Assembly: GCF_007833355.1 (NCBI RefSeq)
Contig: NZ_CP020914.1
Location: 482,047 to 546,046 of the forward strand
Reading direction: 5' to 3'
Length of the DNA: 64,000 nt
DNA from: Denitratisoma sp. DHT3
Lineage (GTDB): Bacteria; Pseudomonadota; Gammaproteobacteria; Burkholderiales; Rhodocyclaceae
The notes beneath the pieces are model-generated. The model was not told the DNA's origin. It saw nothing but the letters and a program-made list of their open reading frames with translations, and did no database searches. Made by a program: the position numbers and the translations under genes. Positions 1 to 64,000 of this stretch are shown piece by piece. Position 1 is the first letter of the stretch; each line of letters begins with the position of its first letter.

Positions 1-309
1 GTAAAAGTCGACCCCGTTCACGGCCGCGTCGTCGCAATAGGCCAGCATGGCGGGCACCGGCACGGACGAGTCGCCGAGGGCGCTCATGATGTCGTATTCG
101 CGCCGCATGTCATGGGCGGTCGCGATGCGGGCGCGCACCGGCGGCCGGCGCAGGACGAAGCGTTTTCCGTTGCCGGCGGTGACGATGTACGTCAGGTTGG
201 AGCCGCCGGCCGCCACCAGGTCGAACCGATAGGGGGCGGGAAGTCCATCGAGGTTCGCCGCCAGCCAGTCGGTGACGGGAGGCAGATTGATGCCCTTGAT
301 CTCGCTCAT
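1..309 (-). CDS. APH-like phosphotransferase family protein, truncated by window edge
   Basis: Leftward reading frame that begins with ATG at 309 and runs off the left edge, so only about 103 N-terminal residues are seen. The start MSEIKGINLPP is followed by a hydrophobic strand, a glycine-rich turn (AAGGSNLTY) and FVLRRPP. This matches the nucleotide-binding lobe of aminoglycoside-phosphotransferase-fold kinases related to the N-terminal part of ACAD10. Its start overlaps the stop of the acyl-CoA dehydrogenase as ATGA, which implies translational coupling. Such kinases are often paired with ACAD10/11-type dehydrogenases, where they are thought to phosphorylate hydroxylated acyl-CoAs. The family call is secure; the substrate is unknown. 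Confidence 0.8.
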   Translation of the reverse strand, partial: MSEIKGINLPPVTDWLAANLDGLPAPYRFDLVAAGGSNLTYIVTAGNGKRFVLRRPPVRARIATAHDMRREYDIMSALGDSSVPVPAMLAYCDDAAVNGVDFY

Positions 310-1628
310 TTCACTTCAGCCTTTACCTTGGCCACGAACTCGCCGAACTTCGCCAGCGCCTTGGCCTTCTGGTCCGGGATGAATTCGGTGGGATGGCCTT
401 CCTTGGGCGCCACGTCCTTCAATTCCAGCCGCGCCACGGTTTGCTTGTGGATCTCATCCGCGCCATCGGCGACCCGCAGGCCGCGGCCGGTCCGGTACAT
501 CTGCTCCAGGGGCATATCGCTGGAATAGCCCAACGACCCGTGAATCTGGATGGCCCGGTCAATCACCTTCAACAGGATGTTGGGCAAGGCGAATTTGGTG
601 GCGGCGATCTCCTTTTGCGACTCCAGGCTGTGAGGGCCATGACGATCCATGGTCCAGGCCGCCTTCAGCACCAGCAGGCGCGCCATTTCGATCTCCACGT
701 AACTCTCGGCGATCATCTCCTGGACCAACTGATGCTTGCCCAGCGGCTTGCCTTTGGTGGAGCGGGAGACTGCGCGCTCCTTCATCATTTCATAGGCACG
801 CTTGCATTGGCCGATCACCCGCATGGCATGGTGGATGCGGCCGCCACCCAGGCGCTTTTGCGCCAGCGCAAAACCATCGCCCGGCTTGCCGATCATGTTC
901 TCCAGCGGCACCCGGCAGTTGTCGAACTTGACTTCGGTATGGCCCCCGATGCGTACATACAGGTCGCCCGGATCGCTATGCCTGGGATGGGCCATGGTGC
1001 CGACATCCCGGATCAATTCCAGCCCCGGCGTGCCCCTGGGGACGATCACCATGCTGGCGCGCTGATGGGGCGGTGCCTGCGGGTCGGTCACCGCCATCAC
1101 CACCAGAAAATCGGCCACCGAAGAATTGGAGGCGAACCATTTATGGCCATTGAGGACCCAATGGTCGCCGTCCCGGACGCAGCTGGTGGCAATGCCGGTC
1201 GGATCGGAACCCGAGGTGTTGAATTCGGTGAGCGCGAACGTCGAACGGACTTCGCCGTTCATGAGCGGATACAGCCATTTCTGCCGCTGGCTTTCGTCGG
1301 CGCCGGCGGCAATCAATTCCGCGTTGCCCGAATCCGGGGCCTGGCAGCCGAAGACCTCCGGCGCCAGATCGCAACGACCCAATATCTCATGCATCAGGGC
1401 CAGATGCATTTGCCCCCGGCCCTGTCCGCCGTCCTTTGGCGGCAAATGGGCCGCCCACAGGCCGCGATCCTTCACCTGCTGCTTGAGCGGGGCGAAGATG
1501 GCGTCCATTTGCCGCTGGGTCACATCTTCCAGCAGCAATTCCAGCGGGATGACGTTTTCGTCGATGAACTGGCGCATCCAGTCCAGTTCGGCTTGCACTT
1601 CCGGCGGCGTACAAAAATCCCAGGTCAT
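306..1628 (-). CDS. Acyl-CoA dehydrogenase (ACAD10/11-like)
   Basis: 440-residue FAD enzyme expected to desaturate an acyl-CoA at the alpha-beta position in the cytoplasm. The N-terminal helical domain is followed by the central beta domain, with FALTEFNTSGSD near residue 135 and WVLNGHKWFASN near residue 155. The C-terminal helical domain contains the IHGSLGYSSDMPLEQ segment and a final RVADGADEIHKQ stretch typical of the ACAD10/11 branch. It lies 19 bp downstream of the TetR gene and overlaps the kinase gene by 4 bp, so the three probably form one operon under the TetR repressor. The family is clear; chain length and substrate are not. Confidence 0.9.
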   Translation of the reverse strand: MTWDFCTPPEVQAELDWMRQFIDENVIPLELLLEDVTQRQMDAIFAPLKQQVKDRGLWAAHLPPKDGGQGRGQMHLALMHEILGRCDLAPEVFGCQAPDSGNAELIAAGADESQRQKWLYPLMNGEVRSTFALTEFNTSGSDPTGIATSCVRDGDHWVLNGHKWFASNSSVADFLVVMAVTDPQAPPHQRASMVIVPRGTPGLELIRDVGTMAHPRHSDPGDLYVRIGGHTEVKFDNCRVPLENMIGKPGDGFALAQKRLGGGRIHHAMRVIGQCKRAYEMMKERAVSRSTKGKPLGKHQLVQEMIAESYVEIEMARLLVLKAAWTMDRHGPHSLESQKEIAATKFALPNILLKVIDRAIQIHGSLGYSSDMPLEQMYRTGRGLRVADGADEIHKQTVARLELKDVAPKEGHPTEFIPDQKAKALAKFGEFVAKVKAEVK

Positions 1629-1647
1629 ATGCAGTCTTCAGTCGTTG

Positions 1648-2268
1648 TCACAAAGATGGTGTTTCCGGCGCTTGGCGAATCACGACCGCATCCGTCAGCA
1701 ATTGGGCATAGTGGTTGAAGTTGGCCTTGATGTCGAAGTCTTCGGTGCCTCCAAACATGCGATACAGCCCCATCAACAGGGGTGCCAGAATCAGGTCGGC
1801 CATGATTCCGGGATCGATGTCGGTGCGCACATCGCCTTGTTCCACTCCGAACTGCAGCAGGGAGATGACCGCGTCGCGATATTTCTTGATGGCGGCGTTG
1901 TTCGCCTGCGTATCGGTGCTGCGAATCCGGGTCAGTTCGAGATAGATCACCGAGTTGACGGCGCGGTATTTGGTGAAGTGATCCGCCGCTGCCGCGAATG
2001 CTCTCTCGATGCGCTGCGCAGTCGTGCCAGGTTTGGCGCAGAGGTCGCGCAATATGCCTGGATAGATGTCCTCGAAGGGCTTGGCCAGCTCCAGTACGAT
2101 GGAATCCTTGCTGGGAAAGTAATTGAAGAGGGTGGTGCGCGAGATCATCGAAGCGGCGGCGATCTGATCCATGCTCGTGTTGGCGAACCCCTGGGATTCG
2201 AACAACTTGACGCTGACGGACAGCACCGTCTCCCAAACCTGCCGCTTCTTGTGTTCACGCAGGCCCAT
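1648..2268 (-). CDS. TetR-family transcriptional regulator
   Basis: About 206 residues when started at the ATG at 2268 (MGLREHKKRQVWE), where TetR proteins normally begin; the frame stays open for 60 codons upstream but that extension does not look like protein. The helix-turn-helix lies at about residues 28-52 (TSMDQIAAASMISRTTLFNYF), followed by PSKDSI. The rest is the divergent ligand-binding helical domain. It is the first gene of the leftward operon with the acyl-CoA dehydrogenase and the kinase, so it most likely represses that operon and responds to an acyl-CoA or related ligand. The ligand is unknown. Confidence 0.88.
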   Translation of the reverse strand: MGLREHKKRQVWETVLSVSVKLFESQGFANTSMDQIAAASMISRTTLFNYFPSKDSIVLELAKPFEDIYPGILRDLCAKPGTTAQRIERAFAAAADHFTKYRAVNSVIYLELTRIRSTDTQANNAAIKKYRDAVISLLQFGVEQGDVRTDIDPGIMADLILAPLLMGLYRMFGGTEDFDIKANFNHYAQLLTDAVVIRQAPETPSL

Positions 2269-2460
2269 GACCGGCTTCCCGGCCCGGCCCGGCAGTGATG
2301 TCTTTGGAGCATCGCCAATGATCGCGAGGGTGCGGTTCACAGTCTCCGTCCGAATCCGATACGTTTGAAAACCGGCAGGCACAAGCCATGTCCAGCCTGC
2401 TCCGGCCAGTCGATGCTTTTGACTGGGATACTCGCCAGTCAGCCACATCGAACGGATTCA

Positions 2461-2520
2461 GCTTAGCATAAAGCTGTACTTGAGTTCAAAAATAAACTCG
2501 CATACAACTCGTATGAATGG
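2461..2520. promoter_or_regulatory. AT-rich repeat cluster upstream of the TetR gene (candidate operator region)
   Basis: The 285-bp gap 2269-2553 is noncoding. Within it are two direct AACTCG units (2495-2500 and 2506-2511), an inverted repeat CATAC-N5-GTATG at 2501-2515, and GAGTT/AACTC arms at 2482-2486 and 2495-2499. The cluster is AT-richer than its surroundings and lies upstream of the TetR operon. It could be a TetR operator or part of the 3' end of the upstream gene. This is inference from symmetry only. Confidence 0.3.
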
Positions 2521-2553
2521 CGGGGCGCATAAACGTTACATCCCTTATTTTCG

Positions 2554-3258
2554 TCAGGATATGGACTTGCCGTCCGCCGTCATGGTCAGGCGGCCGTTTT
2601 CCGAGAATTCTAGGGCGATGCTCGATGAGAGGCGGTTGCCGGAGAACAGATGGGCGTACTTTGCGATGACCGCATTGATCTCGGCCTGCGAGGACGCGGC
2701 GGTGTATTCCTGCTGGAAGGGGATGGATTTGTTCATCTCCACCATGTGGGACGTGAGCGCATTGACCGTCTGCAGCTCCCGGGCCATGGTCGGGTTGTCC
2801 TCCAATGCCTGCGCGAGTTTCGGCGCATAGGGGTAGTCCGCCGGCAGCCGCATCTTCCCGTCGCTGCCGTAGGTGATGCTCGTCGGTGCCGATGGAATGC
2901 CGTTCTCGGCCAGGAACTTCGGGAAGGTCGCCGAGATATGGCCGCTCAGCGCGTCGATATTGCGCTGGCTCGGCATCAGCAGCGGCGGCAGGGTGAGATA
3001 GCCGCCGGCGGGCGGAGTGAAGTAGGCATCGATGTCCAGGGCTTGGGTACCCTGGTTGGTGTCGAAGAGCGCCTGGGTGGCGGTACCGTTCGTGGCTCCG
3101 TCCGCCTCGGCGGCGAGGCGGCTGCGTCCGGCCTGGGAAATGCTGGCTCGGTCGTCGGAACTTGCCGCCCGGTCGGTCAACGTCGCGGTTGGTTTTCGCT
3201 GGAGCGAAGAAATCGTTGGAGACAGGGTCGAGTAGGCATCGGCCGGGTGGATTTGCAT
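2554..3258 (-). CDS. Hypothetical protein with N-terminal D-x3-SISxAGR motif
   Basis: 234 residues and not recognised. The N-terminal third is rich in Ser, Thr and Ala and low in hydrophobics, with RASISQAGRSRLAA near residue 40; the rest looks folded (proline-rich YFTPPAGGYLTLPP, then amphipathic helices). There is no signal peptide and no membrane segment. It starts 10 bp after the next gene upstream, and that protein has a closely similar short motif (TVNISKAAREALAA). The two are probably diverged paralogues in one operon. Motifs of the form D-x-(V/A)-x-IS-x-A(A/G)R occur near the start of some proteobacterial proteins linked to surface or flagellar functions, but no function can be claimed. 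Confidence 0.6.
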   Translation of the reverse strand: MQIHPADAYSTLSPTISSLQRKPTATLTDRAASSDDRASISQAGRSRLAAEADGATNGTATQALFDTNQGTQALDIDAYFTPPAGGYLTLPPLLMPSQRNIDALSGHISATFPKFLAENGIPSAPTSITYGSDGKMRLPADYPYAPKLAQALEDNPTMARELQTVNALTSHMVEMNKSIPFQQEYTAASSQAEINAVIAKYAHLFSGNRLSSSIALEFSENGRLTMTADGKSIS

Positions 3259-3268
3259 GGCGGATATC

Positions 3269-3901
3269 TCAAGCGTTCTGCAGGAAACCGATCAGCGCCT
3301 GGAACTTCGCCTCCGCGTTGCCGCTCGGATCGACGATGCTGTGACGGAAATACTTTTCGATATTGGCGGCCGTGATGGACGTATCGATGGGGTCGTACGT
3401 CGTGCCGTTTGCCCCGCCCGCCATGTGCCCTCCCATCCGAATCAGCGCGATCTGGGAGATGCCCGCGGCGGCCTCGGTGTTTCCACTGGCCACAGCCTTG
3501 TCATACAGCGCCTTTTCCGCCGAACTGAGGTTCGCGAAAGTATTGACGAGACCCGTGGCCTTCTGCACGTAGTCCAGTTCATCGGCCGTGAGCTGTTCGG
3601 GTGGCTTGCCTTGCGCGGTGATTTCAGCAAGTCTTTTGTCGTTGGCGAACAGAAAATCCTGGTCTTCCCGACTTCTGTTTATCGGGCCCCTGGCTCTGAT
3701 CTCGGCAAGCCGCGCTTCGACCGACTTGTCGTTTCCCGCTGCGGAGGAAGAAGACGAGGCTGCGAGCGCCTCCCGCGCCGCTTTGGAAATGTTGACGGTG
3801 TCGGCAATGTTTGCCGGCGATCCGGTCGGGGTTTGCCGGGGCGATGGCGTACGCGCGATCCCGGCAGTGGCGAGGAAAGCCGAAGTGGACTGAACGATCA
3901 T
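3269..3901 (-). CDS. Hypothetical protein with N-terminal DTVNISKAAREAL motif
   Basis: 210 residues, unrecognised. The first 60 residues are low-complexity (Ser/Thr/Pro/Ala) and include ADTVNISKAAREALAASSSSS. After that comes a predicted helical region and a C-terminal part ending FQALIGFLQNA. No transmembrane segment or signal peptide is visible. It is the promoter-proximal gene of a two-gene leftward unit with the 234-residue protein. The shared motif, similar size and tight spacing suggest joint function. Codon usage is ordinary for the window, so it is probably a real gene rather than noise. Confidence 0.6.
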   Translation of the reverse strand: MIVQSTSAFLATAGIARTPSPRQTPTGSPANIADTVNISKAAREALAASSSSSAAGNDKSVEARLAEIRARGPINRSREDQDFLFANDKRLAEITAQGKPPEQLTADELDYVQKATGLVNTFANLSSAEKALYDKAVASGNTEAAAGISQIALIRMGGHMAGGANGTTYDPIDTSITAANIEKYFRHSIVDPSGNAEAKFQALIGFLQNA

Positions 3902-4054
3902 TGCATGCCTCCATTTGCGAAGTGCGTCGGACCACGCAATTGGTATGCCACCGAGAAGTCATGGGGGCTGCGAATCGGGAGGCATGAACGGGATGCGTCC
4001 CCAGTTTTTCGGGATCTTGCTGTCCCGACATCCAGCGTACTGTACAGAACGCTG

Positions 4055-4453
4055 TCAATCAGTGTTTGGCAAGGTATCCGCAGCGTAGATCAATTGTCGT
4101 TGATGCTTGATTGCCAGCAGTACCACCGTGTTGTCGGAGTGAGCGTACAGCACGATATGTCGGTCAATAACGTATTCGCGCAAGCTCGGTAGTCCGGCTT
4201 GTTCGGCCAACTGCTCGACGGCTGCTGTTTTCAACCGCGTTTGTGCCGACTTTGTCCCCATGAACCGTGCTGGCCGACCACTGCCGGGCGACCACGACAG
4301 AATGGCAACCATTTCGCGTAGCTCGGATTTAAGCTTGGCCAGTCGGGCAGCAGCGGTGTCCGCATCCTGAAGCACGAAAAATGCATGCGCTCCTTCCAGA
4401 TTTGCAAGAAAGTTGGGGGCAGCCTCAACCCTGGCGGTGCCGGGCAGCGTCAT
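4055..4453 (-). CDS. RelE/ParE-superfamily toxin
   Basis: 132 residues with the ParE/RelE toxin pattern: an N-terminal strand and helices, a central basic stretch, and a C-terminal region YVIDRHIVLYAH followed by VVLLAIKHQRQLIYA, which is characteristic of the family's last strands. Its ATG at 4453 shares one base with the antitoxin stop (TGATG), the usual coupling in type II modules with the antitoxin first. The expected role is inhibition of translation or gyrase, neutralised by the upstream protein. It is longer than many ParE toxins (about 95-110 residues) because of an N-terminal extension. Confidence 0.82.
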   Translation of the reverse strand: MTLPGTARVEAAPNFLANLEGAHAFFVLQDADTAAARLAKLKSELREMVAILSWSPGSGRPARFMGTKSAQTRLKTAAVEQLAEQAGLPSLREYVIDRHIVLYAHSDNTVVLLAIKHQRQLIYAADTLPNTD

Positions 4454-4731
4454 CAGTCAGCCAGCACAGTAGCCAGGTCGGCACTTGATACACGCCGGCC
4501 GGCCAGTAGCTCACGCAATCCGATTTCCGCCTCGGTCAGCAAAACCAGGTTGGCGTGTTCCTCTTCGAGAGCGTGGTAGTAATCGAGCTTTTTTGCATCC
4601 ACGATGGCGACGTATGCCGCCCCATTTTTGGTCAGCAGCTTCTCTGAACCTGCGACCACTTCATCGGACAACTCGGTGAGTCGAGCACGAGCTTCACTGA
4701 TCGGTACGATATCTTGTGCACGGTAGGGCAT
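4453..4731 (-). CDS. Phd/YefM-type antitoxin
   Basis: 92 residues. The N-terminal half (IVPISEARARLTELSDEV, then KLLTKNGAAYVAIVDAKKLD) matches the Phd/YefM fold that binds operator DNA, and the acidic C-terminal half (LEEEHANLVLLTEAEIG) is the likely toxin-binding tail. It is first in the two-gene toxin-antitoxin operon. A perfect palindrome lies just upstream at 4753-4766, fitting autoregulation by the antitoxin or toxin-antitoxin complex. The combination of family match, gene order and operator makes the call firm. Confidence 0.85.
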   Translation of the reverse strand: MPYRAQDIVPISEARARLTELSDEVVAGSEKLLTKNGAAYVAIVDAKKLDYYHALEEEHANLVLLTEAEIGLRELLAGRRVSSADLATVLAD

Positions 4732-4742
4732 GAAATCATCCT

Positions 4743-4766
4743 TTAATTAATTCATTAACGTTAATG
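4743..4766 (-). promoter_or_regulatory. Toxin-antitoxin operator: perfect 14-bp palindrome plus TTAATTAA
   Basis: CATTAACGTTAATG at 4753-4766 is its own reverse complement over all 14 bases, and TTAATTAA at 4743-4750 is a second, 8-bp palindrome. Both lie within 40 bp upstream of the antitoxin ATG at 4731 and are strikingly AT-rich for this genome. Tandem palindromes in this place are typical operators for conditional cooperativity in type II modules. The symmetry is seen directly; the regulatory role is inferred. Confidence 0.6.
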
Positions 4767-4927
4767 TAGCAGGTTGTTCCGATCAATTGCCGATGAATAC
4801 AACGATGAAGTCACGCCCGGTGACAGCGGAATTTGCTCGGGTCAGGCCGTCAATCCGGAGTTTACCGAGGGCTTGAGAGAGGGAATTGTAGAAGCCGATC
4901 GGTAATCCCCTCGCTCCCGTTGGGTAC

Positions 4928-4958
4928 CTGCCCATAACGGGCAGTCCGGCCAGTTTTT
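4928..4958. terminator. Small hairpin before the aldehyde dehydrogenase gene
   Basis: CTGCCC (4928-4933) and GGGCAG (4939-4944) form a 6-bp stem with a 5-nt loop, followed nine bases later by TTTTT at 4954-4958. It sits in the otherwise featureless gap between the antitoxin and the aldehyde dehydrogenase gene. The distance to the T-run makes termination doubtful; it may just be a leader hairpin. Confidence 0.25.
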
Positions 4959-5029
4959 CCCCTTTACAGATGGCAACATTCCGCGCTGACAATAAGCCGC
5001 TCCCGGCGGTTGCGAGAGGAGATGACAGC

Positions 5030-6475
5030 ATGGATCAGATGACGACGATGGGCGCCACCGAGGTGGCGGTGTTGGAGGCCCTGGTGGCGCGGCAGAAGGC
5101 CGCGCGCATCGCCGAGGGGCCGGTGAGCCTGGCGGTGCGCAAGGACCGCATCCAGCGCGCCATCAATATGCTGGTGAAGCACCGCGACGCGTTGTGCGAG
5201 GCGGTGAATGCCGACTTCGGCAACCGCCCGCGGGTGGTGACGATGATGTTCGACCTGATGGGTTCGCTCGCCTCCTTGAAGCACGCGCGCAAGGAGGTCG
5301 GCAAGTGGATGAAGCCGCAGCGGCGCAAGGGCGTGATGCCCTTCAGCCTGTTCGGCGCCAAGGGCTGGGTGGAGTACCACCCCAAGGGCGTGGTCGGCAT
5401 CATGGGCACCTGGAACTACCCGATCTATACGACGATCGCGCCCCTGGCCTATGTGCTGGCGGCGGGCAACCGTTCCATCATCAAGCCTTCCGAGCTGAAC
5501 CCGCGCACGGCCAACGCGCTGGCGGCGGCGGTGGCCGAGTTCTTCGATCCGTCCGAACTGGCCGTGGTGAATGGCGGACTCGAGCTGGGCCAGGCCTTCT
5601 CGGCCCAGCCCTTCGACCATCTGGTGCTCACCGGCGGCACGGCGGTGGCCAAGGCGGTGATGAAGAACGCGGCCGAGCATCTGGTGCCGCTGACCCTGGA
5701 ACTGGGCGGCAAGTCGCCGGTGATCGTCGGCCGCAGCGCCGACCTCGCGCTGGCGGCGGAGCGCACCATGGTGGCCAAGGGTACCAACAGCGGCCAGATC
5801 TGCGTCAATGCCGACTACGTGTATGTGGCGAAGGAGAGCCTGGAGCCTTTCGTCGCCGCGCTGCGCGGCACCTATGACAGCCTCTATCCCGGCAGCTACG
5901 CCAGCAATCCGGACTGGGTGTCGGTGATCAACGAGCGCCACTGCGCCCGTGTCGACAGCTATGTGAGCGAAGCCGCGGCGCGCGGCGCGCGGGTGGAAAC
6001 CTTCGGCGGCCCCTTCGAGGGCGCCCAGGGCAAGCGCCTGCCGCTGCGTCTGGTGATCGATCCACCCGCCGACACCGCCATCATGCAGAACGAGATCTTC
6101 GGCCCGGCGCTGGTGGTGCTCACCTACGAGCGCCTGGAGGACGCGGTGGCGGCGATCAACGCCCGGCCCCGGCCGCTGGCGCTCTACTACTTCGGCAAGG
6201 ACGCGGCCGAGGAACGCTACGTGCTGGACCACACCATCTCCGGCGGCGTCAGCCTCAACGAGGTGGCGATGCATCCGGCCCTGGACGACGCGCCCTTCGG
6301 CGGCATCGGCGATTCGGGCATGGGGCACTACCACGGCCACGAGGGTTTCCTCGAATTCGCCCATGCCCGCACGGTGTACAAAGCGGGGTGGTACGATCCG
6401 CGCAAGCTGTTCGGCATGTTGCCGCCCTACAGCAAGAAGCTGGAAGCCATGATCGAGAAGTCGATCAAGCCCTGA
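5030..6475 (+). CDS. Aldehyde dehydrogenase, coniferyl-aldehyde dehydrogenase type
   Basis: 481 residues from the ATG at 5030, preceded by GAGAGGAGATGACAGC, which contains a good ribosome-binding site. It oxidises an aldehyde to the acid with NAD(P). The pattern PKGVVGIMGTWNYPIY followed by GNRSIIKPSE forms the nucleotide site, LELGGKSPVIVG carries the general-base Glu, and NSGQICVNADY carries the catalytic Cys. The N-terminus and the C-terminal PPYSKKLEAMIEK segment fit the coniferyl/long-chain aldehyde branch. It is followed by a terminator and then a PQQ alcohol dehydrogenase, so the pair probably converts an alcohol through its aldehyde to the acid. Confidence 0.9.
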   Translation: MDQMTTMGATEVAVLEALVARQKAARIAEGPVSLAVRKDRIQRAINMLVKHRDALCEAVNADFGNRPRVVTMMFDLMGSLASLKHARKEVGKWMKPQRRKGVMPFSLFGAKGWVEYHPKGVVGIMGTWNYPIYTTIAPLAYVLAAGNRSIIKPSELNPRTANALAAAVAEFFDPSELAVVNGGLELGQAFSAQPFDHLVLTGGTAVAKAVMKNAAEHLVPLTLELGGKSPVIVGRSADLALAAERTMVAKGTNSGQICVNADYVYVAKESLEPFVAALRGTYDSLYPGSYASNPDWVSVINERHCARVDSYVSEAAARGARVETFGGPFEGAQGKRLPLRLVIDPPADTAIMQNEIFGPALVVLTYERLEDAVAAINARPRPLALYYFGKDAAEERYVLDHTISGGVSLNEVAMHPALDDAPFGGIGDSGMGHYHGHEGFLEFAHARTVYKAGWYDPRKLFGMLPPYSKKLEAMIEKSIKP

Positions 6476-6500
6476 TGGCTTGACGGCGGACTCCCCCCCG

Positions 6501-6530
6501 GGGCCGGCACTGACCGGCCCTGCTTTTTTC
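6501..6530 (+). terminator. Rho-independent terminator after the aldehyde dehydrogenase gene
   Basis: GGGCCGG (6501-6507) pairs with CCGGCCC (6514-6520) across a 6-nt loop, followed by TGCTTTTTTC. The 7-bp GC stem and run of six T are the standard intrinsic form. It lies between the aldehyde dehydrogenase stop and the PQQ dehydrogenase start at 6548, so that gene probably has its own promoter or depends on read-through. Confidence 0.75.
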
Positions 6531-6547
6531 TTTAACGGAAAAAACTC

Positions 6548-8659
6548 ATGCGCAATTTTCATCGTTCCTGGCTGGTCGCGGCCAGCCTGCTGGTCCTTTC
6601 CGGCAACCTGATGGCGGCGGGGCCGACGGCTCCCCGTGCTGCCGCCGTCGATGGTGCCCGCCTCGTCGCCGCGGATCGCGAGCCCGGCAACTGGATGAGC
6701 CACGGCCGCACCTATTCCGAGCAGCGCTTCAGTCCGCTGGAGCAGATCAACGACCGGAACGTCTCCCGCCTGGGCCTGGCCTGGAGCCAGACCCTGGAAT
6801 TCGAACGCGGCGTGGAGGCCACGCCGCTGATGGTCGATGGCGCGCTGTACATCACCGGCGCCTGGAGCATCGTCTATGCGTTCGACGCCGAGACCGGCAA
6901 GCCGCTGTGGAAGTACGATCCCAAGGTGGATCGCGCCATGGTCGGCAACACCTGCTGCGGCCCGGTCAACCGCGGCGTCGCGGTGTGGCAGGGCAAAGTG
7001 TATGTGGGCACCCTGGACGGGCGCCTGGTGGCCATCGACGCGGCCACCGGCAAGAAGACCTGGGAGACCCTGACCGTCGATCCGAAGCGTCCCTACAGCA
7101 TCACCGGCGCGCCGCGCGTGGTGAAGGGCAAGGTGCTGATCGGCAACGGCGGCGCCGACATGGGCGTGCGTGGCTACGTCTCCGCCTACGATGCCAGGAG
7201 CGGCAAGCTGGTGTGGCGCTTCTACACGGTGCCGGGCGATCCGTCCAAGCCCTTCGAGAACAAGGCGATGGAAATGGCCGCCAAGACCTGGCGCGGCGAC
7301 CAGTGGTGGACCTGGGGCGGCGGCGGCACGGTGTGGGACGCCATGTCCTACGACCCGGAGTTGGACCTGCTCTACATCGGCGTCGGCAACGCGGCCACCT
7401 GGCCGCGCGATTTGCGCAGCCCCGGCGGCGGCGACAATCTGTTCCTTTCCTCCATCGTCGCGCTCAAGCCGGAAAGCGGCGAATACGTCTGGCACTACCA
7501 GCTCGCGCCCGGTGAGCAATGGGACTATCCGGCCACCACGCAGATGGTGCTGGCCGACCTGATGTTCCAGGGCGAAATGCGGAAAGTGCTGGTCCAGGCG
7601 CCCAAGCACGGCTTCGTCTTCGTGCTCGACCGCACCAACGGCAAGCTGTTGTCGGCCGAGAAGTTCACCCAGGTGAACTGGGCGAGCCATTACGACCTCG
7701 CCACCGGCCGGCCGGTGGAGAATCCGGTGGCGGACTATGCCAAGGCCGAGAAGCCGGCGCTGCAATACCCCGGTCCGCTGGGTGGCCACAACTGGAACCC
7801 GATGTCCTTCAATCCGAAGCTGGGCCTGCTGTATTTCGGCGAACTGCAGATGCCCAATTTCTACGTCATGGACCGCAACGCCAAGTACCGGGAGCGCAAC
7901 CGGCGCTGGAACACCGGTCTGGACATGGCGCCCTGGGTCACCGACCCCTCCCTGGGCGGCGAGGTGGCGAAGCACGTGCGCGGCTCGCTGATCGCCTGGG
8001 ACGTCGCCGCCGGCAGGAAAGCCTGGCAGGTGGAGCAGTTGATGCCGACCAACGGCGGCACCCTGGCCACGGCCGGCAACCTGGTGTTCCATGGCACCAG
8101 CGACGGGCGGCTGGTGGCCTATAGCGCCGACAAGGGCGAGAAGCTGTGGGAATACCGCACCGTCTCGGCCATCATGGGCGGGCCGATCGCCTACCGCATC
8201 AAGGGCCGGCAGTACATCGCCACCGGCATCGGCTGGGGCGGCGGCCACGCCACGGGCTTTCCCGACGGTGCCACGGCGCAGGGCCTGAAGAACGTCAATC
8301 GGGTAGTGGTGTTCGCCCTCGACGGCAAGGCCCGGTTGCCGGCCGTGCCGCGCCTGGAGCAGACGATCGATCCGCCGCCGGCCACCGCTTCGATGGAGCA
8401 GATCGTCCGCGGCGGCGTGCTCTACATGAACCACTGCGGCGTCTGCCACGGCTCCGGCACCGGCGGCGTGCCGAACCTGGACGCGATGACGCCGCAGACC
8501 CGCCGGGAGTTCATGGGCATCGTGCTGGGCGGCGCGCGCCAGGACAAGGGAATGCCGGCGTTCCACGAGCAACTGAGCGCGGAGGAGGTGCTGGCGATCC
8601 AGGACTTCCTGGTGGCGCGGGCCAACATGACCAAGGCGGCGCAGCAAAAGGGACGGTAA
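6548..8659 (+). CDS. PQQ-dependent alcohol dehydrogenase with C-terminal cytochrome c (type II quinohaemoprotein)
   Basis: 703 residues. A Sec signal peptide (about residues 1-24, hydrophobic core LVAASLLVLSGNLMA) sends it to the periplasm. The eight-bladed propeller spans about residues 35-600 with repeated GKPLWK/GKKTWE/GKLVWRF blade motifs. The vicinal disulfide of quinoprotein dehydrogenases is present as NTCCGPVNRG near residue 135. The C-terminal cytochrome has a CGVCH haem site near residue 630 and a likely axial Met in KGMPAF. It oxidises a primary or secondary alcohol and passes electrons via haem c to the respiratory chain. The following SDR and MaoC genes suggest catabolism of a bulky or unsaturated alcohol. 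Confidence 0.92.
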   Translation: MRNFHRSWLVAASLLVLSGNLMAAGPTAPRAAAVDGARLVAADREPGNWMSHGRTYSEQRFSPLEQINDRNVSRLGLAWSQTLEFERGVEATPLMVDGALYITGAWSIVYAFDAETGKPLWKYDPKVDRAMVGNTCCGPVNRGVAVWQGKVYVGTLDGRLVAIDAATGKKTWETLTVDPKRPYSITGAPRVVKGKVLIGNGGADMGVRGYVSAYDARSGKLVWRFYTVPGDPSKPFENKAMEMAAKTWRGDQWWTWGGGGTVWDAMSYDPELDLLYIGVGNAATWPRDLRSPGGGDNLFLSSIVALKPESGEYVWHYQLAPGEQWDYPATTQMVLADLMFQGEMRKVLVQAPKHGFVFVLDRTNGKLLSAEKFTQVNWASHYDLATGRPVENPVADYAKAEKPALQYPGPLGGHNWNPMSFNPKLGLLYFGELQMPNFYVMDRNAKYRERNRRWNTGLDMAPWVTDPSLGGEVAKHVRGSLIAWDVAAGRKAWQVEQLMPTNGGTLATAGNLVFHGTSDGRLVAYSADKGEKLWEYRTVSAIMGGPIAYRIKGRQYIATGIGWGGGHATGFPDGATAQGLKNVNRVVVFALDGKARLPAVPRLEQTIDPPPATASMEQIVRGGVLYMNHCGVCHGSGTGGVPNLDAMTPQTRREFMGIVLGGARQDKGMPAFHEQLSAEEVLAIQDFLVARANMTKAAQQKGR

Positions 8660-8661
8660 GC

Positions 8662-9576
8662 ATGGCGATGCAGAGCAATGACGACGCCCTGCGCTTCGAC
8701 GGCCAGGTGATCGCGATCACCGGCGCCGGCAACGGTCTGGGGCGCAGCCATGCGCTGCTGCTGGCGAGCCGCGGCGCGCGGGTGGTGGTGAACGACCCGG
8801 CGCGGGACGCGGCGGGCAGCAGCGCCGCCGAGCAGGTGGTGGCGGAAATCCGCGCCGCCGGCGGCGTGGCCTGCGCCAGTCTGGATTCGGTGCTGGAGGG
8901 CGAGCGCATCGTCGAGGCCGCCCTGGACGCCTTCGGCCGCATCGACGGCGTGATCAACAACGCCGGCTTCATCCGCGACCGCGCCTTCCACAACCTGAGC
9001 GACGCCGAGTGGCAGGCCGTGGTCGACGTGCATCTGCAAGGGGCCTACCGCGTGACCCACGCCGCCTGGCCCCATCTGCGGCAACAGAACTACGGCCGGG
9101 TGCTGTTCACGGTCTCGGCCGCCGGCATCTACGGCAATTTCGGCCAGGCCAATTACGGCAGCGCCAAGCTGGCGCTCTACGGCCTCGCCCGCACGCTGGC
9201 GGTGGAAGGCGCACGCCACAACATCCGCGTCAATGCCGTCGCGCCGATCGCCGCCTCGCAGATGATGGGCGCGCGCATGCCCGAGTCCTGGCAGGCGCGC
9301 ATGACCCCGGAGGCGGTGAGCCCCGTGGTGGCCTGGCTGTGCCACGCCGACTGTCCGGAAACCGGCGGTCTGTTCGAGGCCGGCGGCGGCTGGTTCGCCA
9401 AGCTGCGCTGGGAGCGCAGCGCCGGCGCCACCATCGGCGATCACGCACCCCTGACTCCGGAAGCAGTGGCCCGCCAATGGGCGGTGGCGACGTCCTTCGC
9501 CGCCGCCGATCATCCCGCCGACGTGACCGAGGCCGGTACGATCATGTTCCAGCGCCTGGGGCTCGTTCCCGGCTGA
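8662..9576 (+). CDS. Short-chain dehydrogenase/reductase (MFE-2/17beta-HSD4-like)
   Basis: 304 residues from ATG 8662, two bases after the PQQ dehydrogenase stop. The open frame extends far upstream but only as an overlap of the previous gene. Cofactor motif ITGAGNGLGRSHA near residue 20, NNAG near residue 95, and catalytic Ser...YxxxK as SAAGIYGNFGQANYGSAKLAL. Together with its long C-terminal part this resembles the (3R)-hydroxyacyl-CoA dehydrogenase unit of peroxisomal-type multifunctional enzymes. With the MaoC hydratase just downstream it may carry out hydration/dehydrogenation steps of beta-oxidation on a branched or cyclic acyl-CoA. The specific substrate is unknown. Confidence 0.88.
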   Translation: MAMQSNDDALRFDGQVIAITGAGNGLGRSHALLLASRGARVVVNDPARDAAGSSAAEQVVAEIRAAGGVACASLDSVLEGERIVEAALDAFGRIDGVINNAGFIRDRAFHNLSDAEWQAVVDVHLQGAYRVTHAAWPHLRQQNYGRVLFTVSAAGIYGNFGQANYGSAKLALYGLARTLAVEGARHNIRVNAVAPIAASQMMGARMPESWQARMTPEAVSPVVAWLCHADCPETGGLFEAGGGWFAKLRWERSAGATIGDHAPLTPEAVARQWAVATSFAAADHPADVTEAGTIMFQRLGLVPG

Positions 9577-9629
9577 ACGTTGAATCCTGAAAGAGTAGTT
9601 GACCACGGGTTCGAACCGAGGCTTTAAGG

Positions 9630-10079
9630 ATGAAATATTTCGAAGACATCGCCGTGGGTCAGGCGCTCACCTATCCCGGCCGCCATGAGGTGACGGCGGC
9701 GGAGATCATCCGCATCGCCGCCGAGTGGGATCCGCAGCCCTTCCATCTGGACGAGGAAGCCGCCAGGCTGTCCATCTTCGGCGGGCTGGTGGCCTCCAGC
9801 GTGCATCTGTTCGCCATCACCAGCAAGCTTTGTCATTCCGATCCCGAGAAATGGGCGACGGTGAGCGCGCTGGGCATGCGGGAGATCAGGAGCCATGCGC
9901 CGGCCCGGCCCGGCGATCGGCTGGAAGTCCGCTCCATCTGCCTGGACAAGCGGCCCTCCGCTTCGCGCCCCGGCCTGGGCGTGGTCGAGTTCGAAGTGCA
10001 GCTCCTGAACCAGAAGGGCGAGGTGCTGTACGCCTACGTCAGCGCCGTCCTGCTGCGGATGCGCGGGCAGGGCGACTGA
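9630..10079 (+). CDS. MaoC-like (R)-specific enoyl-CoA hydratase
   Basis: 149-residue single hot-dog-fold protein. The hydratase-2 signature is present as AAEWDPQPFHLDEEAA near residue 30, with the Asp and His expected to activate water, followed by FGGLVASSVHL. It most likely adds water to a trans-2-enoyl-CoA to give the (R)-3-hydroxyacyl-CoA, which the preceding SDR could oxidise. It lies 53 bp after the SDR gene and ends the rightward alcohol-oxidation module. A hairpin follows it at 10098-10112. The family is secure; the chain specificity is unknown. Confidence 0.87.
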   Translation: MKYFEDIAVGQALTYPGRHEVTAAEIIRIAAEWDPQPFHLDEEAARLSIFGGLVASSVHLFAITSKLCHSDPEKWATVSALGMREIRSHAPARPGDRLEVRSICLDKRPSASRPGLGVVEFEVQLLNQKGEVLYAYVSAVLLRMRGQGD

Positions 10080-10097
10080 GGTTCATGCGATCGCCAT

Positions 10098-10112
10098 GCA
10101 GCCGGGGGCTGC
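10098..10112 (+). terminator. Hairpin downstream of the MaoC gene
   Basis: GCAGCC (10098-10103) and GGCTGC (10107-10112) pair around GGG, 19 bp after the MaoC stop. There is no T-run, so it may stabilise mRNA 3' ends or assist factor-dependent termination rather than act as an intrinsic terminator. Confidence 0.3.
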
Positions 10113-10228
10113 ACGGGCGGGCGGTCACCCGGTCCATGTATCATCGTCGGACCTAACGCTCATGGAAGCCAATTTTCCGCCCCGGCGCATGAAATACGCG
10201 AAGAGCAAGAAGGCCCTCCCCCTCCCGG

Positions 10229-10249
10229 CCTCCCCCTCTCCGGGGGAGG
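10229..10249. repeat. C/G-rich intergenic hairpin, distant relative of the dispersed element
   Basis: CCTCCCCC (10229-10236) pairs with GGGGGAGG (10242-10249) over a TCTCC loop. Shortly after comes CTCGCTGCGCTCG, a 13-mer also present in the dispersed element at 61.81-61.95 kb (there on the other strand). It lies in the 252-bp gap before the PpiC-type gene. Relationship to the element is suggested only by these short matches. Confidence 0.4.
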
Positions 10250-10331
10250 TGACGGCATTGGCTCGCTGCGCTCGAAGTCGCCACACGCTCCGTTTTTGCA
10301 TTCTTTCACGCTAATTCGAAGAAGCTCCGCC

Positions 10332-11132
10332 ATGAACCAAGTCATCAATTTCTACCGCAAGCAGCCCGCCGGAATCAGCGTCAACGGCGAATCGATTTCA
10401 GCCGAGGCGATCGATGCCGTCGCCGAGCAGTTCGCCGATGCGCCCGAGCCCCGCGAGGCGGCGGCCCGGGCGCTGGTGGTGCGGACATTGTTGCGGCAGC
10501 AGGCGATTCGGCAGGGGATCGAGGCGGACGATGAAGAAGGTGCGCTGGAGCGCCTGATCGAGCAGGAAGTGCCGGCGTCGGAAGTCTCCGATGCGGAGGT
10601 GCGGCGCTATTTCGAGGCCAACCGGGACAAGTTCCGCAGCGGCGATTTGTTCGAGGTGCGCCATATTCTGTTCGAACTCGCGCCGGACGACGACAAGACC
10701 GAACTGGCGCGCAAGGCGGACGCGGTGCTGCTCGCACTGAAGAACGATCCGGAGGCTTTCGAACGCATCGCCCGCGAGCAGTCCGCCTGCTCCAGCGCCG
10801 CGCTGGGCGGCTCGTTGGGCCAGATCACCCGCGACGCCGTGGTGCCTGAATTCTGGTCGGCGCTGGTGGGGCAGGGCAAGCCGGGCTTGCTGCCGCATCC
10901 CGTGGAAAGCCGCTTCGGCCTGCACATCATCCGGATCGACCGCTGCGCGCTGGGGGAGGCATTGCCCTTCGAGGCCGTGGAAAAACGCATTCGTCCTTTC
11001 CTGGCCGCGCGCCTGGAGCAGGTGAGCTACCAGCGCTATATCGCCCGCCTGATCGAAGCGGCGCAGATCGTCGGTATCGATCTCGGTGAGGATGTGACGC
11101 TCGGCACCGGCCACGGCTTGCCGAGCGAATAG
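10332..11132 (+). CDS. Parvulin-type (PpiC) peptidyl-prolyl isomerase, NifM-like
   Basis: 266 residues from ATG 10332. An N-terminal helical region (to about residue 105) precedes the parvulin domain, recognised by EVRHILFELAPDDDK, SACSSAALGGSLGQI and HPVESRFGLHIIRIDR. No signal peptide or membrane anchor is visible, so unlike SurA or PpiD it should be cytoplasmic. This matches NifM-like proteins, which help fold particular enzymes, but no nif genes are near and the client cannot be named. It stands alone, ahead of purL. Confidence 0.85.
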   Translation: MNQVINFYRKQPAGISVNGESISAEAIDAVAEQFADAPEPREAAARALVVRTLLRQQAIRQGIEADDEEGALERLIEQEVPASEVSDAEVRRYFEANRDKFRSGDLFEVRHILFELAPDDDKTELARKADAVLLALKNDPEAFERIAREQSACSSAALGGSLGQITRDAVVPEFWSALVGQGKPGLLPHPVESRFGLHIIRIDRCALGEALPFEAVEKRIRPFLAARLEQVSYQRYIARLIEAAQIVGIDLGEDVTLGTGHGLPSE

Positions 11133-11258
11133 TCCGGATCACCGGCAGTTCGGCCGGGTCCGAGGTGGCCCGGCCACCGGCGTGCCGGGAAAGCGAGGGG
11201 GAAGCCCGTATAATTCGGGCTCCGGTCCGTTTCCCCTATTTCCCTCCCCTTTTCCGTC

Positions 11259-14200
11259 ATGCCCCAAGTGCTTTCCCTGCGCGGCACCGCCGCTTTTTCC
11301 GCTTCCCGCCTTTCCCGTCTGCAGGAACAGGCCCGTGCCGCGGTGTCCGGCCTCTCCGGGTTGCAGGCCGAGCACTGGTATTTCGTCGAGAGCGAAGGCG
11401 CCCTGGAAGGCGATGAACTGGCCCGCCTGAAGGATCTGCTGGGCATTCCCGCCGCGCTGCCGGCGGAACCCAAGGGTGAACTGCTGCTGGTGACGCCGCG
11501 CCTGGGCACGATTTCGCCCTGGGCTTCCAAGGCCACCGACATCGCCCGCAACTGCGGCTTCGCCGGTATCAAGCGCATCGAGCGCGGCATCGCTTTCCAT
11601 GCACAGGGCAAGAAGCTGGATCGCACTGCCCTGGCGGCCAAACTCCATGACCGGATGACCGAATCGGTGCTGGCCTCGGCCGAGGAAGCCCTGGCGCTGT
11701 TCCATCACGTGGCGCCCCAGCCGCTGACCACGGTGGACCTGCTGGCCCGGGGCCGTGCGGCCCTGGCGGCGGCCAATGGCGAACTGGGCCTGGCCCTGTC
11801 GGACGACGAGATCGACTATCTGGTGGAGAACTTCACCAAGGCCGGGCGCAATCCCACGGACGTGGAACTGATGATGTTCGCCCAGGCCAACTCCGAGCAC
11901 TGCCGGCACAAGATCTTCAACGCTTCCTGGACCGTGGACGGGGAGGACCAGCCCCATTCCCTGTTCGGCATGATCCGCGAGACCCACAAGGCCCACCCCG
12001 AAGGCACGGTGGTGGCCTATTCCGACAACGCCGCGGTGATCGAGGGGGCGAAGGTCAAGCGTTTCTACCCGGACGGCCAGGGCCAATACCGCTGGCAGGA
12101 AGAGACCACCCACATCCTGGCCAAGGTGGAGACCCACAACCACCCGACCGCGATCTCCCCCTTCCCGGGCGCCGCCACCGGCTCCGGCGGCGAGATCCGC
12201 GACGAGGGGGCGACGGGGCGCGGCTCCAAGCCCAAGGCCGGCTTGTGCGGTTTTTCCGTCTCCGACCTCAACATTCCCGGCCATGTCCAGCCCTGGGAGT
12301 CGCAATACGGCAAGCCCGAGCGCATCGCCTCGGCGCTGGACATCATGATCGAAGGCCCCATCGGCGCGGCGGCCTTCAACAACGAATTCGGCCGTCCCAA
12401 CCTGGCGGGCTATTTCCGCACCTTCGAGCAGGCCTTCAACGGCGAGGTGCGCGGCTACCACAAGCCCATCATGATCGCCGGCGGCGTCGGCAACATCCAG
12501 GCCGAACAGTCCTTCAAGATTCCGTTCCCGGCCGGTACCCTGCTGATCCAGCTGGGCGGGCCGGGGATGCTGATCGGTCTGGGCGGCGGCGCCGCTTCCT
12601 CGATGGCTACCGGCACCAACACCGCCGACCTGGACTTCGCCTCGGTGCAGCGCGGCAACCCGGAAATCCAGCGCCGCGCCCAGGAGGTGATCGACAGGTG
12701 CTGGCAGATGGGGGCGAACAACCCGGTGCTGGCCATCCATGACGTCGGCGCCGGCGGCATTTCCAACGCCATGCCGGAACTGGCCCACGACGCCGGCCGC
12801 GGCGCCCATTTCGACCTGCGCGCCGTGCCCAGCGAGGAGCCGGGCATGTCGCCGCGGGAGATCTGGAGCAACGAGGCCCAGGAGCGCTACGTGCTGGCCG
12901 TCGCCCCGGAGCGCCTGGACGAGTTCCGCGCCCTGTGCGAGCGCGAGCGCTGCCCCTTCGCGGTGCTGGGCAGCGCCACCGACGACGGCCAGCTGATCGT
13001 CAAGGACGACCATTTCGGCAACCGGCCGGTGGACATGGCGATGGAAGTGCTGCTGGGCAAGCCGCCCCGCATGCACCGCGACGCCCGTCGCGCCCGGCCG
13101 GCCGGCGCGGCCCTGGACATCGAACAGGCGGACCTCTGGGAGGCCGTCTCCCGCGTGCTGCGCCTGCCCGCCGTGGCCTCGAAGAACTTTCTCATCACCA
13201 TCGGCGACCGCAGCGTCGGCGGCCTCACCGCCCGCGACCAGATGGTCGGCCCCTGGCAGGTGCCGGTGGCCGACGTGGCGGTGACCGCGATGGGCTTCGA
13301 CACGGTGCTGGGCGAGGCTTTCGCCATGGGCGAGCGTACGCCGCTGGCGCTGCTCGACGGCCCGGCCTCGGGCCGCATGGCGGTGGGCGAGGCGATCACC
13401 AACATCGCCGCCGCCGACATTGGCGCGATCGGCAGGATCAAGCTCTCCGCCAACTGGATGGCCGCCGCCGGCCACGGCCATGAGGATGCGATCCTGTTCG
13501 ACACCGTGAAGGCCGTGGGCCTGGAATTCTGCCCGGCCCTGGGCGTGGCGATCCCGGTGGGCAAGGATTCGCTGTCCATGCGTACCAAGTGGGAGGCGGA
13601 CGGCAGCGCCAAGCAGGTCACCGCGCCGGTGTCGCTGATCGTCACCGCCTTCGCCCCCTGCGCCGACATCCGCAGGACCCTCACGCCCCAACTGCGGGAC
13701 GACAAGGACGTGGGAGAGACCGAGCTGGTGCTGATCGATCTCGGCCAAGGCCAGAACCGCCTGGGCGGCTCCGCCCTGGCCCAGGTGTATGGCGTGTCCG
13801 GCGATGCCGCGCCGGATGTGGACGCGGCTTCCCTCAAAGCCTTCTTCGAGGCGATCCAGGCGCTGAACCGGGACGGCAAGCTCCTGGCCTATCACGACCG
13901 TTCCGACGGCGGCCTGTTCGCCACGGTCTGCGAAATGGCCTTCGCCGCCCGCATCGGCGTGTCGCTGAACCTGGATACGCTGTGCTACGACCCGCTGATG
14001 AACGACGTGGACGGCATCGAACGGGCGCCGCAGATCGTCGAGGGCCGCATGCGCGACCGCCTGATCGGCGCCCTGTTCAACGAGGAACTGGGGGCCGTGG
14101 TGCAGATCCGCCGCGCCGACCGCAGCGCCGTGATGGACGCACTGCGGGCCGCGGGCCTGGGCAAGTGCAGCCACATCGTCGGCTCCCCCAACACTTTCGG

Positions 14201-15188
14201 CGAGGTGCGCGTCTGGCGCAACGCCAAGCAGGCTTTTGGTGCGCCGATCGCCGAGATCCAGCGCGCCTGGAGCGAGGTGAGCCACCAGATCGCCCGCCTG
14301 CGCGACGACCCCGCCTGTGCCCAGGAGGAGTTCGACGCCCTCAACGACGCCGCCGATCCAGGGCTCTCCTGCCAGTTGAGCTTCGATCCGGCCCAGGACG
14401 TGGCTGCGCCGTTCATCGCCAGCGGCGTGCGGCCCCGCATGGCGATTCTGCGCGAACAGGGCGTGAACGGCCACGTGGAAATGGCCGCCGCCTTCGACCG
14501 CGCCGGCTTCGACGCGGTGGACGTGCATATGTCCGACCTCCAGGCCGGCCGCGTGCGGCTCGCCGATTTCAAGGGTCTGGCGGCCTGCGGCGGCTTCTCC
14601 TACGGTGACGTGCTGGGGGCCGGCCAGGGCTGGGCCAAGTCCATTCTCTTCAACAGCCGGCTGAAGGACGAATTCGCCACCTTCTTCCAGCGCCCCGACA
14701 GCTTCGCCCTGGGCGTCTGCAACGGCTGCCAGATGATGAGCAACCTGGCGTCCATCATCCCCGGCGCCGAGGACTGGCCCACCTTCCACCGCAACCGCAG
14801 CGAGCAGTTCGAGGCCCGCTTCGTCATGGTGGAGATTCCCGATTCGCCTTCCATCTTCCTGGCCGGCATGGGCGGCTCGCGCCTGCCGGTGGTGGTCTCC
14901 CACGGCGAGGGCCGCGCGGTGTTCGCCGGCGATGCCCAGGAACGGGCGCGGGTGGCGCTGCGCTACGTGGACAACCGGGGCGCGGTGGCCGCGACCTACC
15001 CGGCCAACCCCAACGGTTCGCCGGCCGGCATCACCGGCGTCACCACCGCCGACGGCCGCTTCACCATCATGATGCCGCACCCGGAGCGCATCTTCCGCAC
15101 CGCCCAGATGAGCTGGGCGCCGCTCGGCCTGGGCGAGGACGGCCCCTGGCTCACCATGTTCCGCAATGCGCGGAAGTGGGTGGGGTAG
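11259..15188 (+). CDS. purL: Phosphoribosylformylglycinamidine synthase
   Basis: 1309-residue single-chain FGAM synthase, the long form typical of beta- and gammaproteobacteria. It converts FGAR, glutamine and ATP to FGAM in purine biosynthesis. An N-terminal PurS-like part is followed by two AIRS-like halves (ATP motifs around [20 protein letters not shown]) and a C-terminal class I glutamine amidotransferase domain. In the amidotransferase domain the nucleophile Cys is in [13 protein letters not shown] and the catalytic His in [12 protein letters not shown] 11259 is the only sensible start. It is monocistronic in appearance, with a palindromic repeat between it and relA. Confidence 0.97.
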
Positions 15189-15242
15189 GCTGGGCTCGCC
15201 CCCCCTTCGGATTCTCCCTCTTCGCCTCGGGATGCCCGTACG

Positions 15243-15266
15243 TCATTCCGGCCTGCGCCGGAATGA
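15243..15266. repeat. REP-like palindrome between purL and relA
   Basis: TCATTCCGGC (15243-15252) and GCCGGAATGA (15257-15266) are perfect 10-bp complementary arms around CTGC. Palindromes of this TCATTCCGGC type are commonly repeated in proteobacterial intergenic spacers as REP-like units. There is no T-run. It lies 55 bp after purL and is the only copy I found in this window. Confidence 0.6.
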
Positions 15267-15422
15267 TGGGAAATGTGTGCATCCGACAGCCTTCAAGGGA
15301 AGGAACCGGTGCGTGGCCGTTCATTCGTTTGTCCTGGGCGACCGGGCCGATTGGCCAAGGCGGGGCGATGCGTACGATAATCCGTTCCGCGCGAGTCCGC
15401 GCCGCAACCTTTCAGTAATGCC

Positions 15423-17621
15423 ATGGTCGCCGTCGTTCATTCCTTTTCCGATCAGCACTCCGCCGAGGAGATTTTCGCCCTGGCCGCTGTCGGCCTGGAC
15501 GCGGCGGAGGCGGCGCGTCTGCGGAACGCCTTCGAGTTCGCCCGGGAGACCTATGGCGAGCGCCTCCTGAGCACCGGGGAGCCCGTATTTCCCCACGCGG
15601 CGGCGATGGCGGTGATCCTGGCCGGGCTCGATCTCGACCTGGATACCCGGATCGCCGCCTTGCTGTTCGACGTTCCCGACGATCTGGCCGACTACGAAGC
15701 CGTGCTGGAGCCGCGCTTCGGCGCCGAGTCGGTGCGCCTGGTGCGCGGCCTGCACCGCCTGGCGCCTTTGCACCTCCTCATCCGCAGCCATGCCGGCGGC
15801 GCCGAGATGCAGTCGCAGACCGAGATTCTGCGCAAGATGCTGCTGGCGATGGTGGAAGACATCCGCGTGGTGCTGTTGCGCCTAGCGTCCCGCACCCAGA
15901 CGCTGCGTTGGCTGACCGACCAGGACACGCCGGAGCGGCCGGACATCGCCCGGGAGAGCCTGGAGATCTACGCGCCGCTGGCCAACCGGCTTGGCGTCTG
16001 GCAGTTCAAGTGGGAACTGGAGGATCTGTCCTTCCGCTTCCTCCAGCCGGCCACCTACAAGCGCATCGCCAAGATGCTGGAGGAGCGCCGGGTCGAGCGC
16101 GAGAGCTTCATCGCTGCCGCCGTGGCGCGGCTCAAGGCCGAGCTGACGGCGATCGGCATCGAGGCCGAGGTGTATGGCCGGCCCAAGCACATCTACAGCA
16201 TCTGGAACAAGATGCGCGCCAAGGGCCTGGACTTCTCCCAGGTCTATGACGTGCGGGCGCTGCGCATCATCGTCGGCGAGGTGAAGGACTGCTATACCGC
16301 GCTGGGCCTGGTGCATCAGCACTGGCAGCCGATCCACGGCGAGTTCGACGATTACATCTCGCACCCCAAGGGCAACGACTACCGCTCGCTGCACACCGCC
16401 GTGGAGGCGGAGGACGGCCGCGCCGTGGAAGTGCAGATCCGCACCCGCGAGATGCACCAGCACGCCGAACTGGGCGTGGCGGCCCACTGGCGCTACAAGG
16501 AGGCGAGCTTCGCCAAGGGCTCGGCGGCCAAGGCCGATTCCGCCTACGACGACAAGATCGCCCTGCTGCGCCGGTTGCTGACCTGGCGCGACGAGGTGAC
16601 CGATTCCAGCCAGTGGCTGGAGCAGTTCAAGCGCGCGGCCCTGGACGACACGATCTACGTGCTGACGCCGCAGGGGCGGGTGATCGATCTGCCGCGCGGC
16701 GCCACGCCCCTGGATTTCGCCTACCGGCTGCACTCCGATCTGGGCCACCGCTGCCGGGGCGCCCGCGTGGACGGCCAGTTGCTGCCCCTCAACACGCCTT
16801 TGCAGAACGGCCAGCGGGTCGAGATCGTCGCCGCCAAGAGCGGCGGACCGTCGCGCGACTGGCTCAATCCGAGCCAGGGCTATCTGGCGACGCCGGGGGC
16901 GCGGCGCAAGGTCAAGCAATGGTTCGCCGCCCAGGACGCGGCGGAACTGCTGGCCCAGGGCCGCGCCTTCGTCACCAGGGAGTTGCAGCGGGAAGGGCAG
17001 AGCCAGGCCAATCTGGAGGAACTGGCGCGCAAGCTGGGCTTCCGCGATGTGGATGCGATGTTCCTGGCGGCGGCGCACAACGAACTGGGGCCGCGGGCGA
17101 TCCAGGTGGCCTTGCAGGGCGCGCCGCAGGCATTGGAGGTGGAGCCGGAGATCGTCACCCGGCGCAGCAAGGCCGCCGATTCCAAGGTGCTGATCGTCGG
17201 CGTGGACAAGCTGCTGACGCAGTTGGGGCGCTGCTGCAAGCCGGTGCCTCCGGATGCGATCCAGGGCTTCGTCACCCGCGGCAAGGGCGTCTCCATCCAT
17301 CGCCTCGAATGCAGCAATTTCCGCAACATGGCGGCCCGCAACCCGGAGCGGGTGATCTCCGCCGAATGGGGCGCGGCCCAGGAAGGCGCGCTCTACGCGA
17401 TCGACATCGCCGTCGAGGCCGCCGACCGCCAGGGCCTGCTGCGCGACATCTCGGATGTGCTGTCGAAGGAAAAGGTCAACGTCACGGCGGTGAAGACCCT
17501 GTCCCGCAGCGGCGCGGCGCGCATGGCCTTCACCATGGAACTGAGCGGCACCGCGCGCCTGCCGCGGCTTTTCGCGTTGTTGCGGGAAGTGCCGGGCGTG
17601 GTTTCGGTGCAGCGGGTCTGA
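15423..17621 (+). CDS. relA: (p)ppGpp synthetase RelA
   Basis: 732 residues, close to the 744 of E. coli RelA. Order: degenerate HD domain (about 30-180), synthetase domain (about 225-340, with VYDVRALRIIV and YISHPKGNDYRSLHTAV), TGS domain (about 405-465, VLTPQGRVIDLPRGATPLDF) and C-terminal ACT domain (YAIDIAVEAADRQGLLRDIS). The hydrolase HD motif is lost: where SpoT has HDxxED this protein reads FDVPDD, so it should synthesise but not degrade (p)ppGpp. It would be activated at the ribosome by uncharged tRNA. A dispersed repeat containing an intrinsic terminator follows its stop. Confidence 0.93.
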   Translation: MVAVVHSFSDQHSAEEIFALAAVGLDAAEAARLRNAFEFARETYGERLLSTGEPVFPHAAAMAVILAGLDLDLDTRIAALLFDVPDDLADYEAVLEPRFGAESVRLVRGLHRLAPLHLLIRSHAGGAEMQSQTEILRKMLLAMVEDIRVVLLRLASRTQTLRWLTDQDTPERPDIARESLEIYAPLANRLGVWQFKWELEDLSFRFLQPATYKRIAKMLEERRVERESFIAAAVARLKAELTAIGIEAEVYGRPKHIYSIWNKMRAKGLDFSQVYDVRALRIIVGEVKDCYTALGLVHQHWQPIHGEFDDYISHPKGNDYRSLHTAVEAEDGRAVEVQIRTREMHQHAELGVAAHWRYKEASFAKGSAAKADSAYDDKIALLRRLLTWRDEVTDSSQWLEQFKRAALDDTIYVLTPQGRVIDLPRGATPLDFAYRLHSDLGHRCRGARVDGQLLPLNTPLQNGQRVEIVAAKSGGPSRDWLNPSQGYLATPGARRKVKQWFAAQDAAELLAQGRAFVTRELQREGQSQANLEELARKLGFRDVDAMFLAAAHNELGPRAIQVALQGAPQALEVEPEIVTRRSKAADSKVLIVGVDKLLTQLGRCCKPVPPDAIQGFVTRGKGVSIHRLECSNFRNMAARNPERVISAEWGAAQEGALYAIDIAVEAADRQGLLRDISDVLSKEKVNVTAVKTLSRSGAARMAFTMELSGTARLPRLFALLREVPGVVSVQRV

Positions 17622-17632
17622 TAAAGGGCTTG

Positions 17633-17768
17633 CCCCCCTTCGCCCCCCTCCGGGGGGGTCGACAAGGCTCGCCGCACTCGGATGTTTGGGGGAACTTCGT
17701 AGGTGCCCGACGCGTTGCGGCTGGCGCCGCGTGCCGCTTTTCCTTGCGGCGGCGCGGCGGAAAAGCTC
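17633..17768 (+). repeat. Dispersed intergenic element, copy A
   Basis: About 136 bp between the convergent relA and ppk genes. It starts with CCCCCTTCGCCCCCCTCCGG, continues with a TTTGGGGG block, and ends with a 37-base block (17731-17767) that recurs exactly, on the other strand, at 61813-61849. The middle is diverged but alignable with that second copy (CGTTGCG, GTTTGGGGG, CTTCGT). Neither copy encodes a protein. Two copies, both between convergent genes and both ending in a hairpin followed by T-runs, suggest a mobile or amplified terminator-like element. Confidence 0.7.
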
Positions 17769-17774
17769 GTTTTT
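17736..17774 (+). terminator. Intrinsic terminator of relA, formed by the dispersed element
   Basis: GCTTTTCC (17736-17743) pairs with GGAAAAGC (17759-17766) over a 15-nt GC-rich loop, followed by TCG and TTTTT at 17770-17774, five bases before the ppk stop codon. Orientation fits termination of the rightward relA transcript. Confidence 0.55.
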
Positions 17775-17778
17775 CCCG

Positions 17779-19905
17779 CTAAGCGATGGAGCCCAGTTCG
17801 GCAAGCAGCAGCTCCTGGGCGGAGACCCGCTTGCGCTTGCTGGCCTGGAGGCGGTAGTCGCCGTTGGCGTCCATTTCCCAGGACTGGCAGTTGTCCACCA
17901 GGTAGGCGCGCAGGCCCTCCTTGAGCACGCGGCGCTTGAGCTTCGGATCCAGGATCGGGAAGGCGGTTTCGATGCGGCGGAAGAAGTTCCGGTCCATCCA
18001 GTCGGCGCTGGACAGGTAGAGCAGGTCGGCGCCGTCGGCGAGGAAATAGAAAATCCGGTGGTGCTCGAGGAAGCGGCCGATCAGGGAGCGCACGCGGATG
18101 TTTTCCGACAGGCCCTTGACGCCCGGACGCAGGGCGCAGGCGCCGCGCACGATCAGGTCCACCTTGACGCCGGCGCGCGAGGCCGCATAGAGGGCCTCGA
18201 TGACGGCCGGTTCCTGCAGGGAGTTCATCTTGGCGATGATTTTTGCCGCCTTGCCGGCCTGGGCGAGCGCGGTTTCGCGCTGGATCGCCTGGAGGATGTT
18301 GGCGTGCAGGGTGAACGGCGACTGCCACAGGTGGGTGAGCGGCAGGGCCTTGCCCATGCCGGTGAGCTGCTTGAAGACTTCGTTGACGTCCTCGCCGATC
18401 TCCGGCTGGCAGGTCATCAGGCCGAAGTCGGTGTACAGCCGCGTGGTGCGGGGATGGTAGTTGCCGGTGCCGAGATGGACGTAGCGGCGGAAGCCGTGTT
18501 CCTCACGGCGCAGCACCAGCAGCATTTTGGCGTGGGTCTTGTAGCCGAAGACACCGTAGACCACATGGGCGCCGACCTCCTCCAGCCGGTTGGCGATGTC
18601 GAGGTTGGCCTCCTCGTCGAAGCGGGCCATCAATTCGACCACCACGCTGACTTCCTTGCCCTGCCGCGCCGCCCGCAGCAGGTGCTCCATCAGCACGGAG
18701 TCGATGCCGGTGCGGTACAGCGTCATCTTGATCGCCACCACCTGGGGATCGTCGGCGGCCTGTTGCAGCATCTGCACCACCGGGGCGAAGGACTGGAAGG
18801 GGTGGTGCAGCAGGATGTCCTGCTTGCGGATGCTGGCGAAGATGTCGTAGCGCTTGGTCAGCACCTTGGGCAGTCCGGGGGTGAAGGCGGGATATTTGAG
18901 GTGGGGCAGGTCCACCTGGTCCGGCACCGACATCAGCCGCACCAGGTTGACGATGCCGGGCATGCGATAGAGATCGCCGTCGCCCAGGCCGAACTGGGCC
19001 AGGAGGAAATCCGCCAGCACTTCGGGGCAGTCCTGGGTGATCTCCAGGCGCACCGCGTCGCCGAAGTGGCGCTGGGGCAGTTCGCCCTGCAGCGCCGTGC
19101 GCAGGTTCTTGATCTCCTCCTCGTCCACGAACAGGTCGGAGTTGCGGGTGACGCGGAACTGGTGGCTGCCCAGCACGTTCATGCCGGGGAAGAGTTCCGC
19201 CACATGCTCGTGCAGTATCGACGAAAGGAAGATGAAGCCGTGATCCACGCCGCACAGGGCGCGCGGCAGGCGGATCACGCGCGGCAGGGCGCGCGGCGCC
19301 TGGACGATGGCCGCGCCGCCGGTGCGGCCGTAGTCGTCCTTGCCCTCCAGCTCGACGGCGAAGTTCAGGCTCTTGTTGAGCACGCGGGGGAATGGGTGGG
19401 CCGGGTCGAGGCCGATGGGCGTGAGCACCGGCATGACCTCGCGCAGGAAGTAGTCCTTGATCCAGGCGCGCATCCCATTGCCCCATTCGCGGCGGCGATA
19501 GAAGACGATGCCCTCGTTGCGCAGCTTGGGCAGGATCTCGTCGTTGAGCAGCGCGTATTGCTCGGCGATCAGCGCATGGGTCTGCAGGCCGATGCGGCGG
19601 AACACCTCCTGCGGCGGCAGGCCGTCGGGACCGGGGATGGTGCTGTTGAGCTTGATCTGCTCCTTGACGCCGGCGACCCGGACCTCGAAGAACTCGTCCA
19701 GGTTGCTCGAAACGATGCACAGGAAGCGCAGGCGCTCCAGCAAGGGCGCCTGCCGGTCGGCCGCCTGGGCCAGCACCCGCCGGTTGAAGGCGAGCAGGGC
19801 CAGCTCCCGGTTGATGAAGTGTTCCGATGGAAAGAAATTGAGATGGGCCTGGGTGGCGTTCATGGTCTTGCGCTTGTCCGCGGAGCGGGTTCGACTAGAA
19901 GTCAT
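17779..19905 (-). CDS. ppk: Polyphosphate kinase 1
   Basis: 708 residues, the usual length for PPK1. It makes and degrades inorganic polyphosphate from the gamma-phosphate of ATP. The N-terminal domain includes FINRELALLAFNRRVL and SSNLDEFFEVRVAGVKEQ. The active-site domains carry the autophosphorylated His within KTHAKMLLVLRR and a second conserved His in YVHLGTGNYHPRT. TAG stop at 17779 faces relA. The ATG at 19905 is used here; an ATG 14 codons later (MNATQAHLNFF) is an alternative start. Adjacency of relA and ppk, both tied to the stringent response, may be coincidental because the genes converge. Confidence 0.96.
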   Translation of the reverse strand: MTSSRTRSADKRKTMNATQAHLNFFPSEHFINRELALLAFNRRVLAQAADRQAPLLERLRFLCIVSSNLDEFFEVRVAGVKEQIKLNSTIPGPDGLPPQEVFRRIGLQTHALIAEQYALLNDEILPKLRNEGIVFYRRREWGNGMRAWIKDYFLREVMPVLTPIGLDPAHPFPRVLNKSLNFAVELEGKDDYGRTGGAAIVQAPRALPRVIRLPRALCGVDHGFIFLSSILHEHVAELFPGMNVLGSHQFRVTRNSDLFVDEEEIKNLRTALQGELPQRHFGDAVRLEITQDCPEVLADFLLAQFGLGDGDLYRMPGIVNLVRLMSVPDQVDLPHLKYPAFTPGLPKVLTKRYDIFASIRKQDILLHHPFQSFAPVVQMLQQAADDPQVVAIKMTLYRTGIDSVLMEHLLRAARQGKEVSVVVELMARFDEEANLDIANRLEEVGAHVVYGVFGYKTHAKMLLVLRREEHGFRRYVHLGTGNYHPRTTRLYTDFGLMTCQPEIGEDVNEVFKQLTGMGKALPLTHLWQSPFTLHANILQAIQRETALAQAGKAAKIIAKMNSLQEPAVIEALYAASRAGVKVDLIVRGACALRPGVKGLSENIRVRSLIGRFLEHHRIFYFLADGADLLYLSSADWMDRNFFRRIETAFPILDPKLKRRVLKEGLRAYLVDNCQSWEMDANGDYRLQASKRKRVSAQELLLAELGSIA

Positions 19906-20015
19906 GATTTTCTTTCAGTCGTGTTACGGAACCATGAATATGGGGCGCCAGTGCCCCGGCAACGGACGATCCGCCGGGCCCCGTGTGGTCGAGGGCCGGG
20001 CGGATGCGGGCGTCG

Positions 20016-21218
20016 TCAGCTTTTCAGCACGGTGGCGATGGCATTGGCCACGTGGTCGATGTTGCGGGTGTTGAGCGCGGCCAGGCAGATGCGGCCGGTG
20101 GATACCGCGTAGATGCCGAACTCGTCCTTCAATCGCTCCACCTGCCGGGCGGACAGGCCGGTGTAGGAGAACATGCCGCGCTGGCGGGCGACGAAGGCGA
20201 AGTCGTGGCCCTGGGCCTTGAGCTTGTCCACCAGGGCGATGCGCATCGCGCGGATGCGCTCGCGCATGCCGGCCAGCTCGTCTTCCCACTGCTGGCGCAG
20301 CTCGGGGTTGGAGAGCACCGCCGCGACGATGGCGCCGCCGTGGGTCGGCGGGTTGGAGTAGTTGGTGCGGACCACGCGCTTGACCTGGGACAGCACCCGC
20401 GCTGCTTCCTCCCTGGAGGCGGTGACGATCGACAGGGCGCCGACCCGCTCGCCGTACAGGGAGAAGGACTTGGAGAAGGAACTGGAGACGAAGTATTGCA
20501 GGCCGGAGGCGGCGAACAGCTTCAGCGCCACGGCGTCGGCGTCGATGCCATCGGCAAAGCCCTGGTAGGCCATGTCGATGAAGGCGATCAGGTTCCTGGC
20601 CTTGATCAGCGCCACCACTTCCTGCCACTGGGCGTCGGTCAGATCGGCGCCGGTGGGGTTGTGGCAGCAGGCGTGCAGCAAGACGATGGAGTTGGGCGCC
20701 ATGGCGTCGAGCGAAGCCTTCACCGCATCGAAGTTCACGCCCTTGGTGGCCGCATCGTAGTAGGCGTAGGTGCCCACCTCGAAGCCAGCGGACTCGAACA
20801 GGGCGCGGTGGTTCTCCCAGCTCGGGTCGCTGATGTAGACCTTGGCCGCGGGTACCAGCCGCTTCAGGTAGTCGGCGCCGATCTTGAGCGCGCCGGTGCC
20901 GCCCAGGGCCTCGACGGTCACCACCTGGCCGTTGGCCAGCAGCGGGGAGTCCTTGCCGAACACCAGGTTCTGCACCGCCTGGTTGTAGGCGGCCAGGCCC
21001 TCGATGGGCTGGTAGCCGCGCGCCGGCATGGCGTCGAGGCGGGCCTTCTCGGCGGCCTTGACGGCGGCCAGGAGCGGCAGCTTGCCGTCGTCGTCGTAAT
21101 AGACGCCGACGCCCAGGTTGACCTTGTCGGCGCGGCTGTCGGCATTGAAGGCTTCGGTGATGCCCAGGATGGGATCGCGGGGGGCCATTTCCACCGCGGC
21201 GAAAATCGAAGATGACAT
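20016..21218 (-). CDS. Aromatic/aspartate aminotransferase
   Basis: 400 residues from ATG 21218, preceded by a GGAG ribosome-binding site; an upstream extension of 66 codons is rejected as noncoding. PLP class I fold with the TyrB/AspC-type start (SSIFAAVEMAPRDPILGITE), GGTGALKIGADYL, CCHNPTGADLTDAQW, and the PLP-binding Lys in SSSFSKSFSLYGERVG. The Arg that binds the substrate carboxylate is in FSYTGLSARQVERL nearby. It transaminates aspartate, tyrosine or phenylalanine with 2-oxoglutarate. It is divergent from pyrG across a 203-bp promoter region. Whether it is aspC or tyrB cannot be decided here. Confidence 0.9.
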   Translation of the reverse strand: MSSSIFAAVEMAPRDPILGITEAFNADSRADKVNLGVGVYYDDDGKLPLLAAVKAAEKARLDAMPARGYQPIEGLAAYNQAVQNLVFGKDSPLLANGQVVTVEALGGTGALKIGADYLKRLVPAAKVYISDPSWENHRALFESAGFEVGTYAYYDAATKGVNFDAVKASLDAMAPNSIVLLHACCHNPTGADLTDAQWQEVVALIKARNLIAFIDMAYQGFADGIDADAVALKLFAASGLQYFVSSSFSKSFSLYGERVGALSIVTASREEAARVLSQVKRVVRTNYSNPPTHGGAIVAAVLSNPELRQQWEDELAGMRERIRAMRIALVDKLKAQGHDFAFVARQRGMFSYTGLSARQVERLKDEFGIYAVSTGRICLAALNTRNIDHVANAIATVLKS

Positions 21219-21235
21219 GGGGGAACTCCAGGTAA

Positions 21236-23062
<1,827 letters not shown>

Positions 23063-23064
23063 CC

Positions 23065-23908
23065 ATGCGTCTGTGCGATTTCGAGGTGGGGCTGGAACAT
23101 CCGCTGTTCCTAATCGCCGGCCCCTGCGTGATCGAGTCGCGGCAGATGGCCCTGGACATCGCCGGCCGGATGAAGGGGACCTGCGCCGCGCTGGGCATGC
23201 CCTACATCTTCAAGGCCTCCTACGACAAGGCCAACCGCAGCTCCTCCGCCTCCTTTCGCGGCCTGGGCATGGAGGCCGGGCTGGAGATCCTCGCCGCGGT
23301 GCGGCGCGAGATCGGCGTGCCGGTGCTGACCGACGTCCATGCCGAGGACGAGGTGGCGCCCGTGGCGGCGGTGGTGGACGTGCTGCAGACGCCGGCCTTC
23401 CTGTGCCGTCAGACGGACTTCATCCAGGCCTGCGCCGCTTCCGGGAAACCGGTCAATATCAAGAAGGGGCAGTTCCTCGCGCCGGGCGACATGAAGCAGG
23501 TGGTGGCCAAGGCCAGGGAGGCCATCCTGGAAAAGGCGGGCGCCGGCGCGAACACCGACACCCTCATGGTCTGCGAACGGGGCGCCTCCTTCGGCTACAA
23601 CAATCTGGTGTCCGACATGCGCAGCCTGGCGATCATGCGCGAGACCGGCTGCCCGGTGGTGTTCGACGCCACCCATTCGGTGCAGCTGCCCGGCGGCCAG
23701 GGCACCAGTTCCGGCGGTCAGCGCGAGTTCGTTCCCACCCTGGCCCGGGCCGCGGTCGCCGCGGGCGTCTCCGGCCTGTTCATGGAAACCCACCCCGACC
23801 CGGAGCGCGCCCTGTCCGACGGACCCAATGCCTGGCCGCTGGGGCGCATGGCCGAACTGCTCGACACCCTGAGAGAGATCGACGCCCTGGTCAAACGGCG
23901 CGGCCTCC

Positions 23909-23913
<5 letters not shown>
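23065..23913 (+). CDS. kdsA: 3-deoxy-8-phosphooctulonate synthase (KDO 8-P synthase)
   Basis: 282 residues. It condenses arabinose 5-phosphate with PEP to give KDO 8-phosphate for lipopolysaccharide, so the organism makes LPS. Conserved features: [12 protein letters not shown] near the start, [46 protein letters not shown] and [16 protein letters not shown]. It begins two bases after pyrG and ends 36 bases before eno, and the -10 element predicted for eno overlaps its stop codon. The family and function are certain. Confidence 0.97.
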
Positions 23914-25236
<1,323 letters not shown>

Positions 25237-25264
25237 TCGTTCCCTCCCGCCACGGGTTCCCGGC

Positions 25265-25288
25265 CCCTCTCCGTCATGGCGGAGAGGG
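25265..25288 (+). terminator. Strong stem-loop between eno and ftsB
   Basis: CCCTCTCCG (25265-25273) pairs perfectly with CGGAGAGGG (25280-25288) over a 6-nt loop, 29 bp after the eno stop. It lacks a T-run, so it may be a processing or mRNA-stability element that separates highly expressed eno from ftsB. Confidence 0.45.
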
Positions 25289-25325
25289 CTGTACGACGCG
25301 GCGCGGATAATCCATCGAGGTCGCC

Positions 25326-25607
25326 TTGCGCTGGCCCGCCACCCTGGTGCTGATCGTTCTGGTCGCGCTGCTGCAGTATCCGCTGTGGTTCGGCAAGGGC
25401 GGCTGGTATCGGGTGTGGGAGATGGATCGCCAGCTCAGCGCCCAGCGCGAGCTGAACCAGAAGCTGGAGCAGCGCAATGCCGGACTGGATGCCGAGGTCC
25501 GCGATCTCAAGTCGGGTTACGGCGCGATCGAGGAGCGGGCGCGCTATGAGCTCGGTCTGATCCGCGACGGCGAAGTCTTCGTGCAGATTCCTTCCCGCCG
25601 CCCCTGA
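25326..25607 (+). CDS. ftsB: Cell division protein FtsB
   Basis: 93 residues starting at a TTG (25326) preceded by CGAGGTCG, which can serve as ribosome-binding site; no ATG fits. A single N-terminal transmembrane helix ([17 protein letters not shown]) is followed by a short coiled coil ([21 protein letters not shown]) and a periplasmic tail. This is the size and topology of FtsB, which with FtsL and FtsQ forms the divisome regulatory trimer. The place immediately after eno is the normal one in proteobacteria. Confidence 0.92.
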
Positions 25608-25619
25608 CCTGAATTGATT

Positions 25620-25648
25620 TTGCCCATTCTTCATGAAGGGCATACAAT
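25620..25648 (+). promoter_or_regulatory. Candidate sigma-70 promoter of the globin-kinase/c-di-GMP operon
   Basis: TTGCCC (25620-25625) and TACAAT (25643-25648) with a 17-bp spacer, in the gap between ftsB and the globin-coupled kinase. A short inverted repeat CCCCG/CGGGG (25649-25653, 25666-25670) follows and could form a 5' leader hairpin. Prediction from consensus and spacing. Confidence 0.5.
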
Positions 25649-25684
25649 CCCCGGAATTTTGTTTGCGGGGAATGGTTCGTGGGC

Positions 25685-27298
25685 ATGAGTCAGGAAGTAC
25701 TCGACAGCATTGTCGAGGAGTTGGGCCTGAATCCAGACGATTTCCAAAGACGCAAGGACTATCTGGGGTTGGACGAGGGCGATGCGGCTCGTCTGCGTGC
25801 GTTGCAGTCCGAAGCCGACCGGCTGAAAAACGTTTTTGCGGATCGATTCGACAAGGCGTTCGGCCGCTCCGAAGAATTCGATGATGTATTGGCAAAGGCC
25901 ACGCACATCCAGGAGCAGATGCGCACCGATCACGGCAATCAGCTGTCGGCGATCGTTTCCAGCGGGTTCGACCTTGACTATGCTCGGGAGCGTCTGCGGA
26001 TAGGATTGGCCCATCAGCGCGTCGGCCTCAAGCCCGAGTGGTACGTGGGATCCCTGGCCTCCCTGCTGGAAGAGCTGTTGCCGGCCGCCTTGCGGGCGTG
26101 CGAGGGCGACGCGGAGCGTTTCAGCGCCACGGCGCTCTCCCTGTTCAAGGTCTGCCTGCTGGACATCGAACTGGTCATCAGCGCCTACTTCCATGCCGAC
26201 CAGAAGCATCTGCGCTTCCTGGCCAAGGCCTTCGAGAGCGACCTGGAGGGCGTGCTGATCACCGACCTGTCCGGCACCATCATCCACGCCAGCTACCTGA
26301 CGCAGGAAATCTCCGGCTACGCGCCCGAGCAGCTGGTGGGGCAGAACATCAGGCTGCTGCTTTCCGAGCGCAACGAGGAGCACCTGTACAAGCGCTGGGC
26401 GCGCGAGGCCGTGGACGACATCTGGCGCGGCGACGTGTGGCATCGCCATGCCGGTGGCCACGACTACCTGGCGCGGATGAGCTTCGCCCCGGTCAAGAAC
26501 GAGGCAGGAGCGGTCACTCACTACGTGAGCGAGTATTCGGACATCACCGACGCCTGGGAAGCCGAGCAGGCCCTGAAGGCGCGCACCGAGGAACTGGCCC
26601 GTTCCAACCGGGAACTGGAACAGTTCGCCTATGTGGCCTCGCACGACCTGCAGGAGCCCCTGCGCATGGTGGCCAGCTACACCCAGCTGCTGGCGCGGCG
26701 CTACAAGGGCAAGCTGGACCAGGATGCCGATGAGTTCATCGGTTACGCGGTGGACGGCGCGACCCGGATGCAGGTGCTGATCAACGATCTGCTCAAGCTT
26801 TCCCGCGTCGGTACGCGCGGCAAGTCGTTCGCCTCCACCGATTGCGGCCGGGTGCTGGACTCGGCGCTCGCCAATCTGTCGGTGGCGGTGCAGGAAAGCG
26901 GTGCCGCGGTGACGTGGGACGCCATGCCGGTCGTGATGGGGGACGACACCCAGCTGATCCAGTTGTTCCAGAACCTGATCGGTAACGCGCTCAAATTCCG
27001 CGCGGCGACAGAGTCTGCGCAGATCCATGTGGGTGCCCGCCGCGTCGATGGCGCCTGGGAGTTCTCGGTGCGGGACAATGGCATCGGCATCGCCCCGGAA
27101 TACTTCGAGCGGATTTTCGTGATCTTTCAGCGCCTGCACAGCAAGGCCGAATATCCGGGAACCGGGATCGGTCTGGCCTTGTGCAAGAAAATCGTCGAGC
27201 GCCACGGCGGTCGTATTTGGGTGGAGTCCCGCAGCAACGAGGGCACCACGTTCTTTTTCACCATCCCGGACAAGGAGAGTGGGATCCATGGACATTGA
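25685..27298 (+). CDS. Globin-coupled sensor histidine kinase (globin-PAS-HisKA-HATPase)
   Basis: 537 residues from ATG 25685 (a GTG two codons earlier is possible). Residues about 30-170 form a protoglobin-type sensor: [20 protein letters not shown] has the family pattern in which His110 is the likely proximal haem ligand. A PAS domain follows (about 180-290, [12 protein letters not shown]... then [11 protein letters not shown]), then HisKA with phosphoacceptor His320 ([14 protein letters not shown]), and the ATPase with N-box [15 protein letters not shown] and GTGIGLAL. No membrane segment, so it is a soluble kinase probably sensing O2 or NO. It overlaps the downstream receiver gene, which is its likely phosphorylation target. 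Confidence 0.87.
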
Positions 27299-27737
27299 CG
27301 ATATCGGTCGGCCGGCGGAGTTCCTGCTGGTCGAGGACAACCCCGGAGACGTGCGCCTGACGCAGGAAGCCTTGCGGGAATGCAAGCTGCGCAACAATCT
27401 GTCGGTGGTCGGGGACGGCGTCGAGGCCCTGGCCTTTCTGCGCCGCGAGGGCAAGTATCAGGACGTACCGCGACCGGACGTGATTCTGCTGGACCTGAAC
27501 CTGCCCAAGAAAGGCGGCCACGAGGTGCTGGCCGAAATCAAGGCGGATCCGGTGCTGCGCCGGATTCCGGTGGTGATCATCACCTCTTCGGAAGCCGAAA
27601 AGGATGTCCTGGCCAGCTACGACCTGCACGTCAATTGCTATGTCAACAAGCCGGTCGATCTCGATCAGTTCATCAAGGTGGTGCAATCCGTCGGCACCTT
27701 CTGGCTGACCATCGTCAAGTTGCCGGATGAAAATTGA
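27288..27737 (+). CDS. Single-domain response regulator (Rcp1-like receiver)
   Basis: 149 residues from ATG 27288 (GTG at 27279 is an alternative), overlapping the kinase gene by 11 bp. It is a lone receiver: acidic pair in [13 protein letters not shown], phosphoacceptor Asp69 in VILLDLNLP, Ser/Thr switch in [12 protein letters not shown] and Lys in [12 protein letters not shown]. Insertions and the [13 protein letters not shown] start resemble the Rcp1-type receivers that partner phytochrome-like kinases with the [11 protein letters not shown]isKA seen upstream. With no output domain it probably relays phosphate or binds a protein target. It is the obvious first partner of the globin kinase. 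Confidence 0.88.
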
Positions 27738-27758
27738 TATCGGAAGGAACATGGTGTC

Positions 27759-29483
27759 TTGAACAACAAGAAACTGAACATTCTTCTGGTGGAGGACAGC
27801 TGGGGCGACTATCGTCTGGTGTCGGACATGCTGAATGAATGCATGCAGGAAGGGTTCGAGCTGCTGCATGCCGATCAGCTCGCTGCCGCGATTCCCTTCC
27901 TGGAACCCGGCGAGGTGGATGTCATCCTGCTCGATCTGGAACTGCCCGACGTGGGGGGGCTCGATACCCTGGTCAAGATGCATGCGCTGGCCCCCGACAT
28001 TCCCATCGTTGTGCTGAGCCAGATCGAGGATGAGTCGCTGGCGGTGCGGGCCGTGCGCATCGGCGCCCAGGATTTCCTGGTCAAGAGCCACATCAGCGGT
28101 CCCCTCCTGACCCGCTCCTTGCGCTACGCGCTGGAACGGCGGCGGCTGGAGGAGCATCTGTACCGCCTGGCGCACCATGACGTATTGACCGGGCTGCCCA
28201 ACCGCAAGCTGTTCTACGACCGTTTCGGTCGTGCTCTGGCCCAGGCGCGCCGTTACCAGAAGCCGCTGGCGCTGATGCTGTTGGATTTGAACGGCTTCAA
28301 GGGCATCAACGACAACTTCGGCCATCATGTCGGCGACGAACTGCTGAAGCAGGTGGCCGAGCGGTTGTCGTCCGTCCTGCGCGCAACCGACTGCGTGGCG
28401 CGGCTGGGTGGAGACGAATTCATCGTCTGCACCGGCGAACTGGCCGACATTCAGAGCACCGCCCATGTCGCCCAGAAGATGCTGGACGTGCTGGACGTGC
28501 CCCTCGTCATCGGATCCACCACGTTCAACGTCTCGGCCAGCGTCGGCATCGCCCTCTATCCCGAGGATGGCGAAAACATGGAGGTGCTGGTGCGCAATGC
28601 CGATGCGGCGATGTACCAGGCCAAGCGCCAGGATGGCGCCGGGAGCAGGTTCAGTTTCTATTCCCGGCAACTGGATGCCGCCAACCAGCAGCGGCGGGAA
28701 CTGCATGAATTGCTGCGCAAGGCGTTCGACGAAGGATGCTTCGTCGTCAATTACCAGCCCCAGGTCGATCTGCACAGCGGCCGCACGATCGGTGTCGAAG
28801 CGCTCTTGCGCTGGCATGACGACAGCGGTGCGGCGGTGATGGGACCTGACCAGTTCATTCCCGCCATGGAGGAATCCGGTCTGATTCTGGAGGTGGGGGA
28901 GTGGGTGCTGCAGACGGCCTGCCAGCAGGCCGCCAAATGGATGCGGGAGGCCGAGCGGCCGCTGAAGGTCGCGGTGAATCTTTCCGTGCGCCAGTTTCGC
29001 GACCCCCATCTCGCCGCGCGCGTCAGCCGTGCGCTGGAAACGTTCGGTCTGCCCGGCAAGTGGCTGGAGCTCGAATTCACCGAGGAAGCATTGCAGGACG
29101 ATGAGCAATTGGCCCAGGAAACCCTCCAGCAGCTCAATCGCCTGGGGGTGCGCCTGGCGCTGGACAACTATCTCGGGCGCTTTCTTTCGCTGCGGGATCT
29201 GAAGCGTTTCCCGATCCATTCCATCAAGCTCGACCGGACCATCATCCGGGGCATGACCGAAAGCCCGGAGGATGCCGCGATCGCTCAGGCGGTGATCTCG
29301 GTGGCCCATGTGTTCAAGATGAAGGGCGTCGCCGAAGGGGTGGAGACGCGGGACCAGGCCGATCTGCTGCGCCAGCAGGCCTGCGATGACGCCCAAGGCT
29401 ACATGTTCGCCAAGCCGCTCTCGGCGGCGGCCTTGACTGAGTTGCTGCGCGTCGGCGAGGAAGCACCGCATAAAATTCAATGA
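27759..29483 (+). CDS. Receiver-GGDEF-EAL protein with degenerate EAL loop
   Basis: 574 residues from TTG 27759, placed by a GGAAGGAAC ribosome-binding site ten bases upstream; no in-frame ATG fits. Receiver (1-120, phosphoacceptor Asp59), GGDEF domain (130-300) with intact GGDEF at 217-221 and I-site RATD at 208-211, and EAL domain (315-574). The EAL domain keeps E347-A-L, NLSVRQ, ELEFTEE, IKLDR and AEGVET, but the DDFGTG loop reads DNYLGR (469-474). The second Asp, needed for metal binding, is Asn, and loop 6 is lost. It should be a diguanylate cyclase with a regulatory or inactive phosphodiesterase domain. Confidence 0.9.
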   Translation: MNNKKLNILLVEDSWGDYRLVSDMLNECMQEGFELLHADQLAAAIPFLEPGEVDVILLDLELPDVGGLDTLVKMHALAPDIPIVVLSQIEDESLAVRAVRIGAQDFLVKSHISGPLLTRSLRYALERRRLEEHLYRLAHHDVLTGLPNRKLFYDRFGRALAQARRYQKPLALMLLDLNGFKGINDNFGHHVGDELLKQVAERLSSVLRATDCVARLGGDEFIVCTGELADIQSTAHVAQKMLDVLDVPLVIGSTTFNVSASVGIALYPEDGENMEVLVRNADAAMYQAKRQDGAGSRFSFYSRQLDAANQQRRELHELLRKAFDEGCFVVNYQPQVDLHSGRTIGVEALLRWHDDSGAAVMGPDQFIPAMEESGLILEVGEWVLQTACQQAAKWMREAERPLKVAVNLSVRQFRDPHLAARVSRALETFGLPGKWLELEFTEEALQDDEQLAQETLQQLNRLGVRLALDNYLGRFLSLRDLKRFPIHSIKLDRTIIRGMTESPEDAAIAQAVISVAHVFKMKGVAEGVETRDQADLLRQQACDDAQGYMFAKPLSAAALTELLRVGEEAPHKIQ

Positions 29484-29492
29484 TCGGCCATC

Positions 29493-31556
29493 GTGCGCAT
29501 TCTTTTAGTTGAAGACAATCCGGGTGACGCCCACCTGCTGAGGTTGCAACTGGGCGAGGCCCATGCCGACGGCCACATCGGGTATTACGAATACGTCCAT
29601 GTCGCGACCCTTGCGGATGGACTGAAAGCAATGGCCGACAGGACTTTCGACATCATCCTGATCGACCTGTCGCTGCCGGATGCGCACGGCCGCGAGTCCT
29701 ATCTGCGCATTCAGCAGGGGGCGCCGGACCTGCCCGTGGTGGCCTTGACCGGCAATGACGACGAGGCGCTGGCGGCGGAACTGGTGGCGTCGGGGGCTCA
29801 GGACTATCTGATCAAGGGGCAGGTGGATGCCCGCTTGCTGGCCCGCGCGCTGCGTTACGCCATCGAGCGCAAGCGCAGCGAGGAGAAGCTGCGCCTGGTG
29901 GCGCAGGTGTTCGAGGTGGCGCTGGAAGGCATTCTGGTCACCGACGTCGACCAATCGGTGATCAGCGTCAATCGGGCGTTTTCCGACATCACCGGCCATG
30001 CGGAGGCCAACGTCGTCGGGCGTTCGATGTTCGGCCTGCATCAGAGCGAGGGACTGTTCCACAAGGTCTGGGCAACCCAGTCGAGCAAGGAGCAATGGCA
30101 GGGGGAGGCCATCTGCCACCGCGCCAGCGGCGAGGACTTCCCGATCTGGCTCAACGTCAACGCGGTGAAGAACGCCTTGGGCGGGATTACCCATTTCGTC
30201 GCCGCCTTCAGCGACATCACGGCGTTGAAACGAACCGAGGAGCGTCTGCGCCACATCGCCCATCATGACACGCTGACCTCGCTGCCCAACCGGATGCTGT
30301 TCGAGGACCGCATGGAACAGGCCATGGCGCAGGTGCGGCGCTCCCTGTCCCTGGCGGCGGTGCTGTTCATCGATCTGGATCGCTTCAAGCTGATCAACGA
30401 TACCCTGGGCCATGCCCAGGGCGATACCCTGTTGCGCAGCGCCGCCCAGCGCCTGCGCGGCTGCGTGCGGGAGGTGGATACGGTGGCCCGCCTGGGCGGC
30501 GACGAGTTCGCCATCATCCTGCGGGATCTCAATTCCCGCGACGATGCCGCCATGGTGGCGCGCAAGATCCTGGAAGCCATGGACCAGGCTTTCCTCCTGG
30601 AGTCCCAGGAAGTGTTCGTCACCGCCAGCATCGGCATCGCCATGTACGGCCACGAGGAACAGGTCGACAGCAATGTCATGGAACAGGCCGATATCGCCAT
30701 GTACCACGCGAAGCGCACCGGCCGCAACACCTACCATTTCTACTCCGAGGACATGAACGCCCTGAGCCGGCAGCGGTTGGCGCTGGAAACCGATTTGCGG
30801 CGGGCGCTGGAACGCGACGAGTTCGTGCTCCACTATCAGCCCCAGGTGGACCCGGGCAGCGGGGAGCTGATCGGGGTCGAGGCATTGCTGCGCTGGATGC
30901 ATCACGACCGCGGCCTGGTCATGCCTTCCGAATTCATTCCGATGCTGGAGGAAACCGGCATGATCATTCCGGTCGGGGAGTGGGTGATGCGAACCGCCTG
31001 CCTCCAGGCCAGGCGCTGGATCGACGAGGGGCGCCGCCCCTTGCGCATGGCGGTGAATCTTTCCGCGCGCCAGCTCAGGGAAAGCAATCTGCCGGAGCGT
31101 GTGCGCCTCATCCTGGAGGAAACGGGGCTGTCGCCGGAATTGCTGGAGATCGAACTGACCGAGAGCATCGTCATGGAAAATGCCGGCGAGGCCGTTACGG
31201 CCCTGAACCGGTTGAAGGCGCTGGGTGTGCGCATCGCCCTGGACGACTTCGGCACCGGGGCCTCGTCGCTGGGCTATCTGAAGCACTTCCCGGTCGACAC
31301 CCTGAAGATCAGCAGCGCCATCATCGTCGAACTGGAGGACGAAGCCGATGCCGCCATCGCCGGCGCCGTGATCGCCATGGCGCGCAACATGAAGCTTTCG
31401 AGCGTCGCCGAGGGTGTGGAAAACGTCAAACAGCTCGATTTTCTGCGCCGCGAGCAGTGCGACAGCATCCAGGGCTACCTGATCAGTCGCCCCATGTCCG
31501 CCGAGGCGCTGACCGGGATGCTGGACAAGCTGCCGCCTCAGGCGGCAGGAGGCTGA
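29493..31556 (+). CDS. Receiver-PAS-GGDEF-EAL c-di-GMP enzyme
   Basis: 687 residues from GTG 29493, nine bases after the previous stop. Receiver (1-125, Asp58), PAS (130-245, ILVTDVDQSVISVNRAF then FSDITALKRTEE), GGDEF (250-425, intact at 335-339 with I-site REVD 326-329) and EAL (430-687). The EAL domain has E463-A-L, VNLSARQ, IELTES, a full LDDFGTGASSLGYL and AEGVEN. The usual KID motif reads KISS (605-608), so one residue near the metal site is changed, but the rest is canonical. It is probably bifunctional, or a phosphodiesterase balancing the preceding cyclase. All four genes from 25685 run in one operon. Confidence 0.9.
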   Translation: MRILLVEDNPGDAHLLRLQLGEAHADGHIGYYEYVHVATLADGLKAMADRTFDIILIDLSLPDAHGRESYLRIQQGAPDLPVVALTGNDDEALAAELVASGAQDYLIKGQVDARLLARALRYAIERKRSEEKLRLVAQVFEVALEGILVTDVDQSVISVNRAFSDITGHAEANVVGRSMFGLHQSEGLFHKVWATQSSKEQWQGEAICHRASGEDFPIWLNVNAVKNALGGITHFVAAFSDITALKRTEERLRHIAHHDTLTSLPNRMLFEDRMEQAMAQVRRSLSLAAVLFIDLDRFKLINDTLGHAQGDTLLRSAAQRLRGCVREVDTVARLGGDEFAIILRDLNSRDDAAMVARKILEAMDQAFLLESQEVFVTASIGIAMYGHEEQVDSNVMEQADIAMYHAKRTGRNTYHFYSEDMNALSRQRLALETDLRRALERDEFVLHYQPQVDPGSGELIGVEALLRWMHHDRGLVMPSEFIPMLEETGMIIPVGEWVMRTACLQARRWIDEGRRPLRMAVNLSARQLRESNLPERVRLILEETGLSPELLEIELTESIVMENAGEAVTALNRLKALGVRIALDDFGTGASSLGYLKHFPVDTLKISSAIIVELEDEADAAIAGAVIAMARNMKLSSVAEGVENVKQLDFLRREQCDSIQGYLISRPMSAEALTGMLDKLPPQAAGG

Positions 31557-32077
31557 CCGAGCAGTTGCAGTTCGTCGGTGAAATGCCGGGCGTGGGCCAC
31601 GTAGCGCTGGGCCAGCCCCTCCAGCATGCGGATGTCGTCGTCGTCGAGCTCCCGCACCACCTTGCCCGGCGAGCCGAGGATCAGCACCCGTTCCGGATAG
31701 ACCTTGCCTTCGGGAATCAGCGTGTTGGCGCCGACGATGCTGTAGGCGCCGATCCGGGCCCGGTTCAGGATCACGCTCTTGATGCCCACCAGCACGTGGT
31801 CGCCCACGGTACAGCCGTGGAGCATCGCCATATGGCCCACCGTGACATGGTCGCCCAGGCTGACCGGCACCCCGGCGTCGGTATGGATCACGGTGCCGTC
31901 CTGGACATTGGTGCCGACGCCGATCGCGATGCGATCGTTGTCGCCCCGCAGTACCGCGTTCCACCACAGATTGGCGCCGTCGGCGAGACGCACGTCGCCG
32001 ATCACCGTGGCGTTGGGGGCGATCCAGACATCGCGGCCCAGGGTGGGGCGCTTGTCGCCGAGGGCATACAGGGGCAT
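31538..32077 (-). CDS. Gamma-class carbonic anhydrase-like hexapeptide protein
   Basis: 179 residues from ATG 32077. Left-handed beta-helix hexapeptide repeats (for example VWIAPNATVIGDVRL, LWWNAVLRGDN) with the metal histidines in TVIHTDAG and VTVGHMAMLHGC. This is the YrdA/Cam-like gamma carbonic anhydrase family, often of unproven activity in proteobacteria. Its 3' end overlaps the 3' end of the convergent EAL gene by 19 bp. No obvious functional link to either neighbour; the acpH gene is divergent. Confidence 0.88.
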   Translation of the reverse strand: MPLYALGDKRPTLGRDVWIAPNATVIGDVRLADGANLWWNAVLRGDNDRIAIGVGTNVQDGTVIHTDAGVPVSLGDHVTVGHMAMLHGCTVGDHVLVGIKSVILNRARIGAYSIVGANTLIPEGKVYPERVLILGSPGKVVRELDDDDIRMLEGLAQRYVAHARHFTDELQLLGQPPAA

Positions 32078-32287
32078 GGTGGACTTCCGTACAAAAGTGC
32101 GCCGGATTCTACCCAGAGTTTGACAGCACCGCCGCCCAGCCAAGACAATCCCGATCCATTCGCGAAGAGGACCGATCATGACGATGCACGGCTCGATGGC
32201 GCCGTTCCCGGCCGTGGAACGGCGACTCAGCCCTGATGGCCACCTGCCGGGTCTTTCCGCCGCGCGGCGGGAACGGGAGGATGGACA

Positions 32288-32893
32288 TTGAACTTCCTGG
32301 CGCACGTCTGGCTGGCGGGGGATGGGATCGAGGACCGGCTCGGCGCCCTGGTCGGCGACTTCGTCAAGGGACCGCTGCCCGGCAAGCTGTCCCCGACCCT
32401 GGCCGTCGGCGTCGAGCTGCATCGGCGCGTGGATGGCTATGCTGACGTTCATCCCGCTTTTCTGCGCAGCCGCCGGCGGGTCAGCGCGATGCGCCGCCGC
32501 TATGCGGGGATCATGGTCGACATGTTCTACGACCACTTCCTCGCCCGCCATTGGCCGCGATTCAGCGAGGTGCCGCTGGCCGAGTACGTGGCCGAACTGT
32601 ACGCCCTGGCCGAGCGGCGCCGCGGCGACCTGCCGCCGGCCTTCCACCGCACGCTGGGCTACATGCGCCAGGAAAACTGGCTGCTGTCCTACCGGACGCC
32701 GGACGCCATCGCCCTGGCCCTGGACCGGCTGGCGCAGTATCGCTTGCGCCAACCCAACCACCTCGGCGGCGGCGGCGCGGAGCTGCTGGCATGCTACGAG
32801 GGATTCGAGACGGATTTCCTCGAATTCATCGCCGACGCCCGGCGCTATTGCGCCGGCCTGCTGGCGGCGCGTTCGAGCGCTGGCGGCTCCTGA
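32288..32893 (+). CDS. acpH: Acyl carrier protein phosphodiesterase
   Basis: 201 residues. The start is TTG 32288, preceded by CGGGAGGATGGACA; the ATG at 32281 is out of frame. The start MNFLAHVWLAGDGIEDRLG, GDFVKGPLP, ELHRRVDGYADVHPAF and MVDMFYDHFLARHW are the hallmarks of AcpH, which removes the 4'-phosphopantetheine arm from holo-ACP. The remainder, with LGYMRQENWL, fits over the full length. It lies between the divergent carbonic anhydrase and the convergent GGDEF gene. The identification is good although the cellular role of ACP turnover is loosely defined. Confidence 0.87.
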   Translation: MNFLAHVWLAGDGIEDRLGALVGDFVKGPLPGKLSPTLAVGVELHRRVDGYADVHPAFLRSRRRVSAMRRRYAGIMVDMFYDHFLARHWPRFSEVPLAEYVAELYALAERRRGDLPPAFHRTLGYMRQENWLLSYRTPDAIALALDRLAQYRLRQPNHLGGGGAELLACYEGFETDFLEFIADARRYCAGLLAARSSAGGS

Positions 32894-32899
32894 GGCGCG

Positions 32900-34720
32900 C
32901 TATTCCCGGCGGTCGTCCGACGCGAAGCGGAAAGTGTTCTTGCCGTTCTTTTTCGCCGCGTACATGGCGCTGTCCGCCTGAGCGAGGATGGTCTCGGGCG
33001 ACGTCGCCGGATCGACGAACAGGGCGATGCCGACGCTGGTCGAGCATTGGAACTGTCCGTTGCTCAAACAGTAGGGTTGGGACAGGCTGGCGATGATCTT
33101 CTCGGCCACCACCCGGGCCTGGACGGCCGCGTGCGCGCTGGATTCGTCCAGATCGTCGAGCAGGACGATGAACTCGTCGCCGCCCAGGCGGGCGACGGTG
33201 TCGGCTTCCCGCACGTGGGCGTTCAGCCGCTGCGCCACTTCGATCAGCAGTTCGTCGCCCAGGCGGTGCCCCTGGGTATCGTTCAGGGTCTTGAAATTGT
33301 CCAGATCGAGGAACAGCAGGGCGCCGTGCTTGGCAAAACGGGTGCGCTTGGCGATGGCGTGGCCCAATCGTTCCATCAGCAGGCGGCGGTTGGGCAGCGC
33401 GGTCAAGGGATCGTAGAAGGCCAGGCCGAGAATCTTCGCCTCGGCGGCCTTGCGTTCGGTGATGTCGGCGAAGCTGCCCACGTAGTGGCTGATCCGGCCC
33501 GCATCATCCTTGACCGTCGTGATGGTCAGCCATTTGGGATAGACGTGCCCGTCCTTGTGGCGGTCGAAGATCTCGCCCTGCCAATGTCCCTCGCGTGCCA
33601 GTGTCAGGTAGATCTGGTGGAAGAACTCGTCGTCGTGGCGGCCCGAATTCAGGATCGAGGGATTCCGGCCGACGACTTCGGCCGCCGAATAGCCGGTGAT
33701 CTCGGTGAAGGCGCGATTGACGCGGATGATGGCGCGATCGGCGTTGGTGATCATGATGCCTTCCTGGGTTTCGAAAGCGGTGGCGGCGATGCGCAGTTGC
33801 TGCTCGTGCTTCTTTCTCTCGGCGTCCAGTTGCTGGAGCTGGCGCCGCGTTTCGGCCAGCCAGCCCATGATGCTGTCCTTGCGCCCGGGCGCCACCGGAA
33901 TCTCCTGGCTGAAGTCGCCGCGGCCCAGCCGGGCAATGTGGCCATGCGCTTCATCGATGCCGCCGCCCAGCGTTCTGCGCATGAACCCATGGATGCTCCA
34001 GAGCGAGTACATCAGCGCCAGGCTCAGCGCGGCAAACAGGTAGCGGATGACGGCAGCCCGCCGGATGGCGCTCTCGACCGCGCTCTGGGTGCGGGCCTCC
34101 AGCATCCGCAGGAAATCGTCGATGGGCCGCATGATGTTGGCCTTCTGGCGCAGATATTCCTCGTCGAACAGCAGCGACCGTGCGCGGGCGACGGATGTCC
34201 GATCGCCGGGGCCGGCGGCTTGGACCAGGTTGATCGCCTCCTGTTCGCGCCGGATCAGGGCGTCCGAATGGGTCTTGGCCTCGGCCAGCTTGCCCAGTTC
34301 CGCGGCAGTGAATCCGGCTTTCTGCATCAACGCCAGCAGGCTGACGCGCTGATCGCTGTCTGGCCGGGGCGGCTTGCCGGTTGCGCTGTAGAGCTCCCAG
34401 TAGGGATGGTCATAACCCACGGGACGGGGCTGCCGGCCATCCCGGATGTCGATGATGCGCTGGTAGTAGCGGATATAGACCGGGTCGCCCGTATCCACGT
34501 AGCTGCGCACCATCCGTGTCAGATCATCCGACGATTGGCGCAGCTCGTCGGCCAGCTTCAACGATTGATGGCGCTGCGAGTTGGCGACATCGATGGCTTT
34601 TTCCGCGCGAACGTAGAGCGTGAAGACGACGACCAGCGCCAGGAGCAGGAGCACTGAAAGCAGGGCGCTGGAGAGATACCCCGGCAGTTCCAGCTTGAAT
34701 TGTTTCACGCGCAGACACAT
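32900..34720 (-). CDS. Membrane-bound PAS-GGDEF diguanylate cyclase
   Basis: 606 residues. One N-terminal membrane helix (LSSALLSVLLLLALVVVF), a periplasmic helical sensor of about 170 residues, a second membrane helix (VIRYLFAALSLALMYSLW), a HAMP-like linker, PAS (about 310-430, IMITNADRAIIRVNRAF) and GGDEF (about 440-606). The active site reads GGDEF and is preceded by I-site READ, so it should be an inhibitable cyclase. There is no EAL. It converges on acpH. This is the third c-di-GMP protein in 7 kb, but its promoter is separate from the globin operon. Confidence 0.9.
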   Translation of the reverse strand: MCLRVKQFKLELPGYLSSALLSVLLLLALVVVFTLYVRAEKAIDVANSQRHQSLKLADELRQSSDDLTRMVRSYVDTGDPVYIRYYQRIIDIRDGRQPRPVGYDHPYWELYSATGKPPRPDSDQRVSLLALMQKAGFTAAELGKLAEAKTHSDALIRREQEAINLVQAAGPGDRTSVARARSLLFDEEYLRQKANIMRPIDDFLRMLEARTQSAVESAIRRAAVIRYLFAALSLALMYSLWSIHGFMRRTLGGGIDEAHGHIARLGRGDFSQEIPVAPGRKDSIMGWLAETRRQLQQLDAERKKHEQQLRIAATAFETQEGIMITNADRAIIRVNRAFTEITGYSAAEVVGRNPSILNSGRHDDEFFHQIYLTLAREGHWQGEIFDRHKDGHVYPKWLTITTVKDDAGRISHYVGSFADITERKAAEAKILGLAFYDPLTALPNRRLLMERLGHAIAKRTRFAKHGALLFLDLDNFKTLNDTQGHRLGDELLIEVAQRLNAHVREADTVARLGGDEFIVLLDDLDESSAHAAVQARVVAEKIIASLSQPYCLSNGQFQCSTSVGIALFVDPATSPETILAQADSAMYAAKKNGKNTFRFASDDRRE

Positions 34721-34804
34721 GACAGCTCTCCGCTTTCCCCGGCCTAGGTCGTACGTCCGATTCTATCTTGCATCAACGGCGGGGCGTCGCGGTTTGGGGT
34801 GGAC

Positions 34805-35707
34805 TCAGCGAAAATGCGCGATCAATTCTTCCCGGCTCATCAGGAAAATCTTGGATTCGCCGCTGGGGGCGTCGATCCAGGTGAAGGGCACTTCGGGAAA
34901 GGCGGCTTCGACCAGATCGGCGTTGTGCCCGACCTCCACCAGCAGCAGGCCGCCGGGCGTCAGGTGGTCCGCTCCCTGCGCGAGGATGCGGCGCACCACG
35001 TCCAGGCCGTCGCTGCCGGCCACCAGCGCCATGGATGGCTCATGGCGGTATTCGGCGGGGATGGTCTCCATCGCGCCGGTCGTGACATAGGGCGGGTTGG
35101 AGATGATCAGGTCGTAGCGGCAACCCGCCAGGCCGTCGAAGACGTCGGACCGCGCCAGGCGCACCTGGTCTTCGAGGCCGTAATCGGCGACGTTGCGGCG
35201 AGCCACGGCCAGCGCGTCCGGCGAGAGATCCACGGCGTCGATGGTGGCGCCGGGGAAGGCGTGGGCCATCAGGATCGCCAGGCAGCCCGAGCCGGTGCAC
35301 AGGTCGAGCGCCGCGCCGATGCCGGCCGGATCGTCGAGCCAGGGCTGCAACCCTTCTGCCAGCAGCTCGGCGAAATAGGAGCGGGGCACGATGACCCGTT
35401 CATCGACGTAGAAGCGGAATTCGCCCAGCCAGGCTTCCCGCGTCAGGTAGGCCGCCGGCACCCGCTGGGCGATGCGCCGCTCCAGCAGATTGGCCAGGGC
35501 CTGGCGCTCGGGCCGGGTGAGCCGGGCGTCGAGGAAGGGCTCCAGTCGGTCCAGCGGCAGGTGCAGGCCGTGGAGGATCAGCCAGACCGCTTCGTCGTAG
35601 GCGTTGTCGCAGCCATGGCCGAAGAACAGGCCGGCCTCGCCGAAGCGGCTGACGGCCCAGCGCAGCCAGTCGCGGACGGTGATGAGTTGGTCTTCGAGTT
35701 TTTCCAT
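34805..35707 (-). CDS. prmB: Ribosomal protein L3 N5-glutamine methyltransferase
   Basis: 300 residues from ATG 35707; the frame continues upstream into the dapE region but that part is not this gene. It uses SAM to methylate a glutamine of ribosomal protein L3. Features: N-terminal recognition helices (LITVRDWLRWAVSRF, LTRPERQALANLLERRI), SAM site ALDLCTGSGCLAIL, and the catalytic NPPY motif in DLIISNPPYVT. PrmB and PrmC share the motif; the N-terminal part and the dap-cluster location support PrmB. It is last in the leftward dap block, 68 bp after dapE. Confidence 0.92.
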   Translation of the reverse strand: MEKLEDQLITVRDWLRWAVSRFGEAGLFFGHGCDNAYDEAVWLILHGLHLPLDRLEPFLDARLTRPERQALANLLERRIAQRVPAAYLTREAWLGEFRFYVDERVIVPRSYFAELLAEGLQPWLDDPAGIGAALDLCTGSGCLAILMAHAFPGATIDAVDLSPDALAVARRNVADYGLEDQVRLARSDVFDGLAGCRYDLIISNPPYVTTGAMETIPAEYRHEPSMALVAGSDGLDVVRRILAQGADHLTPGGLLLVEVGHNADLVEAAFPEVPFTWIDAPSGESKIFLMSREELIAHFR

Positions 35708-35775
35708 TACCGTGAAATTGCAAGTTGAAACGGCGGATCGGACGTGTGGGCGCAGCGAGCCAGCCGCCGTGGGCG

Positions 35776-38065
<2,290 letters not shown>

Positions 38066-38096
38066 GCCGGTCTCCCTCGATACGCGAGCCTGACGC

Positions 38097-38918
<822 letters not shown>

Positions 38919-38936
38919 GGTGTTTCCAGTCAGGGG

Positions 38937-40142
38937 TCAAAGTGTTTGGCAAAAAGCGGCGATGCGGCCGGCGGCTTCGAGGCACTCCTCGACGCCGGCC
39001 ACCAGGGCGATACGGATGAAATCGGCGCCCGGGTTGACGCCGCCGGATTCGCGTGCCAGGAAGCTGCCGGGCAGGACCACGACATTGTACTGGCGCAGCA
39101 GTTCGCGCGCGAACTCGGTGTCGGACAGCGGCGCGTACCGGGCGACCGAGGCCCAGAGGTAGAAGCCGGCGTCGGGGCGGGCGGTCGCGAGGTGGCGGGC
39201 GATGAGGGGCGTCGTCCGCGCGAACTTTTCGGCGTACTGGCGGCGGTTGTCCACTACGTGGTCTTCGTCGTTCCAGGCGGCGATGCTCGCGTGCTGCACC
39301 GCCGGGCTCATGGCGCTGCCGTGGTAGGTGCGGTAGAGCAGGAACTTCCCGATCAGCGCGGCGTCGCCGGCGACGAAGCCCGAGCGCAGGCCCGGCACGT
39401 TGGAACGCTTGGACAGGCTGCTGAACATCACCAGGTTGCGATAGTCGTCCCGGCCCAGGCGCTGCGCCGCTTCCAGCCCACCCAGCGGCTTGTCGCCCTC
39501 GTCGAAATAGATCTCCGAATAGCATTCGTCCGAGGCGATGACGAAGCCGTGGCGGTCGGACAACTCGAACAGGTTTTTCCAGGCGTCGAGCCCCATCACC
39601 TTGCCGGTGGGATTGCCCGGGCTGCACACATAGAGCAGCTGCACACGGCGCCACTGTTCGTCGGACAGGGCGGTCAGGTCCAGTTCGAAGTTGTGTTCCG
39701 GCAGCGTGTCGAGGAACACCGGGGCGGCGCCGGCCAGCAGGGCCGCGCCTTCGTAGATCTGGTAGAACGGATTGGGGCAGGCCACCAGGGCGCCGGGGCG
39801 GCTGCCGTCGATCATCGTCTGGGCGAAGGAGAACAGCGCCTCGCGCGAGCCCAGCACCGGCAGCACCTGGGTGGCGAAGTCCGGTGCCGGAATGCCGTAG
39901 CGGCGGCCGATCCAGCCGGCGATCGCCTGGCGCAGCGCGTCGCTGCCGGCGGTGGTGGGATAGTTGGCCAGTCCCGCCAGGCCTTCGGTGACGGCACGCT
40001 TGATGAACTCCGGCGTCGGGTGCTGCGGCTCGCCGATCGACAGCTTGATTTCCCGCAGGCCGGCGGGCGGCGTGACGCCGGCGAAGAGTTGCCGCAGTTT
40101 TTCGAAGGGATAGGGTTGGAGCTGGGACAGATGGGGATTCAC
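38937..40142 (-). CDS. dapC: Succinyldiaminopimelate transaminase
   Basis: 401-residue class I PLP aminotransferase. It forms N-succinyl-LL-diaminopimelate from the keto acid and glutamate. The start (NPHLSQLQPYPFEKLRQLF) and IKLSIGEPQHPTPEF are typical of the DapC family, with CSPGNPTGKV and the PLP Lys in MFSSLSKRSNVPGLRSG. It is first in the dapC-dapD-pilU-dapE-prmB order, which supports DapC over a general aminotransferase. The block supplies lysine and meso-DAP for the cell wall. Promoter expected in the 118-bp gap upstream. Confidence 0.93.
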   Translation of the reverse strand: MNPHLSQLQPYPFEKLRQLFAGVTPPAGLREIKLSIGEPQHPTPEFIKRAVTEGLAGLANYPTTAGSDALRQAIAGWIGRRYGIPAPDFATQVLPVLGSREALFSFAQTMIDGSRPGALVACPNPFYQIYEGAALLAGAAPVFLDTLPEHNFELDLTALSDEQWRRVQLLYVCSPGNPTGKVMGLDAWKNLFELSDRHGFVIASDECYSEIYFDEGDKPLGGLEAAQRLGRDDYRNLVMFSSLSKRSNVPGLRSGFVAGDAALIGKFLLYRTYHGSAMSPAVQHASIAAWNDEDHVVDNRRQYAEKFARTTPLIARHLATARPDAGFYLWASVARYAPLSDTEFARELLRQYNVVVLPGSFLARESGGVNPGADFIRIALVAGVEECLEAAGRIAAFCQTL

Positions 40143-40260
40143 GGGGATGATCCAGATTTCGCGAACCCCGAATTATCCTCGAAAAGGCGCCGCGGGAAGT
40201 CGGGACGGGGCCATCGCGAACGATCGCAAACCGGTTCCTCGCCCCCTCGAGGGGCGGGTG

Positions 40261-41283
40261 TTACTGCTTGCGCAGCGTATCGGAGGGCAGTTCGCCGAAC
40301 TTCTTCTTGTAGTGGGCGGCGAAATGGCTGAGATGCTGGAAGCCCCAGCGCATCGCGACGTCGGTGACGTTGGCGGTGGCCGGAACCGCGCCCAGCAGTT
40401 CCTCATGCACCCGGCGCAGCCGCTCGGCGCGGAGGTAGGCCATCGGACTGGTGTTGCGGAAATCCCGGAAGCCCGCGTAGAGGGCGCTGGTGCTGACGCC
40501 CGCATAGGCGGCCAGGCTGGCCACGGTCAGCGGCTCGTCGGCGTGGGCCTTGATGTATTCCTCGACCCGCTTGACGTGGCTCGGCACGATGGGACGCGCC
40601 GGCTGGGCCAGTTCCTCGCTGTAGTTGTTGAACTGGGAATGCAGCAGGGTGGCGGCGATCAGGTGTTCGAGGGGCGCCCGCACCAGCGGCGAATGCAGGT
40701 AGCGGGCATTGCCGTCGAACTCGGCGAGCAGGTAGGACACCAGCGCCGGCCAGCCGCTGCAGCCGTTCGCCATGTCGAGTTCCAGCCGGAACTGCAGCGG
40801 CTGGCGCAGCTCGTGGCCGATGTGCTGGGCGCAGGTGCGTTCCACCAGTTCGCGGTCGATCTGGACCATGATCTGGTCGCAGTTGGCGTCGATGGTCTGG
40901 TAGAAGGGCTGGGTCGGCGAGACGACCGCCGCCGCGCCCGGCCGGGCGCACATCCTCTCCTCGCCGCAGGTGACGTGGGCCGCGCCCAGCAGGGGCATCA
41001 TCACCAGCACGAAGGTCTTCAACTGGCCGGCGTCGATTTTCACGGTGGGGCCGTAGCGCAGGCGGTTGAGGGAGGCGCCGCCCAGGGGCACGTGGCTCAT
41101 CCGGGTGTCCACCCGGCTGTTGCTGCCGCCGATGATCGTCAGTTCATGGGGGCAGTAGATGTCGGCCACGCGCTCGCGCGCTTCCGATGCGTCGAAAGTC
41201 TGAAACAGCAGATGTCGGGAAAGCGGATCGCCCGCGGCGCGGGAACTGTGCTGTGCGATAAGCATGTCGGGTTGCCTTCTCAT
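40261..41283 (-). CDS. AraC-family transcriptional regulator
   Basis: 340 residues. The N-terminal 210 residues are an AraC-binding-like ligand domain of the kind found in regulators of aromatic or alkane use. The last 110 form the double helix-turn-helix: LTVASLAAYAGVSTSALYAGF (first HTH) and VTDVAMRWGFQHLSHFAAHYKKKFGELPSD (second HTH, given in parts: VTDVAMRWGF, HLSHFAAHYKKKFG). It is monocistronic and next to the Mo island, so it may regulate that island, but no operator is evident. Ligand unknown. Confidence 0.9.
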   Translation of the reverse strand: MRRQPDMLIAQHSSRAAGDPLSRHLLFQTFDASEARERVADIYCPHELTIIGGSNSRVDTRMSHVPLGGASLNRLRYGPTVKIDAGQLKTFVLVMMPLLGAAHVTCGEERMCARPGAAAVVSPTQPFYQTIDANCDQIMVQIDRELVERTCAQHIGHELRQPLQFRLELDMANGCSGWPALVSYLLAEFDGNARYLHSPLVRAPLEHLIAATLLHSQFNNYSEELAQPARPIVPSHVKRVEEYIKAHADEPLTVASLAAYAGVSTSALYAGFRDFRNTSPMAYLRAERLRRVHEELLGAVPATANVTDVAMRWGFQHLSHFAAHYKKKFGELPSDTLRKQ

Positions 41284-41858
41284 CTCCTTCTGGTTCTAAA
41301 CCGACTCCAAATCCATCGAAGACATCCTCAACCGCGGCGGCCAGTCTAATGGTTTCGTCCAGCGGCCACAATACGTCCGTCTTTGTTGAAACTCGCACGG
41401 AGCGCGGCTTGCCGTTGGTTTCTTGAGTGCACCGCACAAGGCGCCGGCAGTCGATCGGGTTGCCTTCTTCATCGCAGCTTGCCGTGGATGCCGATCACTT
41501 GGATGTTCCGACTTTCGTCCGACGGCCGGTTCCGCCATGTCGTTGGCGTGTTGCCTTGCAGTAATCCGACATCGCTACCTGTCCCGGGCGCGCGGACGCG
41601 CCGCAGCCTCAAGCTCCGGTGCGACGATAGCGGTCGCGGCGAATCGTCGTCTTGCCTGTCACGGCACTCGGGGGTGATCCAATGCGCAGAGATTCCTTGG
41701 GGAAATGGGTTAACCACGGCGACACGGCGGGCACGGCGCAAACCCTCGGTTTTCGGGTTTTCTCACTTCACCCCTGACTGCACCCATTGGGTGATTCATC
41801 AAAACGATGGGAGCCTTTGATTTTTCGCCGTGCCCGCCGTGTCGCCGTGGTTCAAGTC
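41284..41858. other. 575-bp noncoding spacer between the AraC gene and the Mo island
   Basis: No convincing gene. Short open frames on both strands give Ser/Arg-rich translations without motif, and one derives from the inverted repeat itself. The 5' part should carry the AraC promoter (a run ATCTCCTTCTGGTTCTAAAC lies just upstream of its start). The 3' part is occupied by a long perfect inverted repeat (41712-41852, separate entry), so the spacer ends in an element rather than in a regulatory region. Confidence 0.6.
41712..41852. repeat. Perfect 27-bp inverted repeat flanking an 87-nt core
   Basis: Left arm 41712-41738 (AACCACGGCGACACGGCGGG then CACGGCG) is the exact reverse complement of the right arm 41826-41852. 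The core has its own palindromes: AAACCC/GGGTTT at about 41740-41760 and CACCCATTGGGTG at 41781-41793. It encodes no protein and ends a few bases before the stop codon of the molybdopterin gene. Total length 141 bp. The form (terminal inverted repeats, no ORF) suggests a miniature mobile or REP/BIME-like element. Only one copy is present here. Confidence 0.65.
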
Positions 41859-43469
41859 TCAAACCAGTGCCGGCGCATCGGTGTCGGTGCGGGCCGCTTC
41901 GGCGGCGACGGCCACGGTCCGTACTTCCCGCGCGTACTGTTCGAGCAGGCCGCGGGCGCCGGTGGCGCCGCTGAGCGACAGCATCTCGGCGAAGTGGCGG
42001 CGCGGCCAGAGCACAGGGCGGCCGTGCCGGCCGCCCTGTTCCGGCACCAGCACCGCCGGATCGGCGGGGTCGAAGGCGGCGATCAGGCGGTCCACGTCGT
42101 CGGCGCTCGGCGCGGAGAGGGTGGCCGGCATCACGACGACGCCGTCCAGGTCGTTCGGCAGCGCGCGCAATCCGCAGCGCAGGGAGCCGGCCAGGCCCGA
42201 CGCGTGGCCGGCGTTATGGACCAGGGAGACGGGACGGTCCACCAGCGCCGCCTCCACGTCCTCGGCGCCATGGCCGGTGACGACCATCACCTGGCAGGCG
42301 CGCGAGGCGCAGGCCGCATTGACCACCCGGCGCACCGCGGGCACGCCGTCGGTCTGCCGCAGCAGCCTGTTTTCCTCGCCCTGCCGCGCGGGGCCGCCCG
42401 CCGCCAGCACCAGCGCCGCGATCCGGGGCGGGCACGGCGGCGGGGTCGACTCGGCTTCGGCGGGCGGCTGCGGGGCAGGGGAGGTTTCCTCTTCGGCCGC
42501 GCTGTGCAGCAGGCCGCCGACGCCCAGCCCCATGATCTCGCGCGGGCCGATCGGCAGGCCGGCGCACAGGCGCCGCAGCAGGATGTCCAGCCCGTTGTGG
42601 CTGCTGGAGCGGGCGCAGCCGGGCAGGTTGAACACCGGCACCGCCCCGATGCGCGCGGTGAGCAGCATGTTGCCCGGTTCCACCGGCATGCCGAAATGCT
42701 CGATGGTGCCGCCGGCGGCACGGATGGCCGCGGGCACCACGTCGCCCCGGTCCTTGCTGACGGTGGCGCCCAGCACCAGCAGCAGATCGCAGCCCGCCGC
42801 CAGGGCCTGGCCGACGGCGCCGGCGACGCCGGCCACGCTGTGGGCGCAGCGCAGTTCCAGCGCCAGCGGGCTGCCCAGGGCGGCGAGCCGGGTCCGGGTG
42901 GCGGCCACGGCCAGATCCAGCATGCGTTCCGTGGTTCCGGAGGAGACGCTCATCACCAGGGCCGCGCGCCGCGGCGCCAGGGGGGCCAGCGCCAGAGGCG
43001 CTCCTGCGCCGGCTTCCCGGCGCCAGCGCTCCAGGATGCCGGCGGAGACGGCGAAGGGAATGATCTTCACCGTGGCGACGCGCTGGTCCTTGCCCACCAG
43101 GGCGTCGGGCGCCAGGGTGGCGAGGGTGACGTTCTCGCTGATCAGGTTGAGGCGGTCGATGCGTTCGCGGTCCAGGCGCAGCAGACCCGGCGTCCGGGCG
43201 TAGAGGTTGCAGCGACCGGTGTAGGGCGACCGCGCCGCGACGTGCTCGCTCTCCAGCAGCCCGGCGACGAAGCGGGCCGCGTTGTCCTCGTCGAATTCGC
43301 CGGCTTCGACGCGGGCGCCGGAGATGCCGGAGATTCCGGCGGCGACCAGGGCGGCCGCATCGGCCGCCGAGAGCACGCGCCCCTTGCGCAGGGTCAGGTG
43401 CGGCAGCTTGAGGGTGTGGGCGAGGCGGACGCCTTCGGCCTGGGTGCTGGGAAATTCCGCGAAAATCAT
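41859..43469 (-). CDS. MoeA-like molybdopterin-binding domain fused to MocA-like cytidylyltransferase
   Basis: 536 residues in two parts. Residues about 1-340 are a MoeA/CinA-like molybdopterin-binding domain (VMSVSSGTTERMLDLAV, LVLGATVSKDRGDVVPAAI, MPVEPGNMLLTARIG, VFNLPGCARSS). Residues about 355-536 are a MobA/MocA-like nucleotidyltransferase (IAALVLAAGGPARQGEENRLL, VMVVTGHGAEDVEAAL, GLAGSLRCGL, HGRPVLWPRRHF). The fusion is known in Mo-hydroxylase operons and should install or finish the cytosine-dinucleotide cofactor for the upstream XDH-family enzyme. The signature loop is divergent (ARQG instead of SRRMG; Arg in place of the usual Lys). It is last in the leftward operon, 24 bp after coxE. 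Confidence 0.85.
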   Translation of the reverse strand: MIFAEFPSTQAEGVRLAHTLKLPHLTLRKGRVLSAADAAALVAAGISGISGARVEAGEFDEDNAARFVAGLLESEHVAARSPYTGRCNLYARTPGLLRLDRERIDRLNLISENVTLATLAPDALVGKDQRVATVKIIPFAVSAGILERWRREAGAGAPLALAPLAPRRAALVMSVSSGTTERMLDLAVAATRTRLAALGSPLALELRCAHSVAGVAGAVGQALAAGCDLLLVLGATVSKDRGDVVPAAIRAAGGTIEHFGMPVEPGNMLLTARIGAVPVFNLPGCARSSSHNGLDILLRRLCAGLPIGPREIMGLGVGGLLHSAAEEETSPAPQPPAEAESTPPPCPPRIAALVLAAGGPARQGEENRLLRQTDGVPAVRRVVNAACASRACQVMVVTGHGAEDVEAALVDRPVSLVHNAGHASGLAGSLRCGLRALPNDLDGVVVMPATLSAPSADDVDRLIAAFDPADPAVLVPEQGGRHGRPVLWPRRHFAEMLSLSGATGARGLLEQYAREVRTVAVAAEAARTDTDAPALV

Positions 43470-43493
43470 GATGTCCTCCGGCGGCGTGGGGCC

Positions 43494-44657
43494 TCAGGCG
43501 CCGATCGCGCGCAGCGTCTTCGCGAGTTGCGACAGGCTCTGCAGGTTGTGGGCTGGCAGGAAATGGTCCAGGTAGGGGAGCGCGCCGCGCATGCCCTGGG
43601 TCAGGGGCTGGTAGCCCGGCGTGCCGAGCAGGGGGTTGAGCCAGAGCAGCGTCCGCGCCCGTTGCCGCAGGCGGGCCATCTGCTCGCGCATTTCGGCGGC
43701 GTCGCCGCGGTCCCAGCCGTCGCTGAGGAAGATCACCGCCGTCCGTCCGCCCAGCAGCCGCGCGGCATGCCGCTGATTGAACTCCCGCAGGCTGGCGCCG
43801 ATGTGGGTGCCTCCGGCCCAGTCGTGCACCGTGGCGGCCACCTGGCGCAGGGACGCCGCGACGCCCTTGCTCTTCAGCAGCTCGGTGATCATCGTCAGGC
43901 GGGTGGAGAACACGCCGACCTCCAGATTCGGCAGCTCGCGCCGCAGGGCGTACATGAATTCGATCAGGAACGCGCTGTAGCGCTGCATGGAGCCGCTGAC
44001 GTCGCAGAGCAGCACCAGCCGCGTCTTGCGGATGCGGCGCGTGAGGTAGGGCAGGGGGCAGACGCCCTCGGCGGTGTGGAAGGCGCGGCTGCGCAGCAGG
44101 CGCCGCAGATCCGGCGTCCGGCCGTGGCGGCATGCCGCGTGGCGGCGGCTGCGCCGGTTCGCCAGCGCCGCCGCCAGTTCGCGCACCAGGCGGCGGGCGC
44201 GTTCCACGTCGGCGTCGGTGAGGGTGCCCAGGTCGCGCAGGGCGAGAACCTCGTCCGGACTGTAGGAGAGCTTCAGCGCCTGGCGCTTCTCGTCGTCGCC
44301 CTCGCCGCCCTCGCCGGGCAGCATCAGGCGGGCGCCGGCGGCGCTCTCCTCGGGCGCGTCCTCCTCGCGGTCGCCGTCGCGGCGGCGGCGGATCGGAATC
44401 CGTTCGGGGGATTCCCAGTAGCGGGCGAACACCGCGTCGAAGCGGGGAATGTCCTCGCGCCGCGAAACCAGGGTGGCGCGCGCGGCGGCGTAGAAGTCCT
44501 CGCGCCGGGTGATCTCCACATGGCGGAAGCACTGGCAGAGGTCGAGCAGGTTCGCCGGGCTGACCGGCAGGTCGGCTTCGTGCAGGGCCCGGGAAAATCC
44601 CACCACGTGCTCCAGCACCGTGCGCGGGGCGGGGAGCGGAGCGACGGCGGGCGCCAT
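43494..44657 (-). CDS. CoxE-like VWA-domain protein
   Basis: 387 residues. The C-terminal half is a von Willebrand A domain with a MIDAS site, LVLLCDVSGSMQRYSAF, then TRLTMITELLKSKG, WAGGTHIGASLREFN and VIFLSDGWDRGD. The N-terminal half is charged and arginine-rich. This is the CoxE family. In CO-dehydrogenase operons CoxE works with the AAA+ protein CoxD in maturation of the Mo enzyme, including metal and sulfur insertion at the active site for true CODH. It follows the AAA+ gene by 30 bp. Whether the site here receives an extra metal is unknown. Confidence 0.87.
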   Translation of the reverse strand: MAPAVAPLPAPRTVLEHVVGFSRALHEADLPVSPANLLDLCQCFRHVEITRREDFYAAARATLVSRREDIPRFDAVFARYWESPERIPIRRRRDGDREEDAPEESAAGARLMLPGEGGEGDDEKRQALKLSYSPDEVLALRDLGTLTDADVERARRLVRELAAALANRRSRRHAACRHGRTPDLRRLLRSRAFHTAEGVCPLPYLTRRIRKTRLVLLCDVSGSMQRYSAFLIEFMYALRRELPNLEVGVFSTRLTMITELLKSKGVAASLRQVAATVHDWAGGTHIGASLREFNQRHAARLLGGRTAVIFLSDGWDRGDAAEMREQMARLRQRARTLLWLNPLLGTPGYQPLTQGMRGALPYLDHFLPAHNLQSLSQLAKTLRAIGA

Positions 44658-44687
44658 GGCGGAACGGAGCCGAAGTCCGGGGCCGGG

Positions 44688-45645
<958 letters not shown>

Positions 45646-45656
<11 letters not shown>

Positions 45657-48600
45657 GCCGCTCCACCTGCACGAACGCGGCGCGGTCGGCGCGCTTCACC
45701 AGTTCGTAGAGGTCGTTGGGCGCGTTGAAGGAATTGCGCACGACCACGCCCTCGGCGAACAGCGCGTCCTGCACCGCCGCCGAGAGGGTGTGCAGCGGCG
45801 CGCCGCCGCCTTCCCCCATGCCCTTCGCGCCGTTGTAGCTGAACGGCGACGGGGTCTCGATATCGTCGTAGGCCAGGTCGGGCATGTTCATCACGGTGAT
45901 TGGCGTGTAGTCGGTGAACGAGCCGGTGAGCAGGTTGCCCTCCTTGTCGTAGACGTAGCTCTCCATCAACGCGGCGCCGATGCCGTGGGCGGTGGCGCCA
46001 TGGACCTGGCCGGCGACGATCTTCGGGTTGATCACGTTGCCGCAGTCGTCCACCGCCGCATAGGCCAGGATCTTCGGCACGTAGGTGCGGCGGTCCACCT
46101 CGACCACCGCGATATGCAGTTGCGAGGCGTAGGTCAGGGTCAGGTTGCCCATCTTCTTCTCGGTGTCGGGAATCTTGAAGGGCGGGCGATAGACGTGGCG
46201 GATGTTGAGGGTGACGTCGGCCAGCTCCGGCGGCTGGCTGGCGGTGTTGATGTTCACCATCGCCGACAGGCCCCAGTAGTTGATGCTGCGGTCGGTGCCC
46301 TTGACCCGCAGCTCCGGACCCTGCTGGCCGATGCCGAACTCCAGGTCGTCCTCGTTGGCTTCGAGGGCGAAGGCGGCCAGCTTCTTCATCTCCTTCTTCA
46401 GTTTCTGGCAGGCGCCATGGACCGCCGAGAGGCCGGTGACGGCGAACTGGCTGGCATACGAGCCGGAATGGCCGCCGTGGCTGTTGAAGATGGTGTCGAA
46501 GCCGGTGCGCACTTCCACCAGGTCGGGGCGGATGCCCAGTTCGTCGGCCACCACCTGGGCGGTCGTGGTCTCGTGGCCCTGGCCCGAGGGGGTCGAGCCG
46601 AGCATCACCACCACGGTGCCGTCGAGGTCCAGCTTGATCGTCGCCACCTCGGAGTTGCCGGAGAAGGGCAGGTAGGGATTGACGATGCGCGCCTGGCCGA
46701 AGTTGTTGGTGCCGGAATCCAGTGTGGTGCCGATGCCGATGCCGATCCAGCGTCCCTCGGCGCGGGCCTCGGCCTGCTTCCGCCGCCAGTCGTCCCAGCC
46801 GATCAGGGCCTTGGCCTTTTCCAGCAGCAGCGGGTAGTTGCCGGAGTCGTAGACGCAGCCGTTGGGCGTGGTGTAGGGAAACTCGCGGATGTAGTTGTTG
46901 AGCCGCATCTGGTCGGCCGGGATGCCCAGCTCGTGGGCGCAGATGTCGATCACGCGCTCCATGAACCAGAGCTGCTGGAGCCGCGAGTAGCCGCGGTTGG
47001 GCGCCGAGGGCCCCTTGTTGGTGACCACCTGGTTGAAGTCGATGCGGATGTTGCGCAGCTTGTAGCAGGCCGGCAGCACCTGCGACCAGATCACGCAGCC
47101 CAGCGGCTCGTAGCGCGGATAGGCGCCGCAGTCGTCGATGTGCTTGGAGCGCACGGCGGTGATCACGCCGTCCTTGTCCAGCGCCACCTCGGTGTCGAGG
47201 TAGACTCGCTCGCTGCCGTGGCCGCCGGCCTGCATGTGCTCGCTGCGCGTCTCCACCCACTTCACCGCGCGGCCGCCGCTCTTCTTCGAGGCCAGGGCGG
47301 CCAGCGCCATGTAGGGATAGTTGCCGATCTTGTTGCCGAAGCTGCCGCCCACGTCCTGAGTCTTGGCGCGCACCTGGTCGATGGACAGGCCCAGTGCCGG
47401 CGCGATCATCTGGATCACGATGGCGGGGAAGGAGTTGTTGCAGAAGAAGTCCACGCCGCCGGTCGGCGTCCAGGTGGCCACCACCGCGTTGGTCTCCAGA
47501 GGGGTGCTGGAGAAGCGATGGAAGTCCATCTGGCCGATCTTGACCACGTGGGCCGCCTCGACGAACGCCTTCTCCACCTCGCCGTACTCGTAGACGCCGT
47601 GCCAGTGGTGGTTGGTGCCCATGCCCGGATGCAGCACGGACTTGTCCTCCAGGGCCGTCTTCCAGTCGGTGACGACGGGCAGGGGCTCGTATTCCACGTC
47701 CACCAACTGGGCCGCGTCCATGGCGATGCGCGGGTTCTCCGCCACCACCGCCACCACCGGCTCGCCCTGGTAGATGGCCTTGTCGACGGCCATCGGGTAG
47801 TCCTTGATGTTCTGCGCATCGCCGGGGCCGATCTGCATGAAGGGCGTGCACACGGCGGCGATCTCCTTGCCGGTGAGGGTGCACACCACGCCCGGCAGGG
47901 CCTCGGCCCGGGAGGTGTCGATGCGGACCACGCGGGCGTGGCCGTAGGGGGAGCGCACCAGGCTCATGTGCAGCATGCCGCTTTGCTTGTAGTCGTCCAC
48001 GAAGAGGCCCTTGCCCCGTACCAGGCGGCTGTCCTCCTTGCGCGAGAGCGATGCGTGCACCCACTTGTCGCCGCCGTGGCGCTCGACGATCTGGGCGAAA
48101 TCCTTGTAGCGCGGCGGCGCCGCGAGGGAGGCGAGGCTGGGTGAGATGTCCGCGGTTTCCAGCGCCGGGCCGGTCCAGCCGGCGATCAGCGCCTCGGTGT
48201 CCACCGTCTCGGCGGCGGCCTCGGCCGGCATCGCCGTCTCTTCCTGCTTGCGCAGGCGGCGCATCAGGCCGGACATCCAGCCCGACTTCTGCTCGGCCTG
48301 GGCCGCCTTGCGGGCGGCGGCCTCCCGCTGATACTCGGGCGACATGGCCTGCTGCAGGCTGGTGATCACGGTGCCGATCTGCTGCTCGGCGTAGCCGCGC
48401 ATGCCGCCGCCGGCGAGCGAGAGGATCTTGCCCACCAGTTGCACCTCGCCCTGCCAGTTGACGCGGGTGCCGCCGCCGGCGGGCTCCAGGGCGAAGGAGG
48501 TGGTCATGGTGTAGGCGCCGCCCATCACGCGGCCGCTGCCGACGTAGGTGGCGTGGCTGGGAGCCGATTTCTTCTGCAGCGCCAGCTGGGTGGTCGCGGT

Positions 48601-48777
48601 GCCGCGGATCTTGCCGATGCCCACCGACACCTTGACGATGGCGGTGTCGGCGTCCTTCATCTCCAGGCTGGAGAAGGTGGGCAGGAGGGGGGCGAATTTC
48701 TGCGGATCGGAAAGCAGTTCGAAGACCTCGGCGGGCCGGGGCGAGACCTCGAACTGGCCGGAGAACTTCATTTCCAT
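45646..48777 (-). CDS. XDH-family Mo subunit with N-terminal CoxG (SRPBCC) domain, fusion
   Basis: 1043 residues from ATG 48777, which overlaps the small-subunit stop (TGATG). Residues 1-150 are a CoxG domain (FEVSPRPAEVFELLSDPQKF, VGSGRVMGGAYTMTTSF, LSLAGGGMRGYAEQQ). A linker of about 85 residues contains an amphipathic stretch SGWMSGLMRRLRKQEE. Residues about 235-1043 are the molybdopterin subunit of the xanthine dehydrogenase/CODH family (DVGGSFGNKIG, SGQGHETT, catalytic Glu in KGMGEGGG). The CODH Cys loop (VAYRCSFR) is absent, so it is unlikely to be a CO dehydrogenase. CoxG is normally a separate protein; the fusion would tether the Mo subunit to membrane or quinone. Substrate unknown. 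Confidence 0.88.
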
Positions 48778-49268
48778 CAGCGATGCTCCTTGTTGTCGTT
48801 GGCGACGGCTTCGACCGCCTTGATGATGTTCTGGTAGCCGGTGCAGCGGCAGACGTTGCCGGCGATGGCCTTCTTGATCGCCTTGCGGTCGGCGGTGGGG
48901 TTCTCCGCCAGCAGCGCGTGCGAGGACATCAGCATGCCCGGCGTACAGTAGCCGCATTGGAGGCCGTGGTGCTCGGAGAAGGATTTCTGCAGCGGATGCA
49001 GCTCGCCGTCCTTTTCCAGCCCTTCGACGGTCAGCACCTCGCTGCCGTCGGCCTGGACCGCGAGCATGGTGCATGACTTGACCGGCGCACCGTCCAACTC
49101 CACGGTGCAGGCGCCGCAGTAGCTGGTGTCGCAGCCGATGTGGGTGCCGGTGAGGCCCAGTTCCTCGCGGATGAATTCGACCAGCAGCATGCGCGGCTCC
49201 ACCTGGCGGCGGTGCTTCTCTCCATTCACGGTGACTTCGATGGTTACCCGTGTGTCCTGATTACGCAT
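48777..49268 (-). CDS. XDH-family 2Fe-2S subunit
   Basis: 163 residues from ATG 49268, overlapping the FAD-subunit stop by 8 bp. Two [2Fe-2S] clusters: plant-ferredoxin type [15 protein letters not shown] (with a further Cys in SCTML) and the four-helix type [10 protein letters not shown] ... CRCTGY. It passes electrons from the Mo centre to FAD. It is the small subunit in the order FAD-FeS-Mo, the same order as coxMSL. The upstream extension of the frame has many Cys and Ser and is out of phase with the FAD gene; it is rejected. Confidence 0.95.
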
Positions 49269-50157
49269 AGACGTGACTCCCCTCGATATTGGTGTTGGCG
49301 CAGCGCCGCACGGCGACTTCGGCGGTCTGGAGCAGCAGCCCGCGCAGCAGCTTGCGCTTGTATTCGGTCGAGCCGCGCACGTCGGCGTTCGGTTCGGCGA
49401 TGGCGATCGCAGCATCGGCGGCGCGTTCCCACAACGGGTTGCTCAGGGTCTTGCCGCGCAGTTCGGCTTCCGCCTCGCGGGCGCGGCGCGGCGTCGGTCC
49501 GGCGCCGCCCATCACGATGCGGACGTCGCGGCAGACGTTGCCGGCGTCGAGCGTCAACTGCACGCCCACGGAGCAGACCGGGAAGGCCGCCGCCGCCTTC
49601 TTGTAGGCGATGTAGGCGCCGCCGCTGCCGGCCGGGGGCGCCATGAAGCGGATCTCGGTGACCAGTTCGCCGGGCGTCAGCGCGGTGGTGTAGGCGTCGG
49701 TGATGAAGTCGCCGATGGGAATCGCGCGTTCGCCGTCGGGGCCGGCGCACAGCACCTGCGCATCCAGGGTGTTCAGCAGCGCCGGCCAGTCGCAGTTGGG
49801 ATCGGCGGCGCTGACCGAGCCGCCGATGGTGCCGCGGCTGCGCACCTGGACGTCGGCGATGCCGCCGGCGCAGTCGCGGACGATGGGGACCCCGGCGGCG
49901 ATCGCGGACTTGGCGACCCAGCCGTGGGGAGAGAGGGCGCCGATCCGGATCCAGCCATCCTCTTCGCGGGCGAAGCGCAGATCGGGCAGCCGACCGATAT
50001 CCACCAGGTCCGTCGGTTCGTCCATGCGCAGCTTCAGGATCGGCAGCAGGGTCTGGCCGCCCGCCAGGGGCTTGGCGGTTTCGCCGAGGGCGGAGAGCAT
50101 CAGGATGGCCTCCTTCAGGGAAGCCGGTCGGTGATATCGAAATGGCGCTGGATACAT
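49261..50157 (-). CDS. XDH-family FAD-binding subunit
   Basis: 298 residues. FAD site of the CoxM/medium-subunit family: [14 protein letters not shown] (near residue 37) and a second in [14 protein letters not shown]; the C-terminal domain carries [17 protein letters not shown]. It is first in the leftward six-gene operon (FAD, FeS, CoxG-Mo, CoxD, CoxE, MoeA/MocA), with starts and stops overlapping through the first three. It would accept electrons from the FeS subunit and deliver them to an acceptor. Function in a three-part Mo hydroxylase is certain; substrate is not. Confidence 0.94.
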
Positions 50158-50409
50158 AGCGATTCCTCAGTATTTGTTGATGCCATCTTGCCATAGCGTC
50201 CCGCGCCTTCCCGCGCCGACGCTGAAGATCGGTGTTGCGACCGCTTCACGGCATGGGCTCACGATAGAGCGAAGATTCGATTCGGGCTTGCCCCCCAGAG
50301 CGCACCGGTTTGATTGTCAGCGCGCTGTCGCGGCCGGGGATTTTTCTGCTGCGCCGCAGCGACATTGCAGCACATCATGCTGACGATTTCCGTACAGAGG
50401 CGGCCGATG

Positions 50410-51156
50410 TCAGGCGCGGACTTCGAGCGTCGCGGCGAGCCAGGCGGCGGTGGCCCTGCCGGCGAGGTAGCCGCGGCGATAGGTGGCCATCAGCCGGTTC
50501 AGATCCTCGGCCTCGTCGATGTCACCCGCCAGGGCCGGATCGTGGCGCACCTCCAGGCCGATGCCCGCCTCCATCGCGGCGTGGTGGAAGCGCGGCAGGC
50601 TCCGGCTGCCGAACACCAGGGGCAGGGGCAGGGGGAGCGGCGCCAGCAGCAGGTTGGTGCCGCTGCCTTCCTTGTCGGCCGCCGCCCGCAGGCGGCGGGG
50701 CGAAGTCGCGGCGGCGATGAAGCGGTCGATCCCCGCCGCGGTGAGATGGGGCAGGTCGGCATGGACGATCAGCACCTGGCCGGCGCCCTGGGCCTGGGCC
50801 CACTCCGCCGCGCGGCTCAGATCCTCGTTGAGGCCGCGTGCGCCGCCGGTGTCGAAACAGCTCACGTCGTCGAGGCCGAGCAGCCCGGGCAGGCCCGGAA
50901 TGTCGCTGACCATGACCACCCGCGCCACGCCGCCGGCCCGCGTCAGCGCGCGGGTCACGTCGCGGGCCATCGCCAGGGCCAGTCCGCGCCGGGCCTTGGC
51001 GTCGAGGACGCCGGCGAGCCGGGTCTTGCCCAGGGACAGATCCTTCAGTGGAACCAGAGCCCAGACCTCGGCCGCATTGCGGGGCGGGCGCTGGGGTTGG
51101 AGTGTTGCCCGCGAGGAGGGGCGGGCCCGACGAGCAGTTTCGGTATGAGCTTCCAC
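50410..51156 (-). CDS. CofC-like 2-phospho-L-lactate/PEP guanylyltransferase family protein
   Basis: 248 residues. Beyond a 30-residue N-terminal extension, the frame has the CofC/FbiD pattern: WALVPLKDLSLGKTRLAGVL, LIVHADLPHL, a GSGTNLLLAPLP loop, FGSRSLPRFHHAAMEAG and DIDEAEDLNRL. Known members join GTP and 2-phospholactate, PEP or 3-phosphoglycerate in coenzyme F420 synthesis. No other F420 gene (cofD, cofE, cofG/H) is in the window. The fold is shared with MobA/MocA, and its seat between two molybdoenzyme arms raises the possibility of a different nucleotide-transfer job. The family call is fairly good; the role is open. Confidence 0.75.
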   Translation of the reverse strand: MEAHTETARRARPSSRATLQPQRPPRNAAEVWALVPLKDLSLGKTRLAGVLDAKARRGLALAMARDVTRALTRAGGVARVVMVSDIPGLPGLLGLDDVSCFDTGGARGLNEDLSRAAEWAQAQGAGQVLIVHADLPHLTAAGIDRFIAAATSPRRLRAAADKEGSGTNLLLAPLPLPLPLVFGSRSLPRFHHAAMEAGIGLEVRHDPALAGDIDEAEDLNRLMATYRRGYLAGRATAAWLAATLEVRA

Positions 51157-51633
51157 GGTCCTGGTCTCCGGTCCGGCCGGCCCTGTTGCGAAAGTGCGTG
51201 GCCGGTGGAACGCAACCCTAATCCGATCGCTCGCGGAACTCTTGCCCGGCTGGGCAGGGCGCTTGACTCCCGGCGCAGTGTCGGGCGCCGCGCCGCGCGG
51301 CGTGTTCCGCCTCTGCGCTGAGGGTCATCGGCCGCTGCTTCGAGAGTCAAGACGGTCGTCGGTCCAGTTTGTATCGTGCCGTTGCAACAGGCTGTAAACC
51401 CGCTCTGGGCCTTGGTTTCATCCGCTAGCCGATGGTTGTGACGATTTGGTTGCGCTGCAATATCAGATGATTTTCAGAGCAGTTCAGGCGTTATTGATGG
51501 GTCGGGGGTCTTGGTTGTTGCGGTGCGAAATTCACCGCGGTAGTTGCCGGATAGTCGGCGTGGTTCGTGGATGGCGGGACGTGCCGGTTGAGCATAGTTT
51601 CCGGCAGTGCTTGGCTGACGAGGAGAAGAACGG
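51157..51633. other. 477-bp noncoding divergent region between CofC-like and CoxG genes
   Basis: No gene seen. It must hold promoters for the CofC-like gene (left) and the CoxG-padBCD arm (right). The last 150 bp before the CoxG start are AT-richer. There is a TGCCC/GGGCA hairpin at 51243-51256 and GC-rich palindromes near 51290. A TTGG-N10-GC arrangement near 51513-51530 only loosely resembles a sigma-54 site and is not claimed. No convincing operator was found. Confidence 0.5.
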
Positions 51634-52185
51634 ATGTACATAGAACGCACTTTTGTCCTGGACGGGTCTTTGCCCGAGGTCTGGACTTTCCTGAACGACC
51701 CTCATGAGGTGGGCAAGTGCCTGCCCGGCTGCCACACGGTCGAAATCCTGGGCGTGGGCAAGTACAAGGGCTCGGTCGGGATCAAGGTCGGCCCGATCAA
51801 GGCCGGCTTCGACGTGCAGGTGGAAACCACCGAGGAGCGGCCGCCGGAATACGCCGTCTACGCCATGCGCGGCTCGGACAAGGAGGGCGGCAGCAAGATC
51901 AGCGCCGAATGCACCCTGGCCCTGCGCGATGTGGATGGCGCGCACACCGAGATCACCTATACCTCGAAGGTGAATATCGTCGGCAAGTTGGGAAAGTTCG
52001 CCAGCGGCGTGATGCAGAAGTTCGCCGACGGCATCAACGACCAGTTCATCGCCGCGATGACCAAGCGTGCCGGCGAACTCCACGGCGTCCCGGAGGCGGA
52101 CGAGGCCGATAAAGGTGCCAAGGGCGTGCTCGGCAACCTGAAGTCCATGTTCAAGAAGCAGCCCGCAGAGGCTGCCGCCAAATAG
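51634..52185 (+). CDS. CoxG-family SRPBCC protein, standalone
   Basis: 183 residues with an AGGAG ribosome-binding site upstream. START/SRPBCC fold: YIERTFVLDGSLPEVWTFLN, GKCLPGCHTVEI, KVGPIKAGFDVQV, YTSKVNIVGKLGKFASGVMQK. The C-terminal 30 residues are basic and amphipathic (KGVLGNLKSMFKKQPAEAAAK), fitting membrane association. CoxG proteins bind hydrophobic ligands and link Mo enzymes to the membrane/quinone pool. It is first in the rightward arm and 76 bp before a PadB-like gene, not next to the XDH genes. A second CoxG domain is fused to the Mo subunit at 45.6-48.8 kb. Confidence 0.87.
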   Translation: MYIERTFVLDGSLPEVWTFLNDPHEVGKCLPGCHTVEILGVGKYKGSVGIKVGPIKAGFDVQVETTEERPPEYAVYAMRGSDKEGGSKISAECTLALRDVDGAHTEITYTSKVNIVGKLGKFASGVMQKFADGINDQFIAAMTKRAGELHGVPEADEADKGAKGVLGNLKSMFKKQPAEAAAK

Positions 52186-52261
52186 TTCCGCGCGGCGCGG
52201 CGACGTTCGGCCCTGGTTTCAATCGCATCTCGGTTTGCGGTTCCGGAGGAGGAGCAACGAA

Positions 52262-54868
52262 GTGAGCAATCGACAGCCTGAGCAGAATTCCCTGAAGCCG
52301 GGGCGGTGGGTCAAATCGACCTGCAAGATGTGCCTGCACTCCTGCAATACGCGGGTGCACATCACCGACGAAGGGGTGATCAACAAGATCGAGGGCGAGC
52401 CCAGCAGCCCGAGCAACAACGGCCGGCTCTGCCCCAAGGGCAATGCGGCGATCCTGCGCCACTACGATCCGAACCGCTTCCAGACGCCGCTGCGCCGCAC
52501 GAATCCGCAGAAGGGTCCGGGCGTCGATCCGAAATGGGAGCCGATCAGCTGGGACGAGGCCTACGACATCGTCGGCCGTGAACTGAAGCGGACCCGCGAC
52601 GAGGACCCGCGCAAGCTGCTGCCCGCGATCAACAATTTCCAGAAGATCTTCCTCTGGGCCTGGCCGGCGGCGTTCGGCTCGGCGAACTTCTTCTCCTCGG
52701 TGGGCAACTTCTGCGGCGGCGGCTACCATCCGATGAACGGCTTCGTGCATTCGGCCTTCGCCGCGGCCAACGACGTCAATTACTGCAACTACTGGATCAA
52801 CAACGGCGGCGGCGACGGCTTCTCGTCCCATCTGCACACCGCCGCCCAGGCCAACCACGTCGCCAAGGCGCGCATCGAGCGCAACATGCGGGTGGTCACC
52901 GTCGAGCCGCGGCTGTCCATCGGCGGCGCCAAGGCCAACGAGTGGGTGCCGATCCGCCCGGCCACCGACCGCCAGTTCGCCCTCGGCCTGTGCCACGTGC
53001 TGGTGTATGAGAACCTCTTCGACGCCAAGTTTCTCAAGAAGGACACCAACGCTCCGTATCTGGTCGGACCCGACGGCTATTTCGTGCGCGACCGCGCCGG
53101 CGAGATCTACGTCTGGGACGCCAAGGACGGCTGCGCCAAGCTGTGGAACGATCCCTCGCTCAAGGACTTCGCCCTGGAGGGCGTCTACGAGGTGAATGGC
53201 GTCGCCTGCCGCCCGGCCTTCCAGCGCTTCAAGGACATCCTCGCCGAATGCACGCCGGAGCAGATGTCGGCGGTCACCACGGTGCCGGCGGAGACGATTC
53301 GCCGCATCGCCCGCGAATTCGCCAAGGCGGCCCAGATCGGCTCCTTCATCGAGATCGGCGACCGCATCCTGCCGCTGCGCCCGGCCGCCTACAACTACTA
53401 TCGCGGCGCCCAGGGCCACAAGTACAGCGCGATGGCCAACCAGGCGTTCAAGCTGGTGAATTTCCTGGTCGGCGCCATCGACACGCCGGGGGGGCACTGC
53501 GGCGCCACTCTCGACGACCAGATGGAGGACATCCGCGGCGGCTGCGGCGAGATCAAGCCGGGCGAGAGCGGCATGATGCACGCCAACCCGCACCAGTTGC
53601 ACCCGGAAGTGCCGTTCTCCTTTCCGCCCAACGAAGTGCACCTGATGGGCTATTTCCCGATCGGCGTCGATCCCGGCCACCTCGCGCAGGAAACCCTGCT
53701 GCACCCGGAGAAGTACAACCTCGACTATCGCCCGGACACGATGCTGCTGTGCCATGCCAACCCGATGTGGAACATCAGCGGCAGCCGCAAGGAATGGCAG
53801 CGGATCATGCGCGAGATGCGCTTCATCGTCGCCATCGACATCCTGCCCAACGAAAGCAACGAGTGGGCGGACATCATCCTGCCGGCCCACGATCTGCTCG
53901 AAACCTGGAACATGACCATGATCGAGCCGCCCCACCACGAGGGCATGTGCCTGCGCCAGCCGGCCACGCCGCCGCTCTACGACACGCGCAGTGAGGAGGA
54001 GATCTTCTACGAGCTTTCCAAGCGCATCGGCATCCTGGAGGGCTGGAACACGATCCTCAACTACGTCACCGGCTTCGTGATGAAGCCGGAGTTGATGCTG
54101 GAAACCAACCGCACCTACACCGACCGCGAGATCGCCGAGCGCAAGGGCAAGCTCTGGAACGGCAAGGACCTGGACTGGTACGTCGAGCACGGCCACGCGG
54201 TGACGCCGCGCCGGCCGGAGAAGTGGTACCGGCCCTGGGAAGGCATGCGGCTGCACTTCTACATCGAGGACATCCTGCGGGCGCGCGACGACCTGCGGCA
54301 GAAGATGGAGGAGGCGCGGGTGCCGATCCGCAGCGAGTGGGCGTGGGGCGACTACCAGCCCTTGCCGGACGCCCGTCCCGACCCGGTGCTGATGGAACCG
54401 CCCGAGTACGACATGTACGCGATCACCTTCAAGGACATCCAGATCAATTTCGGCGAGAGCACCAGCAATCCCTGGATCAAGGACATCACCTACAACGACC
54501 CGGTGCATACCTCGGTGCTGATCAACGCCGCCGCCGCCGCCGCGAAGGGGCTGCAAAGCGGCGACGTGGTGCGCATCGAGTCGCCCTACGGCAGCATCGT
54601 CGCGCGGCTCGCCACGTCCCAGGGCGTTCATCCGGAAACGGTGTGCGTGTCCAACGCCCTGACCCGGATGGCGATCCAGCACAGCGGCGTGCGGGTGGGC
54701 GGCGGCAGCTTCAACGACCTGCTGCCCGCCAACCTGGAGAACACCGACGCCTGCAGCGGCCAGCCGGAGACGGTGGCGCGGGTCAGGCTGGTCAAGCTCA
54801 CGGAACTGCCGCCCGAACTGGCGGCCGGCAACTCCGTGTATGGCGGACAGAACGGGAGGATGCACTGA
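52262..54868 (+). CDS. Mo subunit of a PadB-like CoA-ester oxidoreductase, copy 1
   Basis: 868 residues from GTG 52262, behind GGAGGAGGAGCAACGAA. DMSO-reductase family: an N-terminal [4Fe-4S] motif C21-x2-C24-x3-C28-x28-C57, then molybdopterin domains; Cys151 (VGNFCGGGYHP) is the likely Mo ligand. There is no twin-arginine or Sec signal, so it is cytoplasmic. Neighbours are a four-cluster ferredoxin subunit and an NrfD-like membrane protein. This cytoplasmic Mo-FeS-membrane set matches phenylacetyl-CoA:acceptor oxidoreductase (PadBCD), which oxidises the alpha carbon of an aryl-acetyl-CoA with quinone as acceptor. It overlaps the FeS gene (TGATG). A related substrate is as likely as phenylacetyl-CoA. 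Confidence 0.8.
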   Translation: MSNRQPEQNSLKPGRWVKSTCKMCLHSCNTRVHITDEGVINKIEGEPSSPSNNGRLCPKGNAAILRHYDPNRFQTPLRRTNPQKGPGVDPKWEPISWDEAYDIVGRELKRTRDEDPRKLLPAINNFQKIFLWAWPAAFGSANFFSSVGNFCGGGYHPMNGFVHSAFAAANDVNYCNYWINNGGGDGFSSHLHTAAQANHVAKARIERNMRVVTVEPRLSIGGAKANEWVPIRPATDRQFALGLCHVLVYENLFDAKFLKKDTNAPYLVGPDGYFVRDRAGEIYVWDAKDGCAKLWNDPSLKDFALEGVYEVNGVACRPAFQRFKDILAECTPEQMSAVTTVPAETIRRIAREFAKAAQIGSFIEIGDRILPLRPAAYNYYRGAQGHKYSAMANQAFKLVNFLVGAIDTPGGHCGATLDDQMEDIRGGCGEIKPGESGMMHANPHQLHPEVPFSFPPNEVHLMGYFPIGVDPGHLAQETLLHPEKYNLDYRPDTMLLCHANPMWNISGSRKEWQRIMREMRFIVAIDILPNESNEWADIILPAHDLLETWNMTMIEPPHHEGMCLRQPATPPLYDTRSEEEIFYELSKRIGILEGWNTILNYVTGFVMKPELMLETNRTYTDREIAERKGKLWNGKDLDWYVEHGHAVTPRRPEKWYRPWEGMRLHFYIEDILRARDDLRQKMEEARVPIRSEWAWGDYQPLPDARPDPVLMEPPEYDMYAITFKDIQINFGESTSNPWIKDITYNDPVHTSVLINAAAAAAKGLQSGDVVRIESPYGSIVARLATSQGVHPETVCVSNALTRMAIQHSGVRVGGGSFNDLLPANLENTDACSGQPETVARVRLVKLTELPPELAAGNSVYGGQNGRMH

Positions 54869-55482
54869 TGGCCAAGTGGGGCATGGTTTTCGACTTGCGG
54901 CGCTGCATCGGCTGCAATGCGTGTACGGTCGCCTGCAAGCAGGAGAACAGCCTGCCCGGCGGCGTGTTCTTCACCAAGACGCTGTCCGAGGAGATCGGCG
55001 AGTTTCCCAAGACGACGCGGATGTACATCCCGACGATCTGCAACCACTGCGAGGACGCGCCCTGCCAGCGGGTCTGCCCGACCGGCGCCACCTATACCCG
55101 GGCCGACGGCATCGTCCTGGTGGACAAGGAGAAGTGCATCGGCTGCGGTTCCTGCATCGTCGCCTGTCCCTACGACCAGCGCACCCGCCTGGAGCCGGAG
55201 ATGCTGGAGGCCGGCCTGTTCGGCAACGGCCGGCTGACGCCGTTCGAGGAGCAGGGCTACTCGCGCTGGACGGCGGGCACGGCGGTCAAGTGCACCTTCT
55301 GCCACGAGCGCGTCGACGCCGGCCTGGAGCCGGCCTGCGTGGCGACCTGCCCGACCGAGGCGCGCATCTTCGGCGATCTGGACGATCCGGACAGCAAGGT
55401 GCGGCGCCTGATCCACGAACGCCATGGCCGCCAGCCGCTGCCGGAGAAGAACACGGACCCGAAGGTGTTCTACATCGATTGA
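54868..55482 (+). CDS. Four-cluster ferredoxin subunit, PadC-like, copy 1
   Basis: 204 residues from ATG 54868, overlapping the Mo-subunit stop. Four [4Fe-4S] clusters in DmsB/PadC arrangement: CIGCNACTVACKQEN, CNHCEDAPCQRVCPTG, CIGCGSCIVACPYD and CTFCHERVDAGLEPACVATC. It carries electrons from the Mo subunit to the NrfD-like membrane subunit. Its end LPEKNTDPKVFYID is very like the second copy. It is shorter than the ferredoxin subunits of exported enzymes and lacks a signal, in keeping with a complex on the inner face of the membrane. Confidence 0.9.
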   Translation: MAKWGMVFDLRRCIGCNACTVACKQENSLPGGVFFTKTLSEEIGEFPKTTRMYIPTICNHCEDAPCQRVCPTGATYTRADGIVLVDKEKCIGCGSCIVACPYDQRTRLEPEMLEAGLFGNGRLTPFEEQGYSRWTAGTAVKCTFCHERVDAGLEPACVATCPTEARIFGDLDDPDSKVRRLIHERHGRQPLPEKNTDPKVFYID

Positions 55483-55536
55483 TTTCCCCCGTCGCGGCCC
55501 TGGGGTCGCGCAAGCGGTGGACAAGGAGGGAATGAC

Positions 55537-56436
55537 ATGTTGGCTAAGAGTCTCGATGTGGTCGGCAGCGAATTCCGCGTCGGCTATCGGATGCAGAAGT
55601 CGTGGGGAATGTCGATGGCGACGGCCTTTTTCTTCGGCGAGGCCGGCGCGGGTCTGTATTTCGTCTCCCAGTTCTACGACCTGGCGGCGGGGATGCTGCT
55701 GGGCCTGTTGATGGTGATTTTCGGCAAGGGCGGCGGCCATCTGCTGCATCTGGGCAAGCCGTCGCGCGGCTGGCGCGCCTTCACCCGGGTCGGCAGTTCC
55801 TGGATTAGCCGCGGCCTCTGGGCGATCACGCTGTTCGCCGCCTTCGGCGCCCTGCATCTGCTGGACCTGCAGACCGGGCTGCTGCCCCGGCCGCTGTCGG
55901 CGCTGGCGGCGGGCGTGGCGGTCGCGGGCTGTCTGGTGATCATGGTGTACCAGGGGTTCGCGATGTCCCATTCCTCGTCGATCACCCTCTGGAGCAGCGG
56001 GCTGATGCCCCTGGCGAGCCTCACCTATGCCCTGCTCAACGGCGTGATGCTGACTCTGGTGATCGGCCACGACGCGCTCGCCACCAGCCATCCGGAGGCG
56101 CTGCCGATGCTGCGCATGGCCGCCGTCGGTCTGGTGCTCTACGGCTTCGTGATGGTGCTGAGCCTGGTGCACAGCGCGAAATACGGCTCCGGCGGCGGCC
56201 GCAAGTCGGTGGAGCTGCTGCTGCGCGGCGCGTTTTCGGGCTATTTCCTGCCGGTGGTGCTGGTGCTCGGGTTCGTCGTCTCGGGGACGATGCTCGCCTT
56301 CGCCGCCAAGGACCTGGCCACCATGATCCTGGTCGCCGGCTGCGAGTTGACCGGCTACTACGCCTTTCGCGTGCTGATGTTCAAGGCTGGCACCTACGAT
56401 CCGGTGCTCAGTTTCGCGCCGAAGTTCAAACCCTGA
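55537..56436 (+). CDS. NrfD-like membrane subunit, PadD-like, copy 1
   Basis: 299 residues with about eight hydrophobic segments, for example ATAFFFGEAGAGLYFVSQFY, GLWAITLFAAFGALHLL, LVIMVYQGFAMSHSSSITLW and LPVVLVLGFVVSGTMLAFAA. It resembles NrfD/PsrC quinone-reactive anchors, with the SW-ISRGLW and FRVLMFKAGTYDPV ends shared with copy 2. It would take electrons from the ferredoxin subunit and reduce quinone. It follows the FeS gene by 54 bp. Family assignment is good; the PadD name rests on gene context. Confidence 0.85.
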   Translation: MLAKSLDVVGSEFRVGYRMQKSWGMSMATAFFFGEAGAGLYFVSQFYDLAAGMLLGLLMVIFGKGGGHLLHLGKPSRGWRAFTRVGSSWISRGLWAITLFAAFGALHLLDLQTGLLPRPLSALAAGVAVAGCLVIMVYQGFAMSHSSSITLWSSGLMPLASLTYALLNGVMLTLVIGHDALATSHPEALPMLRMAAVGLVLYGFVMVLSLVHSAKYGSGGGRKSVELLLRGAFSGYFLPVVLVLGFVVSGTMLAFAAKDLATMILVAGCELTGYYAFRVLMFKAGTYDPVLSFAPKFKP

Positions 56437-56551
56437 TGCGATTTTTCGGATGCAGTAAGCCCGTTGTAACCCAGTACCCAGAAACTCCGGCCTGTCGCGA
56501 GCGGAGAAATCCAGAAGCAGTCACGTTCCTTCCCCAACGGAGGTCAAGCAA

Positions 56552-59179
56552 GTGAATAGTAGAGACATCCAGCAGAATTCCCTGAAGCCGGGGAAGTGGT
56601 TCAACTCGACGTGCAAGATGTGCCTGCACTCCTGTTCCACCCGGGTTCATGTCACCGACGACGGTGTCATCAACAAGATCGAGGGAAACCCCACCAATCC
56701 GTCCAATGCCGGCAAGCTCTGCCCGAAGGGCAACGCGGGCATCATGCGCCATTACGATCCGCAGCGCTTCCAGCAGCCGATGCGCCGCACCAATCCGGAG
56801 AAGGGGCCGGGCGTCGATCCCAAGTGGGAGCCGATCAGCTGGGAGGAAGCGCTGGACATCACGGCCCGCGAGATCAAGAAGTCGCTGGACGTCGACCCCC
56901 GCCGCATCCTGCCGTCGCTGGAGGACTTCCAGAAGATGCACATCTGGTTCTGGCCCCTGGCGATCGGCAATCACAACTTCTACCAGTCCGGCGGCACCAT
57001 GTGCGGCGGCGCCTACCATCCGTTGAACGGCTACATCCATTCCGCCTTCGGCGCGGTGAATGACGCCAAGTACTGCAACTACTGGATCAGCAACGGCGCC
57101 GGGGACGGCTTCTCTTCCCACCTCCACGCCGCGGCCCAGTCCCATTGGGTGGCCAAGGCCCGCATCGAGCGGGGGATGAAGGTGGTTGCGGTGGAGCCGC
57201 GGATGTCCATCGCCGCGGCCAAGGCCGAGGAGTGGGTGCCGATCCGCCCCGCCAGCGACCGCCATTTCGCCATGAGCATGAGCCACGTCCTGGTCAACGA
57301 GGGGCTGTGCGACTACGAATTCCTGCGCAAGGACACCAACGCGTCCTATCTGGTGGGGCCGGACCAGTTCTTCGTGCGCGACGAGAACCGCCAGATCTAT
57401 GTCTGGGATACGGCGGACGACTGCGCCAAGCTCTGGAACGATCCGACCCTGAAGAACCAGAATCTGGCGCTGGAGGGCGAGTACGTGGTGAACGGCGTGA
57501 AGTGCCGCCCCGCCTTCCAGGTCTACAAGGACATCCTCAAGGAAGCCTCGCCCGAGGCGATGGAGAAGGTCACCACGGTGCCGCCCGAGACGGTGCGCCG
57601 CATCGCCCGGGAGTTCGCCCGCGAGGCGCGCATCGGCGAGACCATGACCCTGGCGGACGGCCGTACCGTGCCCTACCGGCCCGCGGCCTACAACTACTAC
57701 CGGGGCGCCCAGGGCCGCAAGACCGGGATGATGACCAACCACGCCTTCCAGCTCACCAACATGCTGATCGGCAATATCGACCACCCGGGCGGCCGCTGCG
57801 GCGTCACCATCACCGACGGCTGCGTGGACAACAACCACTGCCAGCCCGGCGAGTGCGGCCAGATGCTGGGCACGCCCCACCAGCTGGGCCACATGCCGCC
57901 CTTCTCCTGGCCGCCCAACGAGTACCACCTGGCGGGCTTCTTCCCCGTCGGCGTGAACGGCCCGCACCTCAACATGCTTTCCTATCTGGAGCCGGAGAAG
58001 TACGGCTCCACCTACAAGCCCGACGTGCTGGTGAATTGCCATTCCAACCCGGTCTGGGCGATCCAGGGGCCGCGCGACAAGTGGCTGCAGTTCCTCAAGG
58101 AGATGCGCTTCATCGTCTGCGTGGACATCATTCCCACGGAGATGACCGACTTCGCCGACATCATCCTGCCTTCCCACGACTATCTGGAGTCCTTCAACTC
58201 CGTGATGATCGAGCCGCCCTACACCGAGGGCATCTGCTTCCGCCAGCCGGTGGTGGCGCCGCTCTACGACACCAAGAGCGAGGAGGACATCTTCTTCGAA
58301 CTGTCCGAGCGGCTGGGCGTGCTGGACCAGTACAACGAAGTGATCAACATGATCCTGGGCTTCAACCAGAAGCCGCACCTGAAGCTGGAGCCGGGCAGGA
58401 AGTACACCGACCGCGACATCGCCGAGCGTCTCGGCCTGCTCTGGAACGACAAGCCGATCGAGTGGTACATGGAGCACGGCCATTCCTCCACCGAGCGCCG
58501 GCTGGACAAGTGGTACCGGCCCTGGGACGGCATGCGCCTGCTGTTCTACATCGAGGACCTGCCCTTGCAGCGGGAGAACCTGCGCCAGCAGTTCGAGGAG
58601 GCGCAGGTGCCGTTCCGCCACGAATGGCCCTTCGACGACTACCAGCCGCTGCCGACCACGGTGCTGGACCCGATCCACCTGGAGCCGGCGGAGTACAACC
58701 TCTACGCCATCACCTTCAAGGACATCCAGCTCAACTTCGGCGAGAGCCTGTCCAACCCCTGGATCAAGGACATCACCTACCGCGACCCGGTCCACACCGG
58801 CCTCCTGCTCAATCGCGGCACGGCCGACAAGCTGGGCTTCGCCGACGGCGACATCGTCCTCGTGGAGTCGCCCTACGGCCGCCTCTACGGCCGGCTGAAG
58901 ACCACCGAGGCGATGCACCACGAGACCCTGGGGGTTTCCAACGCCCTGTCCCGCACCAAGAACGAGAACCGTTCGGTGCTGATGGCCGGGGGCCACTACA
59001 ACGATCTACTGCCTTACGACATGCGCAATACAGACGGTGCCACCGGCCAGCCCGAGACCAGCTGCCGCGTGAAGATCACGAAACTCGACGACTGGCCCGA
59101 CTTCCTCAAGCGGGGTTCCACGGTTTATGACTTCGTGGATTCCATCAACAACGCCAAGGGCAAGGGAGGGCAACACTGA
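56552..59179 (+). CDS. Mo subunit of a PadB-like CoA-ester oxidoreductase, copy 2
   Basis: 875 residues from GTG 56552, behind ACGGAGGTCAAGCAA. Closely similar to copy 1 throughout, including C21-x2-C24-x3-C28-x28-C57, Cys151 (GGTMCGGAYHP) and the cytoplasmic start. It differs from copy 1 in many surface positions and in the central loops (for example TDGCVDNNHCQPGE). So this is an old duplication, not a recent one, and specificity may have diverged. The 115-bp gap before it could carry its own promoter. It forms a complex with the next two genes and overlaps the FeS gene start (TGATG). Confidence 0.82.
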   Translation: MNSRDIQQNSLKPGKWFNSTCKMCLHSCSTRVHVTDDGVINKIEGNPTNPSNAGKLCPKGNAGIMRHYDPQRFQQPMRRTNPEKGPGVDPKWEPISWEEALDITAREIKKSLDVDPRRILPSLEDFQKMHIWFWPLAIGNHNFYQSGGTMCGGAYHPLNGYIHSAFGAVNDAKYCNYWISNGAGDGFSSHLHAAAQSHWVAKARIERGMKVVAVEPRMSIAAAKAEEWVPIRPASDRHFAMSMSHVLVNEGLCDYEFLRKDTNASYLVGPDQFFVRDENRQIYVWDTADDCAKLWNDPTLKNQNLALEGEYVVNGVKCRPAFQVYKDILKEASPEAMEKVTTVPPETVRRIAREFAREARIGETMTLADGRTVPYRPAAYNYYRGAQGRKTGMMTNHAFQLTNMLIGNIDHPGGRCGVTITDGCVDNNHCQPGECGQMLGTPHQLGHMPPFSWPPNEYHLAGFFPVGVNGPHLNMLSYLEPEKYGSTYKPDVLVNCHSNPVWAIQGPRDKWLQFLKEMRFIVCVDIIPTEMTDFADIILPSHDYLESFNSVMIEPPYTEGICFRQPVVAPLYDTKSEEDIFFELSERLGVLDQYNEVINMILGFNQKPHLKLEPGRKYTDRDIAERLGLLWNDKPIEWYMEHGHSSTERRLDKWYRPWDGMRLLFYIEDLPLQRENLRQQFEEAQVPFRHEWPFDDYQPLPTTVLDPIHLEPAEYNLYAITFKDIQLNFGESLSNPWIKDITYRDPVHTGLLLNRGTADKLGFADGDIVLVESPYGRLYGRLKTTEAMHHETLGVSNALSRTKNENRSVLMAGGHYNDLLPYDMRNTDGATGQPETSCRVKITKLDDWPDFLKRGSTVYDFVDSINNAKGKGGQH

Positions 59180-59793
59180 TGGCCAAGATGGGAATGGTCT
59201 TCGACCTCAAGGCCTGCATCGGCTGCAACGCCTGCGTGGTGGCCTGCAAGCAGGAGAACTCCTTGCCGGACGGCGTGTTCTTCACCCGCACCCTGAGCTA
59301 CGAGCACGGCACCTACCCCAACACCCGGCGCACCTACATCCCCACCATCTGCAATCAGTGTGAGGATGCTCCGTGCGAGAAGGTCTGCCCCAGCGGCGCG
59401 ACCTTCACCCGCGAGGACGGCATCGTCATGGTGGACCGGGACAAGTGCATCGGTTGCAGCAGCTGCGCGGTGGCCTGCCCCTACGACATGCGCACCATGC
59501 TCGACAAGGACATGTTCGAGAAGGGCCTGTTCGGCACCGGCGAGCTGACGCCTTTCGAGAAGCAGGGCTACGAGCGGTTCACACCAGGTACCTCGGTCAA
59601 GTGCGACTTCTGCAGCCAGCGGGTGGACGCCGGACTCGACCCGGCCTGCGTGTCCACCTGCCCGACCAACGCCCGCATCTTCGGCGACCTCGACGATCCC
59701 AACAGCGCGCCCAGCAAGCTGATCCGGGACCGCGACGGCCGCCAGCCGCTGCCGGAAAAGGGCACCAAGCCCAAGGTCTATTACGTGGACTGA
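59179..59793 (+). CDS. Four-cluster ferredoxin subunit, PadC-like, copy 2
   Basis: 204 residues, the same length as copy 1, starting within the Mo-subunit stop. Clusters: CIGCNACVVACKQEN, CNQCEDAPCEKVCPSG, CIGCSSCAVACPYD and CDFCSQRVDAGLDPACVSTC. It is the electron-transfer subunit of the second complex. A 12-bp tandem duplication (ACGTGGACTGAG at 59783-59794 and 59795-59806) covers its stop codon and the bases after it. Otherwise it is intact and the call is firm. Confidence 0.9.
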   Translation: MAKMGMVFDLKACIGCNACVVACKQENSLPDGVFFTRTLSYEHGTYPNTRRTYIPTICNQCEDAPCEKVCPSGATFTREDGIVMVDRDKCIGCSSCAVACPYDMRTMLDKDMFEKGLFGTGELTPFEKQGYERFTPGTSVKCDFCSQRVDAGLDPACVSTCPTNARIFGDLDDPNSAPSKLIRDRDGRQPLPEKGTKPKVYYVD

Positions 59794-59806
59794 GACGTGG
59801 ACTGAG
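59783..59806. repeat. 12-bp tandem duplication across the padC-like copy 2 stop codon
   Basis: ACGTGGACTGAG occurs twice in direct succession; the stop codon TGA at 59791-59793 lies in the first unit and the second unit lies after it. The hairpin GAGCGC-TGCG-GCGCTC (59804-59819) follows immediately and shares its last bases with the second unit. Short duplications like this mark replication slippage. Confidence 0.7.
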
Positions 59807-59854
59807 CGCTGCGGCGCTCTCAAGAAAATGAAGAGCCGCCCCAAGCTTTCTTGC

Positions 59855-59870
59855 CCCTCCCTCGGGAGGG
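59855..59870 (+). terminator. GC hairpins between the FeS and membrane genes of copy 2
   Basis: CCCTCC (59855-59860) and GGAGGG (59865-59870) pair around CTCG; a second hairpin GAGCGC/GCGCTC is at 59804-59819. There are no T-runs. They lie in the 132-bp gap before the membrane-subunit gene and are absent from the equivalent 54-bp gap of copy 1. They may slow or process the transcript. Confidence 0.35.
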
Positions 59871-59925
59871 TGAAAATGCCGAGAGGCGTTTTCGGGGGCG
59901 CTCAACTGCCTAGGTGGATACTACG

Positions 59926-60849
59926 ATGACGAATACCGGCAACAATCGTCTGGTCGGCAACTCCTTCAAACTGGGGTACCGCTTCCAGCGCTACTGGGAC
60001 ACCTCGATGGCCATCGCCTTCTTCTCCGCGGAAGTCGGCACCGGTCTGTTCCTGGTTTCCTATTTCTGCAACTACGTGCTGGGAATGGCGCTCGGCCTGG
60101 CCCTCACCGCGACCCTCAAACCCTACTTCCATCTCGCCCACATGGGCGTGCCGCAGAAGTCCTGGCGCGCCATCCTGCGTCCCGACCGCTCCTGGATCAG
60201 CCGCGGCGCCTTCGCCGTCGCCGTGCTGGTGGGCTTCGGCGTGCTGCACGTGATCGACCGCGCAACGGGGCTGGGCGCCGCCCTCGGCCTGTCGCAGGGC
60301 GTGATCGACCTGGTGGGCTATCTGGCGGTGGCGGGCGCGCTGGTGGTGATGTGCTACCAGGGCCTGGCGATGTCCCATTCCGAGTCGCTCACCCTGTGGG
60401 CCAGCCCGCTGCTGCCGGTGTCGAGCTTCTGCTACGCCCTGACCGCCGGCGCGCTGCTGACGCTGGTGGTGGGCTGGGGCGCGCTCGAACCCCGGCGGCT
60501 CGCGGGCCTGGTCAATCTGGCGGTGCTGATGCTGATCCTCGACACCCTGGTGGTGTTCGGCATCCTGCTGTCGGCGCGGCGCAAATCCAAGGGCGGGGCC
60601 TTCTCGGCGGAAATGCTGCTGCAGGGCGAGTATTCGTCGCCGTTCCGCAATCTGGTGCTGCTGCTCGGCCTGGCCGCACCCGTCGTCCTGATGGCCCTGG
60701 GTGCCGGCTCGTATCCGATGGTGATCCTGGCAACGCTGGCGATGCTGGTGGGCTTTTTCGCCTTCCGGGTGCTGTTGTTCAAGGCGGCCGTCTTCGAGCC
60801 GATCACCCACGACCTGGCCGGCAGCATCGGCCTGCCGAGCGCGCGCTAG
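59926..60849 (+). CDS. NrfD-like membrane subunit, PadD-like, copy 2
   Basis: 307 residues from ATG 59926 (a GTG at 59914 would add four). About eight membrane segments, such as AIAFFSAEVGTGLFLVSYF, FAVAVLVGFGVLHVI, LVGYLAVAGALVVMCYQG and LVLLLGLAAPVVLMALG. Shared landmarks with copy 1 are the GYRFQRYWDTSMAIAFF start, YQGLAMSHSESLTLW, and FRVLLFKAAVFEP near the end. It is the quinone-side subunit of the second complex. It is separated from its FeS gene by a larger gap than in copy 1. The FdhD gene follows after 35 bp. Confidence 0.85.
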   Translation: MTNTGNNRLVGNSFKLGYRFQRYWDTSMAIAFFSAEVGTGLFLVSYFCNYVLGMALGLALTATLKPYFHLAHMGVPQKSWRAILRPDRSWISRGAFAVAVLVGFGVLHVIDRATGLGAALGLSQGVIDLVGYLAVAGALVVMCYQGLAMSHSESLTLWASPLLPVSSFCYALTAGALLTLVVGWGALEPRRLAGLVNLAVLMLILDTLVVFGILLSARRKSKGGAFSAEMLLQGEYSSPFRNLVLLLGLAAPVVLMALGAGSYPMVILATLAMLVGFFAFRVLLFKAAVFEPITHDLAGSIGLPSAR

Positions 60850-60884
60850 CGCCCGGCCGGTTCCGGAATTCCGGGAGCGTTCCC

Positions 60885-61790
60885 ATGGGCCCTGTCGGCA
60901 CCCCCGTCGTCAGCAATCTCGGCACCCGCATCACGGCGGCGGAGGAAATCTTCGCCGACGGCCATCGCTCCGGCGTTGCCGAGTGCCGTGTGGTGGAGGA
61001 GGACGTCCTCACCATCGAGGTGGAAGGGGTCGGCAGCTACGCGCTGATGTGGACTCCGACCGAGGACAACAGCCAGGCGGCGGGCTTCACCATCGAGGAC
61101 GGCGTGCTGTCCGAATGCGGGGTGCCCGAGTCGCTGGCGCTGGCGGCCGGCTTCGCCTTCACCGAGGGCATCGTCGAGCGCGTCTCCGACATCGTCAACA
61201 TGTCGGTCTGCCCGGAGCGCGCCGACGTGGTGCGGATGGTGCTCGCCCATCCGGAAGGCGTCGCGGTGAGGCGCCGCAACGTGGTGATGAACAGTTCCTG
61301 CGGGGTGTGCGGCGGTCGGGATCAACTGGAGGCGGGCATGACCTGCACCGCCCGGGTGCCCGACACCGTGCGCATGTCGGTGGCCGACTTCCTGCCGATC
61401 CGCGACGCGATGCTGGAGCATCAGGGCATCTTCGGCCGCACCGGCGGCGCGCACGGCGCCGCGGTGTTCGACCGCGAGCTGCGGGTGGCGGCGGTGGCGG
61501 AGGACCTGGGGCGGCACAACGCCCTGGACAAGGTGATCGGCTACCGTTTCCTCAGCGGGCTCGGATTCGACGGCTGCGGCGTCTACATCTCCAGCCGGGT
61601 CAGCTACGAGATGGTGGCGAAGTCGGTGCGCGCCGGCTTCGAGGTCGTCGCCGCGATCTCCGCGCCCTCGTCGATGGCGATCGACCTCGCCGAGCGGTTC
61701 GGCATCACGCTTTGTGGATTCGTGCGCGGCACGAGCGCCAAGGTGTATAGCCACCCCCACCGGCTGACGTCCGCCGGGAGTTCAGCGTAA
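60885..61790 (+). CDS. fdhD: FdhD sulfurtransferase for Mo/W-bis-MGD cofactor
   Basis: 301 residues from ATG 60885. FdhD transfers sulfur from a desulfurase to the Mo cofactor of formate-dehydrogenase-like enzymes. Visible: CxxC active site in MNSSCGVCGGRDQLE, GRTGGAHGAAVFD, EDLGRHNALDKVIG, and the C-terminal SRVSYEMVAKS. No formate dehydrogenase is in the window, so its client is probably the two PadB-like Mo subunits, both of which have a Cys-type Mo ligand. It is last in the rightward arm. Its stop lies in the first of two direct TCAGCGTAAAAAA repeats. Confidence 0.92.
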   Translation: MGPVGTPVVSNLGTRITAAEEIFADGHRSGVAECRVVEEDVLTIEVEGVGSYALMWTPTEDNSQAAGFTIEDGVLSECGVPESLALAAGFAFTEGIVERVSDIVNMSVCPERADVVRMVLAHPEGVAVRRRNVVMNSSCGVCGGRDQLEAGMTCTARVPDTVRMSVADFLPIRDAMLEHQGIFGRTGGAHGAAVFDRELRVAAVAEDLGRHNALDKVIGYRFLSGLGFDGCGVYISSRVSYEMVAKSVRAGFEVVAAISAPSSMAIDLAERFGITLCGFVRGTSAKVYSHPHRLTSAGSSA

Positions 61791-61811
61791 AAAAGAGCTC
61801 AGCGTAAAAAA
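61782..61811. repeat. 13-bp direct repeat over the fdhD stop codon
   Basis: TCAGCGTAAAAAA at 61782-61794 (TAA 61788-61790 is the fdhD stop) is repeated at 61799-61811, a 17-bp period. The A-run of the second copy, read leftward, forms the T-tail of the adjacent dispersed-element terminator. Confidence 0.7.
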
Positions 61812-61844
61812 CAGCTTTTCCGCCGCGCCGCCGCAAGGAAAAGC
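61806..61844 (-). terminator. Intrinsic terminator for the leftward 109-residue gene, from the dispersed element
   Basis: On the minus strand GCTTTTCC (61844-61837) pairs with GGAAAAGC (61821-61814) over a 15-nt loop, then TG and TTTTTT (61811-61806). The form and geometry match copy A. Confidence 0.55.
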
Positions 61845-61953
61845 GGCACGCGCCGGAGGCGCAACGTATCGGTGCCCCCACGAAGCACCCCCAAACACCC
61901 GAGCGCAGCGAGCAGTCTAGAACCCCCCGGAGGGGGGCGAAGGGGGGCGAGCC
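61812..61953 (-). repeat. Dispersed intergenic element, copy B
   Basis: Reverse-orientation copy of the element at 17633-17768, here between the convergent fdhD and 109-residue genes. On the minus strand it reads the same C-rich block (CCCCCCTTCGCCCCCCTCCG), TTTGGGGG and the 37-base block that is identical to copy A. Both copies are next to, and in line with, the end of a gene. No other full copy was seen; a weak relative is at 10.2 kb. Confidence 0.7.
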
Positions 61954-61960
61954 TCCTCCA

Positions 61961-62290
61961 TCACTCCACCGACCAGCACAAGTCGCAACGATGGGCCGTC
62001 ATGAGATAGCCGTTCTTGCGGCTGGCGCACTGGAAACAGGCGCTCGCCGGGATGTGCAGCAGCACGCTGGTATAGCCGAACACCTCCCCGCCCAGGTAGT
62101 TCGCGAGATCCATCACCGTCGCCTTGTCGGTCTCGATGATGCAAAGAATCCTGTCTTTGAAATCTTCGTCACAGACCATGGAAATGCTTTTCAGCCTGTA
62201 TTGGCCCTCGCAATGTCTCTTCAGGCGAAGAAACAAATCGCCGGGATCTGTCGCATCGTCGAAGGTCGGGACTGAGGGAGCGCTCGCCAT
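61961..62290 (-). CDS. Hypothetical small protein with C-terminal CxxC-CxxC (zinc-ribbon-like)
   Basis: 109 residues, unrecognised. The C-terminal 30 residues have CFQCASRKNGYLMTAHRCDLC, cut here as CFQC and CDLC separated by 13 residues, which is the layout of a zinc ribbon. The middle part is a mixed alpha/beta region (LCIIETDKATVMDLANYLGG). No signal or membrane segment. It starts 12 bp downstream of the winged-helix gene on the same strand, so the two probably form a unit and could act together, for example as a metal-binding partner. Function unknown. Confidence 0.65.
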   Translation of the reverse strand: MASAPSVPTFDDATDPGDLFLRLKRHCEGQYRLKSISMVCDEDFKDRILCIIETDKATVMDLANYLGGEVFGYTSVLLHIPASACFQCASRKNGYLMTAHRCDLCWSVE

Positions 62291-62302
62291 CAGGGCCGCA
62301 CG

Positions 62303-62704
62303 CTACCGCCAATACAGACTGGTCATTACCCCGGAGTAGCGCGCGAACAGCCGTTGTGATTTTTCCGACAGCACCAGATAGACTATTCGTCCGTCATGAT
62401 CGGCGGGGTATTTCTCCAACGCGCCGCGTGCAATCAATCGCATCACGCGCCGCCGTATCGTCGCCGCGGAGCCCAGGCCGAAACGTTTCAGGTTATCCAT
62501 GCTCAAAGTAAGATTTTTGAAGCAGACCGGATGACCTTGTTCCTGGGCATAACCAATCGTCAGCAGAATCTCTCGGTCTTCCAGCGAGGTCATGAAGGGC
62601 AGGTTTTTCCGCTCAAACTCACGAATCCGTTTTAAGTTCGCGAATAACATAAATTCGATTATGACTGTGGCGAATGTCACGGCACAATCAAAATTTGTTT
62701 GCAA
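62303..62704 (-). CDS. Winged-helix DNA-binding protein, MarR-like
   Basis: 133 residues from ATG 62704, or 115 from ATG 62650 (MLFANLKRIREFERK), which I prefer because the first 18 residues are hydrophobic and atypical. A helical N-terminus is followed by a winged-helix core: MDNLKRFGLGSAATIRRRVM (recognition helix region) and LIARGALEKYPADHDGRIVYLVL (wing) and a final YSGVMTSLYWR. The 150 bp upstream is AT-rich compared with the window, as is the gene itself, which hints at recent acquisition. It probably regulates itself and the following gene. Ligand unknown. Confidence 0.65.
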   Translation of the reverse strand: MQTNFDCAVTFATVIIEFMLFANLKRIREFERKNLPFMTSLEDREILLTIGYAQEQGHPVCFKNLTLSMDNLKRFGLGSAATIRRRVMRLIARGALEKYPADHDGRIVYLVLSEKSQRLFARYSGVMTSLYWR

Positions 62705-62861
62705 TTTGCACTATTTCTTATGTGCTTCGTATTTGACAGCCCATCGTGGAGTGATGTAGCGAGCCCTCTGGTCCTTCGGTGAAACAGCGCGGGAACGCGG
62801 TGCGACTCGAACGGGGGGCAACCACGGCCGCTTTCCCGGCGCCGGCTGCCTTGAAGTCGGA

Positions 62862-63302
62862 TCACTTCGCCAGATAGCGATCCAACTGTCGGGCGAATTC
62901 ACGTTGGTCGCTGGCGCTGAACGAGGCCGGTCCGCCGGTCTCGACGCCCGACGAGCGCAAGGTGTCCATGAAGTTGCGCAGGGTCAGCGCGGCGGCGATC
63001 GAGCCCGCATCGTAGGTTTCCCCGCGCGGGGTGATCACCTTCGCCCCTTTGCCAATCGCCTCGGCGGCGAGGGGGATATCCGCCGTCACCACCAGATCGC
63101 CGGCCTGGGCGCGGCGGACGATCTCGCCATCGGCGACATCGAACCCCCTTGGCACTTGCAGCGAGCGGATATGGGGCGAGGGCGGCACGGCGAGCATCTG
63201 ATTGGCGATCAGCGTCAGCTCGCATCCGGTGCGAATGGCCGCCCGGAACAGGATGTCCTTGATCGGCCTGGGGCAGGCGTCCGCATCGACCCAGATCGCC
63301 AT
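62862..63302 (-). CDS. DUF188 (YaiI/YqxD) family protein
   Basis: 146 residues. The family start ([18 protein letters not shown]) and [14 protein letters not shown], then [12 protein letters not shown] and [12 protein letters not shown] identify the conserved DUF188 family, which has a PIN-like fold and an uncharacterised, probably nuclease-like or nucleotide role. It overlaps the upstream DUF3820 gene as TGATG and should be co-translated. The family is certain and the biochemical function is not known. Confidence 0.9.
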
Positions 63303-63535
63303 CAGCCGGCCCTCCGCTGCCGCAGCGGTTCGAGGATCGGCTTGAGCCCGTTGTGGTCGATTTCCTGCATCAGCGCCAGGAGACGCCCGATTTCCCCGGC
63401 CGGAAAACCCTCCCGGGCGAACCAGTTCAGATAGTTTCCAGGCAGGTCGGCGATCAGGCGCCCCTTGTATTTTCCGAAGGGCATCGCCACGGTCACAAGG
63501 CGTTCAAGGTCTTCCGGCGACATCTTCGGGTCCAT
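63302..63535 (-). CDS. DUF3820 family protein
   Basis: 77 residues from ATG 63535 (an ATG nine codons upstream is also open). The family pattern is [10 protein letters not shown], then [21 protein letters not shown] and a hydrophobic [10 protein letters not shown] end. DUF3820 proteins are small, widespread in gammaproteobacteria and betaproteobacteria, and have been called quorum-sensing-regulated factors without clear biochemistry. It is upstream of, and coupled to, the DUF188 gene. Family call good; function unknown. Confidence 0.8.
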
Positions 63536-63623
63536 TCGATCGGTGCATTCCGATCGGCGCATTCATGATTCGTCCATCCTAACAAGCCGATCCGCCTGTG
63601 GGATTCGAGAATAGGGACGCATG

Positions 63624-63662
63624 TTGACAGGTAATCGTTCGAGCACTATCTTTGGTGAACGA
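63624..63662 (+). promoter_or_regulatory. Near-consensus promoter and candidate operator of the LexA-like gene
   Basis: TTGACA (63624-63629) is a perfect -35, TATCTT (63647-63652) lies 17 bp on as the -10, and an inverted repeat TCGTTC-N16-GAACGA (63635-63640 and 63657-63662) straddles the -10. No CTGT-N8-ACAG LexA box is present. Promoter prediction is strong; the operator is a symmetry-based suggestion for autoregulation. Confidence 0.6.
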
Positions 63663-63682
63663 AAGAATACCCGGAGACGGCC

Positions 63683-64000
63683 ATGGCCTCCCCCAACAAA
63701 GACACCGAATACCTCGACCAGCTACGGGACTACTATGCCGAGAACCGCCGCATTCCTTCCTTCCGGCGGATCGCGACGCTGCTCGGCTTCGCCTCCAAGG
63801 CCGCCTCCAGCAAGCTCCTGGAGCGCCTGGCGACTGCCGGCTATGTCGAACGCACTTCCGACGACGATGCCTGGATTCCCACGGAGCGGTTCTTCGAGCG
63901 CCCCTTGGCCGCCTCCTTCGTCCGCGCCGGCGGTCCGGATATGGTCGAGGCCATGGAGTCCGATCCGTTCCTGGTGGACCGCTATCTGGTCCGCCAGCCC
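63683..64000 (+). CDS. LexA-like repressor, N-terminal part, truncated by window edge
   Basis: 106 codons before the window ends; the catalytic protease part is not seen. The winged HTH reads DTEYLDQLRDYYAENRRIPS, FRRIATLLGFASKAASSKLLERL and AGYVERTSDDDAWIPTERFF, which is the LexA DNA-binding pattern with a recognition helix unlike E. coli LexA. GGAGACGGCC precedes the ATG. It is probably a second, divergent LexA of the type linked to mutagenesis cassettes, so imuA/imuB/dnaE2-like genes may follow outside the window. That is inference. Confidence 0.75.
   Translation, partial: MASPNKDTEYLDQLRDYYAENRRIPSFRRIATLLGFASKAASSKLLERLATAGYVERTSDDDAWIPTERFFERPLAASFVRAGGPDMVEAMESDPFLVDRYLVRQP

Follow-up and report, generated by a model that had tools for sequence, protein, structure and literature searches.

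A globin-kinase cassette in Denitratisoma sp. DHT3 with two c-di-GMP enzymes of predicted opposite activity

Bacteria decide between swimming and biofilm formation through c-di-GMP, with oxygen or NO as a main cue. Four adjacent genes of Denitratisoma sp. DHT3, located in the window (the whole stretch of 64,000 nucleotides that was analyzed), raise the question of whether a haem sensor is connected here to turnover of this messenger and whether the two c-di-GMP enzymes encoded side by side serve the same function. We give a probability of roughly 0.55 to the reading that the genes form a compact, co-inherited haem-sensor two-component cassette in which two opposite outputs set c-di-GMP.

The four genes lie on the forward strand, and all of their domains scored above the Pfam cut-offs. 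Gene 1 (25679..27298) encodes the globin-coupled kinase GcHK, with a protoglobin domain (residues 20-175; 85.2 bits against a cut-off of 25), a PAS domain (PAS_9; residues 190-291), HisKA with H322, and HATPase_c. Gene 2 (27288..27737) encodes a lone Rcp1-type receiver (Response_reg), gene 3 (27759..29483) the Response_reg-GGDEF-EAL protein B, and gene 4 (29493..31556) the Response_reg-PAS-GGDEF-EAL protein C. An 11-bp overlap (27288-27298) joins genes 1 and 2, and gaps of 21 bp and 9 bp separate genes 2 and 3 and genes 3 and 4, respectively. The phosphoacceptor Asp is retained in all three receivers (D72 in gene 2, counting from a GTG at 27279; D59 in B; D58 in C), and each receiver also has the conserved Lys and Thr/Ser. 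The domain makeup, the tight spacing of 9-21 bp or overlap and the three phosphoacceptors described in the sequence-only reading were thus borne out. Its description of the kinase as soluble is reasonable, since no clear membrane helix was found in the cassette proteins (the highest Kyte-Doolittle 19-residue mean was 1.71, within the globin domain). The GTG at 25679 is the more likely start of GcHK than the ATG at 25685 because a genome of the same genus (G083) has TTG at the homologous site and Ile at the position of the window's Met.

A single promoter and transcript for the four genes had also been proposed, and this is unsupported as stated. The upstream gene ftsB (25326..25607, forward strand; NCBIfam PRK00888 over cut-off, Pfam DivIC) lies outside the cassette, 71 bp from gene 1 on the same strand, and a scan found no terminator between them; ftsB could be co-transcribed with the cassette. 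The gap contains a candidate promoter on the forward strand, TTGCCC-N17-TACAAT (25620..25648; 9/12 matches in a consensus scan), within which lies the palindrome CTTCATGAAG (25629-25638). The scan returned three promoter-like sites in the region, compared to 1.1 +/- 0.8 in shuffled sequences. By eye, a locus of the same genus (L169) has TTGTCA-N16-TACAAT at the equivalent place.

The gene order recurs in other genomes, as a search proposed along with the original reading showed. Nine four-gene cassettes were seen, counting that of the window, and several genomes carry the cassette beside different neighbours, which argues that the set exceeds chance; a chance cluster was ruled out on these grounds. 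In all 15 protoglobin-PAS-kinase loci whose neighbourhood was inspected, the kinase is followed by genes for a lone receiver and a receiver-GGDEF-EAL protein. A scan of genome contigs returned mostly non-globin kinases because it was drawn to kinase motifs. Of the 69 lone receivers located behind non-globin kinases of this class, 48 precede a further receiver-bearing gene. Other copies of the module carry sCache, CHASE8, GAF or PAS sensors. The cassette is the globin-fitted form of a widespread module in which a kinase is followed by an Rcp1 receiver and a receiver-output protein. B-type proteins also occur behind globin-less kinases (L248 and L006), which links B to the kinase-receiver module instead of to haem and tells against the main reading. 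Two separate loci (L183 and L192) are of the kind in which a globin-kinase precedes RR-RR. Correlated distances among the eight cassettes compared (L002 was excluded because its globin is cut by a contig end) can be a product of shared species descent.

The globin domain has the predicted fold of a typical GCS globin, and its proximal, putatively haem-ligating residue is His112 (codon 26012-26014), located in a motif that is also kept; His occupies this column in 34 of 37 aligned sequences. At the distal B10 position, where globin-coupled sensors carry an O2-stabilising Tyr, the window has Asp58 (codon 25850-25852), the sole Asp among the 37. Tyr itself is not universal in the family (24/37). 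The reading of a globin-fold kinase with its putative haem ligand kept stands, but O2 is not safe as its signal. The globin may not be a gas sensor here at all, with Asp58 marking an altered pocket and the domain acting in redox sensing, haem-level sensing or dimerisation. The singularity of Asp58 fits such a role, as do the replacement of the proximal His by Tyr in Methylotenera copies (P0046, P0062, and L003) and the presence of the module without a globin in L248, which matches Ca. Nitricoxidivorans perseverans. We consider this unlikely, although deserving of attention, given that His112 and its motif are kept, that B10 is Tyr in P0007, the closest relative at 75% identity, and that the predicted fold is typical; other residues might also stabilise a ligand, and NO and CO binding do not need the distal Tyr. 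A globin that senses through its haem is the reading carried forward.

The PAS domain offers another candidate sensor. Among solved structures, its nearest relatives include 3ewk (9.4e-18), which we take to be MmoS, and NifL 2gj3 (1.8e-11), and this kinship would fit a flavin PAS acting as the main sensor while the globin merely tunes the response. The FAD site of NifL comprises Ser39, Glu70, Trp87, Asn102, Tyr110, and His133, as given in the available parts of PMC8063818 and PMC12540587. In the alignment to the solved relatives, read by eye and with residue numbers worked out by hand, only the Trp and Tyr are kept in the PAS of gene 1, the other four being Leu, Ile, His, and Tyr. A flavin PAS of the NifL/MmoS kind as main sensor was rejected on this count and appears very unlikely.

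With the globin as the preferred input, the next question is where the phosphate would go. The kinase region matched 8f71 best and then bacteriophytochromes, and the best solved relatives of the lone receiver were 5te9, RcpA 1k68, and Rcp1 1i3c; Rcp1 and RcpA are partners of phytochrome-type kinases. The receivers fall into two types, the lone receiver sharing 27-28% identity with those of B or C. It is conceivable, then, that the kinase phosphorylates the lone receiver only and that B and C, although co-expressed, take their signal from other kinases or from protein contacts, with no phosphate branch. In the available parts of PMC6211767, the two targets of NmpU have nearly identical specificity residues, whereas the alpha-1 stretches of the window's three receivers have 5 to 7 of 14 residues in common in pairwise comparison. 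Helix alpha-1 gave no signal either way as a specificity mark: out of 14 positions, the mean number matching within cassettes and between them was 7.56 and 7.76 for the lone receiver and B, 7.11 and 7.24 for the lone receiver and C, and 6.22 and 6.51 for B and C. The two receiver types and these values count against the main reading, and the phosphotransfer to B and C that had been proposed is unsupported as stated. What points to such transfer is the gene order. The succession of kinase, lone receiver and receiver-output protein in 15/15 globin-PAS-kinase loci and the 48/69 figure for non-globin kinases leave a kinase confined to the lone receiver rather unlikely, and we retain a putative phosphate branch to B and C.

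The two outputs are not equivalent. B carries the residues of a receiver-controlled diguanylate cyclase: its GGDEF motif and RxxD I-site are intact, and the receiver Asp, GGDEF motif, metal and I-site residues were found in 120/120 aligned homologues, with a single Tyr for the GGDEF Phe. Its EAL domain has DNYLGR (D469, N470) in place of the loop-6 motif DDFGTG. The second metal Asp was kept in 0/120 best homologues, so that none has both loop-6 Asp, and was Asn in 118/120. With the metal Asp lost and the GGDEF and I-site kept, the prediction for B is a cyclase whose EAL is inactive. C has all checked EAL signature residues, including both loop-6 Asp (D584 and D585) and the catalytic Glu; among its best 120 homologues, the second Asp and the catalytic Glu were each present in 115/120. 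C is thus predicted to be a phosphodiesterase-capable partner, although its GGDEF and I-site are also intact and it may work as a cyclase, a point against the main reading. Equivalent duplicate outputs were ruled out by the second EAL Asp (0/120 in B, 115/120 in C). What is new here is that B and C are not redundant, being predicted from their residues to be opposite c-di-GMP enzymes. Both Asp were present in 13 of 15 strong EAL matches in the genome itself (19 matches, four weak ones excluded), B being among the two exceptions. Among the fetched loci, 36 of 99 'other' EAL domains are without one or both Asp, an unclean baseline that includes own-genome domains and B (L240).

In the proposed mechanism, a ligand or redox change at the globin haem, held by His112, would be relayed by the PAS linker to the kinase core, leading to autophosphorylation at H322. 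Phosphate would then reach all three receivers, those of B and C as well as the lone Rcp1-type one, which would be a shared target, a sink or a timer. B would act as a diguanylate cyclase under phosphorylation control, its EAL, with catalysis lost, probably serving as a c-di-GMP-binding or structural module, and C would be mainly a phosphodiesterase. One gas signal would thereby push synthesis and degradation oppositely, or in sequence. The original branched haem-to-c-di-GMP proposal stands in its globin-fold kinase, its conserved order with three receivers and its two c-di-GMP enzymes; O2 as the signal, phosphotransfer to B and C and the single transcript are unsupported as stated, and the two outputs differ in their predicted activities. 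A bolder version seems distinctly doubtful, in which the haem-globin kinase has one phosphate branch point and a dedicated opposed pair, B comes from a receiver-GGDEF-EAL subfamily whose EAL became fixed as a c-di-GMP reader without catalysis (Asn for the metal Asp in 118/120), C is the eraser, and Asp58 makes the Denitratisoma globin respond to NO or redox state instead of O2; if true, the cassette would read through the EAL of B a messenger of its own making, which C erases.

Neither kinases with a globin (AfGcHK/NmpU) nor systems leading from haem through a kinase to c-di-GMP (HnoK) are new. The generalization that globin sensors are usually fused to a cyclase omits AfGcHK of Anaeromyxobacter and NmpU of Myxococcus xanthus, soluble protoglobin histidine kinases like that of the window, and the NmpU pathway is already branched: according to the available parts of PMC11841059 and PMC6211767, NmpU phosphorylates more than one receiver, NmpT likely being a sink among them. 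AfGcHK has proximal His99 and distal Tyr45 (PMC8697598, in part). These PAS-less kinases adjoin a receiver-receiver partner and have transcription by NmpR as final output, whereas in the window a PAS separates the globin from the kinase, the partner is a single receiver of the Rcp1 type, the outputs are c-di-GMP enzymes, and the distal Tyr is missing. The HnoX-HnoK-HnoB-HnoD and NosP-NahK-NarR systems resemble the cassette in leading from NO through a histidine kinase to receiver-bearing c-di-GMP enzymes, and phosphorylation switches NarR from cyclase to phosphodiesterase (PMC8846402, in part). Their sensor is a separate H-NOX or NosP protein, neither of which was found by Pfam among the window's four genes, where the globin is fused to the kinase; section 27 of the same source names one turnover enzyme per system, in contrast to the opposed pair here. 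DosC/DgcO also couples a protoglobin to c-di-GMP, as described in the available parts of PMC8846402, but with the cyclase fused to the globin, whereas the link here would pass via a kinase and separate receivers. Cph1-Rcp1 modules share the phytochrome-type kinase core, the Rcp1-type lone receiver and the order of kinase, lone receiver and receiver fusion; their sensor is a phytochrome, and the Pfam scan of the cassette genes returned a globin and no phytochrome (GAF/PHY, bilin) domain. A literature search under H-NOX terms gave no match, and the four-gene set is unmentioned in the available parts of PMC3770913, PMC6956133, and PMC8357829.

The cassette forms a module of four proteins that is complete in itself, with an input that likely senses gas, a lone receiver, and a maker and a breaker that appear to be opposed. 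It is small enough for phosphate flow and messenger turnover to be rebuilt in vitro. The Asp-to-Asn change fixed in the EAL of B would be a clear case of an enzyme domain retained for a non-catalytic role, and the missing distal Tyr provides a natural variant for the study of gas choice by globin sensors. The division of labor varies among the copies, and this too runs against the main reading: in four variant cassettes (L180, L182, L184, and L185) the receiver-PAS-GGDEF-EAL protein has the degenerate EAL and the front GGDEF-EAL protein the canonical one, and the Leptospirillum copy consists of three genes with one output, whose EAL is canonical.

The cassette at window positions 25679-31556 comprises four plus-strand genes, whose Pfam domains are those assigned in the sequence-only reading: a protoglobin-PAS-HisKA-HATPase kinase (gene 1), a lone receiver (gene 2), a receiver-GGDEF-EAL protein (gene 3, B) and a receiver-PAS-GGDEF-EAL protein (gene 4, C). 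The tight packing that it described was also observed, with an 11 bp overlap of genes 1 and 2 and gaps of 21 and 9 bp before genes 3 and 4. A search of the genome, a single contig of 3,655,561 bases, found no second protoglobin. Past the cassette by 1.3 kb and convergent with it is another c-di-GMP gene, encoding a PAS-GGDEF protein (606 aa ORF, 32900-34720, minus strand). The window also contains two large molybdopterin oxidoreductases (52235-54868 and 56552-59179, plus strand). Long ORFs of 1313 and 848 aa on the plus strand at 41787-48144 match no Pfam family and overlap long minus-strand ORFs; either strand may be the coding one.

Upstream of the cassette are genes for CTP synthase, a DAHP_synth_1-family protein (which we take, from its place, to be kdsA), enolase and ftsB. 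A promoter-like site ends 30 bp ahead of the GTG start of gene 1, and a similar site was seen by eye in L169, a locus from a genome of the same genus (G083). Between the promoter-like hexamers, an inverted repeat at 25621-25642, located by eye and centred on the palindrome CTTCATGAAG, is a possible operator. Read-through from ftsB into the cassette may occur in the window; in locus L170, an opposite-strand ORF (8669-9448) separates the eno-ftsB side from the kinase, and at that locus the set can therefore be independent.

The cassette is a real, conserved signalling unit. The search of other genomes proposed earlier drew on 48 stretches selected from longer match lists, to which motif-survey loci were added. 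Counting the window, the protoglobin-PAS-kinase was present in at least 15 distinct loci of these fetched stretches, which are not a census, and in all 15 it was followed by the lone receiver and then a receiver-GGDEF-EAL gene. Nine of the 15 were four-gene cassettes: the window, L169, L170, L171, L173, L179, L002 (Rhodocyclaceae AWTP1-18), L003 (Methylotenera mobilis 13) and L004 (Methylophilaceae SKW116). Two copies (L174 and L005, the latter from Leptospirillum sp.) had three genes, without the fourth, and four variant cassettes from one genus (L180, L182, L184, and L185) had a GGDEF-EAL gene ahead and one receiver-PAS-GGDEF-EAL gene behind. The cassette is uncommon in the family sample: the lone receiver was matched at E <= 1e-45 in 22 of 390 genomes and at 77% identity or more in eight of those 22. 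The globin kinase accompanied it in seven of the eight, and a PAS kinase without globin in the other (G023, L248). The B protein of the L248 module (7113-11539) carries the DN signature, and C is replaced there by a receiver-GGDEF protein. Globin, kinase, lone receiver, B and C showed correlated pairwise identities across eight cassettes, as would be expected for a jointly inherited unit, a pattern that species descent alone can also produce.

The closest solved structures to the lone receiver were 5te9, RcpA and Rcp1, and those to the gene 1 kinase core were 8f71 and then bacteriophytochromes. These nearest relatives place gene 1 and the lone receiver in the phytochrome-kinase/Rcp1 class, the input being a globin. 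Ninety-seven loci around such kinases or receivers (L006-L081 and L248-L268), some cut by contig ends, contained 103 non-globin kinases with the DLQEPL motif. The lone receiver came next after 69 of the 103, and a further receiver-bearing gene stood behind it in 48 of these 69 (24 receiver-kinase, 12 receiver-GGDEF-EAL, 5 receiver-GGDEF and 7 other). Sensors of ten non-globin kinases matched sCache, CHASE8, dCache (under the cut-off), GAF or PAS in Pfam. The order of kinase, lone receiver and receiver-output is thus widespread, and the cassette is therefore a globin-fitted form of it.

The two outputs had been treated as even-handed, but EAL loop 6 was degenerate in B and canonical in C in all nine cassettes with both. 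All of the best 120 B sequences listed, the window protein among them, kept the GGDE letters and the metal and I-site residues; the second loop-6 Asp was Asn in 118, Gly in one and Lys in one, the catalytic Glu was missing in 55, and one Glu was Asp in 51. In the best 120 C sequences, again including the window protein, the second loop-6 Asp and the catalytic Glu were each present in 115 (the Asp column otherwise reading Glu in four and a gap in one), and 112 had the first Gly of GGDEF. From these residues, B is predicted to be a cyclase whose EAL is non-catalytic, and C is the phosphodiesterase candidate of the pair. Because its GGDEF is also intact, C could be dual-function, like NarR of NosP-NahK-NarR, described as a dual c-di-GMP enzyme (PMC8846402). 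The single output had a degenerate EAL in L174 and a canonical one in L005. Each variant cassette had one degenerate and one canonical EAL, the degenerate one lying in the receiver-PAS-GGDEF-EAL protein, opposite to the main cassettes. The GGDEF-EAL gene ahead of the globin kinase in L180 (8424-14177) and L182 (4330-10091) has a canonical loop 6, and three genes upstream of the kinase both loci encode another protein matching GGDEF, globin and EAL.

The gene order favours a phosphate path from the kinase to each of the three receivers, on which their sequences point neither way. The lone receiver was identical to the receiver of B at 35 of 125 residues and to that of C at 33 of 120, and the receivers of B and C to each other at 50 of 123; matches in receiver helix alpha-1 were no higher within cassettes than between them. 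In the Myxococcus xanthus NmpRSTU system, specificity residues are nearly identical in both NmpU targets (PMC6211767). NmpT has been proposed to act as a sink, and by analogy the lone receiver may also be a phosphate sink. The layout of the known globin-coupled kinases AfGcHK and NmpU was found in L183 and L192, where two PAS-less protoglobin kinases adjoin receiver-receiver genes. No prior description of the cassette was found in the accessible portions of the open-licence literature on globin kinases, protoglobin/c-di-GMP, Rcp1-GGDEF and Methylotenera globins.

The window's genome encodes cd1-nitrite-reductase-family proteins (four matches, best E 1e-158) and a NosZ propeller. Production and removal of NO by the cell, and a life between oxic and denitrifying conditions, are therefore probable. 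This physiology fits either O2 or NO as the signal. In the Methylotenera copies (L003, P0046 and P0062), Tyr replaces the proximal haem His. A globin arrangement that differs from that of the cassette was seen in L181, L187, L188, L189 and L190, where a protoglobin match falls in proteins of 513-523 aa encoded near hybrid kinase-receiver and receiver genes.
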